The notes under the pieces were generated by a model. The model did no database searches. It had not been told where the DNA came from and was given only the letters and a program-made list of their open reading frames with translations. A DNA stretch of 64,000 bases, taken from positions 1-64,000 of the forward strand of contig CAJQUW010007772.1 in assembly GCA_907163375.1 (NCBI GenBank), in the 5' to 3' direction. This DNA is from Prostheceraeus crozeri (taxonomy: Eukaryota; Platyhelminthes; Polycladida; Euryleptidae). Numbering within the stretch: position 1 is the stretch's first letter; each line of letters opens with the position of its first letter. The translations under genes were made by a program, and so were the position numbers. Positions 1-64,000 of the stretch are shown piece by piece.

Positions 1-2230
1 TTGTACATTCCTTCAAATTTATCCAAAGCTATCAGAAATAGACCTAAAATGAGTCAAAATTGCTGTACTTCTAAAACCAAAAACAGCTGTGGAGATCTCA
101 AACTTATCATTACTGCTGTGAAAAGTTTGTCATCAATCAGTTTTTGGTTTATCCTCTTTCTCGGAAAATCTGATGAAAGAATCCCACGCATTATTGTAGC
201 GGTTAGCACTTGCACGTTGAGTTCAGTTTTCAATAATTTCGCTGGCTGATCGCTTCATGATAACCTGTTTTAGCGCTCTCTGCCTGTTTGTTTGAGTAGC
301 AGCCTTTATTATGATTCTTGAATCAAATTTCAAATATCACAAGTTCGGATTGACAAATCCAGTGAGCAGGAGATTTCTACATCATCATAGAAGTTTCTAA
401 TGGCCATCATTTCTTATATCTATGCATAGAATAGCATGCACTCATTGGCAAAGCTTTTTACAATACTGCAGTTTCGGTTTTATGTCCACCATTTTGAATT
501 TCCGTCATTTTCTTAAAGGGGTTAATCGCATGATTTTCTACAATTCTATTTGAAAATAGCGGGTCAAACTACATTGGAAACTGTTTGCGAAATAGATGGG
601 AATTATTTTAATCCACTCCCAGAATGCAGTTTCGGTTTTTCCGTCGGCCAATTTGAATTTTCGTAGTTTTCTCGAAAAGGGCTGGTTGAATGATTTTTAA
701 ACCATGATTTTCGAAAATTTTTTTTGCAAGAATACATAAGAAACAGTCCAGAAATATAATGGAAACTTTTAAAAATGAAACCGCCTTTGAGTTAGTTTTG
801 AGTGTTCCTCTTTTCTTATGGGTTACTTAGTCGCTTATTTTGGTCTTAGTCTACTCTGGTTTCCACTTGATCCTAGCGACCCTCAATTGAGCCCGAATAC
901 AAAACAACTTTGACAGGTACGTAAATATAATTGTTTTAGTCAATTGCAATGCTACACATGAGGAGGAAGGGGATACATGCAAATAGAGAGAGGGAGAGGG
1001 CTCTCGGCGCAGTCTTTCTAGGTGTGTCTAGGACCCTCGGACCTTATGCCTGTTTCGACTATTTTTATACTTACTATCGCGAACTTCTGATGGGATCGTT
1101 TATATCTGGACCGGTGATTGTGTGGTTGGTGTTTTGAGCCTCGCTTATATACTGTTCTTTGACTTTGATTCGATGCCGCCTGCTTCCATGCGCTTCGAAC
1201 TTCTTTCCTGACTATTATTTATTAAGTGTGGCACTTACGGCGGTCTCTTTTGATAGCCGTGGGAACGGTCGCTTTTCGATTCCAGTATTATGTAAAATCT
1301 ACTACGCACTCTGGTTTCCTACGGATCTGATCATGCCCCGGCGCCTGGAATGGTTATTTTCCGAACTGCGCTACTTTTACTGCTCTGACCTTCTCTGTCT
1401 TTCATTATTTGTTTGCTGTTTATATCATTCGCTTGGCCTCTTACGTAACTATCCATTTTGCCTTTCTTCCCGCTCGGCTTGCTGCATACGAAGGGTCCTA
1501 TGCCTGGGGATCGAGTCCTCCAGGTTACAAAAACATGAAACTCTTGCGATATGGAAACGAGTTTCTGATCTGCACCATCTATGATCAGGGAGTTAATAAA
1601 AAACATTCCGTCAAAAGACTATTCGTATTTTACAGACTTTTTTTAGAATGTAATGGAGAGCTTGTTAACCCTCGCCCCACTGGGGGCGTTTTTCGTCCAC
1701 CCTCGCGAAGTTTTTGAATATCTTTTAAACCAAGCAAGCTGTGGCCATCACACTTCTAGCAGCTTCCTTTCTACGTAATATGCAACTTTGAGCAGAAGGA
1801 GAATAACATAGAGTAGGAATATGTAGCTTCATGAAAAAGTCGTGATATCATTCGCGCTTCCTTGGTTGTCAAGATTTTAATTCAATTTTCACCGACATGA
1901 ATTTATGATTCACCAAATTCATGTTTCATTTCTTGAATCTGAATAATGATGTGGACGCATTTCCATCGTTCAAGGTTAATTGAAATAATTGTCTTTGATC
2001 ACGTGATTTTGCTGTGCCAGTGAAGTGAGCATGAAAGTAATAGGAACCCATCGAATTGCTAATATAGCAAACATTAAATCTCCAAGGCTGTCATGAAAAT
2101 CTGTGAAATATCATCATTCCTTCTGCATTACAAGCATGATCAGTCAATTCCATTATAATTTCTGCAAATCTGGAAAAATTTGCATACCGTATCTCACATT
2201 TGGTGACAATACCACCTGTATCTCCCTCGA
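1..2230. other. Non-coding left flank, no gene recognised
   Basis: I recognise no conserved protein here. Short open frames near 949-1137 and 1159-1717 overlap each other on both strands and show no known motif. The segment 465-760 holds a degenerate direct duplication (the motif gcagtttcggtttt recurs about 154 bp apart). The segment about 1826-1990 is a diverged copy of about 22109-22275, which suggests an older duplication of the region upstream of the receptor genes. Confidence 0.5.
1826..1990 (+). repeat. Dispersed/segmental repeat, copy at 22109-22275
   Basis: This stretch, starting near cttcatgaaaaagtcg, aligns by eye with 22109-22275 in the same orientation, with scattered substitutions and small gaps. 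The two copies lie upstream of GPCR copies 1 and 2 respectively, so they probably mark the boundary of an older duplicated unit that was later expanded by transposon insertions. It is non-coding. Confidence 0.55.
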
Positions 2231-2319
2231 GTTCATTTAATATATTCGAAAGTGTATACACATTGGGGATTTAATAAATGCGGAGTTACGTGTACCACTC
2301 TACCTAATATCTTTACTTT

Positions 2320-3036
2320 AAAGATTAGTACTTTTTCGACCCATGCATCCATGAGATGACATATCAGCTTATAGAATCCATGAAGATGGAATATTGATGC
2401 TTCAAAACGTATTTTCAATCCCACGTTCTTCAATGTCAGTCATAATGCAGCAGTTAAACCAGACTATATAACATAATCATAGTTTGGTACTTTTTCGCCA
2501 CATACCTTCTAATCGCACAATGTGATGATTTAGTACGAAAATCAGATTTCTATGTTAATAAATGAATTTTATCATTTCAGCGGTACATATGTCAATCGCA
2601 TCAATAATTCGATACAAAAGAAAGAAATCTTAGATCTGAACTGGTGTCAACAAGTGCACACTAAAAGTTGACGGTTTAATTTGAACACGCCTCAATACTT
2701 TTCCGTCGTCATTGAGTAACAGAAGAAAGTGATGGCTTTCTTGAACGGATTCTATCATCTTTGCATCAATTCCCTCGCTTAGCAGAGAAAGCTATAGAAG
2801 CGAGATAAAGGATTTGTAATGACAGAGTCAAAGTATATCAAAGTAGAATGTCTTTTGGAATATATTTGATGACATCATGACACTGAAATCCGATTCCCAT
2901 CATGTTAATTCGGCTGTTTTAAAACAGAAACCTCCTCGGGACTTGTCGCTCATTGGGTATTAATCGCAATAGAAAAGACGTATTAAAAATACTTACGCAA
3001 TGTTGAGTTTCATTTTCTTGTCAGTCTTCTTTCGTG
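2320..3036 (+). repeat. Duplicated upstream/promoter region of GPCR copy 1
   Basis: This region is nearly collinear with 31030-31744, which precedes GPCR copy 2. Shorter parts match the upstream regions of copies 3-5. The TATA-like box that is intact in the other copies is degraded here to TATTAAA at 2981-2987, 56 bp before the first ATG at 3037. The loss fits the pseudogene status of the downstream copy. Confidence 0.7.
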
Positions 3037-3135
3037 ATGATGGAATATCCTAGCTGCTCCAATAATTCAAATTCTACTTACTTTCCTATGTCCAAGTCAC
3101 CTCTTATCTAGATACTTGCACTAATTGGAGTTACA
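3037..3135 (+). pseudogene. GPCR copy 1, 5' fragment (interrupted)
   Basis: This is the start of a receptor gene matching the first 33 codons of copies 2-5 (N-terminal tail and beginning of TM1). Codon 25, a Leu codon (TTG) in the open copies, is TAG at 3109-3111. The match stops at 3135, where the inserted element begins, and resumes at 19220 after it. The last six bases (3130-3135, gttaca) are repeated at 19220-19225. The fragment shows that a real member of the array was the insertion target. Whether the stop arose before or after the insertion cannot be decided from this copy alone. Confidence 0.9.
3130..3135. repeat. 6-bp target-site duplication, left (gttaca)
   Basis: The sequence gttaca immediately precedes the left inverted repeat and occurs again directly after the right one (19220-19225). 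In the uninterrupted paralogs gttaca is present once at this place. A 6-bp duplication is the known target-site length of Polinton/Maverick integration. Confidence 0.93.
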
Positions 3136-4275
3136 AGTAGTAATCACATCCCAGACGGAAGTGCAAAATGTGCAACGATGAGTCGTCATGCTGACTCAGC
3201 CCCCCCTCTGGAAGGAAGGATGTGTTGGGAGGAATGGGTCCGAGAGGAAGAAACTGTTTCCTACCCCCCCCCCTTTGGAAGGAAGGAGTTTTCCAGCAAG
3301 GGTAGGAATCTAGGAAGGAAGGCGACAAGGGTAGTAATGTGGGAAGGATAGAGTGAGAAAAGGTAGGTTTTCGTCGTTTTGGGATGAGAAAGTTCGGAAC
3401 TCGGCATGAAGGAGGTCTCGGATGGAAAATTGGAGTTCAGATTCGGAGTCTACGTGAAATTTTGGGTGAGGAAGGAAGGAAGGAGGAGTTTTCCTGTGAG
3501 GCAAGGGGTGGAATCTCCGAAAACGGCAGAGTTAGAAAAAGGCGGGTTTTGGATGGTTTGGGATGAGAAAGGCCGTTTTTCGGCATGAAGGAGTGCTCGG
3601 ATGGGGAAACGGAGGGCAGATTCGGAGTCTACGTGAATTTTTGGGCTAGGAAGGCTGTTTCCAGCGAAATCGGAGAGAAAAAATTTTGAGGACGTCCCCC
3701 CCTCCTGTCAGACTTCCAACTTTGGTTCCAGAGATCGTAGAAAGTCGTGCAATAGCTAATTTGAAAGCTAATAGTGAGAAAAATGCAGTGGAAAGCTCAG
3801 TTTGGCCCTTTTTTCCTGGGTTTAGAGAGGAAAATGGCAGGATAACGCTAGAGTTAGAAAAGGCAGGTTTTCATCGTTCTGGGATGAGAAAGTCCATTTT
3901 TCGACATGAAGAAGGCCTCGGATGGGAAAACGGAGGGCAAATTCGGACATTTTGGCTAATTTTGGGTCAAGGAATTTGTTTCCAGCTTAATCGGAGAGAA
4001 AAAGTTTTGAGCCCCCCTCGGCAGCGATCTTCCAACTTTGGTTCCAGAGATCGTAGAAAGTTGTACAATAGCTCATTTGAAAGCTAAGAGCGAAACAAAT
4101 TCAGTGGAAGACACGTCTAGTTCATGTCTGCCTTTATCTAGATGTGAGACACCATTGAAAATTTTGGAAATTGGTGAAAAAACGACAGAGTTAGACTTCT
4201 TATGAAAATGTCTCTAGCGGATGAATGAAGCCTCGGAGGGGAAAACAGAGACCAGATTTGGAATCAGCGTGACAT
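3136..4275 (+). repeat. Left terminal inverted repeat (~1.14 kb)
   Basis: This arm matches the reverse complement of 18061-19219 almost throughout. Divergence increases near the inner end, around 4195-4275. Its interior holds degenerate direct repeats that begin with a gttagaaaaggc-like motif near 3355, 3532, 3852 and 4188, and a second shared block (tccaactttggttccagag) near 3716 and 4030. A TGACTCA motif lies at 3192-3198. Short open frames in this arm recur in the other arm and look like strand-biased repeat DNA, not genes. Confidence 0.92.
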
Positions 4276-4326
4276 CTTACACCTGAATGTCATTCATGCT
4301 ATGTCTCCGAAGTGATAGGGAGAAAG

Positions 4327-4749
4327 ATGACAGATGCAGTAGAGTTTACGAATGAATTTTGTTCACTACGTTTTCATCGACAAAGTTTTCATGGTGTGAT
4401 TAGGGACTACATCATCTCCTTTCATCATGAAAAGGCAGACTTAGAATTTGCTATCGCTAAAGGTTACTTCGTTTTCCAACAGCTCATGGACAGTTTGATG
4501 AATAAAGATGTGAAAGGTCGATTAGTTGCAGAGATTGAATTTGAGAAAGTGACTGATGAACATGCAGGTGAACGTGTAGTGTTTCATTTTGCATCCTATT
4601 CTGCAGAGACGATACATGATCCCAAAGATTTCTATCAGCGACACATGGCGAAAATTGCATCTCGACTAGATTCATTTCAAGAGCATGGATCCAACTTACT
4701 CTTATGTCGCATAAAACACATTCATATTCAACTCAATGTGCTAAACTAG
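4327..4749 (+). CDS. Stand-alone relative of the PolB N-terminal domain (A)
   Basis: This is a 140-codon frame just inside the left inverted repeat, starting at the ATG at 4327. I know no named function. It aligns by eye with the proteins at 16113-16565 and 6837-7262 and with the polymerase region around 14090-13660. Shared features are a SFxGxIxDY-like segment near the N-terminus, a central KGRLVA-type strand, an F.SY block, a Y.RHM.KI.SRLD helix and a final hydrophobic I.HI.I strand. In the polymerase this module sits between zinc fingers and the exonuclease. Free copies might act as polymerase accessory or decoy subunits, which is inference. The frame is intact. A TGAGTCA motif lies just downstream at 4781. 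Confidence 0.7.
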   Translation: MTDAVEFTNEFCSLRFHRQSFHGVIRDYIISFHHEKADLEFAIAKGYFVFQQLMDSLMNKDVKGRLVAEIEFEKVTDEHAGERVVFHFASYSAETIHDPKDFYQRHMAKIASRLDSFQEHGSNLLLCRIKHIHIQLNVLN

Positions 4750-4887
4750 ATTTCACTCCAAGATTTGGGAAAAGCAATCATGAGTCACTCGTCCGCGTGC
4801 CTCCTTTTCTCTGCCGCAACGAAGTCAGGGGAGAAACGGAGGTCTCTGATTGGCTCTCTTAGTGTCAAATGTGGATTCGCAGGAGAC

Positions 4888-4894
4888 TATAAAA
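4888..4894 (+). promoter_or_regulatory. TATA box (TATAAAA)
   Basis: TATAAAA stands in a GC-richer stretch 129 bp before the short frame at 5023. A good splice-donor-like GTGAGTG begins at 5014 and an acceptor-like tttcgttacag ends at 5379, so a transcript starting near 4920 could be spliced into the larger gene at 5386. Confidence 0.55.
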
Positions 4895-5022
4895 GCAGAC
4901 GTCTCCCCATTTTCTCTTCATTTCATTCTCTTGACGTGGAAAGCGTGTGTGACTTGCTGAAGCCATTCTCCCCTCTCAACTTTGTCTGATCAATCCTGTT
5001 TGCAAATTTACAAGTGAGTGTC

Positions 5023-5262
5023 ATGACAGTCTGGCCTAAACCTTACCAGCATTTTAGAAGAGAGACGCAGGAGAGTGTGTGGCCGATGATTGTACAAGCT
5101 TATTTTGTTGAACCATCACCACCACCACCACCACCGCCTCCACCACCTAGACGCTTTACCTTTAAGTCTTTTAGGGAATTGAAACTCAATTCGGGTCCTA
5201 AGTCCAAGACATTTAATTTACTGGACGATTACGAAGACTTAGACTTTGGTGATAAGCTTTAA
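5023..5262 (+). CDS. Small proline-rich protein, function unknown
   Basis: A 79-codon frame starts at the ATG at 5023. The N-terminal half holds WPKPYQHF and a run of ten prolines (5128-5148 region), followed by a basic segment (RRFTFKSFRELK) and an acidic tail (LLDDYEDLDFGD). I do not recognise a family. It lies between the TATA box at 4888 and the 5341 gene, and could also lie inside an intron if the candidate donor at 5014 and acceptor at 5379 are used. The composition, a structured start and an acidic end, is more protein-like than random sequence, but the support is modest. Confidence 0.42.
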   Translation: MTVWPKPYQHFRRETQESVWPMIVQAYFVEPSPPPPPPPPPPRRFTFKSFRELKLNSGPKSKTFNLLDDYEDLDFGDKL

Positions 5263-5340
5263 ATCATGTGAACGCACCAAAAGGTCTTTTTAAGGGCCAC
5301 CTCATATGTCACTGCTAAGCTAAGGATTTTCTTTTCTCTG

Positions 5341-6069
5341 ATGATCATGAATGTACTTAGTGGTATTCTTTCGTTACAGACTGCCATGGCCATGAATCCT
5401 ACTCCAACTGCAGCATCACTGAATCCTCAACATCTCGAGCTGTGGAATCTGAAAATTGAAAAGGTAATTCACGGCCATCCTACCTACAAAAAGCAAGTGC
5501 GCTACAACGGTGTTCGACTCTATCTTCAAACGCCGGCGGTATACTTACCAAAAGTATATACGCAAGTAAATCGTTGCGGTCAAAACCTGAGTATACCTAT
5601 TGATGATTGGTTGCGTAAACAGCTTGACATTTTAGAAGACGTTGTGAGGCAAAAGGCTTTTATTCCTACTGAACTATTACAGTTGTGGCCAGAAAAGAAA
5701 ACTTCTTATTATAAACCATTGTATCGCGGCACTCGCTGCTATATTTTACAAAGCAAGTATTGTAAAGTCACTTCAGGAGTGACACTTGAACAGTCAGTTG
5801 AAACAGAATTGTAATCGCTAGGTGCAGGCTTTTATTCCTTTCATATTGAGGTGCCTGTTGTTCATGTGGGACCTCATCAATCTGACGGTAATTTGATTTC
5901 TCTCAATTTGCGCATTGCTGAAATTCATCATCAACCTGAGTTAACAGGACTTGATCACATTGAGAAAGTCATTGATTCTTGTATCAAAGAGTGTCAAGAA
6001 CCTGTCAACAAACCTAAACGTCGTCGCGCATCAAAGAAAGATGGTGCTACCACCAACGAGAAATCTTAA
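5341..6069 (+). pseudogene. ~240-codon unknown protein, in-frame stop; paralog of 7753-8451
   Basis: Two open segments (5341-5814 and 5815-6069) lie in the same frame, separated only by TAA at 5812-5814. The start is ATG 5341 or the better-context ATG at 5386, which follows an acceptor-like site. The protein aligns with the gene at 7753-8451: a strand-rich block (VRLYLQTPAVYLPK), a SIPIDDWLRKQ helix, a central cysteine segment and a C-terminal LGAGFYSFHIEV block just after the stop, then a basic tail (KPKRRRASKK). The paralog has LGKGFYSFKIKI at the equivalent place, which proves that the sequence after the stop belonged to the gene. The function is unknown. The beta-rich core with a basic tail would suit nucleic-acid binding, but that is a guess. 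Confidence 0.7.
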
Positions 6070-6159
6070 GTATTGTAATCAGTTAGTATGTAGTGAATGT
6101 GGAATTAAGTCCTTTTGATATTGTAGGTTGTCATCTTCATAGACAGTGAGGGAACACCC

Positions 6160-6633
6160 ATGCAGGAAATGAGTGCTATTGCAATGAGAGAAAGCGAACA
6201 AACTGTTGTTAGTGTATATCATAGATTTGCCTACTGTCCTCCACACAAAGACGAATGGTCACGACGTCATGTGCATGGACTTGATCCTTCTATTTTGATT
6301 CATATTGGATTTGTAAATGAAACGTATTTGATAAGTGATTTCAAACGGTGGCTGTCAGGTTTTCATATTGTTAAAATATTAGGAAATGATTCTGAACGAG
6401 AAGCAACAACACTTCAGTTGCACATTGATAATTTATATTTACCATGTTTGGTAGATCGTGTAAGACAAGACTATCATTTGCATTGTGATCAAAAGAAGTT
6501 TAGAGATGAAATGATTTTTGATATGGCTGTATGTTTCGGTGAGAGACATCACCTTTACAGACCACCATCCCATTGTAACACTAGAAATAAAGCCACCTAC
6601 ATTGCAAAAACTCTCTTCACGCTGGTATTGTAG
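6160..6633 (+). CDS. Putative nuclease-like auxiliary protein
   Basis: An intact 157-codon frame starts at ATG 6160. The layout (EMSAIAM near the start, a YCPPHKDEW segment, HVHGLDPS, a HIVKILG strand, NLYLPCLVDRV, and late Cys/His residues) recalls a family of uncharacterised proteins common in invertebrate genomes. I associate that family with an RNase H-like fold, from memory and weakly. No catalytic set can be assigned with confidence. It lies between the first gene of the 240-codon pair and a PolB-N-like gene. A polyadenylation-like aataaa follows at 6773. A profile comparison is needed before any function is stated. Confidence 0.5.
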   Translation: MQEMSAIAMRESEQTVVSVYHRFAYCPPHKDEWSRRHVHGLDPSILIHIGFVNETYLISDFKRWLSGFHIVKILGNDSEREATTLQLHIDNLYLPCLVDRVRQDYHLHCDQKKFRDEMIFDMAVCFGERHHLYRPPSHCNTRNKATYIAKTLFTLVL

Positions 6634-6836
6634 TCTCTATGACGTTTATGAACTGCATCTATATTATTGTCACCAGCATGGCTATATGTAAAACATGTTT
6701 TACTCCTTGTGAATGAGTGATGATCTTTTCATGAAGTGTAATCTGTATTTGTGAATTTTGACTGATGTTGAATAAACTTACAGTGGAGCATGATTGTTAT
6801 TTATGTTTTATTCATAGTGGAAGTCATTGAAGCAAT

Positions 6837-7262
6837 ATGAAATCTATAGTCACATCGTTTATGATGGCGCATCGCACCTTGAGTAACCACATGTGTCATT
6901 TGACTCTTGATCAACAAGGATTCGATGGATTTTTACAACATCGGAAACTTACATTTAAAATGAAGATGAATGATATGAAAGTAGTGGTAACTGAAAGCCT
7001 TCCTCTCTTCAAAAGATTGATGGAGAGTTTACAACCTCAAAATGTAAAGGGTAGACTCGTTGCTTATATAGAGTTGAAAGATATACAAAAACTACTTCGT
7101 TTTGGATCCTATTGCAAAGAATGGATTATTCTTAGTGATCAATTTTATTTACGACATATGGAGAAAATTGTGGAGAGAATAGAAGACGATAGAAGGAAAT
7201 GCGTGCGTTGTCAAACATATCATGATTCAACTCAGTGTGTTTACATCCACGACTTTGTTTGA
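6837..7262 (+). CDS. Stand-alone relative of the PolB N-terminal domain (B)
   Basis: A 141-codon intact frame starts at ATG 6837 and is followed by the polyadenylation signal aataaa at 7287. It shares the pattern of the 4327 and 16113 genes: LTLDQQGFDGFL, a KGRLVAYIEL strand, a FGSY block and FYLRHMEKIVERIED. Its C-terminus is different: CVRCQTYHDSTQC looks like a small zinc-binding knuckle absent from the other two. The function is unknown. The relation to the polymerase module suggests a replication-associated role, by inference. It is the most divergent of the three free copies. Confidence 0.68.
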   Translation: MKSIVTSFMMAHRTLSNHMCHLTLDQQGFDGFLQHRKLTFKMKMNDMKVVVTESLPLFKRLMESLQPQNVKGRLVAYIELKDIQKLLRFGSYCKEWIILSDQFYLRHMEKIVERIEDDRRKCVRCQTYHDSTQCVYIHDFV

Positions 7263-7339
7263 TGGTCGACATGTTGTGTAGGTGCAATAAAGATTTCTTT
7301 TCACTGAGTATTTTGTAATGGAGTATAGAGCAACATAAG

Positions 7340-7590
7340 TCATTGCGCTTTGTAAGATAAATGAATGCGTCTTTGTTCGAGAAAAGGGGCGTGCCACAAA
7401 ATGAGTCACTGCGCTTTGTGCATTACTATCGGGCTCTTTGTTAGATAAATGAATGCGTCTTTGTTCGAGAAAAAGGGGGTTTCACAGCCCCTTAAGTCAT
7501 TGCGCTCTGTGCATTACTATCAGGCTCTTTGTTAGATAAATGAATGCGTCTTTGTTCGAGAAAAGGGGTGTGTCACTAAAGTCTTTGTGA
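7340..7590 (+). repeat. Three ~90-bp tandem repeats upstream of a TATA box
   Basis: The core gataaatgaatgcgtctttg starts at 7356, 7444 and 7535 (spacing 88 and 91 bp). Each core is accompanied by a gtcattgcgct-like motif and a gagaaaa-ggg motif. A TGAGTCA motif occurs at 7402-7408. The array ends about 20-50 bp before the TATA box at 7608, which fits a tandem enhancer of the kind seen in DNA viruses (inference). Confidence 0.8.
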
Positions 7591-7607
7591 GGACTAGAAC
7601 GACTTTG

Positions 7608-7617
7608 TATATAAAAA
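7608..7617 (+). promoter_or_regulatory. TATA box (TATATAAAAA)
   Basis: A strong TATA sequence followed by GGGAAGG stands directly downstream of the 90-bp repeats and 145 bp before the in-frame ATG at 7753. The TATAAAA-GGGAAG context is shared with the box at 8752. Confidence 0.65.
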
Positions 7618-7730
7618 GGGAAGGTCTCCACCCCCGCAGTCAAAAGTTCGCGTGAGATAACTCTTTGTCACGTAACAAAGACAGGGAAAACTTGAAAAGG
7701 GAAACGCATGTGATTGGAGCTAGGTCTGGT

Positions 7731-7737
7731 TATAAAA
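7731..7737 (+). promoter_or_regulatory. Second TATA-like box (TATAAAA)
   Basis: TATAAAA lies 22 bp before the in-frame ATG at 7753 and 31 bp before the next ATG at 7762. It could set a very short leader, or be a chance match inside a leader started from the 7608 box. Confidence 0.35.
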
Positions 7738-7752
7738 CGGACGACTGAGCTC

Positions 7753-8451
7753 ATGGCAATCATGTCCGTCCTTGCGCTGACCATGCAGTTGCTCGAAGCC
7801 ATCAACTCCTGTGCTCTCGCACTAGGTACACTGAACTCCCTTACTTTAGCATCGCGTAAAAATGCTTTCAATCAAAAGATAACTCATCATGGAGAAACCG
7901 TGACCATAAAAACTCCAAGTCATCGGATGGCTTATCTGAAGGTTATGTCAACAAAGTATGGACTCGCTGTGTGTGTACCGTTAGACTATTGGACACGGTT
8001 ACAATTTAATAGTCTTGAAACATTCCTGAAAGAAAATCTCACCATTCCCAAAGAAATTGTTCGACACAATGGGAAGTGACCACAAGTTCCCAACATGGAA
8101 AGAAGATACATGTATGTTCATATGGATAGACATTGTCTCATCATTCATGAAAAGGAGGGCAGCGAATTCGACTTACTCAATTGCAAACCTCTCCCCATTT
8201 TGGGAAAAGGATTCTACTCCTTCAAAATTAAAATTCAAACCACCTACTTGGGTCCGCGCAAGGATGGAAGGTTGTTTACGTTGAATCCCTATCTCGTGTC
8301 CATAACCTTTAAAAATGATGTCCATGTTGATGATGATCAACAACAGCAACACTCTCCACACACTGAGAACGCACCATCGGTCTTTATGAGACCAAGGCCT
8401 AACGGCCACCGTATCAAGAAAGAAAATGTACACTCACCATGCCACACATGA
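7753..8451 (+). pseudogene. ~230-codon unknown protein, in-frame stop; paralog of 5341-6069
   Basis: The frame is open from ATG 7753 to 8451 except for TGA at 8077-8079. The part before the stop has a strand block (ETVTIKTPSHRM), a CVPLDYWTRLQ helix and IPKEIV. The part after has RYMYVHMDRH, LGKGFYSFKIKI and a His/Gln-rich, basic tail. The same order of blocks occurs at 5341-6069, whose stop is at a different codon, so each stop is probably an independent mutation. An AAG TGA CCA context is compatible with CGA to TGA decay. The role is unknown. Both paralogs flank the same two small genes, suggesting duplication within the element. Confidence 0.7.
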
Positions 8452-8505
8452 ACATGACTCTCTCTTTCTTTCTTAGGCATGCCATTCTTCACTCAGGTTT
8501 AAATC

Positions 8506-8718
8506 ATGTGGAAATTATCAGCATGCCTCTATGTCTCATGGAAACGTCAGTGTGTTACATTTCATGATACGAAACGTCAACTTCAGATAACTCTAGAACG
8601 CTTTCAACTACAAAGGCTACATCGCGCTATCCTATCCAACTCTTGCCGTGTCATCAACGTAGGAGACGGCATTGTATTTATTCGCATTCAAGAGATGATT
8701 CTACATATTGATCACTGA
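8506..8718 (+). CDS. Short hypothetical protein
   Basis: A 70-codon frame starts at ATG 8506, just after an acceptor-like tctttctttcttag ending at 8476. The sequence contains CVTFHDTKRQLQITLERF and alternating hydrophobic residues toward the end (GIVFIRIQEMI), suggestive of beta strands. I do not recognise a family. It sits between the 7753 gene and the TBP-like gene and could be a downstream exon or a small separate gene. The evidence is weak beyond position and composition. Confidence 0.35.
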   Translation: MWKLSACLYVSWKRQCVTFHDTKRQLQITLERFQLQRLHRAILSNSCRVINVGDGIVFIRIQEMILHIDH

Positions 8719-8751
8719 TATATCGTGATTCCAAAACCCTCATGGGAAAAG

Positions 8752-8758
8752 TATAAAA
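8752..8758 (+). promoter_or_regulatory. TATA box of the TBP-like gene (TATAAAA)
   Basis: TATAAAAGGGAAG begins 43 bp before the ATG at 8795, close enough to start transcription just ahead of it. If the encoded TBP-like protein binds TATA boxes, the gene could regulate itself (inference). Confidence 0.65.
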
Positions 8759-8794
8759 GGGAAGTTCACTCAACCCTCATGTCATTTGTGAATC

Positions 8795-9334
8795 ATGCTC
8801 GCCATCCGCATCATCAACGCCATGCGCGAAATGAATCTCAGAAGAGACATCGATTTAGAACAGTTGCATACCCATCTTCCCGATTCAGTATATCATCGCG
8901 GTCGTCCACAGATGTTGGTCATTCGCATGAGCAACGGTCGAAATCTTCAAATCCTTCTCTGCGGAAAAATCCGAGTCCTAGGAAACCTTTCTCATTTCGT
9001 GATGCAGTCGATATGTTACAAAGTTGTCAAGAAAATCCGAACACTCATGCCTCATCTACGCCTCAGTCCCCTGACATTGAAGAATATAGTAGTGGCTGTT
9101 CAACTGAAGATGTTAGTGAATCTAGCAAACAGTAAAGCCAGTAGTCATTGTATATTTTGTGAAACTGAACTCTTTCCTGCTGCTCTGATTCGGAAATGGC
9201 ATCCTGTACATATTGCAGTGTTTCACAACGGACATTGTATCATGACTGGTTTACGTGATATCAGTAAAGTAGCTGACATTGTTGAATCTCTAATGCGTTA
9301 TCTGTATGAGTCACAGTTAATAGAATCGTGTTAA
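8795..9334 (+). CDS. TATA-binding-protein-like factor
   Basis: This intact 179-codon frame has the size and two-repeat layout of the TBP core. Repeat 1 (about residues 3-83) has IINAMREMNL, DIDLEQL, LVIRM and CGKIRVLG. Repeat 2 (about 92-174) has LTLKNIVVAVQL, ETELFPAALIRK, IAVFHNGHCIMTG and a final helix. The ELFP...IRK and the glycine-turn TG signatures match the family in order and spacing. In TBP a Phe pair in each repeat wedges into the DNA minor groove. Both are kept in repeat 2 (F127, F143), while repeat 1 has P38 and leucines at those places. Its role would be promoter recognition with host RNA polymerase II. Its own TATA box is 43 bp upstream. Alternatively it could be a TBP-fold protein that has lost DNA bending. 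Diverged sequence argues against a recent copy of a host TBP gene. Confidence 0.82.
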   Translation: MLAIRIINAMREMNLRRDIDLEQLHTHLPDSVYHRGRPQMLVIRMSNGRNLQILLCGKIRVLGNLSHFVMQSICYKVVKKIRTLMPHLRLSPLTLKNIVVAVQLKMLVNLANSKASSHCIFCETELFPAALIRKWHPVHIAVFHNGHCIMTGLRDISKVADIVESLMRYLYESQLIESC

Positions 9335-9353
9335 TCACATGATGTGTTTTGAA

Positions 9354-9570
9354 TGAGTCATCGCAATGAACTAAGGCCCACACATGTATCGGTGAAAAGG
9401 TCATCAACAAGGTTCATCGCTTTATGATGAGTCAGCGCTATTTATAGACATGAAATGATGCCCACACGCGTGTCGGTGAAAAGGTTGAACAAGACTGATT
9501 AGAGTCTTATCTAACTGACTGGTGCTTTACCACTTCATGAGTCAGAGCTATTTATAGACATAAGGTAGCA
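9354..9570 (+). repeat. Direct repeats with TGAGTCA motifs
   Basis: Two near-identical segments (atgagtcagcgctatttata near 9426 and a one-base variant near 9536) alternate with two copies of a cccacac-tgt-cggtgaaaagg segment (near 9376 and 9461). TGAGTCA occurs at 9354, 9428 and 9538. These follow the TBP-like gene and have no coding potential. Confidence 0.7.
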
Positions 9571-9639
9571 AAGTGGTTGATGTTTCCTAAGCCGAAGAAA
9601 TTGTCATGATGTTACATTCGTTGGTGATAACTTACAAAC

Positions 9640-10250
9640 TCTAACATGGTTTTGACTTTATTTTATACTTTACCTATCTTGCAAACAGTGAAATGCTTGT
9701 CACTTTATTTTATACTTCACCTATCTTGCAAACTCTGAAATGATTCTAACATTAATTCAAACTTTACAATCATCAACTTCATTTCTAACTTTACAAACGT
9801 CAACTTTATTTCTAACTTTACAAACAGTGAAGTGATTCTGACTTCATTTATATTTCACCTACCTTACAAACAGTGACATGGTTATAACTTTATTTCTAAC
9901 TTTACAATCACCAACTTTATTTCTAACTTTACAAACGTCAACTTTATTTCTAACTTAACAAACAGTGAAATGATTCTGACTTCATCTATATTTCACCTAT
10001 CTTACAAACAGTGACATCGTTATAACTTTATTTCTAACTTTACAAACATCAACCTTATTTCTAACTTTACAAACAGTGAAATGATTCTGACTTCATTTAT
10101 ATTTCACCTATCTTACAAACAGCGACATGGTTATCACTTTATTTCTAACTTTACGAACGACAACTTTATTTCTAACTTCTCAAACAGTGAAAAGATTCTG
10201 ATTTCATTTATAATTCACCAATCTTACAAACAGTGACATGCTTATGACAT
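9640..10250 (+). repeat. AT-rich minisatellite between convergent gene blocks
   Basis: Units of about 110-130 bp, made of sub-units such as aactttatttctaactttac and ttacaaacagtgacatg, recur with small changes over roughly 600 bp. The array lies where the + strand gene block ends and the minus-strand polymerase gene ends. It may serve as a transcription end or spacer region. 10250-10605 holds no gene I can support. Confidence 0.8.
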
Positions 10251-10605
10251 TATTACCAAGTCAGTCCCCCCTATTTGAACCGCAACTTTATATCAAAAGA
10301 AAAACGAGACAGTCTGTACATGATATGTTATTGAATGAAAGACATTTCATCATAGTCACACATAGTTAATACGATACACGGAGAAAACGAAGTCACTCAT
10401 CTGCAGGGAGAAAACAAAGTCACTGATGTGTCGGTAAATGTACAGGGACAAAAGAAAGTCAGCAAAAGCACTGGACACCCCATCGATGATATGCTGTGAT
10501 CAGGAGTTGGACGCATGTTGCAAGGCACTCACTCACAACACCCCATAGAAAACGCCATGGAGTGAAAAAGCAAAACATCAACCACAACAGAGAGGAAGCA
10601 TTCAT

Positions 10606-13600
10606 CATCAGACATCGCCGGACGGAGGAGGAGAAAGTTTCTGTCTCTTGGGTGGAGGTAGATGAGTGTCTGGATGGCCGTACGGTAATGAGTGGTTAGG
10701 ACTCATCCAGCATCGCTTGTTGAGAGACCTCGTTTCCTAAACGTCGTTCTTCTGACTTGATGCGACTGTGATTTTAAAATGGTCATTTCTACTTTTTTAA
10801 TTCTAAGTGAATCTAAGGCATCTTGATAGTCCCTATGTGTCATTTTTCTAGCGATTGACTTCCAGATGCCTTTCGCCCATTTAATAGAAAGCTCTGAGGA
10901 TTTTAGCTTCATGGAGTACATCTTGGGACGGAGCAAGATCATCTCCTCTATCTGTTTGCCGGCACACTCATCCTTGAAGCAGCCAAGCTTCGCTTTATTT
11001 GAGGTAGAGTAAAGCGGATGGTCAGTGAGATAGTTGGAACTATCAAACTTGGGTGCGAAGTATTTTAAAATGTCTTCCTGCTTGACTTGGCTAGTGGTTG
11101 TCAAAGCTAGGAAGAAGCTGTCTGTATCGCCTCCTACTAATTCCACATGTTGGATCAATGGACAAGTTTTAAAGGTGTGGTAAAACAACTTGTGCATTTC
11201 TAACTTGGAGTGATCCAAGACAGCTTGACCGACATAAATGGGCTTGCAAAGTTCTACTTTGGATTTTAACATTTTGAAACCAGTGATGTCTTCGGAAATG
11301 ACATCATGGTGACAAAACAGCGGTGAGCGACATAATTTGATACTCGTTTCCGGATCAGTCACGATACGATAGTCCATGCGCTTTCTTACATCCTCCATGG
11401 TTTTACCAAAGAGGGCATTATTCTTAAATTTAAAGAAGTCCTTTTCGAAAGGATTCTTGGATTCAGCCCGTTTCTTACTATTAAATTCTATATACGGTTT
11501 TAGAAAGGGCTTCTGCCTAAACTGGATAGCGCGATGGACTTTGTCAAGTTGCATCCCCATACCTAGATAGAATTTGAGGATGGAACAGTGCACGATATAA
11601 TGCTGCTTGTTCAATTGGGTGAGCAACAACTTTCTCGTGGGTTTATATTTTAAGTCATTTTCCGCCTCATATTTCTTATTGTGTTCTTCCATAAAGGGAG
11701 AGAACATATCTGGACTGACTATGCCAGATTCGGGTGCGAGAGGAAAATCAACTGTCCTATTCTTAATAAATTCTGGATAGATGAGGTAGACTTCAAATAA
11801 AAAACCTATGTCGGCCTCACCTCCCAGTGCCATGATGTGTGCTGGATTGGAGAAGTGTTCAATGTCATGGGGCTTTACACATTGGAAGTCAGACTGTGGC
11901 AAAGGCTTGGATAATGCACTCCCATACAAATTATTTTGGTCTATGTACATTAAATGTGTGGTCGATCTTATGTCTTGGGTGCTGTTGACAACATGTTTGT
12001 TAACAAATGTTAAGCCTCCCCTAATACCACGTTCAAATAACGTGTACATTTCTGCATCTTGCAGTAAATGAATGCTCTCTTTCGTCATCTTGAAGGCTGA
12101 CTGATAGGACAGACCCGGCAGACTAACAAAATGGACGGGGTCTAAGGCGTCCTGTTCTAATGTGACTTTCCTAAAAGTCTCAAACACGTCAGCCAACAGA
12201 TAGACGTCTAATTTTATGTAGGCAAGCATGTAGTCACCAAAAGTGCGACACCTAAATTCTAACCATGCTTGCTCTGCATGCCTATAGTCATCCAGCGAAC
12301 AGTCCTCACCCGTCAAATCATTTTTAAATTTATCGATGGACGGAAGGGATGTTTCTTTCAATTTCTCCATTGAACTAAAATAACTATAAGGAAACACCCC
12401 TTTTCGTCGCATCAGACTGTCACTTATGTTAGGATAGTCTTTCTTTAAATGTTGAGTGAGGGGAAGTGTTTCTAAATTATTAGCCAATGCGGCTAAGGAC
12501 GAAAACATAAATTGAAAACTATCTAGAAACTTTATGTCATAGAAGACCGACTTCCCCTCCTTCGTCTTATCTACTTGTACTTTGGTAGTGATGCACATAA
12601 ATTTTTCCTTACTTTGTGCAATCACTTTGGATGACCAGGATTTCATTTTACCGAATCCATGGCGAATGATGATGTGAGCATCATAACATTTAAAGTTATG
12701 AAAGATGACGGGGAGCGTTCGCCGTTTGAGCCTAACTTTCATATTGCATTTACTGCATAAGGCGGACCTAAATTTACCACTGAGATGGCAATGGTCCCCC
12801 ACTTTCTTATGTCGCTGATCATCAAAGGATGAAAAGCAGCGGGGACATTCCGTGGTCCTATCAAATTTAAATTTATCGGCTTCTGTGAAGCACATGGGTT
12901 TCCTAGTCAGCTCCGTTTCATACCGTTGATGAAAACGGGCTTACCTATCTAAAAAGTTGAGGAAGTTTTCAACACTCCTCGCCTTGCCACACATGCATTT
13001 TATTTTGATTCCTATAATATGGATGCCAAACTTCATAACAGGCAATGGCTGCTGGCTCATGACTTAGGTCTTCTTGTTCAATGTAACATTCAATGTCCGC
13101 ACAGATGGTACATATGGGACTGAGCTCATTGCCGTTTTCCTCATACCTATAAAATTTATCTTTGGGCATGACTTCCATTTGAAGTTTACCCCAAGAGCAC
13201 CACTCGTAATGCTCTTCAAAATATGGTTTAGATGTGAAACGTCGTGCGCAGCGATCACAGTAATAAAAATTATCCCTATAGGTTGCTTGATGATGGTATA
13301 ACGTTGAAAGTTTAGGAATGCCACGATAATGCCATTCTGGGTGGTTGTCGCTATAGACTAGGGGAAGATTGACAACCCGGTCGAAGTAACTTTGGCGATT
13401 ATTATACTTAACGCCCTTCAAACCTTTTTCCCAGAGATGGACGACGATCTTAATTTTATTGAGTTTTTAAAATTGGGCGATGCCTTTGAAATCTAATTTG
13501 TTGACATCTAACCCGTCAAACTTAAGCTCAGCTTCCCATTCATGATATTTAGTGACTCGTTCACGATTTATACCTATATCATTATAGTGAAGAATGGAGA

Positions 13601-14629
13601 AGACGGCATACTTGAAATACTGGGACTGACACTTTACATTGATAACAGCCCTTTTGCTAGCCAGTGCTTTGGGGAAGGTGAAACAACCACTCCCTTGTAA
13701 ATTTTCTAAAAGATTGATTTTGATGTCTACTTTCTCTATCCCATCAAAGACCAGACCGCTGTCTCTTTCATTAAATTTATTTAAGTTGCTAACGAGATAG
13801 GTCGCATGTCTCTCTATCCATTCCCTTACATCACCTATCAGATCAGCAGCACATGAGGCTATCCTAATGGTCACAGTGGACTCTACTTCTCCCGTGCTAC
13901 TGTCTACCTTATTGAAACGAGCAGTGAGATGGAACATGCCTTTGAGCAAAAATCTATCTCAGCTCGCCAACATTTGATGAATCAAACCTATATTATTCAT
14001 CAAGAAAGGATGAATATCTTGTACAGGTTCAGAGATTTCTAACTCATAGTCGCGAACGAGTCTCTCAAGGGAAAACTTGCTCAGCCTTAGAGTGACGTTG
14101 TTGTCAGTGTAAAGCTCAGTGGAATGTGTGTGACAGAGTGTGTGCGAAGAGAGAACAAACTCTGTAGGAAAGGTCTTTCGACACGAAGAACAGGAAAAGC
14201 CGACGTGCGATGAAGGATGCTTCCTACCTGATGACGTTGGTGGTTGCCTCACACTGCCACAGGAACCGCCTTCGATGTGGACTCGCAAGTTTGTGTTGTT
14301 GTAGAACGTGCGTCCACAACCTTCACACTTGGGTCGTTGAGGGATCGCTCGGCGCTTTCCTCCTCTGAAGGCATGGCCAGCGGTGTGACGTCTCAAACTG
14401 TAGGCTGAGGTGAAGACCCTGTCACACCGCTGGCATCAAAAGTCCTTCTCCTCTTTGACTTCAATCTCCTCTCCCACTATCTCCAACTCCTGCTCCTCCA
14501 GCAATCTCTCCATCGACTGAACGGAGAGGAGAGGGAGTTCGGCCGCTGCTGCAGGTGGTGGTGGTGGTGATGCTGGGATGATGATGGGGCGGGAGGGAAC
14601 GTCGCCGTCCAGGAGGTAGGCCGCCAGAT
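10606..14629 (-). pseudogene. polB: Protein-primed family-B DNA polymerase, broken
   Basis: The gene replicates linear DNA with a protein primer in Polintons, adenoviruses and bidnaviruses. From the N-terminus: three C2H2-like zinc fingers (14435-14160), the module also found as free genes here (about 14095-13650), a further zinc-finger-like segment and exonuclease motif I (ADIECYIE, near 13100). In the long open part (12895-10703, 730 codons) are an HNH-like CPRC...DHCH...CN cluster, exo II (FHNFKCYDAH, 65-74), exo III (YIKLDVYLLAD, 226-236), palm motif A (YIDQNNLYG, 317-325), motif B (KFKNNALFGKT, 489-499), motif C (GGDTDS, 588-593) and KWAKGI (672-677). Breaks are TGA 14436-14438, TGA 13959-13961, TAA 13467-13469, a frameshift near 12970, TAA 12941-12943 and a frameshift near 10718. 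The catalytic residues remain, so inactivation looks recent. An acceptor-like site (tttctcaacag) precedes 14629, implying upstream exons. Confidence 0.92.
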
Positions 14630-14715
14630 CTGTTGAGAAAAAGAGAAAAGAGATTAGTAACATGATCATAATTTCAAGTTTGAAGTCTTATCCCCCTTTT
14701 CCCAATCACGGTTAC

Positions 14716-15195
14716 TTTCCATCTAATGCATTGATTTCCGGCAACACCGATGGTTGAGGAGGAGGCAGGAGTGGTACACGACCCGAGAGCGGCAGGATCC
14801 TGGGATTTGGTGTCAGAGGGACGTGGTGACGAGGATCAGGGACTGGTGCAGGGAGCGGAGCAGGCGGTGGAGGTGGGGCGATGACGATGCCCGAGAGAGG
14901 AGTCGGACCTTGATCGGAGGTAGATGGGCGGGAAGGTAGGGCCGGAAATTCAGCATTGAATCTCCGCCTCGCTGCTTCTTCCCACTTCTTGATCTTACCA
15001 TATCTGTAGAGAGGATAGGGAGATTAGAGGTTGCGGAGAGAACAATGATAGAGAGTAAGCTGTACGGATACAGAAATGCTAAAACATGACATTCCAGCTC
15101 TCAGTTCTGATAGGTGAGGATACTTACACTTGCCAAGCCGCTCGTAGGCTTCCCCGATTGTTCCTTGGGGGACGGATTCTCCATTACGAATACAC
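14716..15195 (-). other. Candidate upstream exons of the polymerase gene
   Basis: On the minus strand, 15003-14716 is bounded by an acceptor-like ctctctacag and a donor-like GTAACC, and reads as a basic start (GKIKKWEEAARRRF) followed by a proline-rich stretch. A shorter candidate exon ends at about 15130 with donor GTGTAAGT and contains GTIGEAYERLGK. The phase between these two exons fits, but the phase into the exon at 14629 does not, so an exon is missing, a frameshift has occurred, or the last junction is wrong. 15196-15600 shows nothing recognisable. Confidence 0.4.
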
Positions 15196-15599
15196 TCATG
15201 CATTGAAAAAGAATGACAGGAAAGATAAGCAGAGTTAAAATTTGGATTCTGCTTAAACGTGAATAAAATAAGGGAGATTCTTGATTTTAATTAGGATGTC
15301 TACCCTAATGATGTTAGTAATAGAGTAAGTCAACCTTGATACAAATACTTACATTGCTCAGCAGCTTTACAATACTACATACTTAGATACTTTACAATAC
15401 TTACATACTTTACAATACTCAGCAGCAATACGGTGATTTTCAACTTTGTTGAATTCGATCTTGTTAGGATGTAGTTGATTAATTGAATCACTGAAAAATT
15501 GCTTCAATCACTGAAAAGGAAAGATGAGAATCGTTTCATTTGCCTAGTCAACGTTTATCATTGGAACAATCATTGAAGTGACATCTAATGAATTACATT

Positions 15600-15945
15600 T
15601 CACTCTACTCCATATCATAAAGACTAACCTTTGTCGAATGGCTGAAGTACTCTGACCTGACGAGAGAAAGCGTCACCTTGAGTATGAAGTCGAACGCCCA
15701 ACATGAGCAACGGCTCAGAGGTTTTGGTCTAACAAACGACGAACAACCCGTGCAACGCAATCCCTCTACGGCAGTACCCGCCGTCCCGAAGGAACGCTCG
15801 AGCAAAGGAGGTATTACAGCGATGATATGTTTTATGAGTAGAAGTGAATCTCTTGACAGCAAGAGACTATTCAACTTGATAGCAAGTCAAAACAACCTGA
15901 TAGCAGGAGCTCACCGACACTCACCTTGTGAAAGATAAATGTGAA
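15600..15945. repeat. Degenerate repeat unit near the right end of the element (1)
   Basis: A motif set around 15700-15800 (cccaacatgagcaac..., gccgtcccgaaggaacgc) is echoed at about 17355-17440, and more weakly near 17075. Open frames on both strands here are short and unlike known proteins. It lies between the polymerase 5' end and the 16113 gene, so it may hold divergent promoters. Confidence 0.4.
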
Positions 15946-16112
15946 TAGCAGAGCTGGGGCGCTGCTTTTTGAAGGATTTTCCTAAGCAATGAATGGATGA
16001 GACCTCTCGTCCAATCACAGACGAGCTAGAGTTCCCGATGTGTGCACGCACATTTGTAACGCGTTATTGAAATCGTCTTAGGCAAAAATGATGTTTAGCA
16101 ATAGACTCAACC

Positions 16113-16565
16113 ATGGCACTTGAAGTCAATACATTCAAACATGATGATTGCATGATTCGTTTTCATCAAGAGAGCTTCGGAGGCTTAATACAAGATTACA
16201 TCCTTGAGTTTCAAAGGGAGGAGACGGAATTGGACGCATGTTTAGACTATACACGAGAAATATTTACGGAGTTGATATCTTATTTCAAAGACAGTATCAT
16301 CAAGGCTCACTTAATTGCACATGTCAATGACACTCATTTTCCACAAGGTGAAGCAGCGGAAAGTGTTGACATACAATTTCGTTCCTACGGACAAGAATAT
16401 GTTACTGATGCTTCTGAGATTTATACACGACATCTGCAGAAGATTATTTCTCGGATGGATGACTTTCATGGTTACGCCAATCATTTGCTTCTGAATAAAA
16501 TAAACCATATTGTCATTGCTATTAGTAAAGTGGGTTTCAATGATGTTAAATCAAAGACCAAATAA
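16113..16565 (+). CDS. Stand-alone relative of the PolB N-terminal domain (C)
   Basis: A 150-codon intact frame starts at ATG 16113 (ccatgg context). The TAA stop at 16563 overlaps an aataaa polyadenylation signal. It is the closest match to the 4327 gene: CMIRFHQESFGGLIQDYI versus CSLRFHRQSFHGVIRDYI, then FRSYGQEY, IYTRHLQKIISRMDDFHGYA and a final INHIVIAI strand. The zinc fingers and catalytic parts of the polymerase are absent. Two similar genes near opposite ends of the element suggest selection for this free module or repeated capture from the polymerase. No function is established. Confidence 0.72.
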   Translation: MALEVNTFKHDDCMIRFHQESFGGLIQDYILEFQREETELDACLDYTREIFTELISYFKDSIIKAHLIAHVNDTHFPQGEAAESVDIQFRSYGQEYVTDASEIYTRHLQKIISRMDDFHGYANHLLLNKINHIVIAISKVGFNDVKSKTK

Positions 16566-18060
16566 AGTACTTTTCATGACACTTGTGTTGTGCTAAACTT
16601 TCTAATGCTGTTGTGAGTTCAGTCAGTTACAAAACTTCAATGATCAAACTTCACTTTCACAAACGTGTGTCACGGTAAAACTATTTGACTATACTAAACT
16701 TTGCTATTGCAAACCATGATGCACTTTCTGGCTACACTCACAAGAGCTTGTTCACTAGCGAAGAGAGAAATGAGCTTGTGGCTACGTGTGGCGCATGAAT
16801 GCCTCCCATTTCATCCCTTCATCATTTCGTCTCCGTGATAGAGACAGTTCTAAAAAGAACTTATGGTTCATTCTTGCATGTGTGGCCAACTATCGGGAGA
16901 CAAGTGCAATGGAGATTTTATGAGGTAACCTATAGCAGATAGCTAAATGTCGCCCTGGCGGTCAGAGTACAAAGTTGAGACAAAAGGCAACCACTTGGAA
17001 ACATGACGCAGGGAAGTTTCACAAGGATTACCATTGCCCACGTCCCGTGCAGTACTCATCGCTACGGACTTCGTCGCTGTCTCGAAAGAACGCCCACCAA
17101 CAGGAAGTATGACACCGAAAATCTCCGTGACTTGCACCGTCAATGACTTGATAGCCAGACATGAAAACCGGTGGAATTATTTAGAAGAGGAAACATCCCA
17201 AGTCGTTGCTTTGATCAGCTTGACAGCAAGCCGTGATTCACCAGCGTTTTGCAATGGAGATGTTTAGAGGCCACCCATGACAAGATAGGTAAGACTCAAC
17301 CAATTGGTGTTCAAAGTGCTACGTTGAGAACTGTGTCAAGTGCCCAACATGAGTTGCCCCAGCGGTTTCGGTCAAAATATGACACACTCCCTTGCCACAC
17401 TTATCACTACGGCATCATCCGCCGTCCCGAAGGAACACCCTGTCAGTGGAATATTGCAGCAAAACTCTCCGTGTCATGCTCGCTTTCAGTGAAAAGCCGC
17501 TTGGTTCATGTAAAGACCGGCTCAGACATAATTACAAATCCTTTAGTTGACTTGAACAGGGTCGAAAACCCCAGAAAACCTCCAAAAATAATTAATTTAA
17601 ATTTTTCAGCATTTATCACTACTTATGAAATTTTATAAGTAGTCTGTCAGTATACATCTGATCAATAGCGATCGAATCTTTTTGAATCAAGTCAAAAGGA
17701 CTTGTAGAAGCAAAGTTACAAGCCTTAAAAGTTTTGGAGTCTTTTATGGCCTGGAGACGAAGGCCATCTCCTGCCTAACCTCTAAGTCTGACACCTTAAC
17801 TGATATCTGCCATGAAATTTTCTAAGTCGGTTTCCTGCGGAAACCCGGTTTTGGAGATTTCCAATGCTATCATCAGAGCTCCGGAGTTCATCTACCCCAA
17901 CTCAGTCGGGAGGAGAACTGATTTCCACAAGTAGAGTTTCCACTTATATAGTTTGTGGCGATCAGCTGATGACGTAATATTCATCATCCAAAAACTTTAA
18001 ACACGTCTATCTCCGGTTCTAGTGTATCGATGTACTTGAAACTCGCCCTCTAGATGCAGA
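16566..18060. other. Right-end non-coding region of the element, degenerate repeats
   Basis: There is no supportable gene. Segments at about 16930-17240 and 17270-17540 share degenerate motifs with each other and with 15690-15900 (gaaggaac-c, ctccgtg, cttgatagc-ag). 17640-18060 is unique sequence leading into the right inverted repeat. These could be remains of one ancient unit copied three times, or regulatory DNA. Confidence 0.4.
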
Positions 18061-19219
18061 ATGGCACGCTGATTCCAAATCTGGTCTCTGTTTTTCCATC
18101 CAAGGCTTTGTTCATCCGCTAGAGCCATTTTTGTGAAAATTCTAACTCTGTCGTTTTTTCACCAATTTCCAAAATTTTCAATGGTGTCTCACATCTAGAT
18201 AAAGGCAGACATGAACTAGACGTGTCTTCCACTGAATTTGTTTCGCTCTTAGCTTTCAAATGAGCTATTGTACAACTTTCTACGATCTCTGGAACCAAAG
18301 TTGGAAGATCGCTGCCGAAGGGGGCTCAAAACTTTTTCTCTCCGATTAAGCTGGAAACAAATTCCTTGACCCAAAATTGGCCAAAATGTCCGAATTTGCC
18401 CTCCGTTTTCCCATCCGAGGCCTTCTTCATGTCAAAAAAAGGACTTTCTCATCCCAGAACGATGAAAACCTGCCTTTTCTAACTCTAGCGTTATCCTGCC
18501 ATTTTCCTCTCTAAACCCAGGAAAAAAGGGCCAAACTGAGCTTTCCACTGCATTTTTCTCACTATTAGCTTTCAAATTAGCTATTGCACGACTTTCTACG
18601 ATCTCTGGAACCAAAGTTGGAAGTCTGACAGGAGGGGGGGCGTCCTCAAAATTTTTTCTCTCCGATTCCGCTGGAAACAGCCTTCCTAACCCAAAAATTC
18701 ACGTAGACTCCGAATCTGCCCTCCGTTTCCCCATCCGAGCACTCCTTCATGCCGAAAAACGGCCTTTCTCATCCCAAAACATCCAAAACCCGCCTTTTTC
18801 TAACTCTGCCGTTTTCGGAGATTCCACCCCTTGCCTCACAGGAAAACTCCTCCTTCCTTCCTTCCTCACCCAAAATTTCACGTAGACTCCGAATCTGAAC
18901 TCCAATTTTCCATCCGAGACCTCCTTCATGCCGAGTTCCGACCTTTCTCATCCCAAAACGACGAAAACCTACCTTTTCTCACTCTATCCTTCCCACATTA
19001 CTACCCTTGTCGCCTTCCTTCCTAGATTCCTACCCTTGCTGGAAAACTCCTTCCTTCCAGAGGGGGGGTAGGGAACAGCTTCTTCTTCTCGGACCCATTC
19101 CTCCCAACACATCCTTCACCCTCTCCCTTCTTCCTTCCTTCCAGAGGGGTGGGGGCTGAGTCAGCATGACGACTCATCGTTGCACATTTTGCACTTCCGT
19201 CTGGGATGTGATTACTACT
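18061..19219 (-). repeat. Right terminal inverted repeat (~1.16 kb)
   Basis: This is the reverse complement of 3136-4275 with few differences over the outer kilobase. The outer end is attactact-3', followed at once by the duplicated gttaca. A TGAGTCA motif at 19157-19163 mirrors the one in the left arm. Confidence 0.92.
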
Positions 19220-19225
19220 GTTACA
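19220..19225. repeat. 6-bp target-site duplication, right (gttaca)
   Basis: This is identical to 3130-3135 and directly abuts the end of the right inverted repeat. The receptor reading frame continues from here. Confidence 0.93.
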
Positions 19226-19971
19226 CTCAATGCGCTGGCGATCACTCTCCTGAGGGAAGTTCGTACCAATAATTCTGTAATACGGAGAAGTTTCAAAATA
19301 CAAACATTATTTCTGTCAGCAAATGAAGTGGTACTGAGCATCTTCTTCGTAATCATTCAAGTGATACAACAGGGCACATTCAGCAATCTATCACAAGTAC
19401 ATTCTGTAAGACTAGCACTGCAAATAGGAATATATCTCTATGCGGCGCTTGTGACATCGAGAAATTGGATGATCTGCGTGATTTCCTTCCGAAGGTTTGT
19501 AGTTATATTCCGGCCGAATTATTCATCGGAGGACAGACATGGTTGGTTTCGCTTGTGGACGATGAGTCTGATGAATGTGGTTGTCATTATCATTTCATTT
19601 ATAATCTCTGTTCCGATAATATTCACAACAAAATCAATCACTTGCTTCTCCCAAAATCAGCCTCCGTTGTATCACGTAGTATTGATGCTGCAAATCCGTG
19701 GTGAGAACACTGGCAAGCTAGGAGCCGTTCCCATAACCCTGAGAGATCTAGTCCCAGTCATTCAAGTCATCATCTTCACCATGCTAAGCAATATTCGATT
19801 GCGAAAGTTGAAGCGTGAAGTCAGTCATGAATCATTGCATTACGAACAAGCGTTCAAAGCACTTTTAATTGTCTGCATCTTTTAATTTTTTTAATGTTTG
19901 CACTTTTAATTGTAGATGTGAGAAATGTTCAGGAAAATCAAAACAGTGAACAAGTTGAGCCGAAATATTGA
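19220..19971 (+). pseudogene. GPCR copy 1, 3' part (TM1-TM6 remnant)
   Basis: The receptor sequence resumes exactly where it was interrupted at 3135. Matches to copies 2-5 run through TM1-TM5 to the start of TM6 (near 19883). There about 215 bp covering the rest of TM6, TM7 and part of the tail are missing. The homology returns at about 19912 with the C-terminal tail and a TGA at 19969-19971. A short filler (gcacttttaattgt, repeated) sits at the deletion junction. With the codon-25 stop, the 16-kb insertion and this deletion, the gene is dead. Confidence 0.88.
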
Positions 19972-20961
19972 TCACACCGAACATGATTCGTACAACCCTT
20001 TCATGTTGGAGATATTTTGATTGTCTTCAAGCGTCCTTGCGGCATCGTATGCAACATAGGGAGTAGAACCAATAGAGTCGCGTTGAAGTTGTAAATTTGT
20101 GTTGCTATGAAGTCAACGTTGCTTTGATACAAACACTTCATTTAATGATGCATCAAAGTTCTCGGGATGCGATTTATAGAGAATCCTCCAAGACTAGTCT
20201 AAGTTTCTAAGGCATGCTTTCGTGTGATGTCCCTTGATTTCCGCTAGCAGCGACGTCTTTTGAATATCCTCAATTTACACAGTGATTTCACCAAAGAACA
20301 CACATTGCACAGCAGTTTATTGGTTTATTTCATTCATGCTTGCGGTTTGCTTGTTGCATTGTACATCCTTATGTCATTCGAGCATGATTTAAGCTTTTGT
20401 GTCAAGCGAGCCGTCGCACCGCATAAAGTTTACGTAGTACTTGAAGACATTGTAATACTTTCCCAATCCATGCAACTATTTTTATGTCAATTCAAGAAAG
20501 AAATTGTCCTTGACTATCATCATTAATCCTTTCATGTGGAAGATATTTCTAAAGAATATTTTTCGGACGCAGTAGTTTGCGAACGTTCTACTCATTGGGC
20601 ACAGAATTCCGACACTTTCTGATAATGAAGGACTACAGCAGATATGCACATTGGAAACAGAACTGCGTCGTGGACTTGCATTGTCATGACAGTGATACCT
20701 AAGCAATCATGGCTTGAAGTGGTTGACAATCGAAAGGTACCGGTAACTTGCCATTTTACTTTGAATTTTATTATCATTTCTCTTTCAATATGAAATCATT
20801 CTGAAAGAAAACATCACATTCACCGCAAACCAGTGCTTCCTACAGCTTCTCACCTCCGCACATGTTCTTTCAATGCTTTGGTCTGCTTTTCTTGCATGAC
20901 AATGCATTGGGTTCAATGCAGCAGTCAGCATCACCGTGCTGTGGACGTCCCTCGTAGATCG
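19972..20961 (+). repeat. Receptor 3' flank, duplicated at 32789-33731
   Basis: This segment is collinear with the region after GPCR copy 2. An 88-codon open frame occurs in both (20260-20526 and 33053-33319), but many of the differences change amino acids and it matches nothing I know, so I treat it as non-coding. Confidence 0.65.
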
Positions 20962-21450
20962 TCAATCCACGTCTCTCTCCGTCCTCCTCTCCTCGCTCGT
21001 CCTTCGACTTCTCCTCCGATCGTCGCCAGCACCAGGCTGTCGGGTCGTCTCTTCCAATGCGCGCACTCTGAGCATTTCTTCCACTTGACGGTCTTCAGCA
21101 GCATTGTTCTTTGACACTTTCAATTTCTCTCGAACCCACTCGTTTGCCACTCGCTGACAACAACTGTTCCATAGCAGTCTCCGCCAGGTCAACATCCTGA
21201 GCGCATTAATTCTCCTTTCGTCTACCCTTCGCAATGTCCAACTTTCTGCTCCACTCGGTGCGATGATCCATATCAAGCTCTTCACAAGTTTCTTCACCAA
21301 GCACAGGCTGATATCTTTGCTCTTCCATACATCTACAAGCTGGTGGTTGATGTTTCTGGCTTTGTTGGGGATGGCTACAGTATGTGGATGTGAGACTCTA
21401 GCGAAAACGCAAGTTCGTGAGGCAAAAACAGTATGCCGAAGAAATTTCAA
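20962..21450 (-). mobile_element. LINE (non-LTR retrotransposon) reverse-transcriptase tail fragment
   Basis: Translated on the minus strand, the fragment has LVKSLIWIIAPSGAESWTLR followed by DERRINALRMLTWRRLLWNS and RVANEWVREKL. This is the conserved region that follows the reverse transcriptase in many non-LTR elements. Only this C-terminal piece is present. The same fragment lies after GPCR copy 2 (33732-34073), so it was inserted before that duplication. Confidence 0.75.
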
Positions 21451-24400
21451 TCCGATTTGAAAGCCTTGAAGACGGAGATCATGAAAATAGCAATATCAAA
21501 TTCGTACAATTAATCGAAAAATAATTTTAGCAAGAAGCAAATACATGTATATCGTAATTTCATCAGGTTCTTCAACTTCTCTGTTGATATTCACTTTAAA
21601 CCAATATACTTATGTTGGATAAACAAAGAATTGATCAGTTAACATTTTACACAGCAGTTGATCTCTTTAGTTGCAATAGTCATCAAAAACTGTCAAGTTG
21701 AGTAAGTATATGCTTATTATACTACTCACCGGCGATTACTGTCTCTCATTCCCAGGTAAACACCTAAACCTAGTAAACTTAGAATCAATATTCAAGCGGC
21801 AGATCATAGAGTAGGGATATGTAGGTAGCGTATCGACCCAAGAAAGTATCTGTATACAGTGAAAATTTTTGTATGAAAAGATTCAGTTTTTGCGGAGATT
21901 ACGTTCCCGTGGTCCAAAAAAATATTTGAGCACTTTTAAAAAAGTCAAAATTTTGCAAATTTATATACTACCGAGATGACTCTCTTATATAAGTAGTATG
22001 AAACAAGTTGGATATCAAAAGGAACAAATATTTGATACTGAGCATCCTAGCTAGGCGGAAATTAAGCTGATTATCAAAGGAATTTTATGAATTGCATTAT
22101 AATGAAAGTCTTCATGAAAAAGTCGCGATATATTATTCGTGCTTTCTTGTCTGAAAGTTCAAGCTTTCAATTCAATTTACACCGGCATAAAATTATGATT
22201 CACTAAATTATGTTTCATTTCTTGAATCTGAATAGTGATGTGGAACTATTCACATCTGTTTAAGTTAATTGAAATTAACCTCAATTACCCTGAGAAATCG
22301 CCACGGATACTACTCATTAATTTGACAAAACATTATAGAAAATTGAACGAAAGTTGTTAACTTCCAGGTCATTTTATTAGAATGTAGCATTGCTTGGTAT
22401 AATGAAACAACAGGAAATTGAATACAATTCAATTACAGATAACTCACATAATGCAAACATGCTGAATGTATCGCTTGCTATTGGAAATGGCAAACAATAA
22501 GCTGTCAGCGGTGGACATCAGATCCAGTGAGAGATGCGTGCGTGCTGTGACATCACTTCGCACACTCCAAAACACACATTGCTGTCTTGGCTTGCATTCG
22601 ATTCACTATACAGTGAGAAATATGCGGAGAAGACGATGGTGAAATCATCAAGTGAACTTATTTGCGTACGCCTGCTACTTTCTTTAATAATGATAGGAAG
22701 GGCCAATATTATGGAGAAAACTTGTGGGCAATGATCTGAATTCTTCGAATCTGAAGGAATTTTGGCAATCGAAGCACTTTGCTGGAACTCACATTAATCC
22801 GCAAGCGACGCACGACTATCTTTCCTATCTCTGCAAGGTATGAGGAATTCCTTTTTGCCCACTTAATAGGTTCCTCGATGTGCCGGCGATTTCGTATTAA
22901 TCACACTTCTACCAAACCGAAGCAGATAAACAAAATATTTAATTCTGTGAGTGCAGCATCAAAAAATATAAAAAATATAATTACATCAGTTACCTCATCG
23001 TCCACATGAGGAGAGTCTTCAGTTTTGCAATAGGAAGAATACTCGGATGTACTCTTGTTACAACCTTTAGTCAACTTCTTGATTAAACAATTACAACCCC
23101 CAATCGGCATCCGCTTTTGTGTTTTCCTAATCCTATATGAATTCTGTGTGCTCTTTCATTTTGGACTCATGCTTGGACTTGATGAAACTGACTTAAATCC
23201 ATCGTGTTTTGAGTAGTATATTTTTGTTTAGTTTCGTCTTGCACTGAATTGTAGGAGTGAATATTGCACCGTTTTCTTGTTCTTCATTTGCTTCCACTGT
23301 GATCCATTCGTTATCAATCTGTTTTTCGATAAACATTTCTTTATCACACTTCTCTATTCTGATGATGTTTCACTGCTCATATTTTCGTCATTTTGTTGTT
23401 TTAATTCAAGATATTGCAAATGTTCATAGTTTTCATTTTTTTTCATCGATCTGCAATAGTCTGCAACATAGATGATGTCGAGAATTTTTGAGAGCATCGA
23501 GATCTCCTTTAACGACTTTCTTCAACAAATCACTGATTTCCGAATTGTTAAGCTGACAATGAGTCTGAGAAAGTTTACTAAGATATAATTCAACTATTTC
23601 TTCTTCACTGCATCCGATGATTTCTTCTTCGGTCGATCAAGTATTGGTTTTATAATTCATTTTCAAATTTTGTAGGAGCGATGAAATTGTACAACCGTCT
23701 TCAATCAACAGAGAAATTGATACATCCAAGAGGCGTGATGCAGATGACAAAGTACTATGCCTTCTTTCCAATGTTATAAAACATTGCTACTTTGACATAT
23801 CTATTGTCTTTTGGCCGGAGAAATATATAGTGAGAATTTTAAGTAGATATCAGGGCAACTCATCGTCAGAGTGACAAATCATGTCAAAAATAATAATATC
23901 TTGAATTTGTGTACTATACAACAGCCATATCTACTCCTTGGATATCTAGGATATTAGAGCTCTAATATCTATGCATATCAGAAATTTGATGCAAATCACT
24001 GAAGTTCTATTTGTGCTATGTTACAATGCTATAAGTCGGATAGAGCACTCGTTTGGATGACATCTGATCAAAAGGAGTCCGACTTCGTCGTCGTGCTTTC
24101 TTTTTCAAACATCATCCAAACTTGTACTCTATCCTATACTTAAGCAAAAATAGATATCATGAAGCATTCATTGCTTGGAGCACGAATTCCTCACCAGTTA
24201 ATCGCATTGAAGAAATTTCTAAATTCTGTTTCCTTATATTCAATCAATTCCAAAGAAGATTCATTTCATCTTTTAAACTGCACTAAGCTTGAAAGGTGAG
24301 TAGATTCGAATTCGCTAATCTGCCCACATCTCACAATCCGTCTCTCGATCAGATCACTTTGAATTTTACCAAGAGCAACGTAGTCAAAATGATTCTTCAA

Positions 24401-24812
24401 GACTTTGAGAGATTGCGTTACCCAGTGAGATCAATTTAAAGCAAAAACGAGAAGAGCTGGTCGATCGACATATCATCAGAACAAAGCTGCAATAAAGATA
24501 AAACCATTAAATACATCAATTGAGAGCTTGTCAAAGCTAAAAGAACTATTGTCAAGTGAGTCTAAAACCACAGAAATTGAATACATGCTAAAAACAGTAC
24601 AATAGGAACTGATTTGCATGTACAATTGCGCCTAAAACTGCGGAATTCAATGTCAAATGCTAAAACAATAATGGAGATGCAGTCCGCTGTTTGATGGCGG
24701 TTGTTAAGATTGATCAATAACACTAAAGCAAGAACATGAATGATTTAATTAAACAATTGCGCTTACTGATGACTTAGAACGGCGAAGAGTTTCTTTACCA
24801 TATTTCGGTAAA
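21451..24812. other. Non-coding spacer with dispersed repeats
   Basis: No gene is recognised. 22109-22275 is a copy of 1826-1990. 22530-22780 recurs in inverted orientation at about 59990-60270, and a part of it near 45870-46010 and 57870-58010, so it belongs to a dispersed family. 23130-24800 is AT-rich, with only short frames of no clear identity apart from the hairpin listed separately. Confidence 0.5.
24036..24146. repeat. Imperfect inverted repeat (MITE-like hairpin, ~110 bp)
   Basis: The arm gtcggatagagcactcg plus tttggatgac near 24036 pairs imperfectly with catcatccaaac plus gtactctatcc near 24110-24140. The enclosed loop is about 50 bp. It looks like a small foldback element. No target duplication is clear. 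Confidence 0.45.
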
Positions 24813-25346
24813 GTGTCGGACCAAGTGGCATCAGTACTTCGCAGATCAGGTCTAAAAGTGTCGATGGCTCCTCGCCACACATTAAAAGCCAGTTTGGCAA
24901 GAAAGCGACTAGTTCCAGCTAAATCTTTTGGTGTGGTGTACAGGATTCCATGTAAGGATTGTGGTTGGACTTACGTAGGTGAAACATCGCGTTCTCTGGA
25001 GGAGAGAAAGAAAGAACATCAAAGAGCAGTACAACATCTTGACGTGGACCATTCTGAAGTGGCAAAGCACGCAATCGAAATGAACCATCGGGTTGACATG
25101 GCGAGTATGTGTCCCATTGACAAAGAGCCGTTTTGGCGAAGGAGGGTAATCAAAGAGGCTATGTGGTCCAAGCACTTCAGGTCGGGGAACAAGACTGTGG
25201 AGCGAATTTCTATAACTTTACTTTTTCTTCCTAGGTTGTTTCGTGACTCCGTAGATAATTTCCTGATTTTAACTTCTACTTACCAGTATTTTGCAGTAGT
25301 GACGTTCATAGGAATAATTGGATTTGATCATCTGATGACTGTCTAA
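24813..25346 (+). mobile_element. Penelope-like element fragment, GIY-YIG endonuclease
   Basis: The 177-codon frame begins in the linker after a reverse transcriptase and contains a GIY-YIG nuclease core: VVYRIPCKDCGWTYVGET followed by SRSLEERKKEHQRAV. The catalytic Arg/Glu region (EERKKEH) and a later acidic segment (IDKEPFWRRRVIKEA) are visible. In Penelope-like elements this nuclease is fused after the reverse transcriptase and cuts target DNA. The reverse transcriptase itself is not found upstream, so this is a 5'-truncated copy, typical of the class. It is unlike the other four GIY-YIG types in the window. Confidence 0.82.
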
Positions 25347-25379
25347 TGTACATGCATTTGAACTCTACTCGTTGATGTA

Positions 25380-27018
25380 CAGTCCGTTTCATAAAAAGTG
25401 GATCATCCTAAAATTTGACTAAATAAAGCATAAGTATGATACAGAAAGCATTTTTCAAGTTATTTCATGTCCCTAATATATTTAAATGTCCTTATATAAT
25501 CTGATAAGCTATGATACAGTAACGGTTCTTAAGAAGCTAATATTTTGTGGCCCTACCCTTTTTGTCAATGACATTACCAATTCGTCTAGGCATTGATTCG
25601 ATGATATCGTTGATTTTTGACTGATCTAACTAACAGTGACGTAAGTTGTGATACGCCATCTGTAGGTAGCAGTGAACGACGAACGTTACGTTTTAGAATA
25701 CTCCATACATTTTCTATGGGATTCAGATCAGGAGAACGGGCTGGCCAAGATAATGTACTAAGCCCTAATTGAGACTTGCATAAGTTGACTCTACTACTCC
25801 TGTGACACGTAGCATTATCATCCATAAATAACCAAGTCGATGGATCACGAAGTTGATCTGTCATTTGGCCAATGTTCATTCGTAAAACATTCACATAGCG
25901 TTCAGAATTCATGGTTCCTTGCTGCATGTGAAGTTTAGAGCGGCCATTGGTCCAAATGCAAGCCCAAATCAGTAGAGTCGCACCACCTTGTACCCGGGGA
26001 CGATGTAAATGTCTCGGAATTTCCTGATCAGATTTTATCCATAATCTCAATCGACCATCACTATCCTTCAGACGGACTGATGCCTCATCAGACCAGACAA
26101 CCCGATCCCATTGATTTCGCCAGTGACAATGACTCATTGCCCATCTGAGACGTCTTTTTGTATGCTGATCTGATAATTCGATCTGAGAGGGCCTCTTACA
26201 GCTCTTGAAATTCGACTCAATAAGTCTTCTACGAATAGTTGACTTAGAAATAGACGAGTCTAGTGCAGCCATCTCAGTTAACGAGAGACTTGGATCAACT
26301 TTAACAAATCTCAAAATTAGGCGGTCTCTACGTTTGGATGTTTTGCGTGCACGGCCAGAGCACTCTTTACGACAAAGTCGAAAATCATCATTATGCCATC
26401 GATGCACATTTGTGTAAGGGACATTTAGTGACTTGCTTGTAGCTCGCAAAGAAAACCCTAGTTCTAGCAAGGCTGACACTTTGCCTTTTGTGAATGCGAT
26501 CTCGTTATTGTTCATTTGTGCTTTGTATTGTTTTCAACCGGTAAGAGATAGATTTCTAGCTGAAAGCAATCAGGAGTGCTGCCAACACCACCGCAACGAA
26601 GTCAGGAAGCTATGGAACATGAAGTCCAGTTAATCACATGTAGCAGTTACATTAGTGTTGATGAATAATGGTGCTATACTGGCTCTGATTGACCGATTTT
26701 CTTTATTTTTGTTTTGATTGATAGCTTTTGGCTTGTAGAACAACATATTACATAACAAAGGAAACAAATGTAATTTTATGAGAGTGAGGTATGATTTTGT
26801 GTAACATTGCTAAATGAAGATCAAATTATCTACTACTTTTTTATCTATAACAGGAAAACAACTCAATATTCATGCTTGAAATTTCCAACAATGATATTAG
26901 TAAGCACAACTGACATATCTTCCAAATTTCAGAGAAATTCGTTCAAGTTTGGCGGAGTTTGACAAAGTTGAAGTTAAGGCGATGTTTAAGGGTGATCCAT
27001 TTTTTATGAAACAATCTG
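25380..27018 (-). mobile_element. Tc1-like DNA transposon, near full length
   Basis: The ends cagtccgtttcataaaaag and the complement of the right end (cagattgtttcataaaaaat) form inverted repeats of about 30 bp with a few mismatches, flanked on both sides by TA (25378-25379 and 27019-27020), the Tc1/mariner target. One transposase frame lies inside on the minus strand. The total length of 1,639 bp is normal for the superfamily. Confidence 0.92.
25586..26515 (-). CDS. Tc1-like transposase (DD34E)
   Basis: The enzyme cuts and pastes the surrounding transposon at TA sites. The 309-codon frame has an N-terminal helix-turn-helix region (residues about 5-60), a second DNA-binding part with ISKSTIRRRL, then the RNase H-like core: first Asp in VVWSDEAS, second in FMDDNATCH, and Glu in SPDLNPIENVW. 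Thirty-four residues separate the second Asp from Glu, which is the Tc1 spacing. The GGATLLIWACIW strand is also typical. The last residues look shifted: the usual SMPRRI-type tail is readable in another frame just downstream (about 25595-25550), so a 1-base change near the C-terminus probably weakens or kills this copy. Otherwise it is intact, suggesting recent activity. Confidence 0.9.
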   Translation of the reverse strand: MNNNEIAFTKGKVSALLELGFSLRATSKSLNVPYTNVHRWHNDDFRLCRKECSGRARKTSKRRDRLILRFVKVDPSLSLTEMAALDSSISKSTIRRRLIESNFKSCKRPSQIELSDQHTKRRLRWAMSHCHWRNQWDRVVWSDEASVRLKDSDGRLRLWIKSDQEIPRHLHRPRVQGGATLLIWACIWTNGRSKLHMQQGTMNSERYVNVLRMNIGQMTDQLRDPSTWLFMDDNATCHRSSRVNLCKSQLGLSTLSWPARSPDLNPIENVWSILKRNVRRSLLPTDGVSQLTSLLVRSVKNQRYHRINA

Positions 27019-27229
27019 TATCTTGGTCTGCAGGTCAGACCACTCTTTCTGAAGATGATGCGCTGTGCGCACTGAAAGCGCTTAGAGAATTTGGTGTTTT
27101 CACTTCTGACCGAAACAGCAATCGGTGATGGGGTCATCCTCTAACCTAACTAACAATTGCGTAATTAAACAATACCATTATGGGTGACTTTACAGTTATT
27201 TAGCACAAGACAGAGAAATCAATTAAATA

Positions 27230-29730
27230 CCTTTAGCAAATACGACATTCCGTTATATTTAGCAGAGTGATTAATTTTTGGCTGATGCTCTTTTATCGTT
27301 AATGCCCCTACAATATTGATTTCATAGTTACTTGTACCTTTACATTTTACGCGGAACTGATTTTTTATATCATTCGTACAGTCATTACATATACAGCAGA
27401 TATGTTGTTTGATGGCAGTGTCTGTTTTACAATGTTCCTCGATCCTCTGTTGACGTCGGCGTTTGGTTTTGCCAATGTACTGTATGTTTGGCTACCTGGA
27501 TCTCCCAGACATGAGAATTCGTAAACAACACACGCTCTCAACAGGGGATTCTATTTACACTTTTGTGAGAAATACGACTTTACTTTTTTGGTATTAAAAA
27601 CTACTTTGGTATTGATATCGTATTTTTTGTAAATTTTAGAAAGATAACATTTTAACTTTTGAGACGTTTTTCCAATGTGTGGTATGACTGTATATATATA
27701 AAATCATCAGAATCATTACTTGTATGTCTACTCGTATTTGGCTGTACTTATACATGTGATTTCGTATTTTTGTTTATTTATTCAAGAAAATATTTACGGC
27801 TTTTTCTATTATTAACTTAGGATAACCATTTTTTGAAAAAATATCGATTTTATTTTTCACTTCACTGTGAAAGGTGTGCCAACTGCTTGATACCATATAT
27901 GCTCTATGTAGCATGCCGTTTATCAATCCATCTTTCCATTGTTTAGGACAGATGGAGCTATAATTAAGTAGTTAGCCAGTGTACGTATTCTTACGGTAAA
28001 TGGATGTTTGCAGTGAATTTTCAGTATCAATCATTACATCTAAAAATGGGAGTTTGCAGCTACCAAGTTCAGTTGTAAATTTTAGGTTAGGGTGTTGCTT
28101 ATGTAGGAAATCATGAAATTTACTAATATTTGTTCTGCTATCAAACACACACACATACAATCGTCTACGCATCTAGAATAGAATAACGGTGGAAAAGATT
28201 CGCTCATCCAAGTTTGTTCCAATTTAGCTAGAAATAAATTTGCCAATGTAGGAGCTAATGGGGATCCCATTGACACTCCGTCTATTTGTTGATACATATC
28301 ATTGTTGAATAAAAAGCTACCTTTAGTAGCAAACTGGCATAGTTTTACGAATACATCTTTACCATACTTAGGTTTGTTATTTGAACTATTACTGAATACC
28401 AGATCTGCGGCAATGTCTACTACTTCATTTGCAGGTACGTTAGTAGATAGGGATTCGACATCAAAACTGACAAGATCATTATTATTGTTAAAAACACTTT
28501 GATTTTCTTTTATTTTATCTATGAACTCGGTTGTTGAACTCAATAAATACTTTTTATTTATATGCTGTTTAATGACATTGTCTAGGTATCTAGCCAAGGT
28601 GTAATTATAAGAGCCTCTTCACTGTAAAATGTAGACAGCCAAAATGATCAGACAATTGCAACAGACAACATGAGACAATGAACAACCAAAAGTGGCTGTT
28701 CAGAGCAGACAAGATGAGACAATTATTCGCCAAAATATCAGACATTTCTGTCTACTTTTCTATAAGTATTGTCTCTCAAACTCAAAGTGTTTAAATATGA
28801 TCAAACTATTCAACATCAGCTAATGGCAATTAGTTACTCCCAATCACATAGGTTCTAACTCTGCTCCACTCATACACACTCGCATTATGAACAACTCTGA
28901 CAAGTCCGCTGTGACAATGTCAACTTTGGGGAAGTATATAGACCCTTACAAGCTGTAAAAAACATTGTAAAAACAGAATTAAAAGATGGCATCAATACGT
29001 CAAATATCCAGACCTGTTATTGCCATGCCTCAAGGTGTATACAAAGAACCCTACTTATTTACAATATTGCATATTCTATAATTGAAAATTATCAAGGATG
29101 CCATCCAATTTCAATAAAAGTGTATATATTGGTCATAAGTAGTATGATAGGCATTAAACGCAATAATGTAAATTAGTTCGTGCGATGAGACAAAAATTGC
29201 CTGACAAACAGGAAATTTGTCTGATAATACTCAGTAACTGCCAAAATACTGATGTGGCTCACAAATTGTCTGATAAGTGGGCTACAGTGTTGTACTAACA
29301 ATTGGCCTGGCTGGGGCATTATCTTTGTGTACTTTTACTGTACCGTACATTTTTGCCGGGTCGCTGCCAGATGGCATAATATACTTGTAAGTATCATCCG
29401 TCACATATCTTTTAACGTACTTTACCAGATACCTATACAGGCGACCTTCTTCCATGACAGTAGGATGCTTTTTTACGTCATCCGGTATTGTCATCTTTTT
29501 GAACTTGGACTTATCATCTAATATTTTCATCATATTTTGATTGTGGTCTTCACTGTCTAGAATTACAATACCATTACCTTTATCAAAACTACAAAATTTT
29601 ATTTCTTTTTGTTTTGCTAATTTATTTAGAGTGGAGTGTAGCTGTCAGTTAGCCTTTTCATTGCATGTAGACTTAGGTTCTTTTTCAAAATTGTTTGCTA
29701 CAGTTATCAGGCCACGTTTCATACTTTGAG
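27230..29730 (-). mobile_element. Penelope-like element, minus-strand copy (broken)
   Basis: Read on the minus strand from about 29730: an N-terminal part with a KFCSFDKGNGIVILDSEDH-like segment, the start of the reverse transcriptase (MYGTVKVHKDNAPARPIVST near 29300), then after an inserted element (28620-29289) the palm: SFDVESLSTNVP (motif A), DGVSMGSPLAPTLANLFLAK (motif B) and YSRCVDDCMCV (motif C, with Cys where Tyr is usual). The thumb region follows (27972-28172), and a frameshifted GIY-YIG nuclease is readable near 27560-27250 (YIGKTKRRRQQRIEEH). Frameshifts separate several of these blocks, so the copy is inactive. It faces another copy of the same family at 29726-30892. Confidence 0.85.
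28620..29289. mobile_element. CACTA-like non-autonomous element (670 bp) inside a Penelope copy
   Basis: The ends are CACTGTA...TACAGTG and the element is flanked by TT on both sides (28618-28619 and 29290-29291). Removing it with one TT rejoins the Penelope reading frame between the PIVST and the YTLARYLD segments, which supports these exact borders. Several cagacaatt-like subterminal motifs occur in both orientations. CACTG termini, a 2-bp duplication and subterminal repeats point to the CACTA/EnSpm group. There is no coding sequence. Confidence 0.72.
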
Positions 29731-30892
29731 TTACAGAAAATTCAATGTGAAGAAAAAATTCAGAATTTTCATCGTGAATCTCCCAACCTGCTTCTTTAGC
29801 ACAAATAAATTGTACACTATTCCAGTATCTGACAGCAAAATATTAGAAAAACTAACTGTAAAGCGCTTCAAACTGCAAGCAGATTTAGAATATTTCGAAA
29901 AATGTAAATTCCTAAAAACCATACCAAAGTTTCTACAGTTTTAGTTAGCAAAAATCGAAGCAGTAACTAACGGTGAAAAAGAATGCCACATTGAATCACA
30001 CATATCTTGCGTGAAGCGCAAAATAAAGTGTAATGAAAAATCTCTAAAAATCTGTAGTGATGGCATATATAGTCGATTACCTTGGATACGCAGTTGTCTA
30101 CTAAGGTTACTAATTTCACGAGAAGTACGTAACAAAATTAAAATTGTAGAAGAAAAACATAAAGTAAAGATTACCAGTCTTTGGCTAAAGCAGAGGTACT
30201 CTGTGCCAGAAGCTGTCGTAAATAAAAGCAGCTACAAAATGTCTATAGTAGAAAATGAAACACTTCGATATAGATTAAAACATAGCATAATCCAAAAACA
30301 AACAGACAATGTAAATATTAAATATCAAATTGAGAAAACTGTAACACGATGCAGTAAAAATGATCCTGAATTTTCTGTAACTCACAAGATGAAACGTGAC
30401 CTGATAACTGTAGCAAACAATTTTGAAAAAGAAGCTAAGTCTATATGCAATGAAAAGACTAGGATGCAATGAAAAAAAAATTGGATGAGCGAATTATTTT
30501 CGCCGTTATTCTATTCTAGATACGTAGACGATTGTATGTGTGTGTTTGATGACAGAACAAATATTAGTAAATTTCATGATTTCCTAAATAATCAACACCC
30601 TAACCTAAAATTTACAACTGAACTTGGTAACTGTAAACTCCCATTTTTAGATGTAATGATTGATACTGAAAATTCACCGCAAACATCCATTTACCGTAAG
30701 AATACGTACACTGGCTTACTACTTAATTATAACTCCATCTGTCCTAAACAATGGAAAGATGGATTGATAAACGGCATGCTACATAGAACAGATATGGTAT
30801 CAAGCAGTTGGCACACTTTTCACAGTGAAGTGAAAAATAAAACCGATATTTTTTCAAAAAATGGTTATCCTAAGTTAATAATGGAAAAATAG
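29726..30892 (+). mobile_element. Penelope-like element, plus-strand copy, head-to-head with 27230-29730
   Basis: 29726-30472 encodes the charged N-terminal region found in this family, and 30485-30892 encodes the reverse-transcriptase motif C (YSRYVDDCMCVF), thumb and following region. The palm between them is missing, apparently deleted at about 30475-30485 where a run of adenines sits. The 30500-30890 part is almost identical to the minus-strand copy at 28190-27830, and motif C is intact here. The two copies form an inverted pair with the junction close to 29730. Confidence 0.82.
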
Positions 30893-31009
30893 AATATCCT
30901 AAGAAATTCTATATCAATTGGCCTTCACAAAAAAAAATTAAATTAACTTTTACAACGGAAGTCGGATGCTGTAAAATTCTACATCAACATCTACATCTAC
31001 TGATTTGGT

Positions 31010-31744
31010 GCTTTTTTATTTACAGTTTAGTTCCGGTACTTTTTCGACCCATGCATCCATGAGATGACATATCAGCTTATAGAATCCATGAAGATGGAAC
31101 ATTGATGCTTCAAAACGTATTTTCAATCTCACGTTCTTCAATGTCAGTCATAATGCAGCAGTTACACCAGACTATATAACATAATCATAGTTTGGTACCT
31201 TTTCGCCACATACCTTCTAATCGCACAATGTGATGATTTAGTACGTAACTCAGACTTCTATGTTAATAAATGAATTTCATCATTTCAGCGGTAGATATGT
31301 CAATCGCATCAATAATTCGATACAAAAGAAAGAAATCTTAGATCTGAACTGGCGTCAACAAGTGCACACTAAAAGTTGACGGTTTAATTTGAACACGCCT
31401 CAATACTTTTCCGTCGTCATTGAGTAACAGAAGAAAGTGATAGCTTTCTTGAACGGATTCTATCATTTTTGCATTAATTGTCTTGCTCAGCAGAGAAAGC
31501 TATAGAAGCGAGATAAAGGATTTGTAATGACAGAGTCAAGGTATATCAAAGTAGAATGTCTTTTGGAATATATTTGATGACATCATGACACTGAAATCCG
31601 ATTCCCATCATGTTAATTAGGCTGTTTTAAAACAGAAACCTCCTCGGGACTTGTCGCTCATTGGGTATTAATCGCAATAGAAAAGACGTATAAAAAATAC
31701 TTACGCAATGTTGAGTTTCATTTTCTTGTCAGTCTTCTTTCGTG
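31010..31744 (+). repeat. Duplicated upstream region and promoter of GPCR copy 2
   Basis: This region is collinear with 2320-3036. It contains TATAAAA at 31689-31695, 56 bp before the first ATG, and a conserved leader (gttgagtttcattttcttg) shared by all five copies. No intron is needed between promoter and gene. Confidence 0.75.
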
Positions 31745-32788
31745 ATGATGGAATATCCTAGCTGCTCCAATAATTCAAATTCTACTGATTTTCCCATGGC
31801 CAAGTCACCTCTTATCTTGATACTTGCACTACTTGGAGTTACACTGAATGCGCTAGCCATCACTCTCCTGAGGAAAGTTCGTACCAACAATTCTGTAATG
31901 CGGAGAAGTTTCAAAATACAAACATTATTTCTGTCAGCAAATGAAGTGGCACTGAACATCTTCTTCGTGATCATTGAAGTGATACAACAGAACAAATTCG
32001 GCGATGTATCGCAAGTACATTCTGCAAAAGTAGCACTACAAATAGGATTCTATCTCTATGCGTCGCTTGTGACATCGAGAAATTGGATGATCAGCGTGAT
32101 TGCCTTCCGAAGGTTTGTAATGATATTCTGGCCGAGTCGTTCATCGGAGGACAGACATGGTTGGTTTCGCTTGTGGACGATGAGTCTGATGAATGTGGTT
32201 GTCATTATCATTTCATTTATGATCTCTGTTCCGATAATATTCATAACAAAATCAATCATTTGTTTCTCCCAAAATCAGTCTCCGCTATATCAAGTTGTAC
32301 TGATGCTGCAAATCCGAGGTGAGAACACTGACAAGCTGCACGTAGGAGCTGTTAGCATAACCCTGAGAGATCTAGTCCCAATCATTCTAGTCATCATTTT
32401 CACCATGCTAAGCAATGTTCGATTGCGAAAGTTGAAGCGTGAAGCCAGCCATCAATCATTACATTACGAACGGGCGTTCAAAGCACTTTTAATTGTCTGC
32501 ATCTGTTTTGTTATTCTAGAATCTCTGCCTATATTCTGTTTACTCGTGTGCAAAATGGTAAAGTTGTCTTGTCCTGCACTTGTAGAAATTACGTTTGTGC
32601 TTAAATTGATGGACTCTGCGGTGAACGTTGTTATATATGTAGCTAAAGACAAAGAAGTGAGAAACATTTCAAAATCTATTTTAAGAAGTTGTATTACACG
32701 TCTACCATGTGTTAACAATGTTGTTGGAGTAGATGTGAGAAATGTTCAGGAAAATGAAAACAGTGAACAAGTTGAACCGAAATATTAA
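31745..32788 (+). CDS. Class A-like GPCR, copy 2
   Basis: An intronless receptor of 347 residues, with ATG at 31745. The N-terminal tail has two N-glycosylation sequons (NNS, NST). Seven hydrophobic segments lie at about residues 22-43 (with the TM1 GVTLN signature), 58-80, 95-120, 132-155, 188-213, 237-260 and 270-290. The TM7 end DSAVNVVIY corresponds to the NPxxY region and is followed by a helix-8-like KDKEVRNISKSIL. The DRY motif at the end of TM3 is replaced by FRRF. The ligand is unknown. Arrays of young, intronless, similar receptors are often chemosensory in aquatic invertebrates, which is inference here. It is the best intact representative along with copies 3-5. Confidence 0.88.
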   Translation: MMEYPSCSNNSNSTDFPMAKSPLILILALLGVTLNALAITLLRKVRTNNSVMRRSFKIQTLFLSANEVALNIFFVIIEVIQQNKFGDVSQVHSAKVALQIGFYLYASLVTSRNWMISVIAFRRFVMIFWPSRSSEDRHGWFRLWTMSLMNVVVIIISFMISVPIIFITKSIICFSQNQSPLYQVVLMLQIRGENTDKLHVGAVSITLRDLVPIILVIIFTMLSNVRLRKLKREASHQSLHYERAFKALLIVCICFVILESLPIFCLLVCKMVKLSCPALVEITFVLKLMDSAVNVVIYVAKDKEVRNISKSILRSCITRLPCVNNVVGVDVRNVQENENSEQVEPKY

Positions 32789-34100
32789 TCACACGACATA
32801 TTTTCAAAGTTTGATTGTTTTCAAGCATCTCTGTGTTACCGTATACACATACGGAGTGGAACCAATAGAGTCGCGTTGAAGTTGTAAATTTGTGTTGCTA
32901 TGAAGTCAACGTTGCTTTGATACAAGCACTTCATTTAATGATGCATCAAAGTTCTCGGGATGCGATGTATAGAGAATCCTCCAAGATTAGTCTAAGTTTC
33001 TAAGACATGCTTTCGTGTGATGTCCCTTGATTTTCGCTAGCAGCGACGTCTTTTGAATATCCTCATTTTACACAGTGATTTCACCAAAGAACACACATTG
33101 CACAGCAGTTTAATGGTTTATTTCATTCATGCTTGCGGTTTGCTTGTTGCATTGTACATCCTTATGTCATTCGAGTATGATTTAAGCTTTCGTGTCAAGC
33201 GAGCCGTCGCACCGAATAAAGTCTACGTAGTACTTGAAGACATTGTAATACTTTCCCAATCCATGCAACTATTTTTATGTCAATTCAAGAAAGAAATTGT
33301 CCTTGACTATCGTCACTAACCCTTTCATGTGAATGTTATTTCTAATAAATATTTTTCGGACGCAGTAGTTTGCGGACGTTCTACTCATTGGGCACAGAAT
33401 TCCGACACTTTCTGATAATGAAGGACTACAGCGGACATACACATTGGAAACAGAACTGCGTCGTGGACATGCATTGTCATGACAGTGATACCTAAGCAAT
33501 CATGGCTTGAAGTGGTTGACAATCGAAAGGTACCGGTAACTTGCCATTTTACTTTGAATTAAAGAGTCACTTTTATTATCATTTCTCTTTCAATATCAAA
33601 TCATTCTGAAAGCATCACATTCACCGCAAACCAGTGCTTCCTACAGCTTCTCACCTCCGCACATGTTCTTTCAGTGCTTTGGTCTGCTTTTCTTGCATGA
33701 CAATGCATTGGGTTTAATGCAGCAGTCAGCATCACCGTGCTGTGGACGTCCCTCGTAGATCGTCAATCCGCGCCTCCCTCCGTCCTCCTCTCCTCGCCCG
33801 TCCTTCGACCTCTCCTCCGACCGTCGCCAGCACCAGGATGTCGGGTCGTCTCTTCCAATGAGCGCACTCTGAGCATTTCTTCCACTTGACGGTCTTCAGC
33901 AGCAGTTCATTGTTCTCTGACGCTTTCACTTTCTCTCCCACCCACTCGTTTGCCACCCGCTGACACCAGCTGTTCCACAGCAGTCTCCGCCAGGTCAACA
34001 TCTTGAGTGCATTAATTCTCCTTTCGTCTACCTTCCAAAATGTCCAACTCGCTGCTCTCTCTCTCTCTCGCAATCTCCAAACATACTATGATGTCTTTCT
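32789..34100 (+). repeat. Receptor 3' flank with LINE remnant, copy of 19972-21250
   Basis: This is collinear with the flank of copy 1. It includes a second copy of the LINE C-terminal fragment (minus strand, 33732-34073: DERRINALKMLTWRRLLWNS). Together with the shared upstream regions it defines an older tandem unit containing copies 1 and 2. Confidence 0.7.
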
Positions 34101-34454
34101 CCCTGCTGCCTTTCGTGGCTACAATCCATACTACTATATTAATCTAGAAGTAGTCTCAATTCCCTGATGAAATTTATTGTATCACGCTAGGAAGGACCTC
34201 TTTGGACGTCAGCGCCGCCAAATTCAGGACTGATTGACGATGACGCTGAGACACCGCTGACTCACCGCCTATCATTCCCTGAAATACGCGAATAGTAGGA
34301 ATACATCGCTATCGCTTCGTCAAACTATCGTATTTCAATTTTTGATGTTTCGAGAAATCGACGATTTTAGAAAGTACTGACCTTTGTTGAAGCTCTCCCA
34401 AGCTGCTATATCGCATCGAGACCTGTGATTCTGGAAAAATGTCACTTGTTCCAT

Positions 34455-34720
34455 TATACAGTGATGATCAGAAAAAGTGGACCACCTAAATTTAGTCTGA
34501 CTTGAATGAAGTTCTGTCAATTTCAGGTACAAATTCGGCAGACTAATAAGATGAAAGTTGAAATAAAATGTTCTTTGTTGTTCAGTGGATCTGTAGAGTC
34601 ATATGACCCTGGAAAGGGCCAGTGGAAGATTCACAGGTACTTGTTTCATCAGTCCAAACAACTCGATTCCATTGAGAAACCAGTGGCAATGCTATATCGA
34701 CCATTTCAGCCTTAAAAACT
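34455..34720 (-). mobile_element. Tc1/mariner-like remnant
   Basis: A terminal sequence like that of Tc1 elements (cagtgatgatcagaaaaag followed by tggaccacc) starts at about 34455. On the minus strand at about 34690-34640, SQWNRVVWTDET matches the first catalytic Asp region of Tc1 transposases. The rest is lost. The family differs from the element at 25380. 34721-35320 shows nothing recognisable. Confidence 0.55.
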
Positions 34721-35322
34721 CTTTTGGTTAGCAGTCAATTCCAACCAATTCAATGATTTTTTGGGTTTAATATGTTTTGGAACAGTGAATGGTTGTCAGC
34801 ATAATTCTGTCTAATTTTCACAAAATTCTGATAAACATCACAGAAGGTCAATGTATTTTAACACAAAGTTTACACATCAGGTCAGGCATTATTTTTTGGT
34901 TACTTTAAAGGTCAGGCATTATTAATATTTTAGTTTATCGAGTTATTTGATATCCCTACAACGTTGATTAAGAAGGACAATCACACTGAGCTAATACAGT
35001 TTATCATTGAACAATTAAAGTTACTATCGGTTTGGGATAACGCTTGGCGGAGTGGAGCTAACTGGAGTTGATACTTGTCTAGGAGAGTTAACATAGAAGA
35101 ATTGAAACAGATTGGTTCCATCATAGTCACTTGATATGATGCTGGTTTCAAAAGTGTTGTTGTTCCAAAGTGTTGCTGTACAGTGTTAAAACTGCATCAA
35201 ATATTATGGGAGAACACCTTGAATGATCGACATGAATACGACAGCAGTTTGTACGACGTGAAAAAAACTTTAACCATCGATAGTAGACTGCTCGCAGGGA
35301 GAGTAACAAAACTTACATGATT

Positions 35323-35640
35323 TAGTACTGTAAATAAATGAATTTCATTATTTCAGAGGTAGATATGTCGATAGTATCACTAATTCGATACAAAAGAAAG
35401 AAATCTTAGATTTGAACTGGCGCCAACAAGTGCCCCACTAAAGGTTGACGGTCTAATTTGAACACGCCTCAATACTTTTCTGTCGTCATTGAATGGTAGA
35501 AGAAAGTGATGGCATCCTTGAACGGATTCTATCATCTTTGCATCAATTGCTTTCCCCCACGAAAATTCCTCATGAATCCGCATTAAATTTCATGAGTTCT
35601 CATGAAGAATTTTCGTGACGGTTGTTCAGCAGAGAAAGCT
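35323..35640 (+). repeat. Partial copy of the GPCR upstream region
   Basis: It aligns with 31250-31500. Its continuation (gattctatcatctttg onward) recurs at 36862, so the material between, including two minisatellites, was inserted or amplified within the upstream region of copy 3. Confidence 0.65.
35558..35621. repeat. Short palindromic insertion (~64 bp)
   Basis: cacgaaaattcctcatgaa at the left pairs with ttcatgaagaattttcgtg at the right. The related upstream regions of the other copies lack it, so it is a small foldback insertion. Confidence 0.7.
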
Positions 35641-35710
35641 TTAGAAGCGAGACAAAGGATTTTTTGATGACAGTCTGTCTAAATAATTAAAAGAAGAATG
35701 TCTGTTGATC

Positions 35711-35965
35711 CATTTGGCTATTTTGAAGCGCAGCGGTTCGTATTTTGGTCATTTTGAAGTGCAGCGTTTCGTATTTTGGCCCTTTTGAAGGCCATAGTTT
35801 CGTATTTTGGCCCTTTTGAAGGCCAGTGTTTCGCATTTTGGCCCTTTTGAAGCACAGCGGTTCGTATTTCGACCATTTGAAGCGCAGTGGTCCGTGTTTT
35901 GACCATTTGAAGCGCAGTTGTTTTGTGTATTTGTCCTTTTGAAGGCCAGCGTTTCGTATTTTGGT
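35711..35965 (+). repeat. 31-bp minisatellite (~8 units)
   Basis: The core cgtattttgg recurs at 35739, 35770 and 35801 and onward, every 31 bp early in the array, with variants of gaaggcca-agttt and gaagcgcagcgg between. Open frames through it are by-products of the repeat. Confidence 0.85.
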
Positions 35966-35980
35966 CGTGAAGGAAGGTTG

Positions 35981-36620
35981 GACAGCTCGGAGCAGCTAGG
36001 AACGAGTGAGTCGGTCATTGGACAGCTCGGAGCAGCTAGGAGAGAGTGAGTCGGTCATTGGACAGCTTGGAGCAGGTAGGAGAGAGTGAGTTGGTCGTTG
36101 GACAGCTCGGAGCAGGTAGGAGAGAGTGAGTCGGTCATTGGACAGCTTGGAGCAGGTAGGAGAGAGTGAGTCGGTCATTGGACAGCTTGGAGCAGGTAGG
36201 AGAGAGTGAGTCGGTCATTGGACAGCTTGGAGCAGGTAGGAGAGAGTGAGTCGGTCGTTGGACAGCTCGGAGCAGGTAGGAGAGAGTGAGTCGGTCATTG
36301 GACAGCTCGGAGCAGGTAGGAGAGAGTGAGTCGGTCATTGGACAGCTTGGAGCAGGTAGGAGAGAGTGAGTCGGTCATTGGACAGCTTGGAGCAGGTAGG
36401 AGAGAGTGAGTTGGTCATTGGCCAGCTCGGAGCAGGTAGGAGAGAGTGAGTCGGTCATTGGACAGCTTGGAGCAGGTAGGAGAGAGTGAGTCGGTCATTG
36501 GACAGCTGGGAGCAGGTAGGAAAGAGTGAGTCGGTCATTGGACAGCTTGGAGCAGGTAGGAGAGAGTGAGTCGGTCATTGGACAGCTCGGAGCAGGTAGG
36601 AGAGAGCGGATCGGTCGCTG
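35981..36620 (+). repeat. 40-bp minisatellite, 16 units
   Basis: The unit starts gacagctcggagcaggtagg and ends tcggtcattg. Sixteen consecutive 40-bp units fit exactly between 35981 and 36620 with few substitutions, so the array is young. The first two units read agcagctagg. As 40 is not a multiple of three, the long minus-strand frames across it shift through all phases and are not genes. Confidence 0.93.
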
Positions 36621-37076
36621 GACAGGAGGCAATAGGAGAGAGTGGTTTGGAGGTGGAATGGAAGGATGGAAAGAGCAGAGAGAAGGTTGAGACGACAAGC
36701 AGAGTTTGTCCAGGATGGGGCATGTTGGTTGTCTTGTCGGGCAGGGGAGGTCGTGTTTTGCCCAAATTAATTATTTTATGCAGTTCATGCTATCTGCTGC
36801 AGAAAGATAGGAATCCACCATGGAGCGAAGGCCCATGGTCTGGGAGCACGCGAGGCCACTGATTCTATCATCTTTGAATCAAGTGCTTTGTTCAGCAGAG
36901 AAAGCTATAGAAGCGAGATAAAGGATTTTTGATGACAGTCTGTCTAAAAACATCAAAGAAGAATGTCTTTTGTAGGAATATATTTGGTGATCCCATCAAC
37001 ATAATTAGGCTGTTTTGGAAAAGGAAGCTCCATAATAATTGTCGCTCATTGGGTGTAAGTTTCTGTAGATAAGGCG

Positions 37077-37083
37077 TATAAAG
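37077..37083 (+). promoter_or_regulatory. TATA box of GPCR copy 3 (TATAAAG)
   Basis: It lies 56 bp before ATG 37133. The equivalent boxes are TATAAAA at 31689 (copy 2), TATATAAAG at 48955 (copy 4) and TATAAAG at 60519 (copy 5), all 56-59 bp from the first ATG. Copy 1 has TATTAAA. Confidence 0.65.
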
Positions 37084-37132
37084 TCTACTAACACATTGTT
37101 GAGTTTCATTTTCTTGTCAGTCTTCTTTCGTG

Positions 37133-38179
37133 ATGATGGAATATCCTAGCTGCTCCAATAATTCAAGTTCTACTGACTTTCCTATGCCCAAGTCACCTCT
37201 TCTCTTGATACTTGCACTACTTGGAGTTACACTCAATGCGCTAGCCATCACTCTCATGAGGAAAGTTCGTACCAATAATTCTGTGATACGGAGAAGTTTC
37301 AAAATACAAACATTATTTCTGTCAGCAAATGAAGTGGTGCTGAACATCTTCTTCGTAATCATTCAAATTATACAACAGAACAAATTCGGCAATGTATCGC
37401 AAGTACATTCTGCAAAAGTAGCACTACAAATAGGATTCTATCTCTATGCGTCGCTTGTGACATCCAGAAATTGGATGATCAGCGTGATTGCCTTCCGAAA
37501 GTTTGTAATGATATTCTGGCCGAATTATTCATCGCAGGACAGACATGGTTGGTTTCGCTTGTGGACGATGAGTCTGATGAATGTGGTCATCATTATCATT
37601 TCATTAATAATCTCTGTTCCTCCGACAATATTCTTAACAAAATCAATCACATACTTCTCCCAAAATCAGCCTCCGCTATATCAAGTTGTATTGATGCTGC
37701 AAATCAGAGGTGAGAACACTGACAAGCTGCATGTAGGAGCTGTTAGCATAATTCTGAGAGATATAGTCCCAATCATTCTAGTCATCATCTTCACCATGCT
37801 AAGCAGTGTTCGATTGCGAAAGTTGAAGCGTGAGGCCAGCCATCAATCATTACATTACGAACGGGCGTTCAAAGCCCTTTTAATTGTCTGCATTTGTTTT
37901 GTTATTCTAGAATCTCTGCCTATATTCTGTTTACTCGTGTGCAAAATGGTAAAGTTGTCTTGTCCTGCACTTATAGAAATTACGTTTGTGCTTAAATTGA
38001 CAGACTCTGCGGTGAACGTTGTTATATATGTAGCTAAAGACAAAGAAGTTAGAGACATTTCAAAATCTATTTTAAGAAGTTGTATTACACGTCTACAATG
38101 TGTTAACAATGTTGTTGGAGTAGATGTGAGAAATGTTCAGGAAAATGAAAATGGTGAACAAGTTGAACCGAAATATTAA
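37133..38179 (+). CDS. Class A-like GPCR, copy 3
   Basis: A 348-residue receptor, one residue longer than copy 2 because of an inserted Pro at the TM4/loop-2 border (SVPPTIFL in place of SVPIIFI). The TM3 end reads FRKF where copies 2 and 5 have FRRF. TM7 has DSAVNVVIY and the C-terminal tail ends EQVEPKY, as in the other copies. The first ATG has the same tandem ATGATG start as copy 2. It is the first of three copies in the 11.6-11.9 kb segmental repeats. It is apparently intact. Confidence 0.88.
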   Translation: MMEYPSCSNNSSSTDFPMPKSPLLLILALLGVTLNALAITLMRKVRTNNSVIRRSFKIQTLFLSANEVVLNIFFVIIQIIQQNKFGNVSQVHSAKVALQIGFYLYASLVTSRNWMISVIAFRKFVMIFWPNYSSQDRHGWFRLWTMSLMNVVIIIISLIISVPPTIFLTKSITYFSQNQPPLYQVVLMLQIRGENTDKLHVGAVSIILRDIVPIILVIIFTMLSSVRLRKLKREASHQSLHYERAFKALLIVCICFVILESLPIFCLLVCKMVKLSCPALIEITFVLKLTDSAVNVVIYVAKDKEVRDISKSILRSCITRLQCVNNVVGVDVRNVQENENGEQVEPKY

Positions 38180-40381
38180 TCACACGACATATTTTCGAAG
38201 TTTGATTGTTTTCAAGCATCCCTGTGTTGCCGTATACACATACGGAGTGGAACCAATAGAATCGCGTTGAAGTTGTAAATTTGTGTTGCTATGAAGTCAA
38301 CGTTGCTTTGATACAAACGCTTCATTTAATGATGCATCAAAGTTCTCGGGATGCGATGTATAGAGACTCCTCCAAGATGGTCCAATGTTTCTGAGACATG
38401 CCATGGTCGAGTGAAGGTCACTGGAAAGTGTACTGGACAAGTCTGGAGTCAATAGCGAAACGTCGCCAGAAACTGACGAACTGTGGATGCAAGGTCGAAT
38501 GCCAAGGAAGGTGTAAGTGCTACAGTCTTGGACTCGATGACTCACTGTTGTGTAATTGTATGTTTAACGACTAACAAGGATTGAATGACTTACGTACATG
38601 ACGCATTACCAAAGAAGTCATCTTTTACGGAGTATTTGAAGTGCTGGAAGTGCACATTGATAGATGCGTTGTGTTTACATAGTGTAATTCCCGAGTGACA
38701 TATATCTCATTGTTTTTTTGTCTTTGTAATGCATTTGCATTAATCTTGTAAGGCATTTTTCATCTCGTCTATTAGTTTTATATTGAAATTTTGTTGAGAG
38801 TATATATACTTTGTTCACTACATGTAAGTATAATGTCTGTATGTTTTAGTCGTAAACCACTACTAAATATTGTTGTAAAAACACGAAAGTTCTGCATACA
38901 TGTAGTTTACCTGCAGACCACAAGTCATTTCTGTTATGTTTTGAGATTGCATTGAAAGTATATCAAAAGTTGACGAACAGTGGCTGCGGAATAGTACGTC
39001 AAGGCAGGCGTGACTGCTGCACAGTAGCGGACTAGATTTCTCACTGTTATGTAAATGTGTGTGATGTGTATTGTAACTGACAAAGATTCAATGATTTCTG
39101 GAATGGCCCATTACCATGGATTTATTTTCTATCAAAAGTGTATGTTAGCAGATGTCTAATGCATACGAGTATATTGTAATCTATATGTCATATCTCCTTC
39201 TTTTGTTCATAGATTTGATAAATCCATTAGTACTAATTTTGTAGCAAACTTTTCTGTTAACAAAACATCGTTTCGAAAGAATAAGTGTTCCGTGTAAAAT
39301 TGTCTGGAAAACACATTCCATCTCTATTGTAAAGAAATTGCATTTTTGCAGATCAGAATGTCATGAATAAATCAGGCCACTTTTCCTTCAAATATTTTGT
39401 TCTTCTTCGATGACATTAACGATGAGGATAGACCTATGAAAGGAAAATTGCACTTTGTAGATCAGACTTATGGGATAGTCTTACCAGTACCGTATAATAA
39501 TCATAAGCTATCCATTTGATCGATAATAATCAATAAATCAGTGTTGCTGGTTTCTGACATAAGATAAAGATTAATGATCGTCTATGTAGAAAATGTTTTC
39601 TATGCTAGACTTGGGGCTAGTTTTTTATTCATTTAATATTTGTGTTGATTTCTTATAAAATTAATCAATCAATCAGATCGATGCTGATCAATAAATCACT
39701 GACAGTGTTGTACGTTGACACCGTCAATGACACCATCCATTTAAGAAATTGGCGCTGACGGAGTGAATTTGCCTTTGAAAAGCAGCGTCAACGTTAATTT
39801 TAGAATGCAGTGGATAAATTTGTCATTTCAGATTAGATTTGGTCGCTCGAGTTTTCTGTAGACTTGAAAGTAGTTTGAAAGTTTTCTGTATACTGCATGC
39901 TGACGCGAGAAAGGGAATGTAATCTGGTATCAATGTAAAAAAACTGACATTGATTATTTGATTCAGAGTTATATTAGAGTTCTATAGTAGAGTGTAACAT
40001 TGGAGTTAGGAATACCTAATCTCGATATTCTCAATAATGGTTATGCTAATGGCTTCAAGGTAAAGGTTTATGTATGTCTACCTTATGTGATATTTGTTCG
40101 AGAGGTCTGTGAGTCATCACTTCCAGGCAGCTGAACTGCTGGTGGCAATAATAAAATCAAAATTATTCAATATGACAATTCGCATCGGCTGTGTCTGTAT
40201 TGATATTTCGCCTACATGCTTATCGGAGAATGTTCCCGACATTTTTTGATTGTTTGTACAATCTTTTAGACTTCTAATAAGAATGCAAATTATTTTTTCG
40301 CAGCCGCAGCCAATGAATAGACATTATAAGCTCATACCCTGACAATGACAAACAACGATTCAAGGAAAACAATAACAATTA
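38180..40381 (+). repeat. Spacer of the segmental duplication, unit 1 (non-coding)
   Basis: This is nearly identical to 50056-53270 (which carries an extra stretch at about 52160-53150) and to 61619-63830. I find no conserved protein. Short frames such as 38297-38545 differ between copies without sign of constraint. Confidence 0.75.
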
Positions 40382-40843
40382 TCAAAAACAATTGTCACTA
40401 AGACATAGGGTTTGATTTAATTTCGGAGTTTTATCATTTATTAACAACGCTTCTACTATACGAGTTTCAAATTCACTACGTCCTGTGTATTTAACAGAAA
40501 AACAATTACTTATGTCATTACTACAGTTTGGACATGTGTTCAGATGGCTACTTACGGCTGAGTTACCTCTTACATGTTCTTTTATTCGTTGATGTAATCT
40601 GCGTTTCGTTTGTCCCAAGTATTGGGTATCAGGATCAACCCGACATTCAAAATTATATACAACGCATGATCGCATCAGCTTATTTGTTTTATCTTTCAGG
40701 CTAAAATAATGTCCTGTTTTACAAGTGTTGAATATTATTTCAACATCATGGTTCAATTTCCTAAATACTTTAACAAGTTCGCGTCGGAATTTTATGGATG
40801 TTTTACCTACAAACGGAAGTATCATAACTTGCCATCCTCCCAT
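40382..40843 (-). mobile_element. Penelope-like GIY-YIG fragment, family P1
   Basis: The minus-strand frame covers the linker (ILPFVGKTSIKFRREL) and the nuclease: VVYNFECRVDPDTQYLGQTK followed by RRLHQRIKEHVRGNSAVSSH and a C-terminal NDKTPKLNQT. The same fragment is at 53281-53751, and a third begins at about 63830 and runs off the window. It is 5'-truncated, with no reverse transcriptase attached. Confidence 0.82.
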
Positions 40844-41809
40844 TCATCTTTCTTCGTTGCTTGTTATCCGTATTATATTTTATTTCCAGGAGCTGCTTTA
40901 TTAACGAGTTGGTGAAGTCACTGGGATATGAGTTGCTTACCAGAATTTTTGTAATATTTTTAATCTATGTAATTCGTAGATTAATGTAAAAAAGTTTCCA
41001 ATTTGAGCATACACTATACGCCCGGTGCAACATTCCTGTCACAAGCGTACGTTTCCATTGGATAGGGCAGGTAGCACTATAATTCATTAGCAGACCTGCA
41101 GATACGGTCTATTTTAGCATGTTTCTTTCGTGCAGAGCTCTTCTCTCGAGATTCAATACGTGTCGAGGACAACCGGAATTGATGAAAAGTGCACAGGCAT
41201 ATTTCTTAAATTTTGTCAACTTGAGATATTCCTTGTAAATGCAATCTATTGAAGAGTTTTACAAAAGAACAAGTAAATGCGATATCAATCAATTGCACAA
41301 CTAGACTTTCATTATCATCAAAGCTCACGTTTTTCAGCGATAAAGAAATAGTATTTTTTTGTTTTTCTGGTTGACAAGTTTTTGAATTATTAGATGTCTA
41401 TGTCTATAAACGATCCGATGAGATGACTTTCGCATTGAAAATCAGTGACAAAGATGCGATATCGTGATTAGATGTATATATTTCCAAGTATAGCTCTTGT
41501 TCATCTGAACTATGCTGAGTTAAAGATGGCAGGTAAAAGTGCCTACATGATGGCATTTTTCTTTTCTGAAGCAACTGTTGGTTATATTCTTAGTTACAGA
41601 CTTGTGTTGTAAATGTAGTCACAAATACAATTACGTAATTGCAATCAATTACATTCTCTGAGGAGTAATTTGCAATCGTTATCACTCACATTTTTGGCCA
41701 TGAAATTGAGAAGTGATTGCAATTACTTTGCAGTCAGCACAGCTTGATCATTCCGCACCCAGCTTGAATTACTTGACTCTCTTCGTCAAAAATGTGTTGC
41801 CATAATTAG

Positions 41810-42297
41810 ATGTGTACCGCGTGTACAGCTACCGGCATTTTTTTGAAGCTTGATTATCCTCACCATGTTTTAAAGAAGGCCTTGTCTAAGGCTAAGTCTT
41901 CCTATTTCAAGCCTGTGGCCCGTTCCGGTGATTCAGAAAGCGTGAACTTTTTGTCAGTACCCTATCTATCTTGTCTGGATCGTCCTAGTAACCACCATCT
42001 GACTAGGCACTGCGATTCCAAGTCGTGTTCCGATTTCCTAGCGGTATTAAGTCTCAACTTGTCCACAATAATTGGATGAAAGTCACAGGCGGTGTTTATC
42101 ACATTAATTGTAAAAGTTGTCCTAAATGTTATTTAGGTGAGACAGGTCGCACGTTTGATGTTCGGCGTAAAGAACATAAAATAGATGTTCAAAATTTTAA
42201 TCCAAAGAATCCCATACCTCAACATTGTACAGTTTCTGATCACTCTATTGATTTTGATAACCAAGATATCCTGTCACGGTGTAACGAAAAGTCATAG
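41810..42297 (+). mobile_element. Penelope-like GIY-YIG fragment, family P2 (frameshifted)
   Basis: Two overlapping frames (41810-42079 and 42025-42297) together give the linker and nuclease. The second holds GGVYHINCKSCPKCYLGETG followed by RTFDVRRKEHK, so a frameshift lies near 42040. It is duplicated at 54715-55202 with one notable change (RRK to RCK). Confidence 0.8.
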
Positions 42298-42450
42298 AGA
42301 TAATACTATCGTGAATTTGCTGTGATTTTCTGCATGTACTATTTCATAGATACCGTCTACATTCAGAACACACTAATGGAGCATAGTCGTATTTTGATGA
42401 TTCCATGACAATTTCAAAATGAACTCAGTAAATGCCATGCTTATAGTATA

Positions 42451-42759
42451 ATGAGATTCAGCTCAAGCGATATCACTCGTGCATTAGTGTTTACATTATC
42501 ATTTCCTGATAACAACATGCCTTACAAATTAGGGATTCGTGTGTTCGCAGGGCAAGTAATACGGTATGGTAGAATATGCTCACACATTAAAGATTTCATT
42601 AATAAAACGAGTAAAACGTTGCACATTCTAGAATCAAGAGGTTATGACAAGAAATTATTACGACTAGAAACAGAAAAAGCACTTCATAAGCATAGCTCCT
42701 TACTGCACAAGTTTGGACTATTTGCTGCACGACAGCTATTTGATCTGTGTTCTTCCTAA
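42451..42759 (+). mobile_element. Possible reverse-transcriptase thumb fragment
   Basis: The 102-codon frame contains GIRVFAGQVIRYGRICSHIK and a later ILESRGYDKKLL, a pattern seen after motif C in Penelope-like and some other reverse transcriptases. It lies downstream of the family P2 nuclease, the reverse of the usual order, so it is probably a separate fragment. The copy at 55324-55665 has the same protein, extended at the N-terminus. Confidence 0.5.
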
Positions 42760-42811
42760 ATCTCCTCATTTTCTTTTCTATGAACACGGCTGAACAAGGA
42801 ATTTTTAAAGT

Positions 42812-43410
42812 GTGGTCGAGGCTGCTCTCTATGTGCAGGGCCCCGCTCGGATGGGTTTGAGCGTTCAGGTTGAGGGGCCGAAACGCGAATTCTGTCCGAG
42901 TTACCTGCTGATGACCTCAGCTACCCACGGGGAACGGATAATCAGTCCTTTTAAGAACTTAAATTCTTTCAAAAAACGTTCCAAAAAACTATTATAAATC
43001 TTAAAAGTCACAAAAAAATGTTTTCTTTCATTTATACTCCTTTTTTAACGTTTCGTTTCAATATTTATTTCATTTAAGAGTTCATCATTTCATTTCTACT
43101 AATTTAACTTTCATATGATTTTATTTTATTTTTATCATATTTTATTCATTTGTAAACTTTAATAAATTTAATTTTCATCTAGGGGTTTAACGTCTAATGT
43201 GATGAAAAAATGACCTTCTGCGGATACTAAATTGATTTATTGCGATAACCAATATTTCGCCTTGCGGCTTTGTCAAGGTTACAATAAATAAAGCAGAGAG
43301 TGGTAAAAGGTGGGCCTATTTAAACAAACTTTGAGTACAGCTAGAAGAGAAACATTAACTTGGATGAACCCGTTACATGACAGTGTCTATATTTAGAACT
43401 TGACATCCGT
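42812..43410. other. Non-coding Penelope-associated tail
   Basis: The segment is the same in both duplicated units (55718-56290). It includes a motif on the minus strand near 43250-43300 (caaagccgcaaggcgaaata) of the kind often found at Penelope-like termini, and long AT-rich stretches. I see no gene. Confidence 0.45.
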
Positions 43411-43451
43411 TCATTAGGGAGCCTGCATGTTGCCGAATGTACATAGCTCTG

Positions 43452-44398
43452 CCGTACCAAGCAATGTCCAAATTTTTCAAAATCGATTTTTTTCAATTTC
43501 GGGTTCATCATGGATCACTTTATTCCTACTCAGAGCATTGGACTCTAATTCAAATCAATTCAGCATGAAAAAAATACTTTTTTGTGGCACTGTGGTAATG
43601 TTGCTAAAAATCGCATCGGATTACCAAGCAAGAACACCGTAAAATACTGAATCACCTAACAGTCGTTTATTTGTCTTAGGAATATTCTCCTAGACACGTC
43701 TTTATGAAATCATATCAATCCTGGAATAATAAGAATACTTCATTCGGTGTTTTAAACAATTTATTAATTATTTGTTGGTGTTTGACATGCTTCAAAAACT
43801 TGTTTTCATTCGCACTTTTTCTTGTTGTCGATCTTCTCCTGAAATGAAGTGATCATCGAGAAAAAAGTAAGTTGCATTTATTATACGTACTGTATGCTAC
43901 TCTTTTTGCAAGATTTTACAGTAAAGAGCTAAAACGTAATGACATTCAGATAATCTGCTGTATGAAATTTGTATTAGAAGAGACAATTTATGTTACGGTT
44001 CTATAATTCTAGTTTACGACATAAAGAAAAACCCTGATAATCTTTTTGAGTAGGTGCGTAACAGATAGTAATATGCATATTGTTCATGTATCGAATATGT
44101 AGTAATTAGAAGCTGAAAACTAACGGGCGTAAAAACTATCCTGAAAATATTTTGGTATAATGAGAACATTCTACGCCAAAATACGAAAATACCACCTTGC
44201 TGCGAATGGGAATCGAACTCCTCAGGCGAGGATAGGCAGTAGAGATCGCTAACCGGACGACCACTGCGACAGATGCTCTGTACGGCTCTGTGGCTTTGGG
44301 GATGTATCATACTGTATGTGATATACTTGATGCTTTTGTCAGTAAACTCGATTTTACTTATTTTCTCCGAGGACATGAAAATTGTGATCAAGTTGAGA
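43452..44398. other. Insertion specific to segmental unit 1
   Basis: Unit 2 has about 40 bp at this place (56354-56393) where unit 1 has about 950 bp. The insertion interrupts the end of the Penelope nuclease frame that reads in from 44881. It contains the SINE listed next and otherwise anonymous sequence. Confidence 0.65.
44170..44285 (-). mobile_element. tRNA-derived SINE head
   Basis: On the minus strand a box A-like ggtcgtccggttagcg (44246-44264 region) is followed about 40 bp later by box B gagttcgattccc (44208-44220), the RNA polymerase III promoter pair of tRNAs. The acceptor ends do not pair, so it is not a functional tRNA. It is absent from unit 2. Confidence 0.6.
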
Positions 44399-45290
44399 TT
44401 GTGTCACATGCAGTATCGTCCATGAAATAGGCTGCGAACAATTGGGATGAGTCTGTAGATGTAGAAAAACAGCAGTATTATTCTGTGAGAGATGTTCTTT
44501 TATCCTTGACTTGATGCAACGAGCTGACTCGCCAATGTATATAGCACGGCATGTATTGCACACAATTTTATATATGATATTTTTTGAGTGACAAGAGTTA
44601 CCTGTATCGTTCAATTTGCAACTTGTGCAGCTATCATGGCATTGGATTTTTTGTTTCGGAGGGTGGAAAGTTATCTTCAATGATTTGCCTGAATCAAAAT
44701 ACAGGGAAATATATTCTGATAATGCAGAGTGTTTAACGGTATTGACCATTTTGCGTTTTGTGGCTTCGTCAACAAATGGACACCGAATATAGATTTTATC
44801 ATTGCGGTCATTCCTACTTTCAGGTTTTACTTTTCCATGAAACTGGCGTTGAATTTTTCTCAAATATCTGCAGGTATCCATTATTTTTCAGTCTGTTTAT
44901 AACATGATTCCTTGAATAGCTCTCAGAATCTTTGTTTGTGGATCTGGCCTCAGCCCTCCGCAATTCACCCAAAATTACTGCTCTTTTTATTGAGATAGGA
45001 GAAAAGGAATCCCAAGGATATATTGTACCACTGTGTATACCCTTTCTATATAATCTGGTATGAAAACTATTCTCCTCCAAAAAAACTTCGGTATCGAGAA
45101 AAGGTAGGAAACCATTCTCTGGCAACTCCATCGTGAACTTGATATGTTCAGAGAAACTATTAACAATAGATAAAATATCCTCCGCAGAAAGATGAGGTTG
45201 CCATATGATGAAACAATCGTCAATGTAACGTTTCCATTAAATTGAGTAAGAATTTTCTGCTCTAAAAAATTCATGTAAATAATGTCCAAC
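44354..45290 (-). mobile_element. Penelope-like element, thumb plus GIY-YIG, family P3 (unit 1)
   Basis: The thumb region (ELPENGFLPFLDTEVFLEEN) at 45131-44820 runs into a linker and nuclease at 44881-44354 with a frame change. Before the nuclease are CHDSC and SCKLNDTGNSC, a Cys/His cluster known from some Penelope-like groups, then IIYKIVCNTCRAIYIGES. Compared with unit 2 a 13-bp deletion near 45232 removes the codons before the YIDD motif, and the C-terminus is cut by the 43452-44398 insertion. Confidence 0.8.
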
Positions 45291-46437
45291 TGTTAAAGCA
45301 ATATGCATGTGCAACAAGAGGTACACGCTTCTATTCGGTTCATAACACATAGGACAACTATTGTAAAATTCACTTAGTTAAATCATTGATAATACTGTAA
45401 ATTCATCAAATATTTTGAAGGTGCAAGTGAGAGCTAGATGAATCGCTCTGCATGCACATTTCCATGAAATTTGTCTGCATCATTTCAATATTCCTATACT
45501 GTGTCAGGATAATCATCTTTCCATAAAGAATGTCAAAAAACAGAAAATGACTACATGCAGGCATTTTTCCAATATCTAATTCATGTGATTGATATTAAAA
45601 CATGAAGCATTTTGTTAGAAAGTTTTTGTCACATAATTATACAGGTCGTCTCTTCTTCTGTTTGACTAGAAAGGAAACATTAGACGTTAATGAAATGGCA
45701 CAATCTGCTGACATAGTGCCATAGCAATCGAACAATAAGCAGCCAATTCAACATTAAACACGCCAAATCGTGTTAAGTTTCAGTGACTGTTATCAACCGG
45801 CTTTCACAGCAAAGAGACGCAGTTGATGTCAAGTTCTACAGAGAAGTTTGTGAACGTTTTTTCGTCCGCCTGCTAACTCTTTTAATAATGATCGGAAGGG
45901 CCAACATCATCGAGAAAACTTTTGCTCAATGATCTGAATTCTTCGAATCTGAAGCAATCGCCACGATCGGAGCATTTTGAAGGAATCCACAACAATCCGC
46001 AAGCGACGCACGACTATTTTTCCTATCTCTGCAAGGTGTTAAATATTTCTTTTTGCTCACTTACTAAGTTCCTGCATGTGCCATTAATTTGATTCAGTTT
46101 GCACTTCTAGCAAAGTGATACAGCTAAACAATCTAATTCTGCGGTTTTTGTATACGAAAAATGTCACAAATAATGATGAACACATTACTGTATATTGATC
46201 ACGAGGCCTTTCGTCCGGCTATCGTCTGGTGATGACACCGGAAAACCTGATCGTGAAATGAACAGCAGGAAGTGACGTGGAATGATGACAACTCATCGTC
46301 ACAACCCAAATGCACAGTGCGCAGAACATAGATATCAAAGTCAGAGCAACAATGATGAAATATAATGCTTTACCACGGTAGAGACACTGACAATATAAAG
46401 TCCTTTTGCTTACACAGATCAGGGGTCAGGTACTTAG
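45291..46437. other. Non-coding spacer, unit 1
   Basis: This is collinear with 57289-58432. It contains a copy of the dispersed repeat also found at 22660-22780. No gene is recognised. Confidence 0.55.
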
Positions 46438-46770
46438 TTACAAGGCTTCTAAAATGCGTAATTTACAACTAAAACGACTGTAATACAAAACTCGGCAATT
46501 ATCACGAGCGGTGGACGGATCAAAAGTGCACACTTGCAAATGTCTAGCAACAGCAGTGGATGGAATGCGAGTGGAGCGTGGTGGACATTTTCTCTGACCG
46601 AAAATCCATCGCGGAACATGTTCAACCACTCTCTCTTGCAAACTCCTTCCAGTTCTCCCCACGCACTCGCATCCACAAGCACATTGAAAAGTGTATATGA
46701 CGTCAGAGGTGGAGATCTCTGGAAGTCTGTCCTTTAGAGAGCCGAACACGACGAGTTGAAAATGACACAT
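46438..46770 (-). mobile_element. Penelope-like GIY-YIG fragment, family P4
   Basis: The frame has VIYTFQCACGCECVGRTG followed by RSLQERVVEHVPRWIFGQRK, a GIY-YIG core with Val in place of the second Ile. The duplicate at 58433-58765 differs by several residues. There is no reverse transcriptase adjacent. Confidence 0.75.
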
Positions 46771-47130
46771 GAACTTTTATGAACAAAAAGTCACTTTACG
46801 CCACTCTAAAGGTTCGTACAAGTCGAGTGGCAGCTCGGTCACCGATAAAGGACAAAGTCAAAAACACAGTCTTTCTTTCAGGCTTTGTTAGAAAGTTTTG
46901 CTTATTTTGTCAGCAGATATATCAAATGCACCTTAAGAAAGGATTCTCTACAAACATAGCACATGCAATGAAAATCTCCCCACTTGTCTCACAATACAAT
47001 CCTGTATTTTGAACCTTGTATCATGGTTTTAGGTGAGAGTTGAATATCAATTGTTGATATTAACTATATTACTATTTGCATGCATGAATATCTTTTGCTA
47101 TTCTTTGTCCGGATTATCTTTCTTTATCAA

Positions 47131-48123
47131 CACTGTAAATCGCTGGATGCGAAAATTACATACAAACATATTCCAAAATCACATACAATTTGAAACTAAC
47201 ATCTGATACGAGATTCTCGTATGTTTACAGAGATCTGGTATGTTTTTCATGCCACATCTCAATTACTTTCGTATGTGATTGGTATGTAGTGATACGAACT
47301 ATTCTATCTGTGATTGGCTGTTTTGCAATTAAGTACGGATTGTTGGTATGTTTTATATACGAGACCCGATGCAAATTCGTCCTCATTGGCATGTGTTTAG
47401 TATCAAGAGCTTTAAGTTACATGGCAACAAATAAGTTATATTACATACTACTGTCAAATAACACTTTTCCGGTAATACCAGTCGTGAATATTTCTTTGTG
47501 AAAGTGTGGTATTCAACTATATTGGAATGATTGTGGAATTAAAGCCGCATGTCATCTTTGCTGCTTGTCTTATGGCATTCACAAGACTCATAATTAGATC
47601 ATTTCCATGAGCTACGTTGATAAACATCATTTCTATAAATCGTTATTTTTCGAGCAACCATGTTGACTTATATATCTCAAACATAACTATTTTTGCGTTC
47701 ATGAATTATAATGTGTCTTTATTTCGGATTGATAATATGCTTAGTTCCAAAATTACTTAATGCATAATTGTTGATGGTTGAATACTTATTGATTATTCAT
47801 GAAATGCCTTAGAATTACATGTATTAAGATCGAATTCAGTATTGAAAGTGTGACGCTAAAATGTCATTGTCTCACTACTTACAGAACAGTAGTAACATTA
47901 GTGTGATCTTTATTGACGAAAGGCCTTGAATTAACATACTTTGGAAATCATTGATGCCTTCTTTTAAAATTGTGCTGCTATAGCTTTAATATGTAGAACA
48001 TACCACATTTAAAATAACATGCGAAAAGCATTCAAATATATACCAAGAGAATAATGAAATATATCAAAAATATATTTTGGCATGCATCCTTCGTATGTGA
48101 TTGGTATTGAGCGATTTACAGTG
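47131..48123. mobile_element. CACTA-like non-autonomous element (993 bp)
   Basis: Perfect 14-bp inverted ends CACTGTAAATCGCT / AGCGATTTACAGTG delimit the element. Subterminal motifs such as gtatgtgattggtat and its complement recur inside. It is absent at the corresponding place in unit 2 (about 59130). No clear target duplication remains, and unit 2 also lacks about 50 bp to the right, so one side has been altered. The frame 47190-47501 inside is not like a transposase. Confidence 0.7.
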
Positions 48124-48954
48124 TAGTGCATTCAGCCAATAGTGATGCCATTACCTGGCTTAGAGACGTGAAGGAATCCCAAAGAGAAAACGCTTGCATG
48201 AAGTCAGTTTTGATGTAAATCTTTCTCGGAGTTCCACAGATTGTCAACTCGTTCCTTTTATGGTCTAGCAATAAAAATACCACCTCAGCCACACCTAGAA
48301 TTTCATCTGGAGTCACCATTCTATTCAGCGCTTGCATCAAATTAGTGTTATTGCTATGAATCATCAGCTCCAAGAGAGACAGGTCAGGACTGAGGTGAAT
48401 TACACATCAACATATTCATCTCTCGAGTATTCTTCAAAATAATTTCAAAAGATTTTGAATTTTAAGATTTTCAACACTGTATTAATTCAATTAGCATATT
48501 TCAACTTATATTGATGTTTTCTTCAGTGTTATCATTTTTCAATTTTAACATAACAAAAGAAAATGACGTTGTGATAAATTTAAACACATTTTCACATTAA
48601 TTGGAAAACTTCTGTGTGACTGCTGTCAATCCATAAAATATTATTCAATATCTCAAGTAAGAAACATGTTTAAAGAACAGAGAAAAATGTTTGCATGTAG
48701 GATAATTGGTCTTCGGCGGTCTAATTGGAACAGCTTTATTGCACACATGCTTCATTCAACACAGAAACATAAGAAGCGATAAAAATGATTGAGAGTCTGT
48801 CCAATTAGACATGAAAACAGAATGTCTTTTGGATTATCTTTGATGACATCATGACACTGAAATCCCATTCCCATCATGTTAATTAGGCTGTTTTAAAACA
48901 TAAACCTCCTCGGGACTTGTCGCTCATTGGGTATTAATCGCAATAGATAAGGCG
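48124..48954. other. Non-coding, upstream of GPCR copy 4
   Basis: 48124-48373 contains a minus-strand frame (VFLLLDHKRNELTICGTPRK) also present at 59097-59330. Its identity is unknown and it may be an old element fragment. The rest matches the region before copy 5 and leads into the shared promoter. Confidence 0.45.
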
Positions 48955-49011
48955 TATATAAAGATATTTACGCAATGTTGAGTTTCATTTTCTTGTCAGT
49001 CTTCTTTCGTG

Positions 49012-50055
49012 ATGATGGAATATCCTAGCTGCTCCAATAATTCAAATTCTACTGACTTTCCTATGTCCAAGTCACCTCTTATCTTGATACTTGCACTAAT
49101 TGGAGTTACACTAAATGCACTAGCCATCACTCTCCTGATGAAAGTTCGTACCAATAACTCTGTAATGCGGAGAAGTTTCAAAATACAAACATTATTTCTG
49201 TCAGCAAATGAAGTGGCACTGAGCATCTTCTTCGTAATCATTCAAATTATACAACAGAGCAAATTTGGCAATGTATCGCAAGTACATTCTGCAAAAGTAG
49301 CACTACAAATAGGATTCTATCTCTATGCGTCGCTTGTGACATCCAGAAATTGGATGATCAGCGTGATTGCCTTCCGAAGGCTTGTAATGATATTCTGGCC
49401 GAATTATTCATCGCAGGACAGACATGGTTGTTTTCGTTTGTGGACGATGAGTCTGATGAATGTGGTTATCACCATCATTTCATTAATGATCTCTGCTCCG
49501 ATAATATTCACAACTCAATCAATCATTTGCTTCTACCAAAATCAGCCTCCGCTATATCAAGTTATATTGATGCTGCAAATCTGGGGTGAGAACACTGACA
49601 AGCTGCATGTAGGAGCTGTTAGCATAATTCTGAGAGATGTACTCCCAATCATTCTAGTCATCATTTTCACCATGCTAAGCAATGTTCGATTGCGAAAGTT
49701 GAAGCGTGAAGCCAGCCATCAATCATTACATTACGAACGGGCGTTCAAAGCACTTTTAATTGTCTGCATCTGTTTTGTTATTCTAGAATCTCTGCCTATA
49801 TTCTGTTTACTCGTGTGCAAAATGGTAAAGTTGTCTTGTCCTGCACTTGTAGAAATTGCGTTTGTGCTTAAATTGACAGACTCTGCAGTGAGCGTTGTTA
49901 TATATGTAGCTAAAGACAAAGAAGTGGGAGACATTTCGAAATCTATTTTAAGAAGTTGTATTACACGTCTACCATGTGTTAACAATGTTGTTGGAGTAGA
50001 TGTGAGAAATGTTCAGGAAAATGAAAACGGTGAACAAGTTGAACCGAAATATTGA
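49012..50055 (+). CDS. Class A-like GPCR, copy 4
   Basis: A 347-residue intact receptor with the same seven hydrophobic segments, FRRL at the end of TM3 and DSAVSVVIY at the TM7 end (Ser in place of the usual Asn). A Trp to Cys change occurs in the second cytoplasmic loop (HGCFRL in place of HGWFRL). The Asn to Ser change at the position equivalent to the key NPxxY Asn may alter signalling, by family knowledge. Promoter TATATAAAG is at 48955. Confidence 0.87.
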   Translation: MMEYPSCSNNSNSTDFPMSKSPLILILALIGVTLNALAITLLMKVRTNNSVMRRSFKIQTLFLSANEVALSIFFVIIQIIQQSKFGNVSQVHSAKVALQIGFYLYASLVTSRNWMISVIAFRRLVMIFWPNYSSQDRHGCFRLWTMSLMNVVITIISLMISAPIIFTTQSIICFYQNQPPLYQVILMLQIWGENTDKLHVGAVSIILRDVLPIILVIIFTMLSNVRLRKLKREASHQSLHYERAFKALLIVCICFVILESLPIFCLLVCKMVKLSCPALVEIAFVLKLTDSAVSVVIYVAKDKEVGDISKSILRSCITRLPCVNNVVGVDVRNVQENENGEQVEPKY

Positions 50056-53000
50056 TCACACGACATATTTTCAAAGTTTGATTGTTTTCAAGCATCCCTG
50101 TGTTGCCGTATACACATAGGGAGTGGAACCAATAGAATCGCGTTGAAGTTGTAAATTTGTGTTGCTATGAAGTCAACGTTGCTTTGATACAAACACTTCA
50201 CTTCGAGATTACATCAAAATCTCGGGATGCGATGTATAGAGACTCCTCCAAGATGGTCCAATGTTTCTGAGACATGCCATGGTCGAGTGAAGGTCACTGG
50301 AAAGTGTATTGGACAAGTCTGGAGTCAATAGCGAAACGTTGCCAGGAACTGACGAACTGTGGATGCAAGGTTGAATGCCAAGGAAGGTGTAAGTGCTACA
50401 GTCTTGGACTCGATGACTCATTGTTGTGTAATTGTATGTTTAACGACTAACAAGGATTGAATGACTTACGTACATGACGCATTACCAAAGAAGTCATCTT
50501 TTACGAGTATTTGAAATGCTAGAAGTGCACATTGATAGATGCGTTGTGTTTACATAGTGTAATTCCCGAGTGACATATATCTCATTGTTTTTTTGTCTTT
50601 GTAATGCATTTGCATTAATCTTGTAATGCATTTTTCATCTCGTCTATTAGTTTTATATTGAAATTTTGTTGAGAGTATATATACTTTGTTCACTTCATGT
50701 AAGTATAATGTCTATATGTTTTAGTCGTAAACCACTACTAAATATTGTTGTAAAAGCACGAAAGTTCTGCATACATGTAGTTTACCTGCAGACCATAAGT
50801 CATTTCTGTTATGTTTTGAGATTGCATTGAAAGTATATCAAAAGTTGACGAACAGTGGCTGCGGAATAGTACGTCAAAGCAGGCGTGATTGCTGCACAGT
50901 AGCGGACTAGATTTCTCACTGTTATGTAAATGTGTGTAATGTGTATTGTAACTGACAAAAGATTCAATGATTTCTGGACCGGCCCATTACCATGGATTTA
51001 TTTTCTATCAAAAGTGTATGTTAGCAGATGTCTAATGCATACGAGTATATTGTAATCTAAATGTCATATCTCCTTCTTTTGTTCATAGATCTGATAAATC
51101 CATTAGTACTATTTCTGTAGCAAACTTTTCTGTTAACAAAACATCGTTTCGAAAGGATAAGTGTTCCGTGTAAAATGTCTGGAAAACACATTCCATCTCT
51201 ATTGTAAAGAAATTGCATTTTTGCAGATCAGAATGTCATGAATAAATCAGGCCACTTTTCCTTCAAATATTTTGTTTTTCTTCGATGACATTAACGATGA
51301 GGATAGACCTATGAAAGGAAAATTGCACTCTGTAGATCAGACTTATGGGATAGTCTTACCAGTGCCGTATAATAATCATAAGCTATCCATTTGATCGATA
51401 ATAATCAATAAATCAGTGTTGCTGGTTTCTGACATAAGATAAAGATTAATGATCCTCTATGTAGAAAATGTTTTCTATGCTAGACTTGGGGCTAGTTTTT
51501 TATTCATTGAATATTTGTGTTGATTTCTTATAAAATTAATCAATCAATCAGATCGATGCTGATCAATAAATCACTGACAGTGTTGTACGTTGACACCGTC
51601 AATGACACCATCAATTTAAGAAATTGGCGCTGACGGAGTGAATTTGCCTCTGAAAAGCAGCGTCAGCGTCAATTTTAGAATGCAGTGGATAAATTTGTCA
51701 TTTCAGATTAGATTTGGTCGCTCGAGTTTTCTGTAGACTTGAAAGTAGTTTGAAAGTTTTCTGTATTCTGCATGCTGACGCGAGAAGGGAATGTAATCTG
51801 GTATCAATGTAAAAAAACTGACATTAATTATTTGATTCTGTGTTATATTAGAGTTCTAAAAAGTGACAACTAATATTTGGTTCTGAGTTAGAGTTCTATA
51901 GTAGAGTGTAATATTGGAGTTAGGAATGCCTAATCTCGATATTCTCAATAATGGCTATGCTAATGGCTTCGAGGTAAAGGTTTATGTATGTCTACCTTAT
52001 GTGATATTTCTTCGAGAGGGCTGTGAGTCATCATTTCCGGGTAGCTGAACTGCTGGTGGCAATAATAAAATCAAAATTATTCAATATGACAATTCGGATC
52101 GGCTGTGTCTGTATTGATATTTCGACTACATGCTTATCGGAATATGTTCCCGACATTTCTTTACATATTGATGATAAACTTGACTTCACTTTTATTCCTA
52201 ATTCGCTTTTGGATCTATCGACATTGTTTTGCTGTCCGTGCAGAGTGCCGAAAGGAGAGATCTTCAGACCTTCTGTAAAAGTAATCGCAGCGACAGTCTA
52301 TTTGCCGTTTGAGTTTCAAAAAAGATGATCAAGTATGATGTAAAATTGACGCTATGAATTGACGCGTCAATTTCAGGATTGATGATGGCGTCAATAATTT
52401 GGCAATTAACGCTGACGATGACACAGTCCATTTTTTTCATTGACGCGTACAACACTGATCACTGTTATCTCTCTCTTAGAGTTGCATGTATGATGATTTC
52501 AACGAAACATTCGTTTTCTACGGAAAACGTTCAACTAGGATGACTACTCACCATTGTTTTAGAGTGATTTTCTATGGAATCAATCAGATAGATACTGATC
52601 GATATCTCCTTTAAATTTTGATTTTTCATCGTGGCCAACTTCTTTTTCAGAACATCACACTAATGATAATAACTAACAAATAATAAATCGTTTATTTCAA
52701 AAAATCCCCAGTATTGAAAATCGTGGGGAACAGACATACAAAAGGAAATTAACAAATTCATTTATCTTGAAAGTAACAAGCAACAAACGGAAAGTTATTA
52801 ATGAAGTAGCAAACGTAGACGTAACTGCCGCGGCAGAAGAGCTAATTACTTTGAAACGCATCAAAATGTTCATCAAACTGTATTCCTACCAATATCCTTG
52901 GTTATATCACATGCTGAAGTCGTGCTAAGTAATGCTTCGTAACTGTTCCATTAATTGTGGTTTTGAATACATTCATTCGGATGTACCGACGTCAATATTG

Positions 53001-53280
53001 TCACATTCATTTATATACCTCAAACATCATTGAATTTGCTATTTTATGAATTAAAATGTATTGTTATTTCGGATTGATTGCTGCCTTAATTTGAAATTTA
53101 CATAATGCATGTTGTTCATAGTTGTCTTTCATAGTTTAGTGTTTGTACAATCTTTTAGACTTCTGACAAGAATGCAAATTATTGTTGCGCAGCTGCAACC
53201 AGTGAATAGACATAATAAGCTCAAACGCTGACAATGACAAACAACGATTCAAGGAAAACAATAACAATTATCAAAAATAA
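50056..53280 (+). repeat. Spacer of the segmental duplication, unit 2 (non-coding)
   Basis: It matches 38180-40381 closely up to about 52155 and again from about 53140. The part between (about 52160-53140) is extra relative to units 1 and 3. It contains gacgcgtcaatt-like palindromic motifs near 52350-52450 but no recognisable gene. Confidence 0.7.
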
Positions 53281-53751
53281 TTATTCGAATACTTTTAAGA
53301 AGACAGATTGATCACTAAGACCACTAAGACATAGGGTTTGATTTAATTTCGGAGTTTTATCATTTATTAACAACGCTTCTACTATACGAATTTCAAATTC
53401 ACTACGTCCTGTGTATTTAACAGAAAAACAATTACTTATGTCATTACTACAGTTTGGACATGTGGTCAGATGGCTACTTACGGCTGAGTTACCTCTTACA
53501 TGTTCTTTTATTATTTGATGTAATCTGCGTTTCGTTTGTCCCATGTATTGGGTATCAGGATCAACCCGACATTCAAAATTATACACAACGCGTGATCGCA
53601 TCAGCTTATTTGTTTTATCTTTCAGGCTAAAATAATGTCCTGTTTTACAAGTATTGAATATTATTTTAACATCATGGTTCAATTTCCTAAATACTTTAGC
53701 AAGTTCGCGTCGGAATTTTATGGATGTTTTACCTACAAACGGAAGTATCAA
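53281..53751 (-). mobile_element. Penelope-like GIY-YIG fragment, family P1 (unit 2)
   Basis: This is the duplicate of 40382-40843 with a slightly different C-terminus and QYMGQTK where unit 1 has QYLGQTK. The frame is open. Confidence 0.82.
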
Positions 53752-54714
53752 AACTTGGTATCCTCGTATTCATATTTCTTCGTTGCTTTGTTATCCGTAT
53801 TATGTCTTATTTCCAGGAACTGCTTTATTAACGAGTTGGTGAAGTCACTGGGATATGAGTTGCTTACCAGAATTTTTGTAACATTTTAATCTCTATGTAA
53901 AAATGTTTCCAGCTTAAGCATACACTATACGCTCCGTGCAACATTCCTGTCACAAGCGTACGTTTCCATTGGATAGGGCAGGTAGCATTATAATTCATTA
54001 GCAGACCTGCAGATACGGTCTATTTTAGCACGTTTCTTTCGCGCAGGCTCTTCTCTCGAGATTTATTACGTGTCGAGGACAACCGGAATTGATGAAAAGT
54101 GCACAGGCATCCTTCTAAAATTTTGTCAACTTGAGATATTTCTTGTAAATGCAATCTATTGAAGAGTTTTACAAAAGAACAAGTAAATTCGATATCAATC
54201 AATTGCGCAACTATGATTATCATCAAAGCTCACGTTTTTCAGCGATAAAGAAATAGTATTTTTTTGTTTTTCTGGTTGACAAGTTTTTGAATTATTAGAT
54301 GTCTATGTCTGCAAACAATTCGATGAGATGACTTTCGCATTGAAAATCAGTAACAAAGATGCGATATTGTGATTAGAGGTATATATTTCCAAGTATAGCT
54401 CTTGTTCATCTGAACTATGCTGAGTTAAAGATGGCAGGTAAAAGTGCCTACATGATGGCATTTTTCTTTTCTGAAGCAACTGTTGGTTATATTATTAGTT
54501 ACAGACTTGTGTTGCAAATGTAGTCACAAATACAATTACGTAATTGCAATCAATTACATTCTCTGAGGAGTAATTTGTAATCGGAATCACTCACATTTTT
54601 GGCCATGTAATTGAGATGTGATTGCAATTACTTTGCAGTCAGCACAGCTTGATCATTCCGCACCCAGCTTGAATTACTTGACTCTCTTCGTCAAAAATGT
54701 GTTGCCATAATTAG

Positions 54715-55202
54715 ATGTGTACCGCGTGTACAGCTACCGGCATTTTTTTGAAGCTTGATTATCCTCACCATGTTTTAAAGAAGGCCTTGTCTAAGGCTAA
54801 GTCTTCCTATTTCAAGCCTGTGGCCCGTTCCGGTGATTCAGAAAGCGTGAACTTTTTGTCAGTACCCTATCTATCTTGTCTGGATCGTCCTAGTAACCAC
54901 CATCTGGCTATGCACTGCGATTCCAAGTCGTGTTCCGATTTCCTAGCGGTATTAAGTCTCAACTTGTCCACAATAACTGGATGAAAGTCACAGGCGGTGT
55001 TTATCACATTAATTGTAAAAGTTGTCCTAAATGTTATTTAGGTGAGACAGGTCGCACGTTTGATGTTCGGTGTAAAGAACATAAAATAGATGTTCAAAAT
55101 TTTAATCCAAAGAATCCCATACCTCAACATTGTACAGTTTCTGATCACTCTGTTGATTTTGATAACCAAGATATCCTGTCACGGTGTAACGAAAAGTCAT
55201 AG
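54715..55202 (+). mobile_element. Penelope-like GIY-YIG fragment, family P2 (unit 2)
   Basis: This is the duplicate of 41810-42297 with the same frameshift near the middle, showing that the frameshift predates the segmental duplication. The segment 53890-54714 between the P1 and P2 fragments matches 40985-41809 and is non-coding. Confidence 0.8.
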
Positions 55203-55323
55203 AGATAATACTATCGTGAATTTGCTGTGATTTTCTGCATGTACTATTTCATAGATACCGTCTACATTCAGAACACACTAATGGAGCATAGTCGTATTTT
55301 GATGATTCCATGACAATTTCAAA

Positions 55324-55665
55324 ATGAACTCAGTAAATGCTATGCTTATATTTATAATGAGATTCAGCTCAAGCGATATCACTCGTGCATTAGTGTTTAC
55401 ATTATCATTTCCTGATAACAACATGCCTTACAAATTAGGGATTCGTGTGTTCGCAGGGCAAGTAATACGGTATGGTAGAATATGCTCACACATTAAAGAT
55501 TTCATTAATAAAACGAGTAAAACGTTGCACATTCTAGAATCAAGAGGTTATGACAAGAAATTATTACGACTAGAAACAGAAAAAGCACTTCATAAGCATA
55601 GCTCCTTACTGCACAAGTTTGGACTATTTGCTGCACGACAGCTATTTGATCTGTGTTCTTCCTAA
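55324..55665 (+). mobile_element. Possible reverse-transcriptase thumb fragment (unit 2)
   Basis: This is the duplicate of 42451-42759. A few added bases (tattta near 55348) join an upstream ATG, giving 113 codons instead of 102. The identity from the shared GQVIRYGRICSHIK segment onward is complete. Confidence 0.5.
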
Positions 55666-56278
55666 ATCTCCTCATTTTCTTTTCTATGAACACGGCTGAA
55701 CAAGGAATTTTTAAAGTGTGGTCGAGGCTGCTCTCTATGTGCAGGGCCCCGCTCGGATGGGTTTGAGCGTTCAGGTTGAGGGGCCGAAACGCGAATTCTG
55801 TCCGAGTTACCTGCTGATGACCTCAGCTACCCACGGAGAACGGATAATCAGTCCTTTTAAGAACTTAAATTCTTTCAAAAAACGTTTAAAAAAACTATTA
55901 TAAATCTTAAAAGTCACAAAAAAATGTTTTCTTTCATTTATACTCCTTTTTTAACGTTTCGTTTAAATATTTATTTCATTTAAGAGTTCATCATTTCATT
56001 TCTACTAATTTAATTTTCATATGATTTTATTTTATTTTTATCATATTTTATTCATTTGTAAACTTTAATAAATTTAATTTTCGTCTAGGTGTTTAACGTC
56101 TAATGTGATGAAAAAATGACCTTCTGCGGATACTAAATTGATTTATTACTATAACCAATATTTCGCCTTGCGGCTTTGTCAAGGTTACAATAAATAATGC
56201 AGAGAGTGGTAAAAGGTGGGCCTATTTAAACAAACTTTGAGTACAGCTAGAAGAGAAACATAAACTTGGATGAACCCG

Positions 56279-57288
56279 TTACATGACAGTGTCTATATTT
56301 AGACCTTGACATCCGTTCATTAGGGAGCGTGCATGTTGCCGAATGTACATAGCTTCTAACGTGAGTCTCTTTTGAGTAGTATTCAATCCACGATGCAGTA
56401 TCGTCCATGAAATGGGCTGCGAACAATTGGGATGAGTCTGTAGATGTTGAAAAACAGCACTATTATTCTGTGAGAGATGTTCTTTTATCCTTGACTTGAT
56501 GCAACGAGCTGACTCGCCAATGTAAATAGCACCCCATGTATTGCACACAATTTTATATATGATATTTGTTGAGTGACACGAGTTACCTGTATCGTTCAAT
56601 TTGCAACTTGTGCAGCTATCATGGCATTGGATTTTTTGTTTCGGAGGGAGGAAAGTTCTCTTCAATGATTTGCCTGAATCAAAATACAGAGAAATATATT
56701 CTGATAACGCAGTGCGTTTAACGGTATTGACCATTTTGTGTTTTGTGGCTTCGTCAACAAATGAGCACCGAATATAGATTTTATCATTGCGGTCATTCCT
56801 ACTTTCAGGTTTTACTTTTCCATGAAACTGGCGTTGAATTTTTCTCAAATATTTGCAGGGTATCCATTATTTTTCAGTCTGTTTATAACATGATTCCTTG
56901 AATAGCTCTCAGAATCTTTGCTTGTGGATCTGGCCTCAGCCCTCCGCAATTCACCCAAAATTACTGCTCTTTTTATTGAGATAGGAGAAAAGGAATCCCA
57001 AGGATATATTGTACCACTGTGTATACCCTTTATATATAATCTGGTATGAAAACTATTATCCTCCAAGAAAACTTCGGTATCGAGAAAAGGTAGGAAACCA
57101 TTCTCTGGCAACTCTATCGTGAACTTGATATGTTCAGAGAAACCGTTAACAATAGATAAAATATCCTCCGCAGAAAGATGAGGTTGCCATATGATGAAAC
57201 AATCGTCAATGTAACGTTTCCATTCCACCATACCATTAAATTGAGTAAGAATTTTCTGCTCTAAAAAATTCATGTAAATAATGGCCAA
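56279..57288 (-). mobile_element. Penelope-like element, motif C to GIY-YIG, family P3 (unit 2)
   Basis: This is the longer version of the unit 1 copy. 57288-56845 has WKRYIDDCFIIW (motif C), ELPENGFLPFLDTEVFLED and the thumb. 56848-56279 has the CHDSC/SCKLNDTGNSC cluster and IIYKIVCNTWGAIYIGES, then a full C-terminus. The two frames overlap by four bases at about 56845-56848, so one frameshift separates them. Motif A and B parts are missing. Confidence 0.82.
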
Positions 57289-58432
57289 CTGTTAAAGCAA
57301 TATGCATGTGCAACAAGAGGTATACGCTTCTATTCGTTTCATAACACATAGGACAACTATTGTGAAATTCACTTAGTTAAATCATTGATAATACTGTAAA
57401 TTCATCAAATATTTTGAAGGTGCAAGTGAGAGCTAGATGAATCATTCTGCATGCACATTTCCATGAAATTTGTCTGCATCATTTCAATATTCCTATACTG
57501 TGTCAGGATAATCATCTTTCCATAAAGAATGTCAAAAAAACAGAAAATGACTACACGTACATGCAGGCTTTTTTCCAATATCTAATTCATGTGATTGATA
57601 TTAAAACATGAAGCATTTTGTTAGAAAGTTTTTGTCACATAATTATACAGGTCGTCTCTTCTTCTGTTTGACTAGAAAGGAAACATACAACGTTAATGAA
57701 ATGGCACAATCTGCTGACATAATACCATAGCAATCGAACAATAAGCAGCCAATTCAACATTAAACACGCCAAATTGTGTGAAGTTTCAGTGACTGTTATC
57801 AACCGGCTTTCACAGCAAAGAGACGCAGTTGATGTCAAGTTCTACGGAGATGTTTGTGAACGTTTTTTCATGCGCCTGCTAACTTTTTTAATAATGATCG
57901 GAGAGCCCAACATTATCGAGAAAACTTTTGCTCAATGATCTGAATTCTTCGAATCTGAAGCAATCGCCGCGATCGGAGCATTTTGAAGGAATCCACAACA
58001 ATCCGCAAGCGACGCACGACTATTTTTCCTATCTCAGCAAGGTGTTAAATATTTCTTTTTGCTCACTTACTAAGTTCCTGCATGTGCCATTAATTTGATT
58101 CAGTTTGCACTTCTAGCAAAGTGATACAGCTAAACAATCTAATTCTGCGGTTTTTGTATACGAAAAATGTCACAAATAATGATGAACACATTATTGTACA
58201 TTGATCACGTCCGGTTCTCGTCTGGTGATGACACCGGAAAACCTGATTGTGAAATGAACAGCAGAAAGTGACATGGAATAATGACAACTCATCGTCACAA
58301 CCCAAATGCACAGTGCGCAGAACATAGATATCAAAGTCAGAGCAACAATGATGAATAGAATGCTTTACCACGGTAGAGACACTGACAATATAAAATCCTT
58401 TTGCTTACACAGATCAGGGGTCAGATACTTAA
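57289..58432. other. Non-coding spacer, unit 2
   Basis: This is collinear with 45291-46437. No gene is recognised. Confidence 0.55.
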
Positions 58433-58765
58433 TTACAAGGCTTCTAAAATGCGTAATTTACAACTAAAACGACTGTGATACAAAACTCGGCAATTATCAC
58501 GAGCGGTGGACGGATCAAAAGTGCACACTTGCAAATGTCCAGTAACAGCAGTGGATGGAATGCGAGTGGAGCGTGGTGGACATTTTCTCTGACCGAAAAT
58601 CCAACGCGGAACATGTTCAACCACTCTCTCTTGCAAACTCCTTCCAGTTCTTCCCACGTACTTGCATCCACAAGCACATTGAAAAGTGTATATGACGTCA
58701 GAGGTGGAAATCTCTCGAAGTCTGTCCTTTAGAGAGCCGAACACGACGAGTTGAAAATGACGCAT
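58433..58765 (-). mobile_element. Penelope-like GIY-YIG fragment, family P4 (unit 2)
   Basis: This is the duplicate of 46438-46770 (CGCKYVGRTGRSLQERVVEH). The segment 58766-59100 that follows is shared with 46771-47130, after which unit 1 carries the CACTA-like insertion. Confidence 0.75.
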
Positions 58766-59839
58766 GAACTTTCATGAACAAAAAGTCACTTAACGCCACT
58801 TTGAAGGCTCGTACAAGTCGAGTGGCAGCTCGGTCACCGACAAAGGACAAAGTCAAAAACACAGTCTTTCTTTCAGGCTTTGTTAGAAAGTTTTGCTAAT
58901 TTTGTCAGCAGATATGTCAAATGCACCTTAAGAAAGGATTCTCTACAAACATAGCACATGCAATCAATGAAAATCTCCCCACTTGTCTCACAATACAATC
59001 CTGTATTTTGAACCTTGTATCATGGTTTTAGGTGAGAGTTGAATATCAATTGTTGATATTAACTATGTTACTATTTGCATGCATGAATATCTTTTGCTAT
59101 TCTTTGTCCGGATTATCTTTCTCTATCAAAGAATGCCAAAGAGAAAATGCTTGCATGAAGGCAATTTTGATGTAAATCTTTCTCGGAGTTCCACAGATTG
59201 TCCACTCGTTCCTTTTATGGTCTAGCAATAAAAATACCACCTCAGCCACACCTAGAATTTCATCTGGAGTCACCATTCTATTCAGCGCTTGCATCAAATT
59301 AGTGTTATTGCTATGAATCATCAGCTCCAAGAGAGACAGATCAGGAGTGACGTGAATTACACATCAACATATTCAGCCCTCGAGTATTCTTCAAAATAAT
59401 TTCAAAAGATTTTGAATTTTAAGATTTTCAACACTGTATTAATTCAATTAGTATATTTCAACTTATATTGATGTTTTCATCAGTATTATCATTTTTCAAT
59501 TTTAACAAAACAAAAGAAAATGACGTTGTGATAAATTTAAACACATTTTCACATTAATTGGAAAACTTCTGTGTGAATGTTGTCAATCCATAAAATATTA
59601 TTCAATATCTCAAGTAAGAAACATGTTTAAAGAACAGAGAAAAATGTTCACATGTAGGATAATTGGAACGCGCCTCAATAAGTTTTCTATTGTCATCGAA
59701 TGACAGAAGAAAGGGACAACTTTCTTTCACGGGATTCTATTTCCACTACCAACATCTGTAGCCGGCACACTATATCAGACGTCTGTTTTGAACATGTATG
59801 CGGTAGTGTTTGGAATCCATGGTATTAATACATTGACAG

Positions 59840-60280
59840 GAAGAATGAGTAGTGTTGCAAGCACAGAATTAAATATTTTGTTTATCTGCTTTGGTTTACT
59901 AGAAGTGTGATTAATACGAAATCAATGGCACATTGAGGAACCTATTAAGTGGGCAGAAAGAAATTCCTTATACCTTACAGAGATAGGAAAAATAGTCGTG
60001 CTTCGCTTGCGGATTAATGTGAGTTCCACCAAAGTGCTTCGATTGCCAAAGTTCCTTCAGATTCGAAGAATTCAGATCATTGCCCACAAGTTTTCTCCAT
60101 AATGTTGGCCCTTCCGATCATTATTAAACAAAGTAGCAGGCGTACGAAAATTAGTTCACTTGATGATTTCACATCCTCTCCTCGGCATTGCTCACTGTAG
60201 TGCATACAACACTGAGTCGAAGCCAGGCATCGATGTGTGTTTTGGTTGTGCGAAGTGAATATCACAGGACGTACAATTCT
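59840..60280 (-). repeat. Inverted copy of the 22530-23000 dispersed repeat
   Basis: Blocks such as ccacaagttttctccataat and its neighbours are the reverse complement of 22690-22735. Other pieces match 22560-22640 and 22780-22930. It lies just upstream of GPCR copy 5 and replaces sequence found before copy 4. Confidence 0.65.
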
Positions 60281-60577
60281 TTCTTTCTAGGAAACCGAAA
60301 CGCACGCAGATGAATATAATTCTGTCGTTATAAGTCTTATAGGAAGCGTGATAAAGGATTGATAGTCTTCCCAATTTGACATGAAAAAAGAATGTATTTT
60401 GGGATATCTTTGATGACATCATGACACTGAAATCTGATTACCATCATGTTAATCAAGCTAGATAGGAAGCTCCGTAATAATTGTCGCTCATAGGATGTAA
60501 GTTTCTGTAGATAAGGCGTATAAAGTCTACTAACACATTGTTGAGTTTCATTTTCTTGTCAGTCTTCTTTCGTGACG

Positions 60578-61618
60578 ATGGAATATCCTAGCTGCTCCAA
60601 TAATTCAAGTTCTACTGACTTTCCTATGTCCAAGTCACCTCTTATCTTGATACTTGCACTAATTGGAGTTACACTCAATGCGCTAGCCATCACTCTCATG
60701 AGGAAAGTTCGTACCAATAATTCTGTGATACGGAGAAGTTTCAAAATACAAACATTATTTCTGTCAGCAAATGAAGTGGTACTGAACATCTTCTTCGTAA
60801 TCATTCAAATGATACAACAGAGCAAATTCGGCAATGTATCGCAAGTACATTCTGCAAAAGTAGCACTACAAATAGGATTCTATCTCTATGCGTCGCTTGT
60901 GACATCGAGAAATTGGATGATCAGCGTGATTGCCTTCCGAAGGTTTGTAATGATATTCTGGCCGAATTATTCATCGCAGGACAGACATGGTTGGTTTCGT
61001 TTGTGGACGATGAGTCTGATGAATGTGGTTATCACCATCATTTCATTAATGATCTCTGCTCCGATAATATTCACAACTCAATCAATCATTTGCTTCTCCC
61101 AAAATCAGCCTCCGCTATATCAAGTTGTATTGATGCTGCAAATCCGAGGTGAGAACACTGACAAGCTGCATGTAGGAGCTGTTAGCATAATTCTGAGAGA
61201 TATAGTCCCAGTCATTCTAGTCATCATCTTCACCATGCTAAGCAGTGTTCGATTGCGAAAGTTGAAGCGTGAGGCCAGCCATCAATCATTACATTACGAA
61301 CGGGCGTTCAAAGCACTTTTGATTGTCTGCATCTGTTTTGTTATTCTAGAATCTCTGCCTATATTCTGTTTACTCGTGTGCAAAATGGTAAAGTTGTCTT
61401 GTCCTGCACTTATAGAAATTGTGTTTGTGCTTAATTTGACAGACTCTGCGGTGAACGTTGTTATATATGTAGCTAAAGACAAAGAAGTGAGAAACATTTC
61501 AAAATCTATTTTAAGAAGTTGTATTACACGTCTACCATGTGTTAACAATGTTGTTGTAGTAGATGTGAGAAATGTTCAGGAAAATGAAAACGGTGAACAA
61601 GTTGAACCGAAATATTAA
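60578..61618 (+). CDS. Class A-like GPCR, copy 5
   Basis: A 346-residue intact receptor. The first of the two start codons found in the other copies is ACG here, so translation should begin at the second ATG, 60578. FRRF ends TM3, DSAVNVVIY ends TM7 and the tail ends EQVEPKY. Promoter TATAAAG is at 60519. Its upstream region resembles that of copy 3 more than that of copy 4 (gtttctgtagataaggcg shared), suggesting exchange between copies. Confidence 0.88.
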   Translation: MEYPSCSNNSSSTDFPMSKSPLILILALIGVTLNALAITLMRKVRTNNSVIRRSFKIQTLFLSANEVVLNIFFVIIQMIQQSKFGNVSQVHSAKVALQIGFYLYASLVTSRNWMISVIAFRRFVMIFWPNYSSQDRHGWFRLWTMSLMNVVITIISLMISAPIIFTTQSIICFSQNQPPLYQVVLMLQIRGENTDKLHVGAVSIILRDIVPVILVIIFTMLSSVRLRKLKREASHQSLHYERAFKALLIVCICFVILESLPIFCLLVCKMVKLSCPALIEIVFVLNLTDSAVNVVIYVAKDKEVRNISKSILRSCITRLPCVNNVVVVDVRNVQENENGEQVEPKY

Positions 61619-64000
61619 TCACACGACATATTTTCAAAGTTTGATTGTTTTCAAGCATCTCTGTGTTACCAGATACACATAGGGAGTGGAACCAATAGAA
61701 TCGCGTTGAAGTTGTAAATTTGTGCTGCTATGAAGTCAACGTTGCTTTGATACAAACACTTCACTTCGAGATTACGTCAAAATCTCAGGATGCGATGTAT
61801 AGAGACTCCTCCAAGATGGGCCAATGTTTCTGAGACATGCGATGGTCGAGTGAAGGTGACTGGAAAGTGTACTGGACAAGTCTGGAGTCAATAGCGAAAC
61901 GTCGCCAGAAACTGACGAGGTGCGGATGCAAGGTCGAATGCCAAGGAAGGTGTAAGTGCTTCAGTCTTGACTCGATGACTCACTGTTGTGTAATTGTATG
62001 TTTAACGACTAACAAGGATTGAATGACTTACGTACATGACGCATTACCAAAGAAGTCATCTTTTACGGAGTATTTGAAGTGCTAGAAGTGCACATTGATA
62101 GATGCGTTGTGTTTACATAGTGTAATTTCCGAGTGCATATATCTCATTGTTTTTTTGTCTTTGTAATGCATTTGCATTAGTCTTGTAAGGCATTTTTCAT
62201 CTCGTCTGTTAGTTTTATATTGAAATTCTGTTGAGAGTATATATACTTTGTTCACTAAATGTAAGTATAATGTCTATATGCTTTAGTCGTAAACCACTAC
62301 TAAATATTGTTGTAAAAACACGAAAGTTCTGCATACATGTAGTTTACCTGCAGACCACAAGTCATTTCTGTTATGTTCTGAGATTGCATTGAAAGTATAT
62401 CAAAAGTTGACGAGCAGTGGCTGCGAAATAGTACGTCAAAGCAGATGTGATTGCTGCATAGGAACGGACTAGATTTCTCACTGTTATGTAAATGTGTGTA
62501 ATGTGTATTGTAACTGACAAAGGTTCAATGATTTCTGGAATGGCCCATTACCATGGATTTGTTTTCTATCAAAAGTGTATGTTAGCAGATGTCTAATGCA
62601 TACGAGTATATTGTAATCTAAATGTCATATCTCCTTCTTTTGTTCATAGATTTGATAAATCCATTAGTACTAATTTTGTAGTAAACTTTTCTGTTAATAA
62701 AACATCGTTTCGAAAGAATAAGTGTTCCGTGTAAAATTGTCTGGAAAACGTACATGCCAACTCTATTGTAAAGAAATTGCATTTTTGCAGATCAGAGTGT
62801 CATGATTAAATTAGGTCACTTTTCCTTCAAATATTTTGTTCTTCTTCGATGACATTAACGATGAGGATAGACCTATGAAAGGAAAATTGCACTTTGTAGA
62901 TCAGACTTATGGGATAGTCTTACCAGTACCGTATAATAATCATAAGCTATTTATTTGATCGATAATAACCAATAAATCAGTGTTGCTGGTTTCTGACATA
63001 AGATAAAGATTAATGATCGTCTATGTAGAAAATGTTTTCTATGCTAGACTTGGGGCTAGTTTTTTATTCATTTAATATTTGTGTTGATTTCTTATAAAAT
63101 TGATCAATCAATCAGATCGATGCTGATCAATAAATCACTGACAGTGTTGTACGTTGACACCGTCAATGACACCATCCATTTAAGAAATTTACGCTGACGG
63201 AGTGAATTTGCCTTTGAAAAGCAGCGTCAACGTTAATTTTAGAATGCAGTGGATAAATTTGTCATTTCAGATTAGATTTGGTCGCTCGAGTTTTCTGTAG
63301 ACTTGAAAGTAGTTTGAAAGTTTTCTGTATACTGCATGCTGACGCGAGAAAGGGAATGTAATCTGGTATCAATGTAAAAAAACTGACATTGATTATTTGA
63401 TTCAGAGTTATATTAGAGTTCTATAGTAGAGTGTAATATTGGAGTTAGGAATACCTAATCTCGATATTCTCAATAATGGTTATGCTAATGGCTTCAAGGT
63501 AAAGGTTTATGTATGTCTACCTTATGTGATATTTGTTCGAGAGGTCTGTGAGTCATCACTTCCAGGCAGCTGAACTGCTGGTGGCAATAATAAAATCAAA
63601 ATTATTCAATATGACAATTCGCATCGGCTGTGTCTGTATTGATATTTCGCCTACATGCTTATCGGAGAATGTTCCCGACATTTTTTGATTGTTTGTACAA
63701 TCTTTTAGACTTCTAATAAGAATGCAAATTATTTTTTCGCAGCCGCAGCCAATGAATAGACATTATAAGCTCATACCCTGACAATGACAAACAACGATTC
63801 AAGGAAAACAATAACAATTATCAAAAACAATTGTCACTAAGACATAGGGTTTGATTTAGGAGTTTTATCATTTATTAACAACGCTTCTACTATACGAGTT
63901 TCAAATTCACTACGTCCTGTGTATTTAACAAAAAAACAATTACTTATGTCATTACTACAGTTTGGACATGTGTTCAGATGGCTACTTACGGCTGAGTTAC
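61619..64000 (+). repeat. Spacer of the segmental duplication, unit 3 (runs off the window)
   Basis: This is nearly identical to 38180-40381 and lacks the extra block of unit 2. From about 63830 the minus strand enters the family P1 Penelope GIY-YIG fragment, cut by the window end. No other gene is present. Confidence 0.78.

Follow-up and report, generated by a model that had tools for sequence, protein, structure and literature searches.

A TATA-binding-protein-like gene carried by a Polinton-type element of Prostheceraeus crozeri

The element and its insertion site

The window, by which we mean the whole stretch of 64,000 nt of Prostheceraeus crozeri DNA that was analyzed, contains an element of 16,084 bases (positions 3136-19219) with a gene for a TATA-binding-protein (TBP)-like protein. 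The features of the element and its borders are listed in order along the window, with the strand where one applies and the basis of the assignment in brackets.

3130..3135, target-site duplication GTTACA, left (single GTTACA in 4/4 empty paralogues)
3136..4284, left terminal inverted repeat, begins AGT (repeat comparison with the right end)
4327..4749, plus strand, ORF A, paralogue of 6837-7262, of 16113-16565 and of part of the PolB N-terminal region
5341..6069, plus strand, ORF B, single in-frame stop at 5812
6160..6633, plus strand, ORF C, 187 aa in most other copies
6837..7262, plus strand, ORF D, paralogue of ORF A
7753..8451, plus strand, ORF E, paralogue of ORF B, in-frame stop at 8077
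8503..9135, plus strand, ORF G, in another frame than the TBP gene, stop at 8716 in the window (open in 19/20 copies)
8752..8759, plus strand, TATA box TATAAAAG, 43 nt upstream of the TBP start codon
8782..8787, plus strand, initiator-like TCATTT, starting 13 nt upstream of the ATG at a distance of 30 nt from the first TATA base
8795..9334, plus strand, TBP-like gene, 179 aa, two repeats (ORF, Pfam, PDB phmmer, predicted fold)
9637..10296, tandem repeats between the TBP and PolB genes
10703..14435, minus strand, PolB-type gene with C2H2 fingers and an endonuclease VII-like finger
16113..16565, plus strand, third ORF A paralogue
18052..19219, right terminal inverted repeat, finishes ACT (repeat comparison with the left end)
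19220..19225, target-site duplication GTTACA, right (single GTTACA in 4/4 empty paralogues)
19220..19885, plus strand, 3' part of a GPCR gene split by the element (empty paralogues)

The empty site is represented by four GPCR paralogues further along the window, each with one GTTACA and no insert. The terminal repeats differ by 12 substitutions per 1053 aligned bases and the nearest paralogue of the element flanks is 94% identical, so that the insertion is young relative to the GPCR array. By its AGT...ACT termini, its 6-bp duplication and the empty site, the window element is of Polinton type, in agreement with the original prediction, and the location of the TBP gene within it is directly demonstrated. 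Scans of 24 pieces of the window element for integrase, protease, ATPase and capsid families gave no match, and neither did nine ORFs taken from the copies L069, L105 and L106 or one window piece scanned with them. The window element is possibly served by an integrase in trans.

The gene at 10703..14435 is broken by stops at 13959, 13467 and 12969 and by a change of frame. Pfam matched its endonuclease VII finger, while the Pfam polymerase profiles matched neither this gene nor the ORFs scanned in other copies; from this finger and the motifs DxxNLYG, KNxxFGK and GDTDS we take it to be a putative protein-primed DNA polymerase B. A single-sequence model of a piece of it was unusable (pLDDT 31). 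The TBP frame had been described as intact among neighboring genes with stops, and ORFs B, E, G and the PolB gene are indeed broken, but ORF A and the ORF at 16113 are open as well.

Several further observations concern the element and its surroundings. The frames at 4327-4749, 6837-7262 and 16113-16565, together with 13467-13937 in the PolB N-terminal region, form a small protein family with no Pfam match over the cut-off. Near the right end of two copies we found ORFs of 397 aa (L105:1354-2544) and 332 aa (L106:3748-4743), probably coiled-coil, that were not found in the window element, which is shorter in that region. Nearly alike, intronless GPCR frames form a tandem array at 31715-32788, 37103-38179, 48982-50055 and 60545-61618; in the further GPCR copy that is split by the element (19220-19885), the frame also terminates early. 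An open frame of 309 aa at 25586-26515 is presumably a Tc1/mariner-like transposase, and the frames at 24753-25346, 40382-40843, 44354-44887 and 53281-53769 are taken to be parts of Penelope-like elements, on an assumed likeness to GIY-YIG endonuclease and reverse transcriptase.

The TBP-like gene and its contact residues

The frame at 8795-9334 on the plus strand is open over 179 codons. The original prediction had read two TBP-type repeats in it and had proposed a profile search, a structure prediction and a phylogeny as checks. Pfam PF00352 (TBP) matched the frame in two stretches with an E-value of 7.2e-16 and 58.2 bits, well above the curated gathering cut-off of 22.9 bits. In a phmmer search against the PDB, TBPs were matched at best at 4.8e-7 over residues 4-172 of the window protein, and nine NCBIfam TBP models matched at 0.0034 or lower, each under its own cut-off. 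The window TBP is collinear with the TBPs of yeast, E. cuniculi and Sulfolobus across both repeats, with 24% identity to yeast TBP in the alignment. Judged by its sequence, the frame thus encodes a two-repeat TBP homologue, with the repeats in the predicted order.

An AlphaFold2 model of the window TBP (pLDDT 85.4, pTM 0.75) has the predicted two-repeat saddle, with an identical order of strands and helices in both halves. Because the input alignment consisted of TBPs (18 rows: the window protein, four viral-contig TBPs and thirteen archaeal TBPs), the saddle is no independent proof of the fold, and the sequence-based case for homology stands without the model. A Foldseek search placed Sulfolobus TBP (1mp9) first among PDB entries, with an E-value of 4.5e-12 and a TM-score of 0.76, and 44 of the 45 PDB chains at E ≤0.001, ranks 1-44, were TBP or TBP-containing entries. 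Among viral models, the named matches include TBPs of large DNA viruses; rank 1 carries no name.

Contact residues were compared with the numbering and sites given in excerpts of PMC7221094. The family of the window element is termed F1, and its counts refer to 55 other reads that represent 49 distinct copies; F2 and F3 are two sister families described below. The window copy keeps both central Asn residues, the repeat-2 Phe pair, Thr151 and the Glu pair E123/E125. N8, E123, E125, F127, F143 and T151 were each found in 55/55 of the other F1 reads, and N97 in 53/55. The alignment confirmed F127 and F143 at the positions of the DNA-wedging Phe pair of repeat 2, as proposed at the outset, and the Phe at C.L5.1 is conserved. 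E123 and E125 correspond to the TFIIB-contacting Glu residues C.L3.2 and C.L3.4 and are present in the window, F1, F2 and F3 rows; the ExELFP motif is invariant in six aligned rows from the three families.

Repeat 1 has departed further from the canonical pattern, and its Phe sites are occupied by P38 and L54 in the window copy. At the first site (yeast F99), Pro was found in all reads except one F2 read with Leu, and P38 is a trait of the F1 family (55/55 other reads). At the second site, N.L5.1 (yeast F116), the F2 and F3 rows have Phe, and so do 55/55 of the remaining F1 reads. L54 is therefore private to the window copy, the second repeat-1 Phe being kept in 49/49 other distinct copies. 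The description of a weaker repeat 1 with a proline and leucines thus stands for the window copy, but of its two altered Phe sites only P38 holds for the whole family. The repeat-1 Thr is replaced by Leu or Met in all three families. The set of four DNA-wedging Phe residues is incomplete throughout, with two of four in the window copy and three of four in the other F1 reads and in the F2 and F3 reads. We did not take these four residues as defining a TBP, since one TBPL1 site has Trp and viral TBPs vary (PMC7221094, in excerpt).

In the same excerpts of PMC7221094, E284R and E286R in human TBP lower transcription, and F116A in yeast TBP lowers DNA binding. From the kept contact residues we infer that the element TBP would bind both TATA DNA and TFIIB. 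With the first repeat-1 Phe replaced by Pro or Leu and the Thr by Leu or Met in all families, its binding may be weak or of another specificity. The window copy itself is probably past its prime, given its private loss at a wedging site and its broken neighbor genes.

Copies, sister families and selection

The host genome searched comprises 2.05 Gb in 14,165 contigs. With the window protein as query, the best 150 of 11,289 first-look candidates were the window itself and 149 places at 90-93% identity. The TBP frame was free of stops in 148 of these 150, a set biased to intact copies because it holds the best-scoring candidates. In all 20 copies that were fetched, the TBP gene was flanked by element sequence, on both sides in 19; over the 4 kb read to the right of the gene in copy L067, no element sequence was matched. 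The best ORF C copies were also compiled separately, and for 14 of the first 20 of these, one of the 150 TBP matches lies, by eye, about 2.5-2.7 kb downstream on the same strand. TBP is a regular cargo of this element. The 231 bases upstream of the TBP gene, used as a query, gave 40 places, four of them outside the 150-match set; among these four the TBP frame was open in two, interrupted by a stop in one and frameshifted in one. Intactness was dropped as a sign of selection, the upstream-flank copies being mixed (2/4 open) and the 148/150 coming from a top-scoring set, and the 540 nt remaining open is weak evidence.

Four places (L014, L015, L016 and L017; G000 C6222, C6234, C2494 and C381) contain inverted TBP pairs that are palindromes of the left part of the element. 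The palindrome centers differ among them. L014, L015 and L017 keep only the 3' part of PolB in the stretch read, L016 retains most of PolB, and all four resemble defective genomes of end-replicating DNAs.

With yeast TBP as query, the host TBP was found as two exon matches (79% and 86%), together with a probable TBPL1 (L109) of 40% identity that has Trp at the repeat-1 L5.1 site. At least 147 further TBP-like places had 24-26% identity; by eye, 142 of the 147 were stop-free and none was shared with the 150 window-protein matches. Four of them were read, of which two belong to family F2 (L110, L112) and two to family F3 (L111, L113). Identity between the TBP families is 43-55%.

Stretches of about 6 kb around one TBP of each sister family, L114 (F2) and L115 (F3), were examined. 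Both contain an rve integrase (E-values of 1.6e-11 in L114 and 1.5e-13 in L115), and that of L115 carries a chromodomain (1.5e-7). A Ulp1-like protease (Peptidase_C48) was matched in L115 at 8.4e-5, over the cut-off, and in L114 at 0.0053, under the cut-off. Integrase and protease are marks of Polintons, and the tie of the window family to virion-type Polintons runs through these genes in one stretch each of F2 and F3. The two stretches also share ORFs of 428 and 432 aa, 53% identical and with no profile match, which we presume to resemble a capsid gene.

A tree was built from 20 rows. All five mobile TBPs in it grouped as a single, long-branched clade (support 100/100), separate from the host TBP, four viral-contig TBPs and seven archaeal TBPs. 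The proposed phylogeny thus separates the mobile TBPs from the host TBP, but their sister and the root were not resolved, and long-branch attraction was flagged by the tree program. Viral contigs scanned with P0001, with PolB and with alignments of the mobile TBPs, the capsid-like proteins and the integrases gave no relative. A scan with an alignment headed by yeast TBP gave five viral contigs of 12.7-79.7 kb; the TBPs encoded there share 53-55% identity with yeast TBP, and matches of window-element pieces to the five loci were no better than E 0.26.

These data bear on whether the gene is a recently captured retrocopy of the host TBP or TBPL1 (TLF) that has no function for the element. The host does have a TBP gene and a probable TBPL1 that could have served as a source. 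Such a capture is nonetheless highly improbable, as the window protein is only 24% identical to yeast TBP, the five mobile rows lie in their fully supported, long-branched clade outside the host TBP, three mobile families exist, and the TBP frame shows purifying selection (see below). We therefore disfavored the retrocopy on the grounds of tree and divergence.

The first part of the TBP gene is shared with ORF G. In 19 of the 20 F1 copies fetched, ORF G has an open frame of 210-249 aa; it overlaps TBP codons 1 to 112-113 and so covers repeat 1 and roughly twenty residues at the beginning of repeat 2. The TBP start codon sits within ORF G. ORF G is recognizable in F2 and F3, at 35% between F1 and F3 over 210 columns. 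In the F2 stretch, at L114:2285-3160, a frame change of ORF G joins its upstream part to TBP in an open frame of 292 aa.

Selection on the TBP frame was estimated in two ways. Within F1, pN/pS was 0.22 among 42 distinct sequences besides the window and 0.33 between the window and the rest, values in which pN is lowered because the copies were ranked by protein similarity to the window; segregating sites at codon positions 1, 2 and 3 numbered 34, 28 and 49, respectively (p 0.04). The F2 pair L114/L110 was found via similarity to yeast TBP and so is free of this window-similarity bias. Here pN/pS was 0.30, with changes at 35.6 of 121.7 synonymous and 37.4 of 421.3 non-synonymous sites (Fisher test on floored counts, p 1.6e-7). 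Between families, TBP pN/pS was 0.52-0.59, with synonymous sites near saturation. The substitution pattern indicates that the TBP frame is under purifying selection.

The overlap also permits a comparison of the two frames on the same DNA. In the F1 overlap region, pN/pS was 0.17-0.27 in the TBP frame vs 1.4-2.1 in the G frame, and in the F2 pair 0.25 vs 0.72. Downstream of the overlap, the F1 TBP frame had a pN/pS of 0.41-0.50, and in the F2 pair repeat 1 had 0.21 and repeat 2 had 0.42. Hence, the overlapped half of TBP is now the more constrained one in both families, and the overlap with ORF G may add constraint to it. The constraint of serving two genes may also have helped repeat 1 to drift from the canonical pattern, since the canonical ELFP and Phe-turn of repeat 2 lie outside the overlap.

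It is hardly credible at all that ORF G is the genuine gene and that the TBP frame arose by chance. The long open frame in 19/20 copies and its conservation from F1 to F3 would fit this reading, but selection in the overlap acts on the TBP frame and not comparably on the G frame, and a two-repeat homology to TBP is beyond accident. ORF G in place of TBP was rejected on this frame-specific selection and retained as a second likely gene; probably neither frame is spurious.

The TATA box that had been ascribed to the gene, TATAAAAG at 8752, lies 43 nt before the start codon of TBP. Across 50 distinct F1 copies (from 56 reads, six of them duplicated; window included), TATAAAAGG was exact in 41 and TCATTT was present in 49. 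In L114 (F2), TATAAAAGG lies 43 nt before the start codon with TCATTC at the 30-nt spacing, and in L115 (F3) it lies at 46 nt, where the initiator, here TCATTA, again keeps the 30-nt spacing. Two reads deviate, with TGTAAAAGG in L110 (F2) and TATAAAAAGG with one extra base in L111 (F3). The combined TATA and initiator motifs occur at two places in the window element and at one each in the L114 and L115 stretches. TCA[GT]T[CT] is an arthropod initiator motif. On these sequence grounds, the TATA box and initiator form a promoter-like module that is common to the three families.

Relation to known systems and proposed role

Compared with cellular TBPs (host, yeast and archaeal), the mobile TBP shares the predicted two-repeat saddle, the central Asn pair, the repeat-2 Phe pair and the TFIIB Glu pair. 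It differs in being only 14-27% identical to them, in having Pro for the first repeat-1 Phe and Leu or Met for the Thr, and in being encoded by an element present in hundreds of copies. It resembles TBPL1/TLF as a divergent TBP paralogue with an altered repeat 1. However, the host L109 has Trp at repeat-1 L5.1, as excerpts of PMC7221094 state for TBPL1, whereas the mobile families have Phe (Leu in the window), and the mobile families lie outside the host genes in the tree.

A TBP in a virus-type element is also known from large DNA viruses (Nucleocytoviricota and mirusviruses). TBPs are recorded in three plus four families of large dsDNA viruses (PMC11410667, in excerpt) and in 59% of mirusvirus genomes (PMC10132985, in excerpt). 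According to excerpts of PMC7221094, almost all viruses with a TBP have a TFIIB-like gene, with none found in poxviruses, and the C.L3.2 Glu is about 40% conserved in viral TBPs. Here, in contrast, both Glu residues are kept, the element measures 16 kb, and the scanned stretches gave no TFIIB. Endogenous viral elements of a green alga contain TBP genes, and the text portions of PMC10675990 that describe them report neither a polymerase nor a double-jelly-roll capsid gene found there. Host TBP acting with a viral activator is described in part of PMC4728583.

With Polintons/Mavericks and adintoviruses, the window element shares the AGT...ACT repeats and the 6-bp duplication, and its sister families share the rve integrase, in one case with a chromodomain, and the Ulp1-like protease. 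It differs from them in its TBP gene with the overlapping ORF G and in that no integrase, protease or capsid gene was detected in the window family. The original prediction knew of no TBP described as Polinton cargo, and a full-text search of open-licence papers likewise gave no report of a TBP in a Polinton; no TBP appears in the excerpts of PMC11071308 and PMC7016691, and the excerpt of PMC12220804 has a name match only. The virus-encoded TBPs known are those of large DNA viruses, in most cases together with a viral TFIIB.

The occurrence of TBP in related elements of one genome suggests that these elements steer the host transcription machinery to their own genes. We propose, with a probability of roughly 0.6, that the sequence encodes an element-private TBP that recruits host TFIIB and Pol II to element promoters. 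The gene would be transcribed from its own TATA and initiator promoter inside ORF G, and its product would bind TATA-type promoters of the element, probably including its own. The near-canonical repeat 2 would bend the promoter DNA, and the conserved E-x-E-L-F-P stirrup would recruit host TFIIB and RNA polymerase II. When expressed, the protein would give the element a promoter-recognition factor of its own. No TFIIB-family match was found among the ORFs scanned in the window element, its copies and the roughly 6 kb each of F2 and F3. Several findings count against a private TBP: the altered repeat 1 of all three families may bind weakly or with another specificity; repeat 2, which would be expected to matter most, is less constrained than the overlapped part; the promoter module was found at few places, so that a cognate promoter set is conjectural; and the window copy has lost the second repeat-1 Phe (L54).

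The same residues could be read as transcription interference, with a protein that occupies TATA boxes or TFIIB without initiation and so damps transcription of the host or of rival elements. A repeat 1 without the first wedging Phe and the Thr in all families, beside a kept TFIIB stirrup, would suit such a role, and a half-canonical protein could serve as a competitor. We consider it unlikely, as most copies retain the remaining DNA-contact residues and 55/55 other F1 reads have Phe at the second repeat-1 site. An architectural role in replication or packaging, by DNA bending at terminal repeats or origins, is less likely still. In its favor, a PolB-type gene is present in the element, and protein-primed elements start replication at their ends; the four palindromic derivatives also retain the TBP arm, a weak point as they were noticed through their TBP pairs. 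Yet the conserved TFIIB-contacting Glu pair would be useless in this role, and none of the TATA patterns scanned for lies inside the terminal repeats.

Returning to a private TBP that acts through the host machinery, a wider reading, to which we give even odds, is that in a lineage of animal Polintons such a TBP belongs to the core genes, is kept under selection and shares part of its DNA with a second conserved gene, and that these elements manage with no TFIIB or RNA polymerase of their own by using host TFIIB via the Glu pair. If so, no smaller DNA element with a general promoter-recognition factor of its own is known to us, and this one has reached hundreds of copies within a single genome. 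That a 16-kb element encodes a TBP which retains the contact to host TFIIB suggests that promoter recognition may be the only step a small element brings along, and opens to test whether such an element runs its own program with a private TBP. It also offers a compact natural TBP whose repeat 1 shares its DNA with another gene. The finding bears on the source of viral TBPs as well, because the origin of large eukaryotic DNA viruses is often sought near Polintons. In genome annotations, mobile TBPs may by the hundreds be mistaken for host genes.

Downstream of the TBP gene, TATA-type motifs were also seen on the minus strand at 9446, 9556, 9852, 10101 and 10212, partly in conserved sequence; these are possible antisense or PolB-side promoters.
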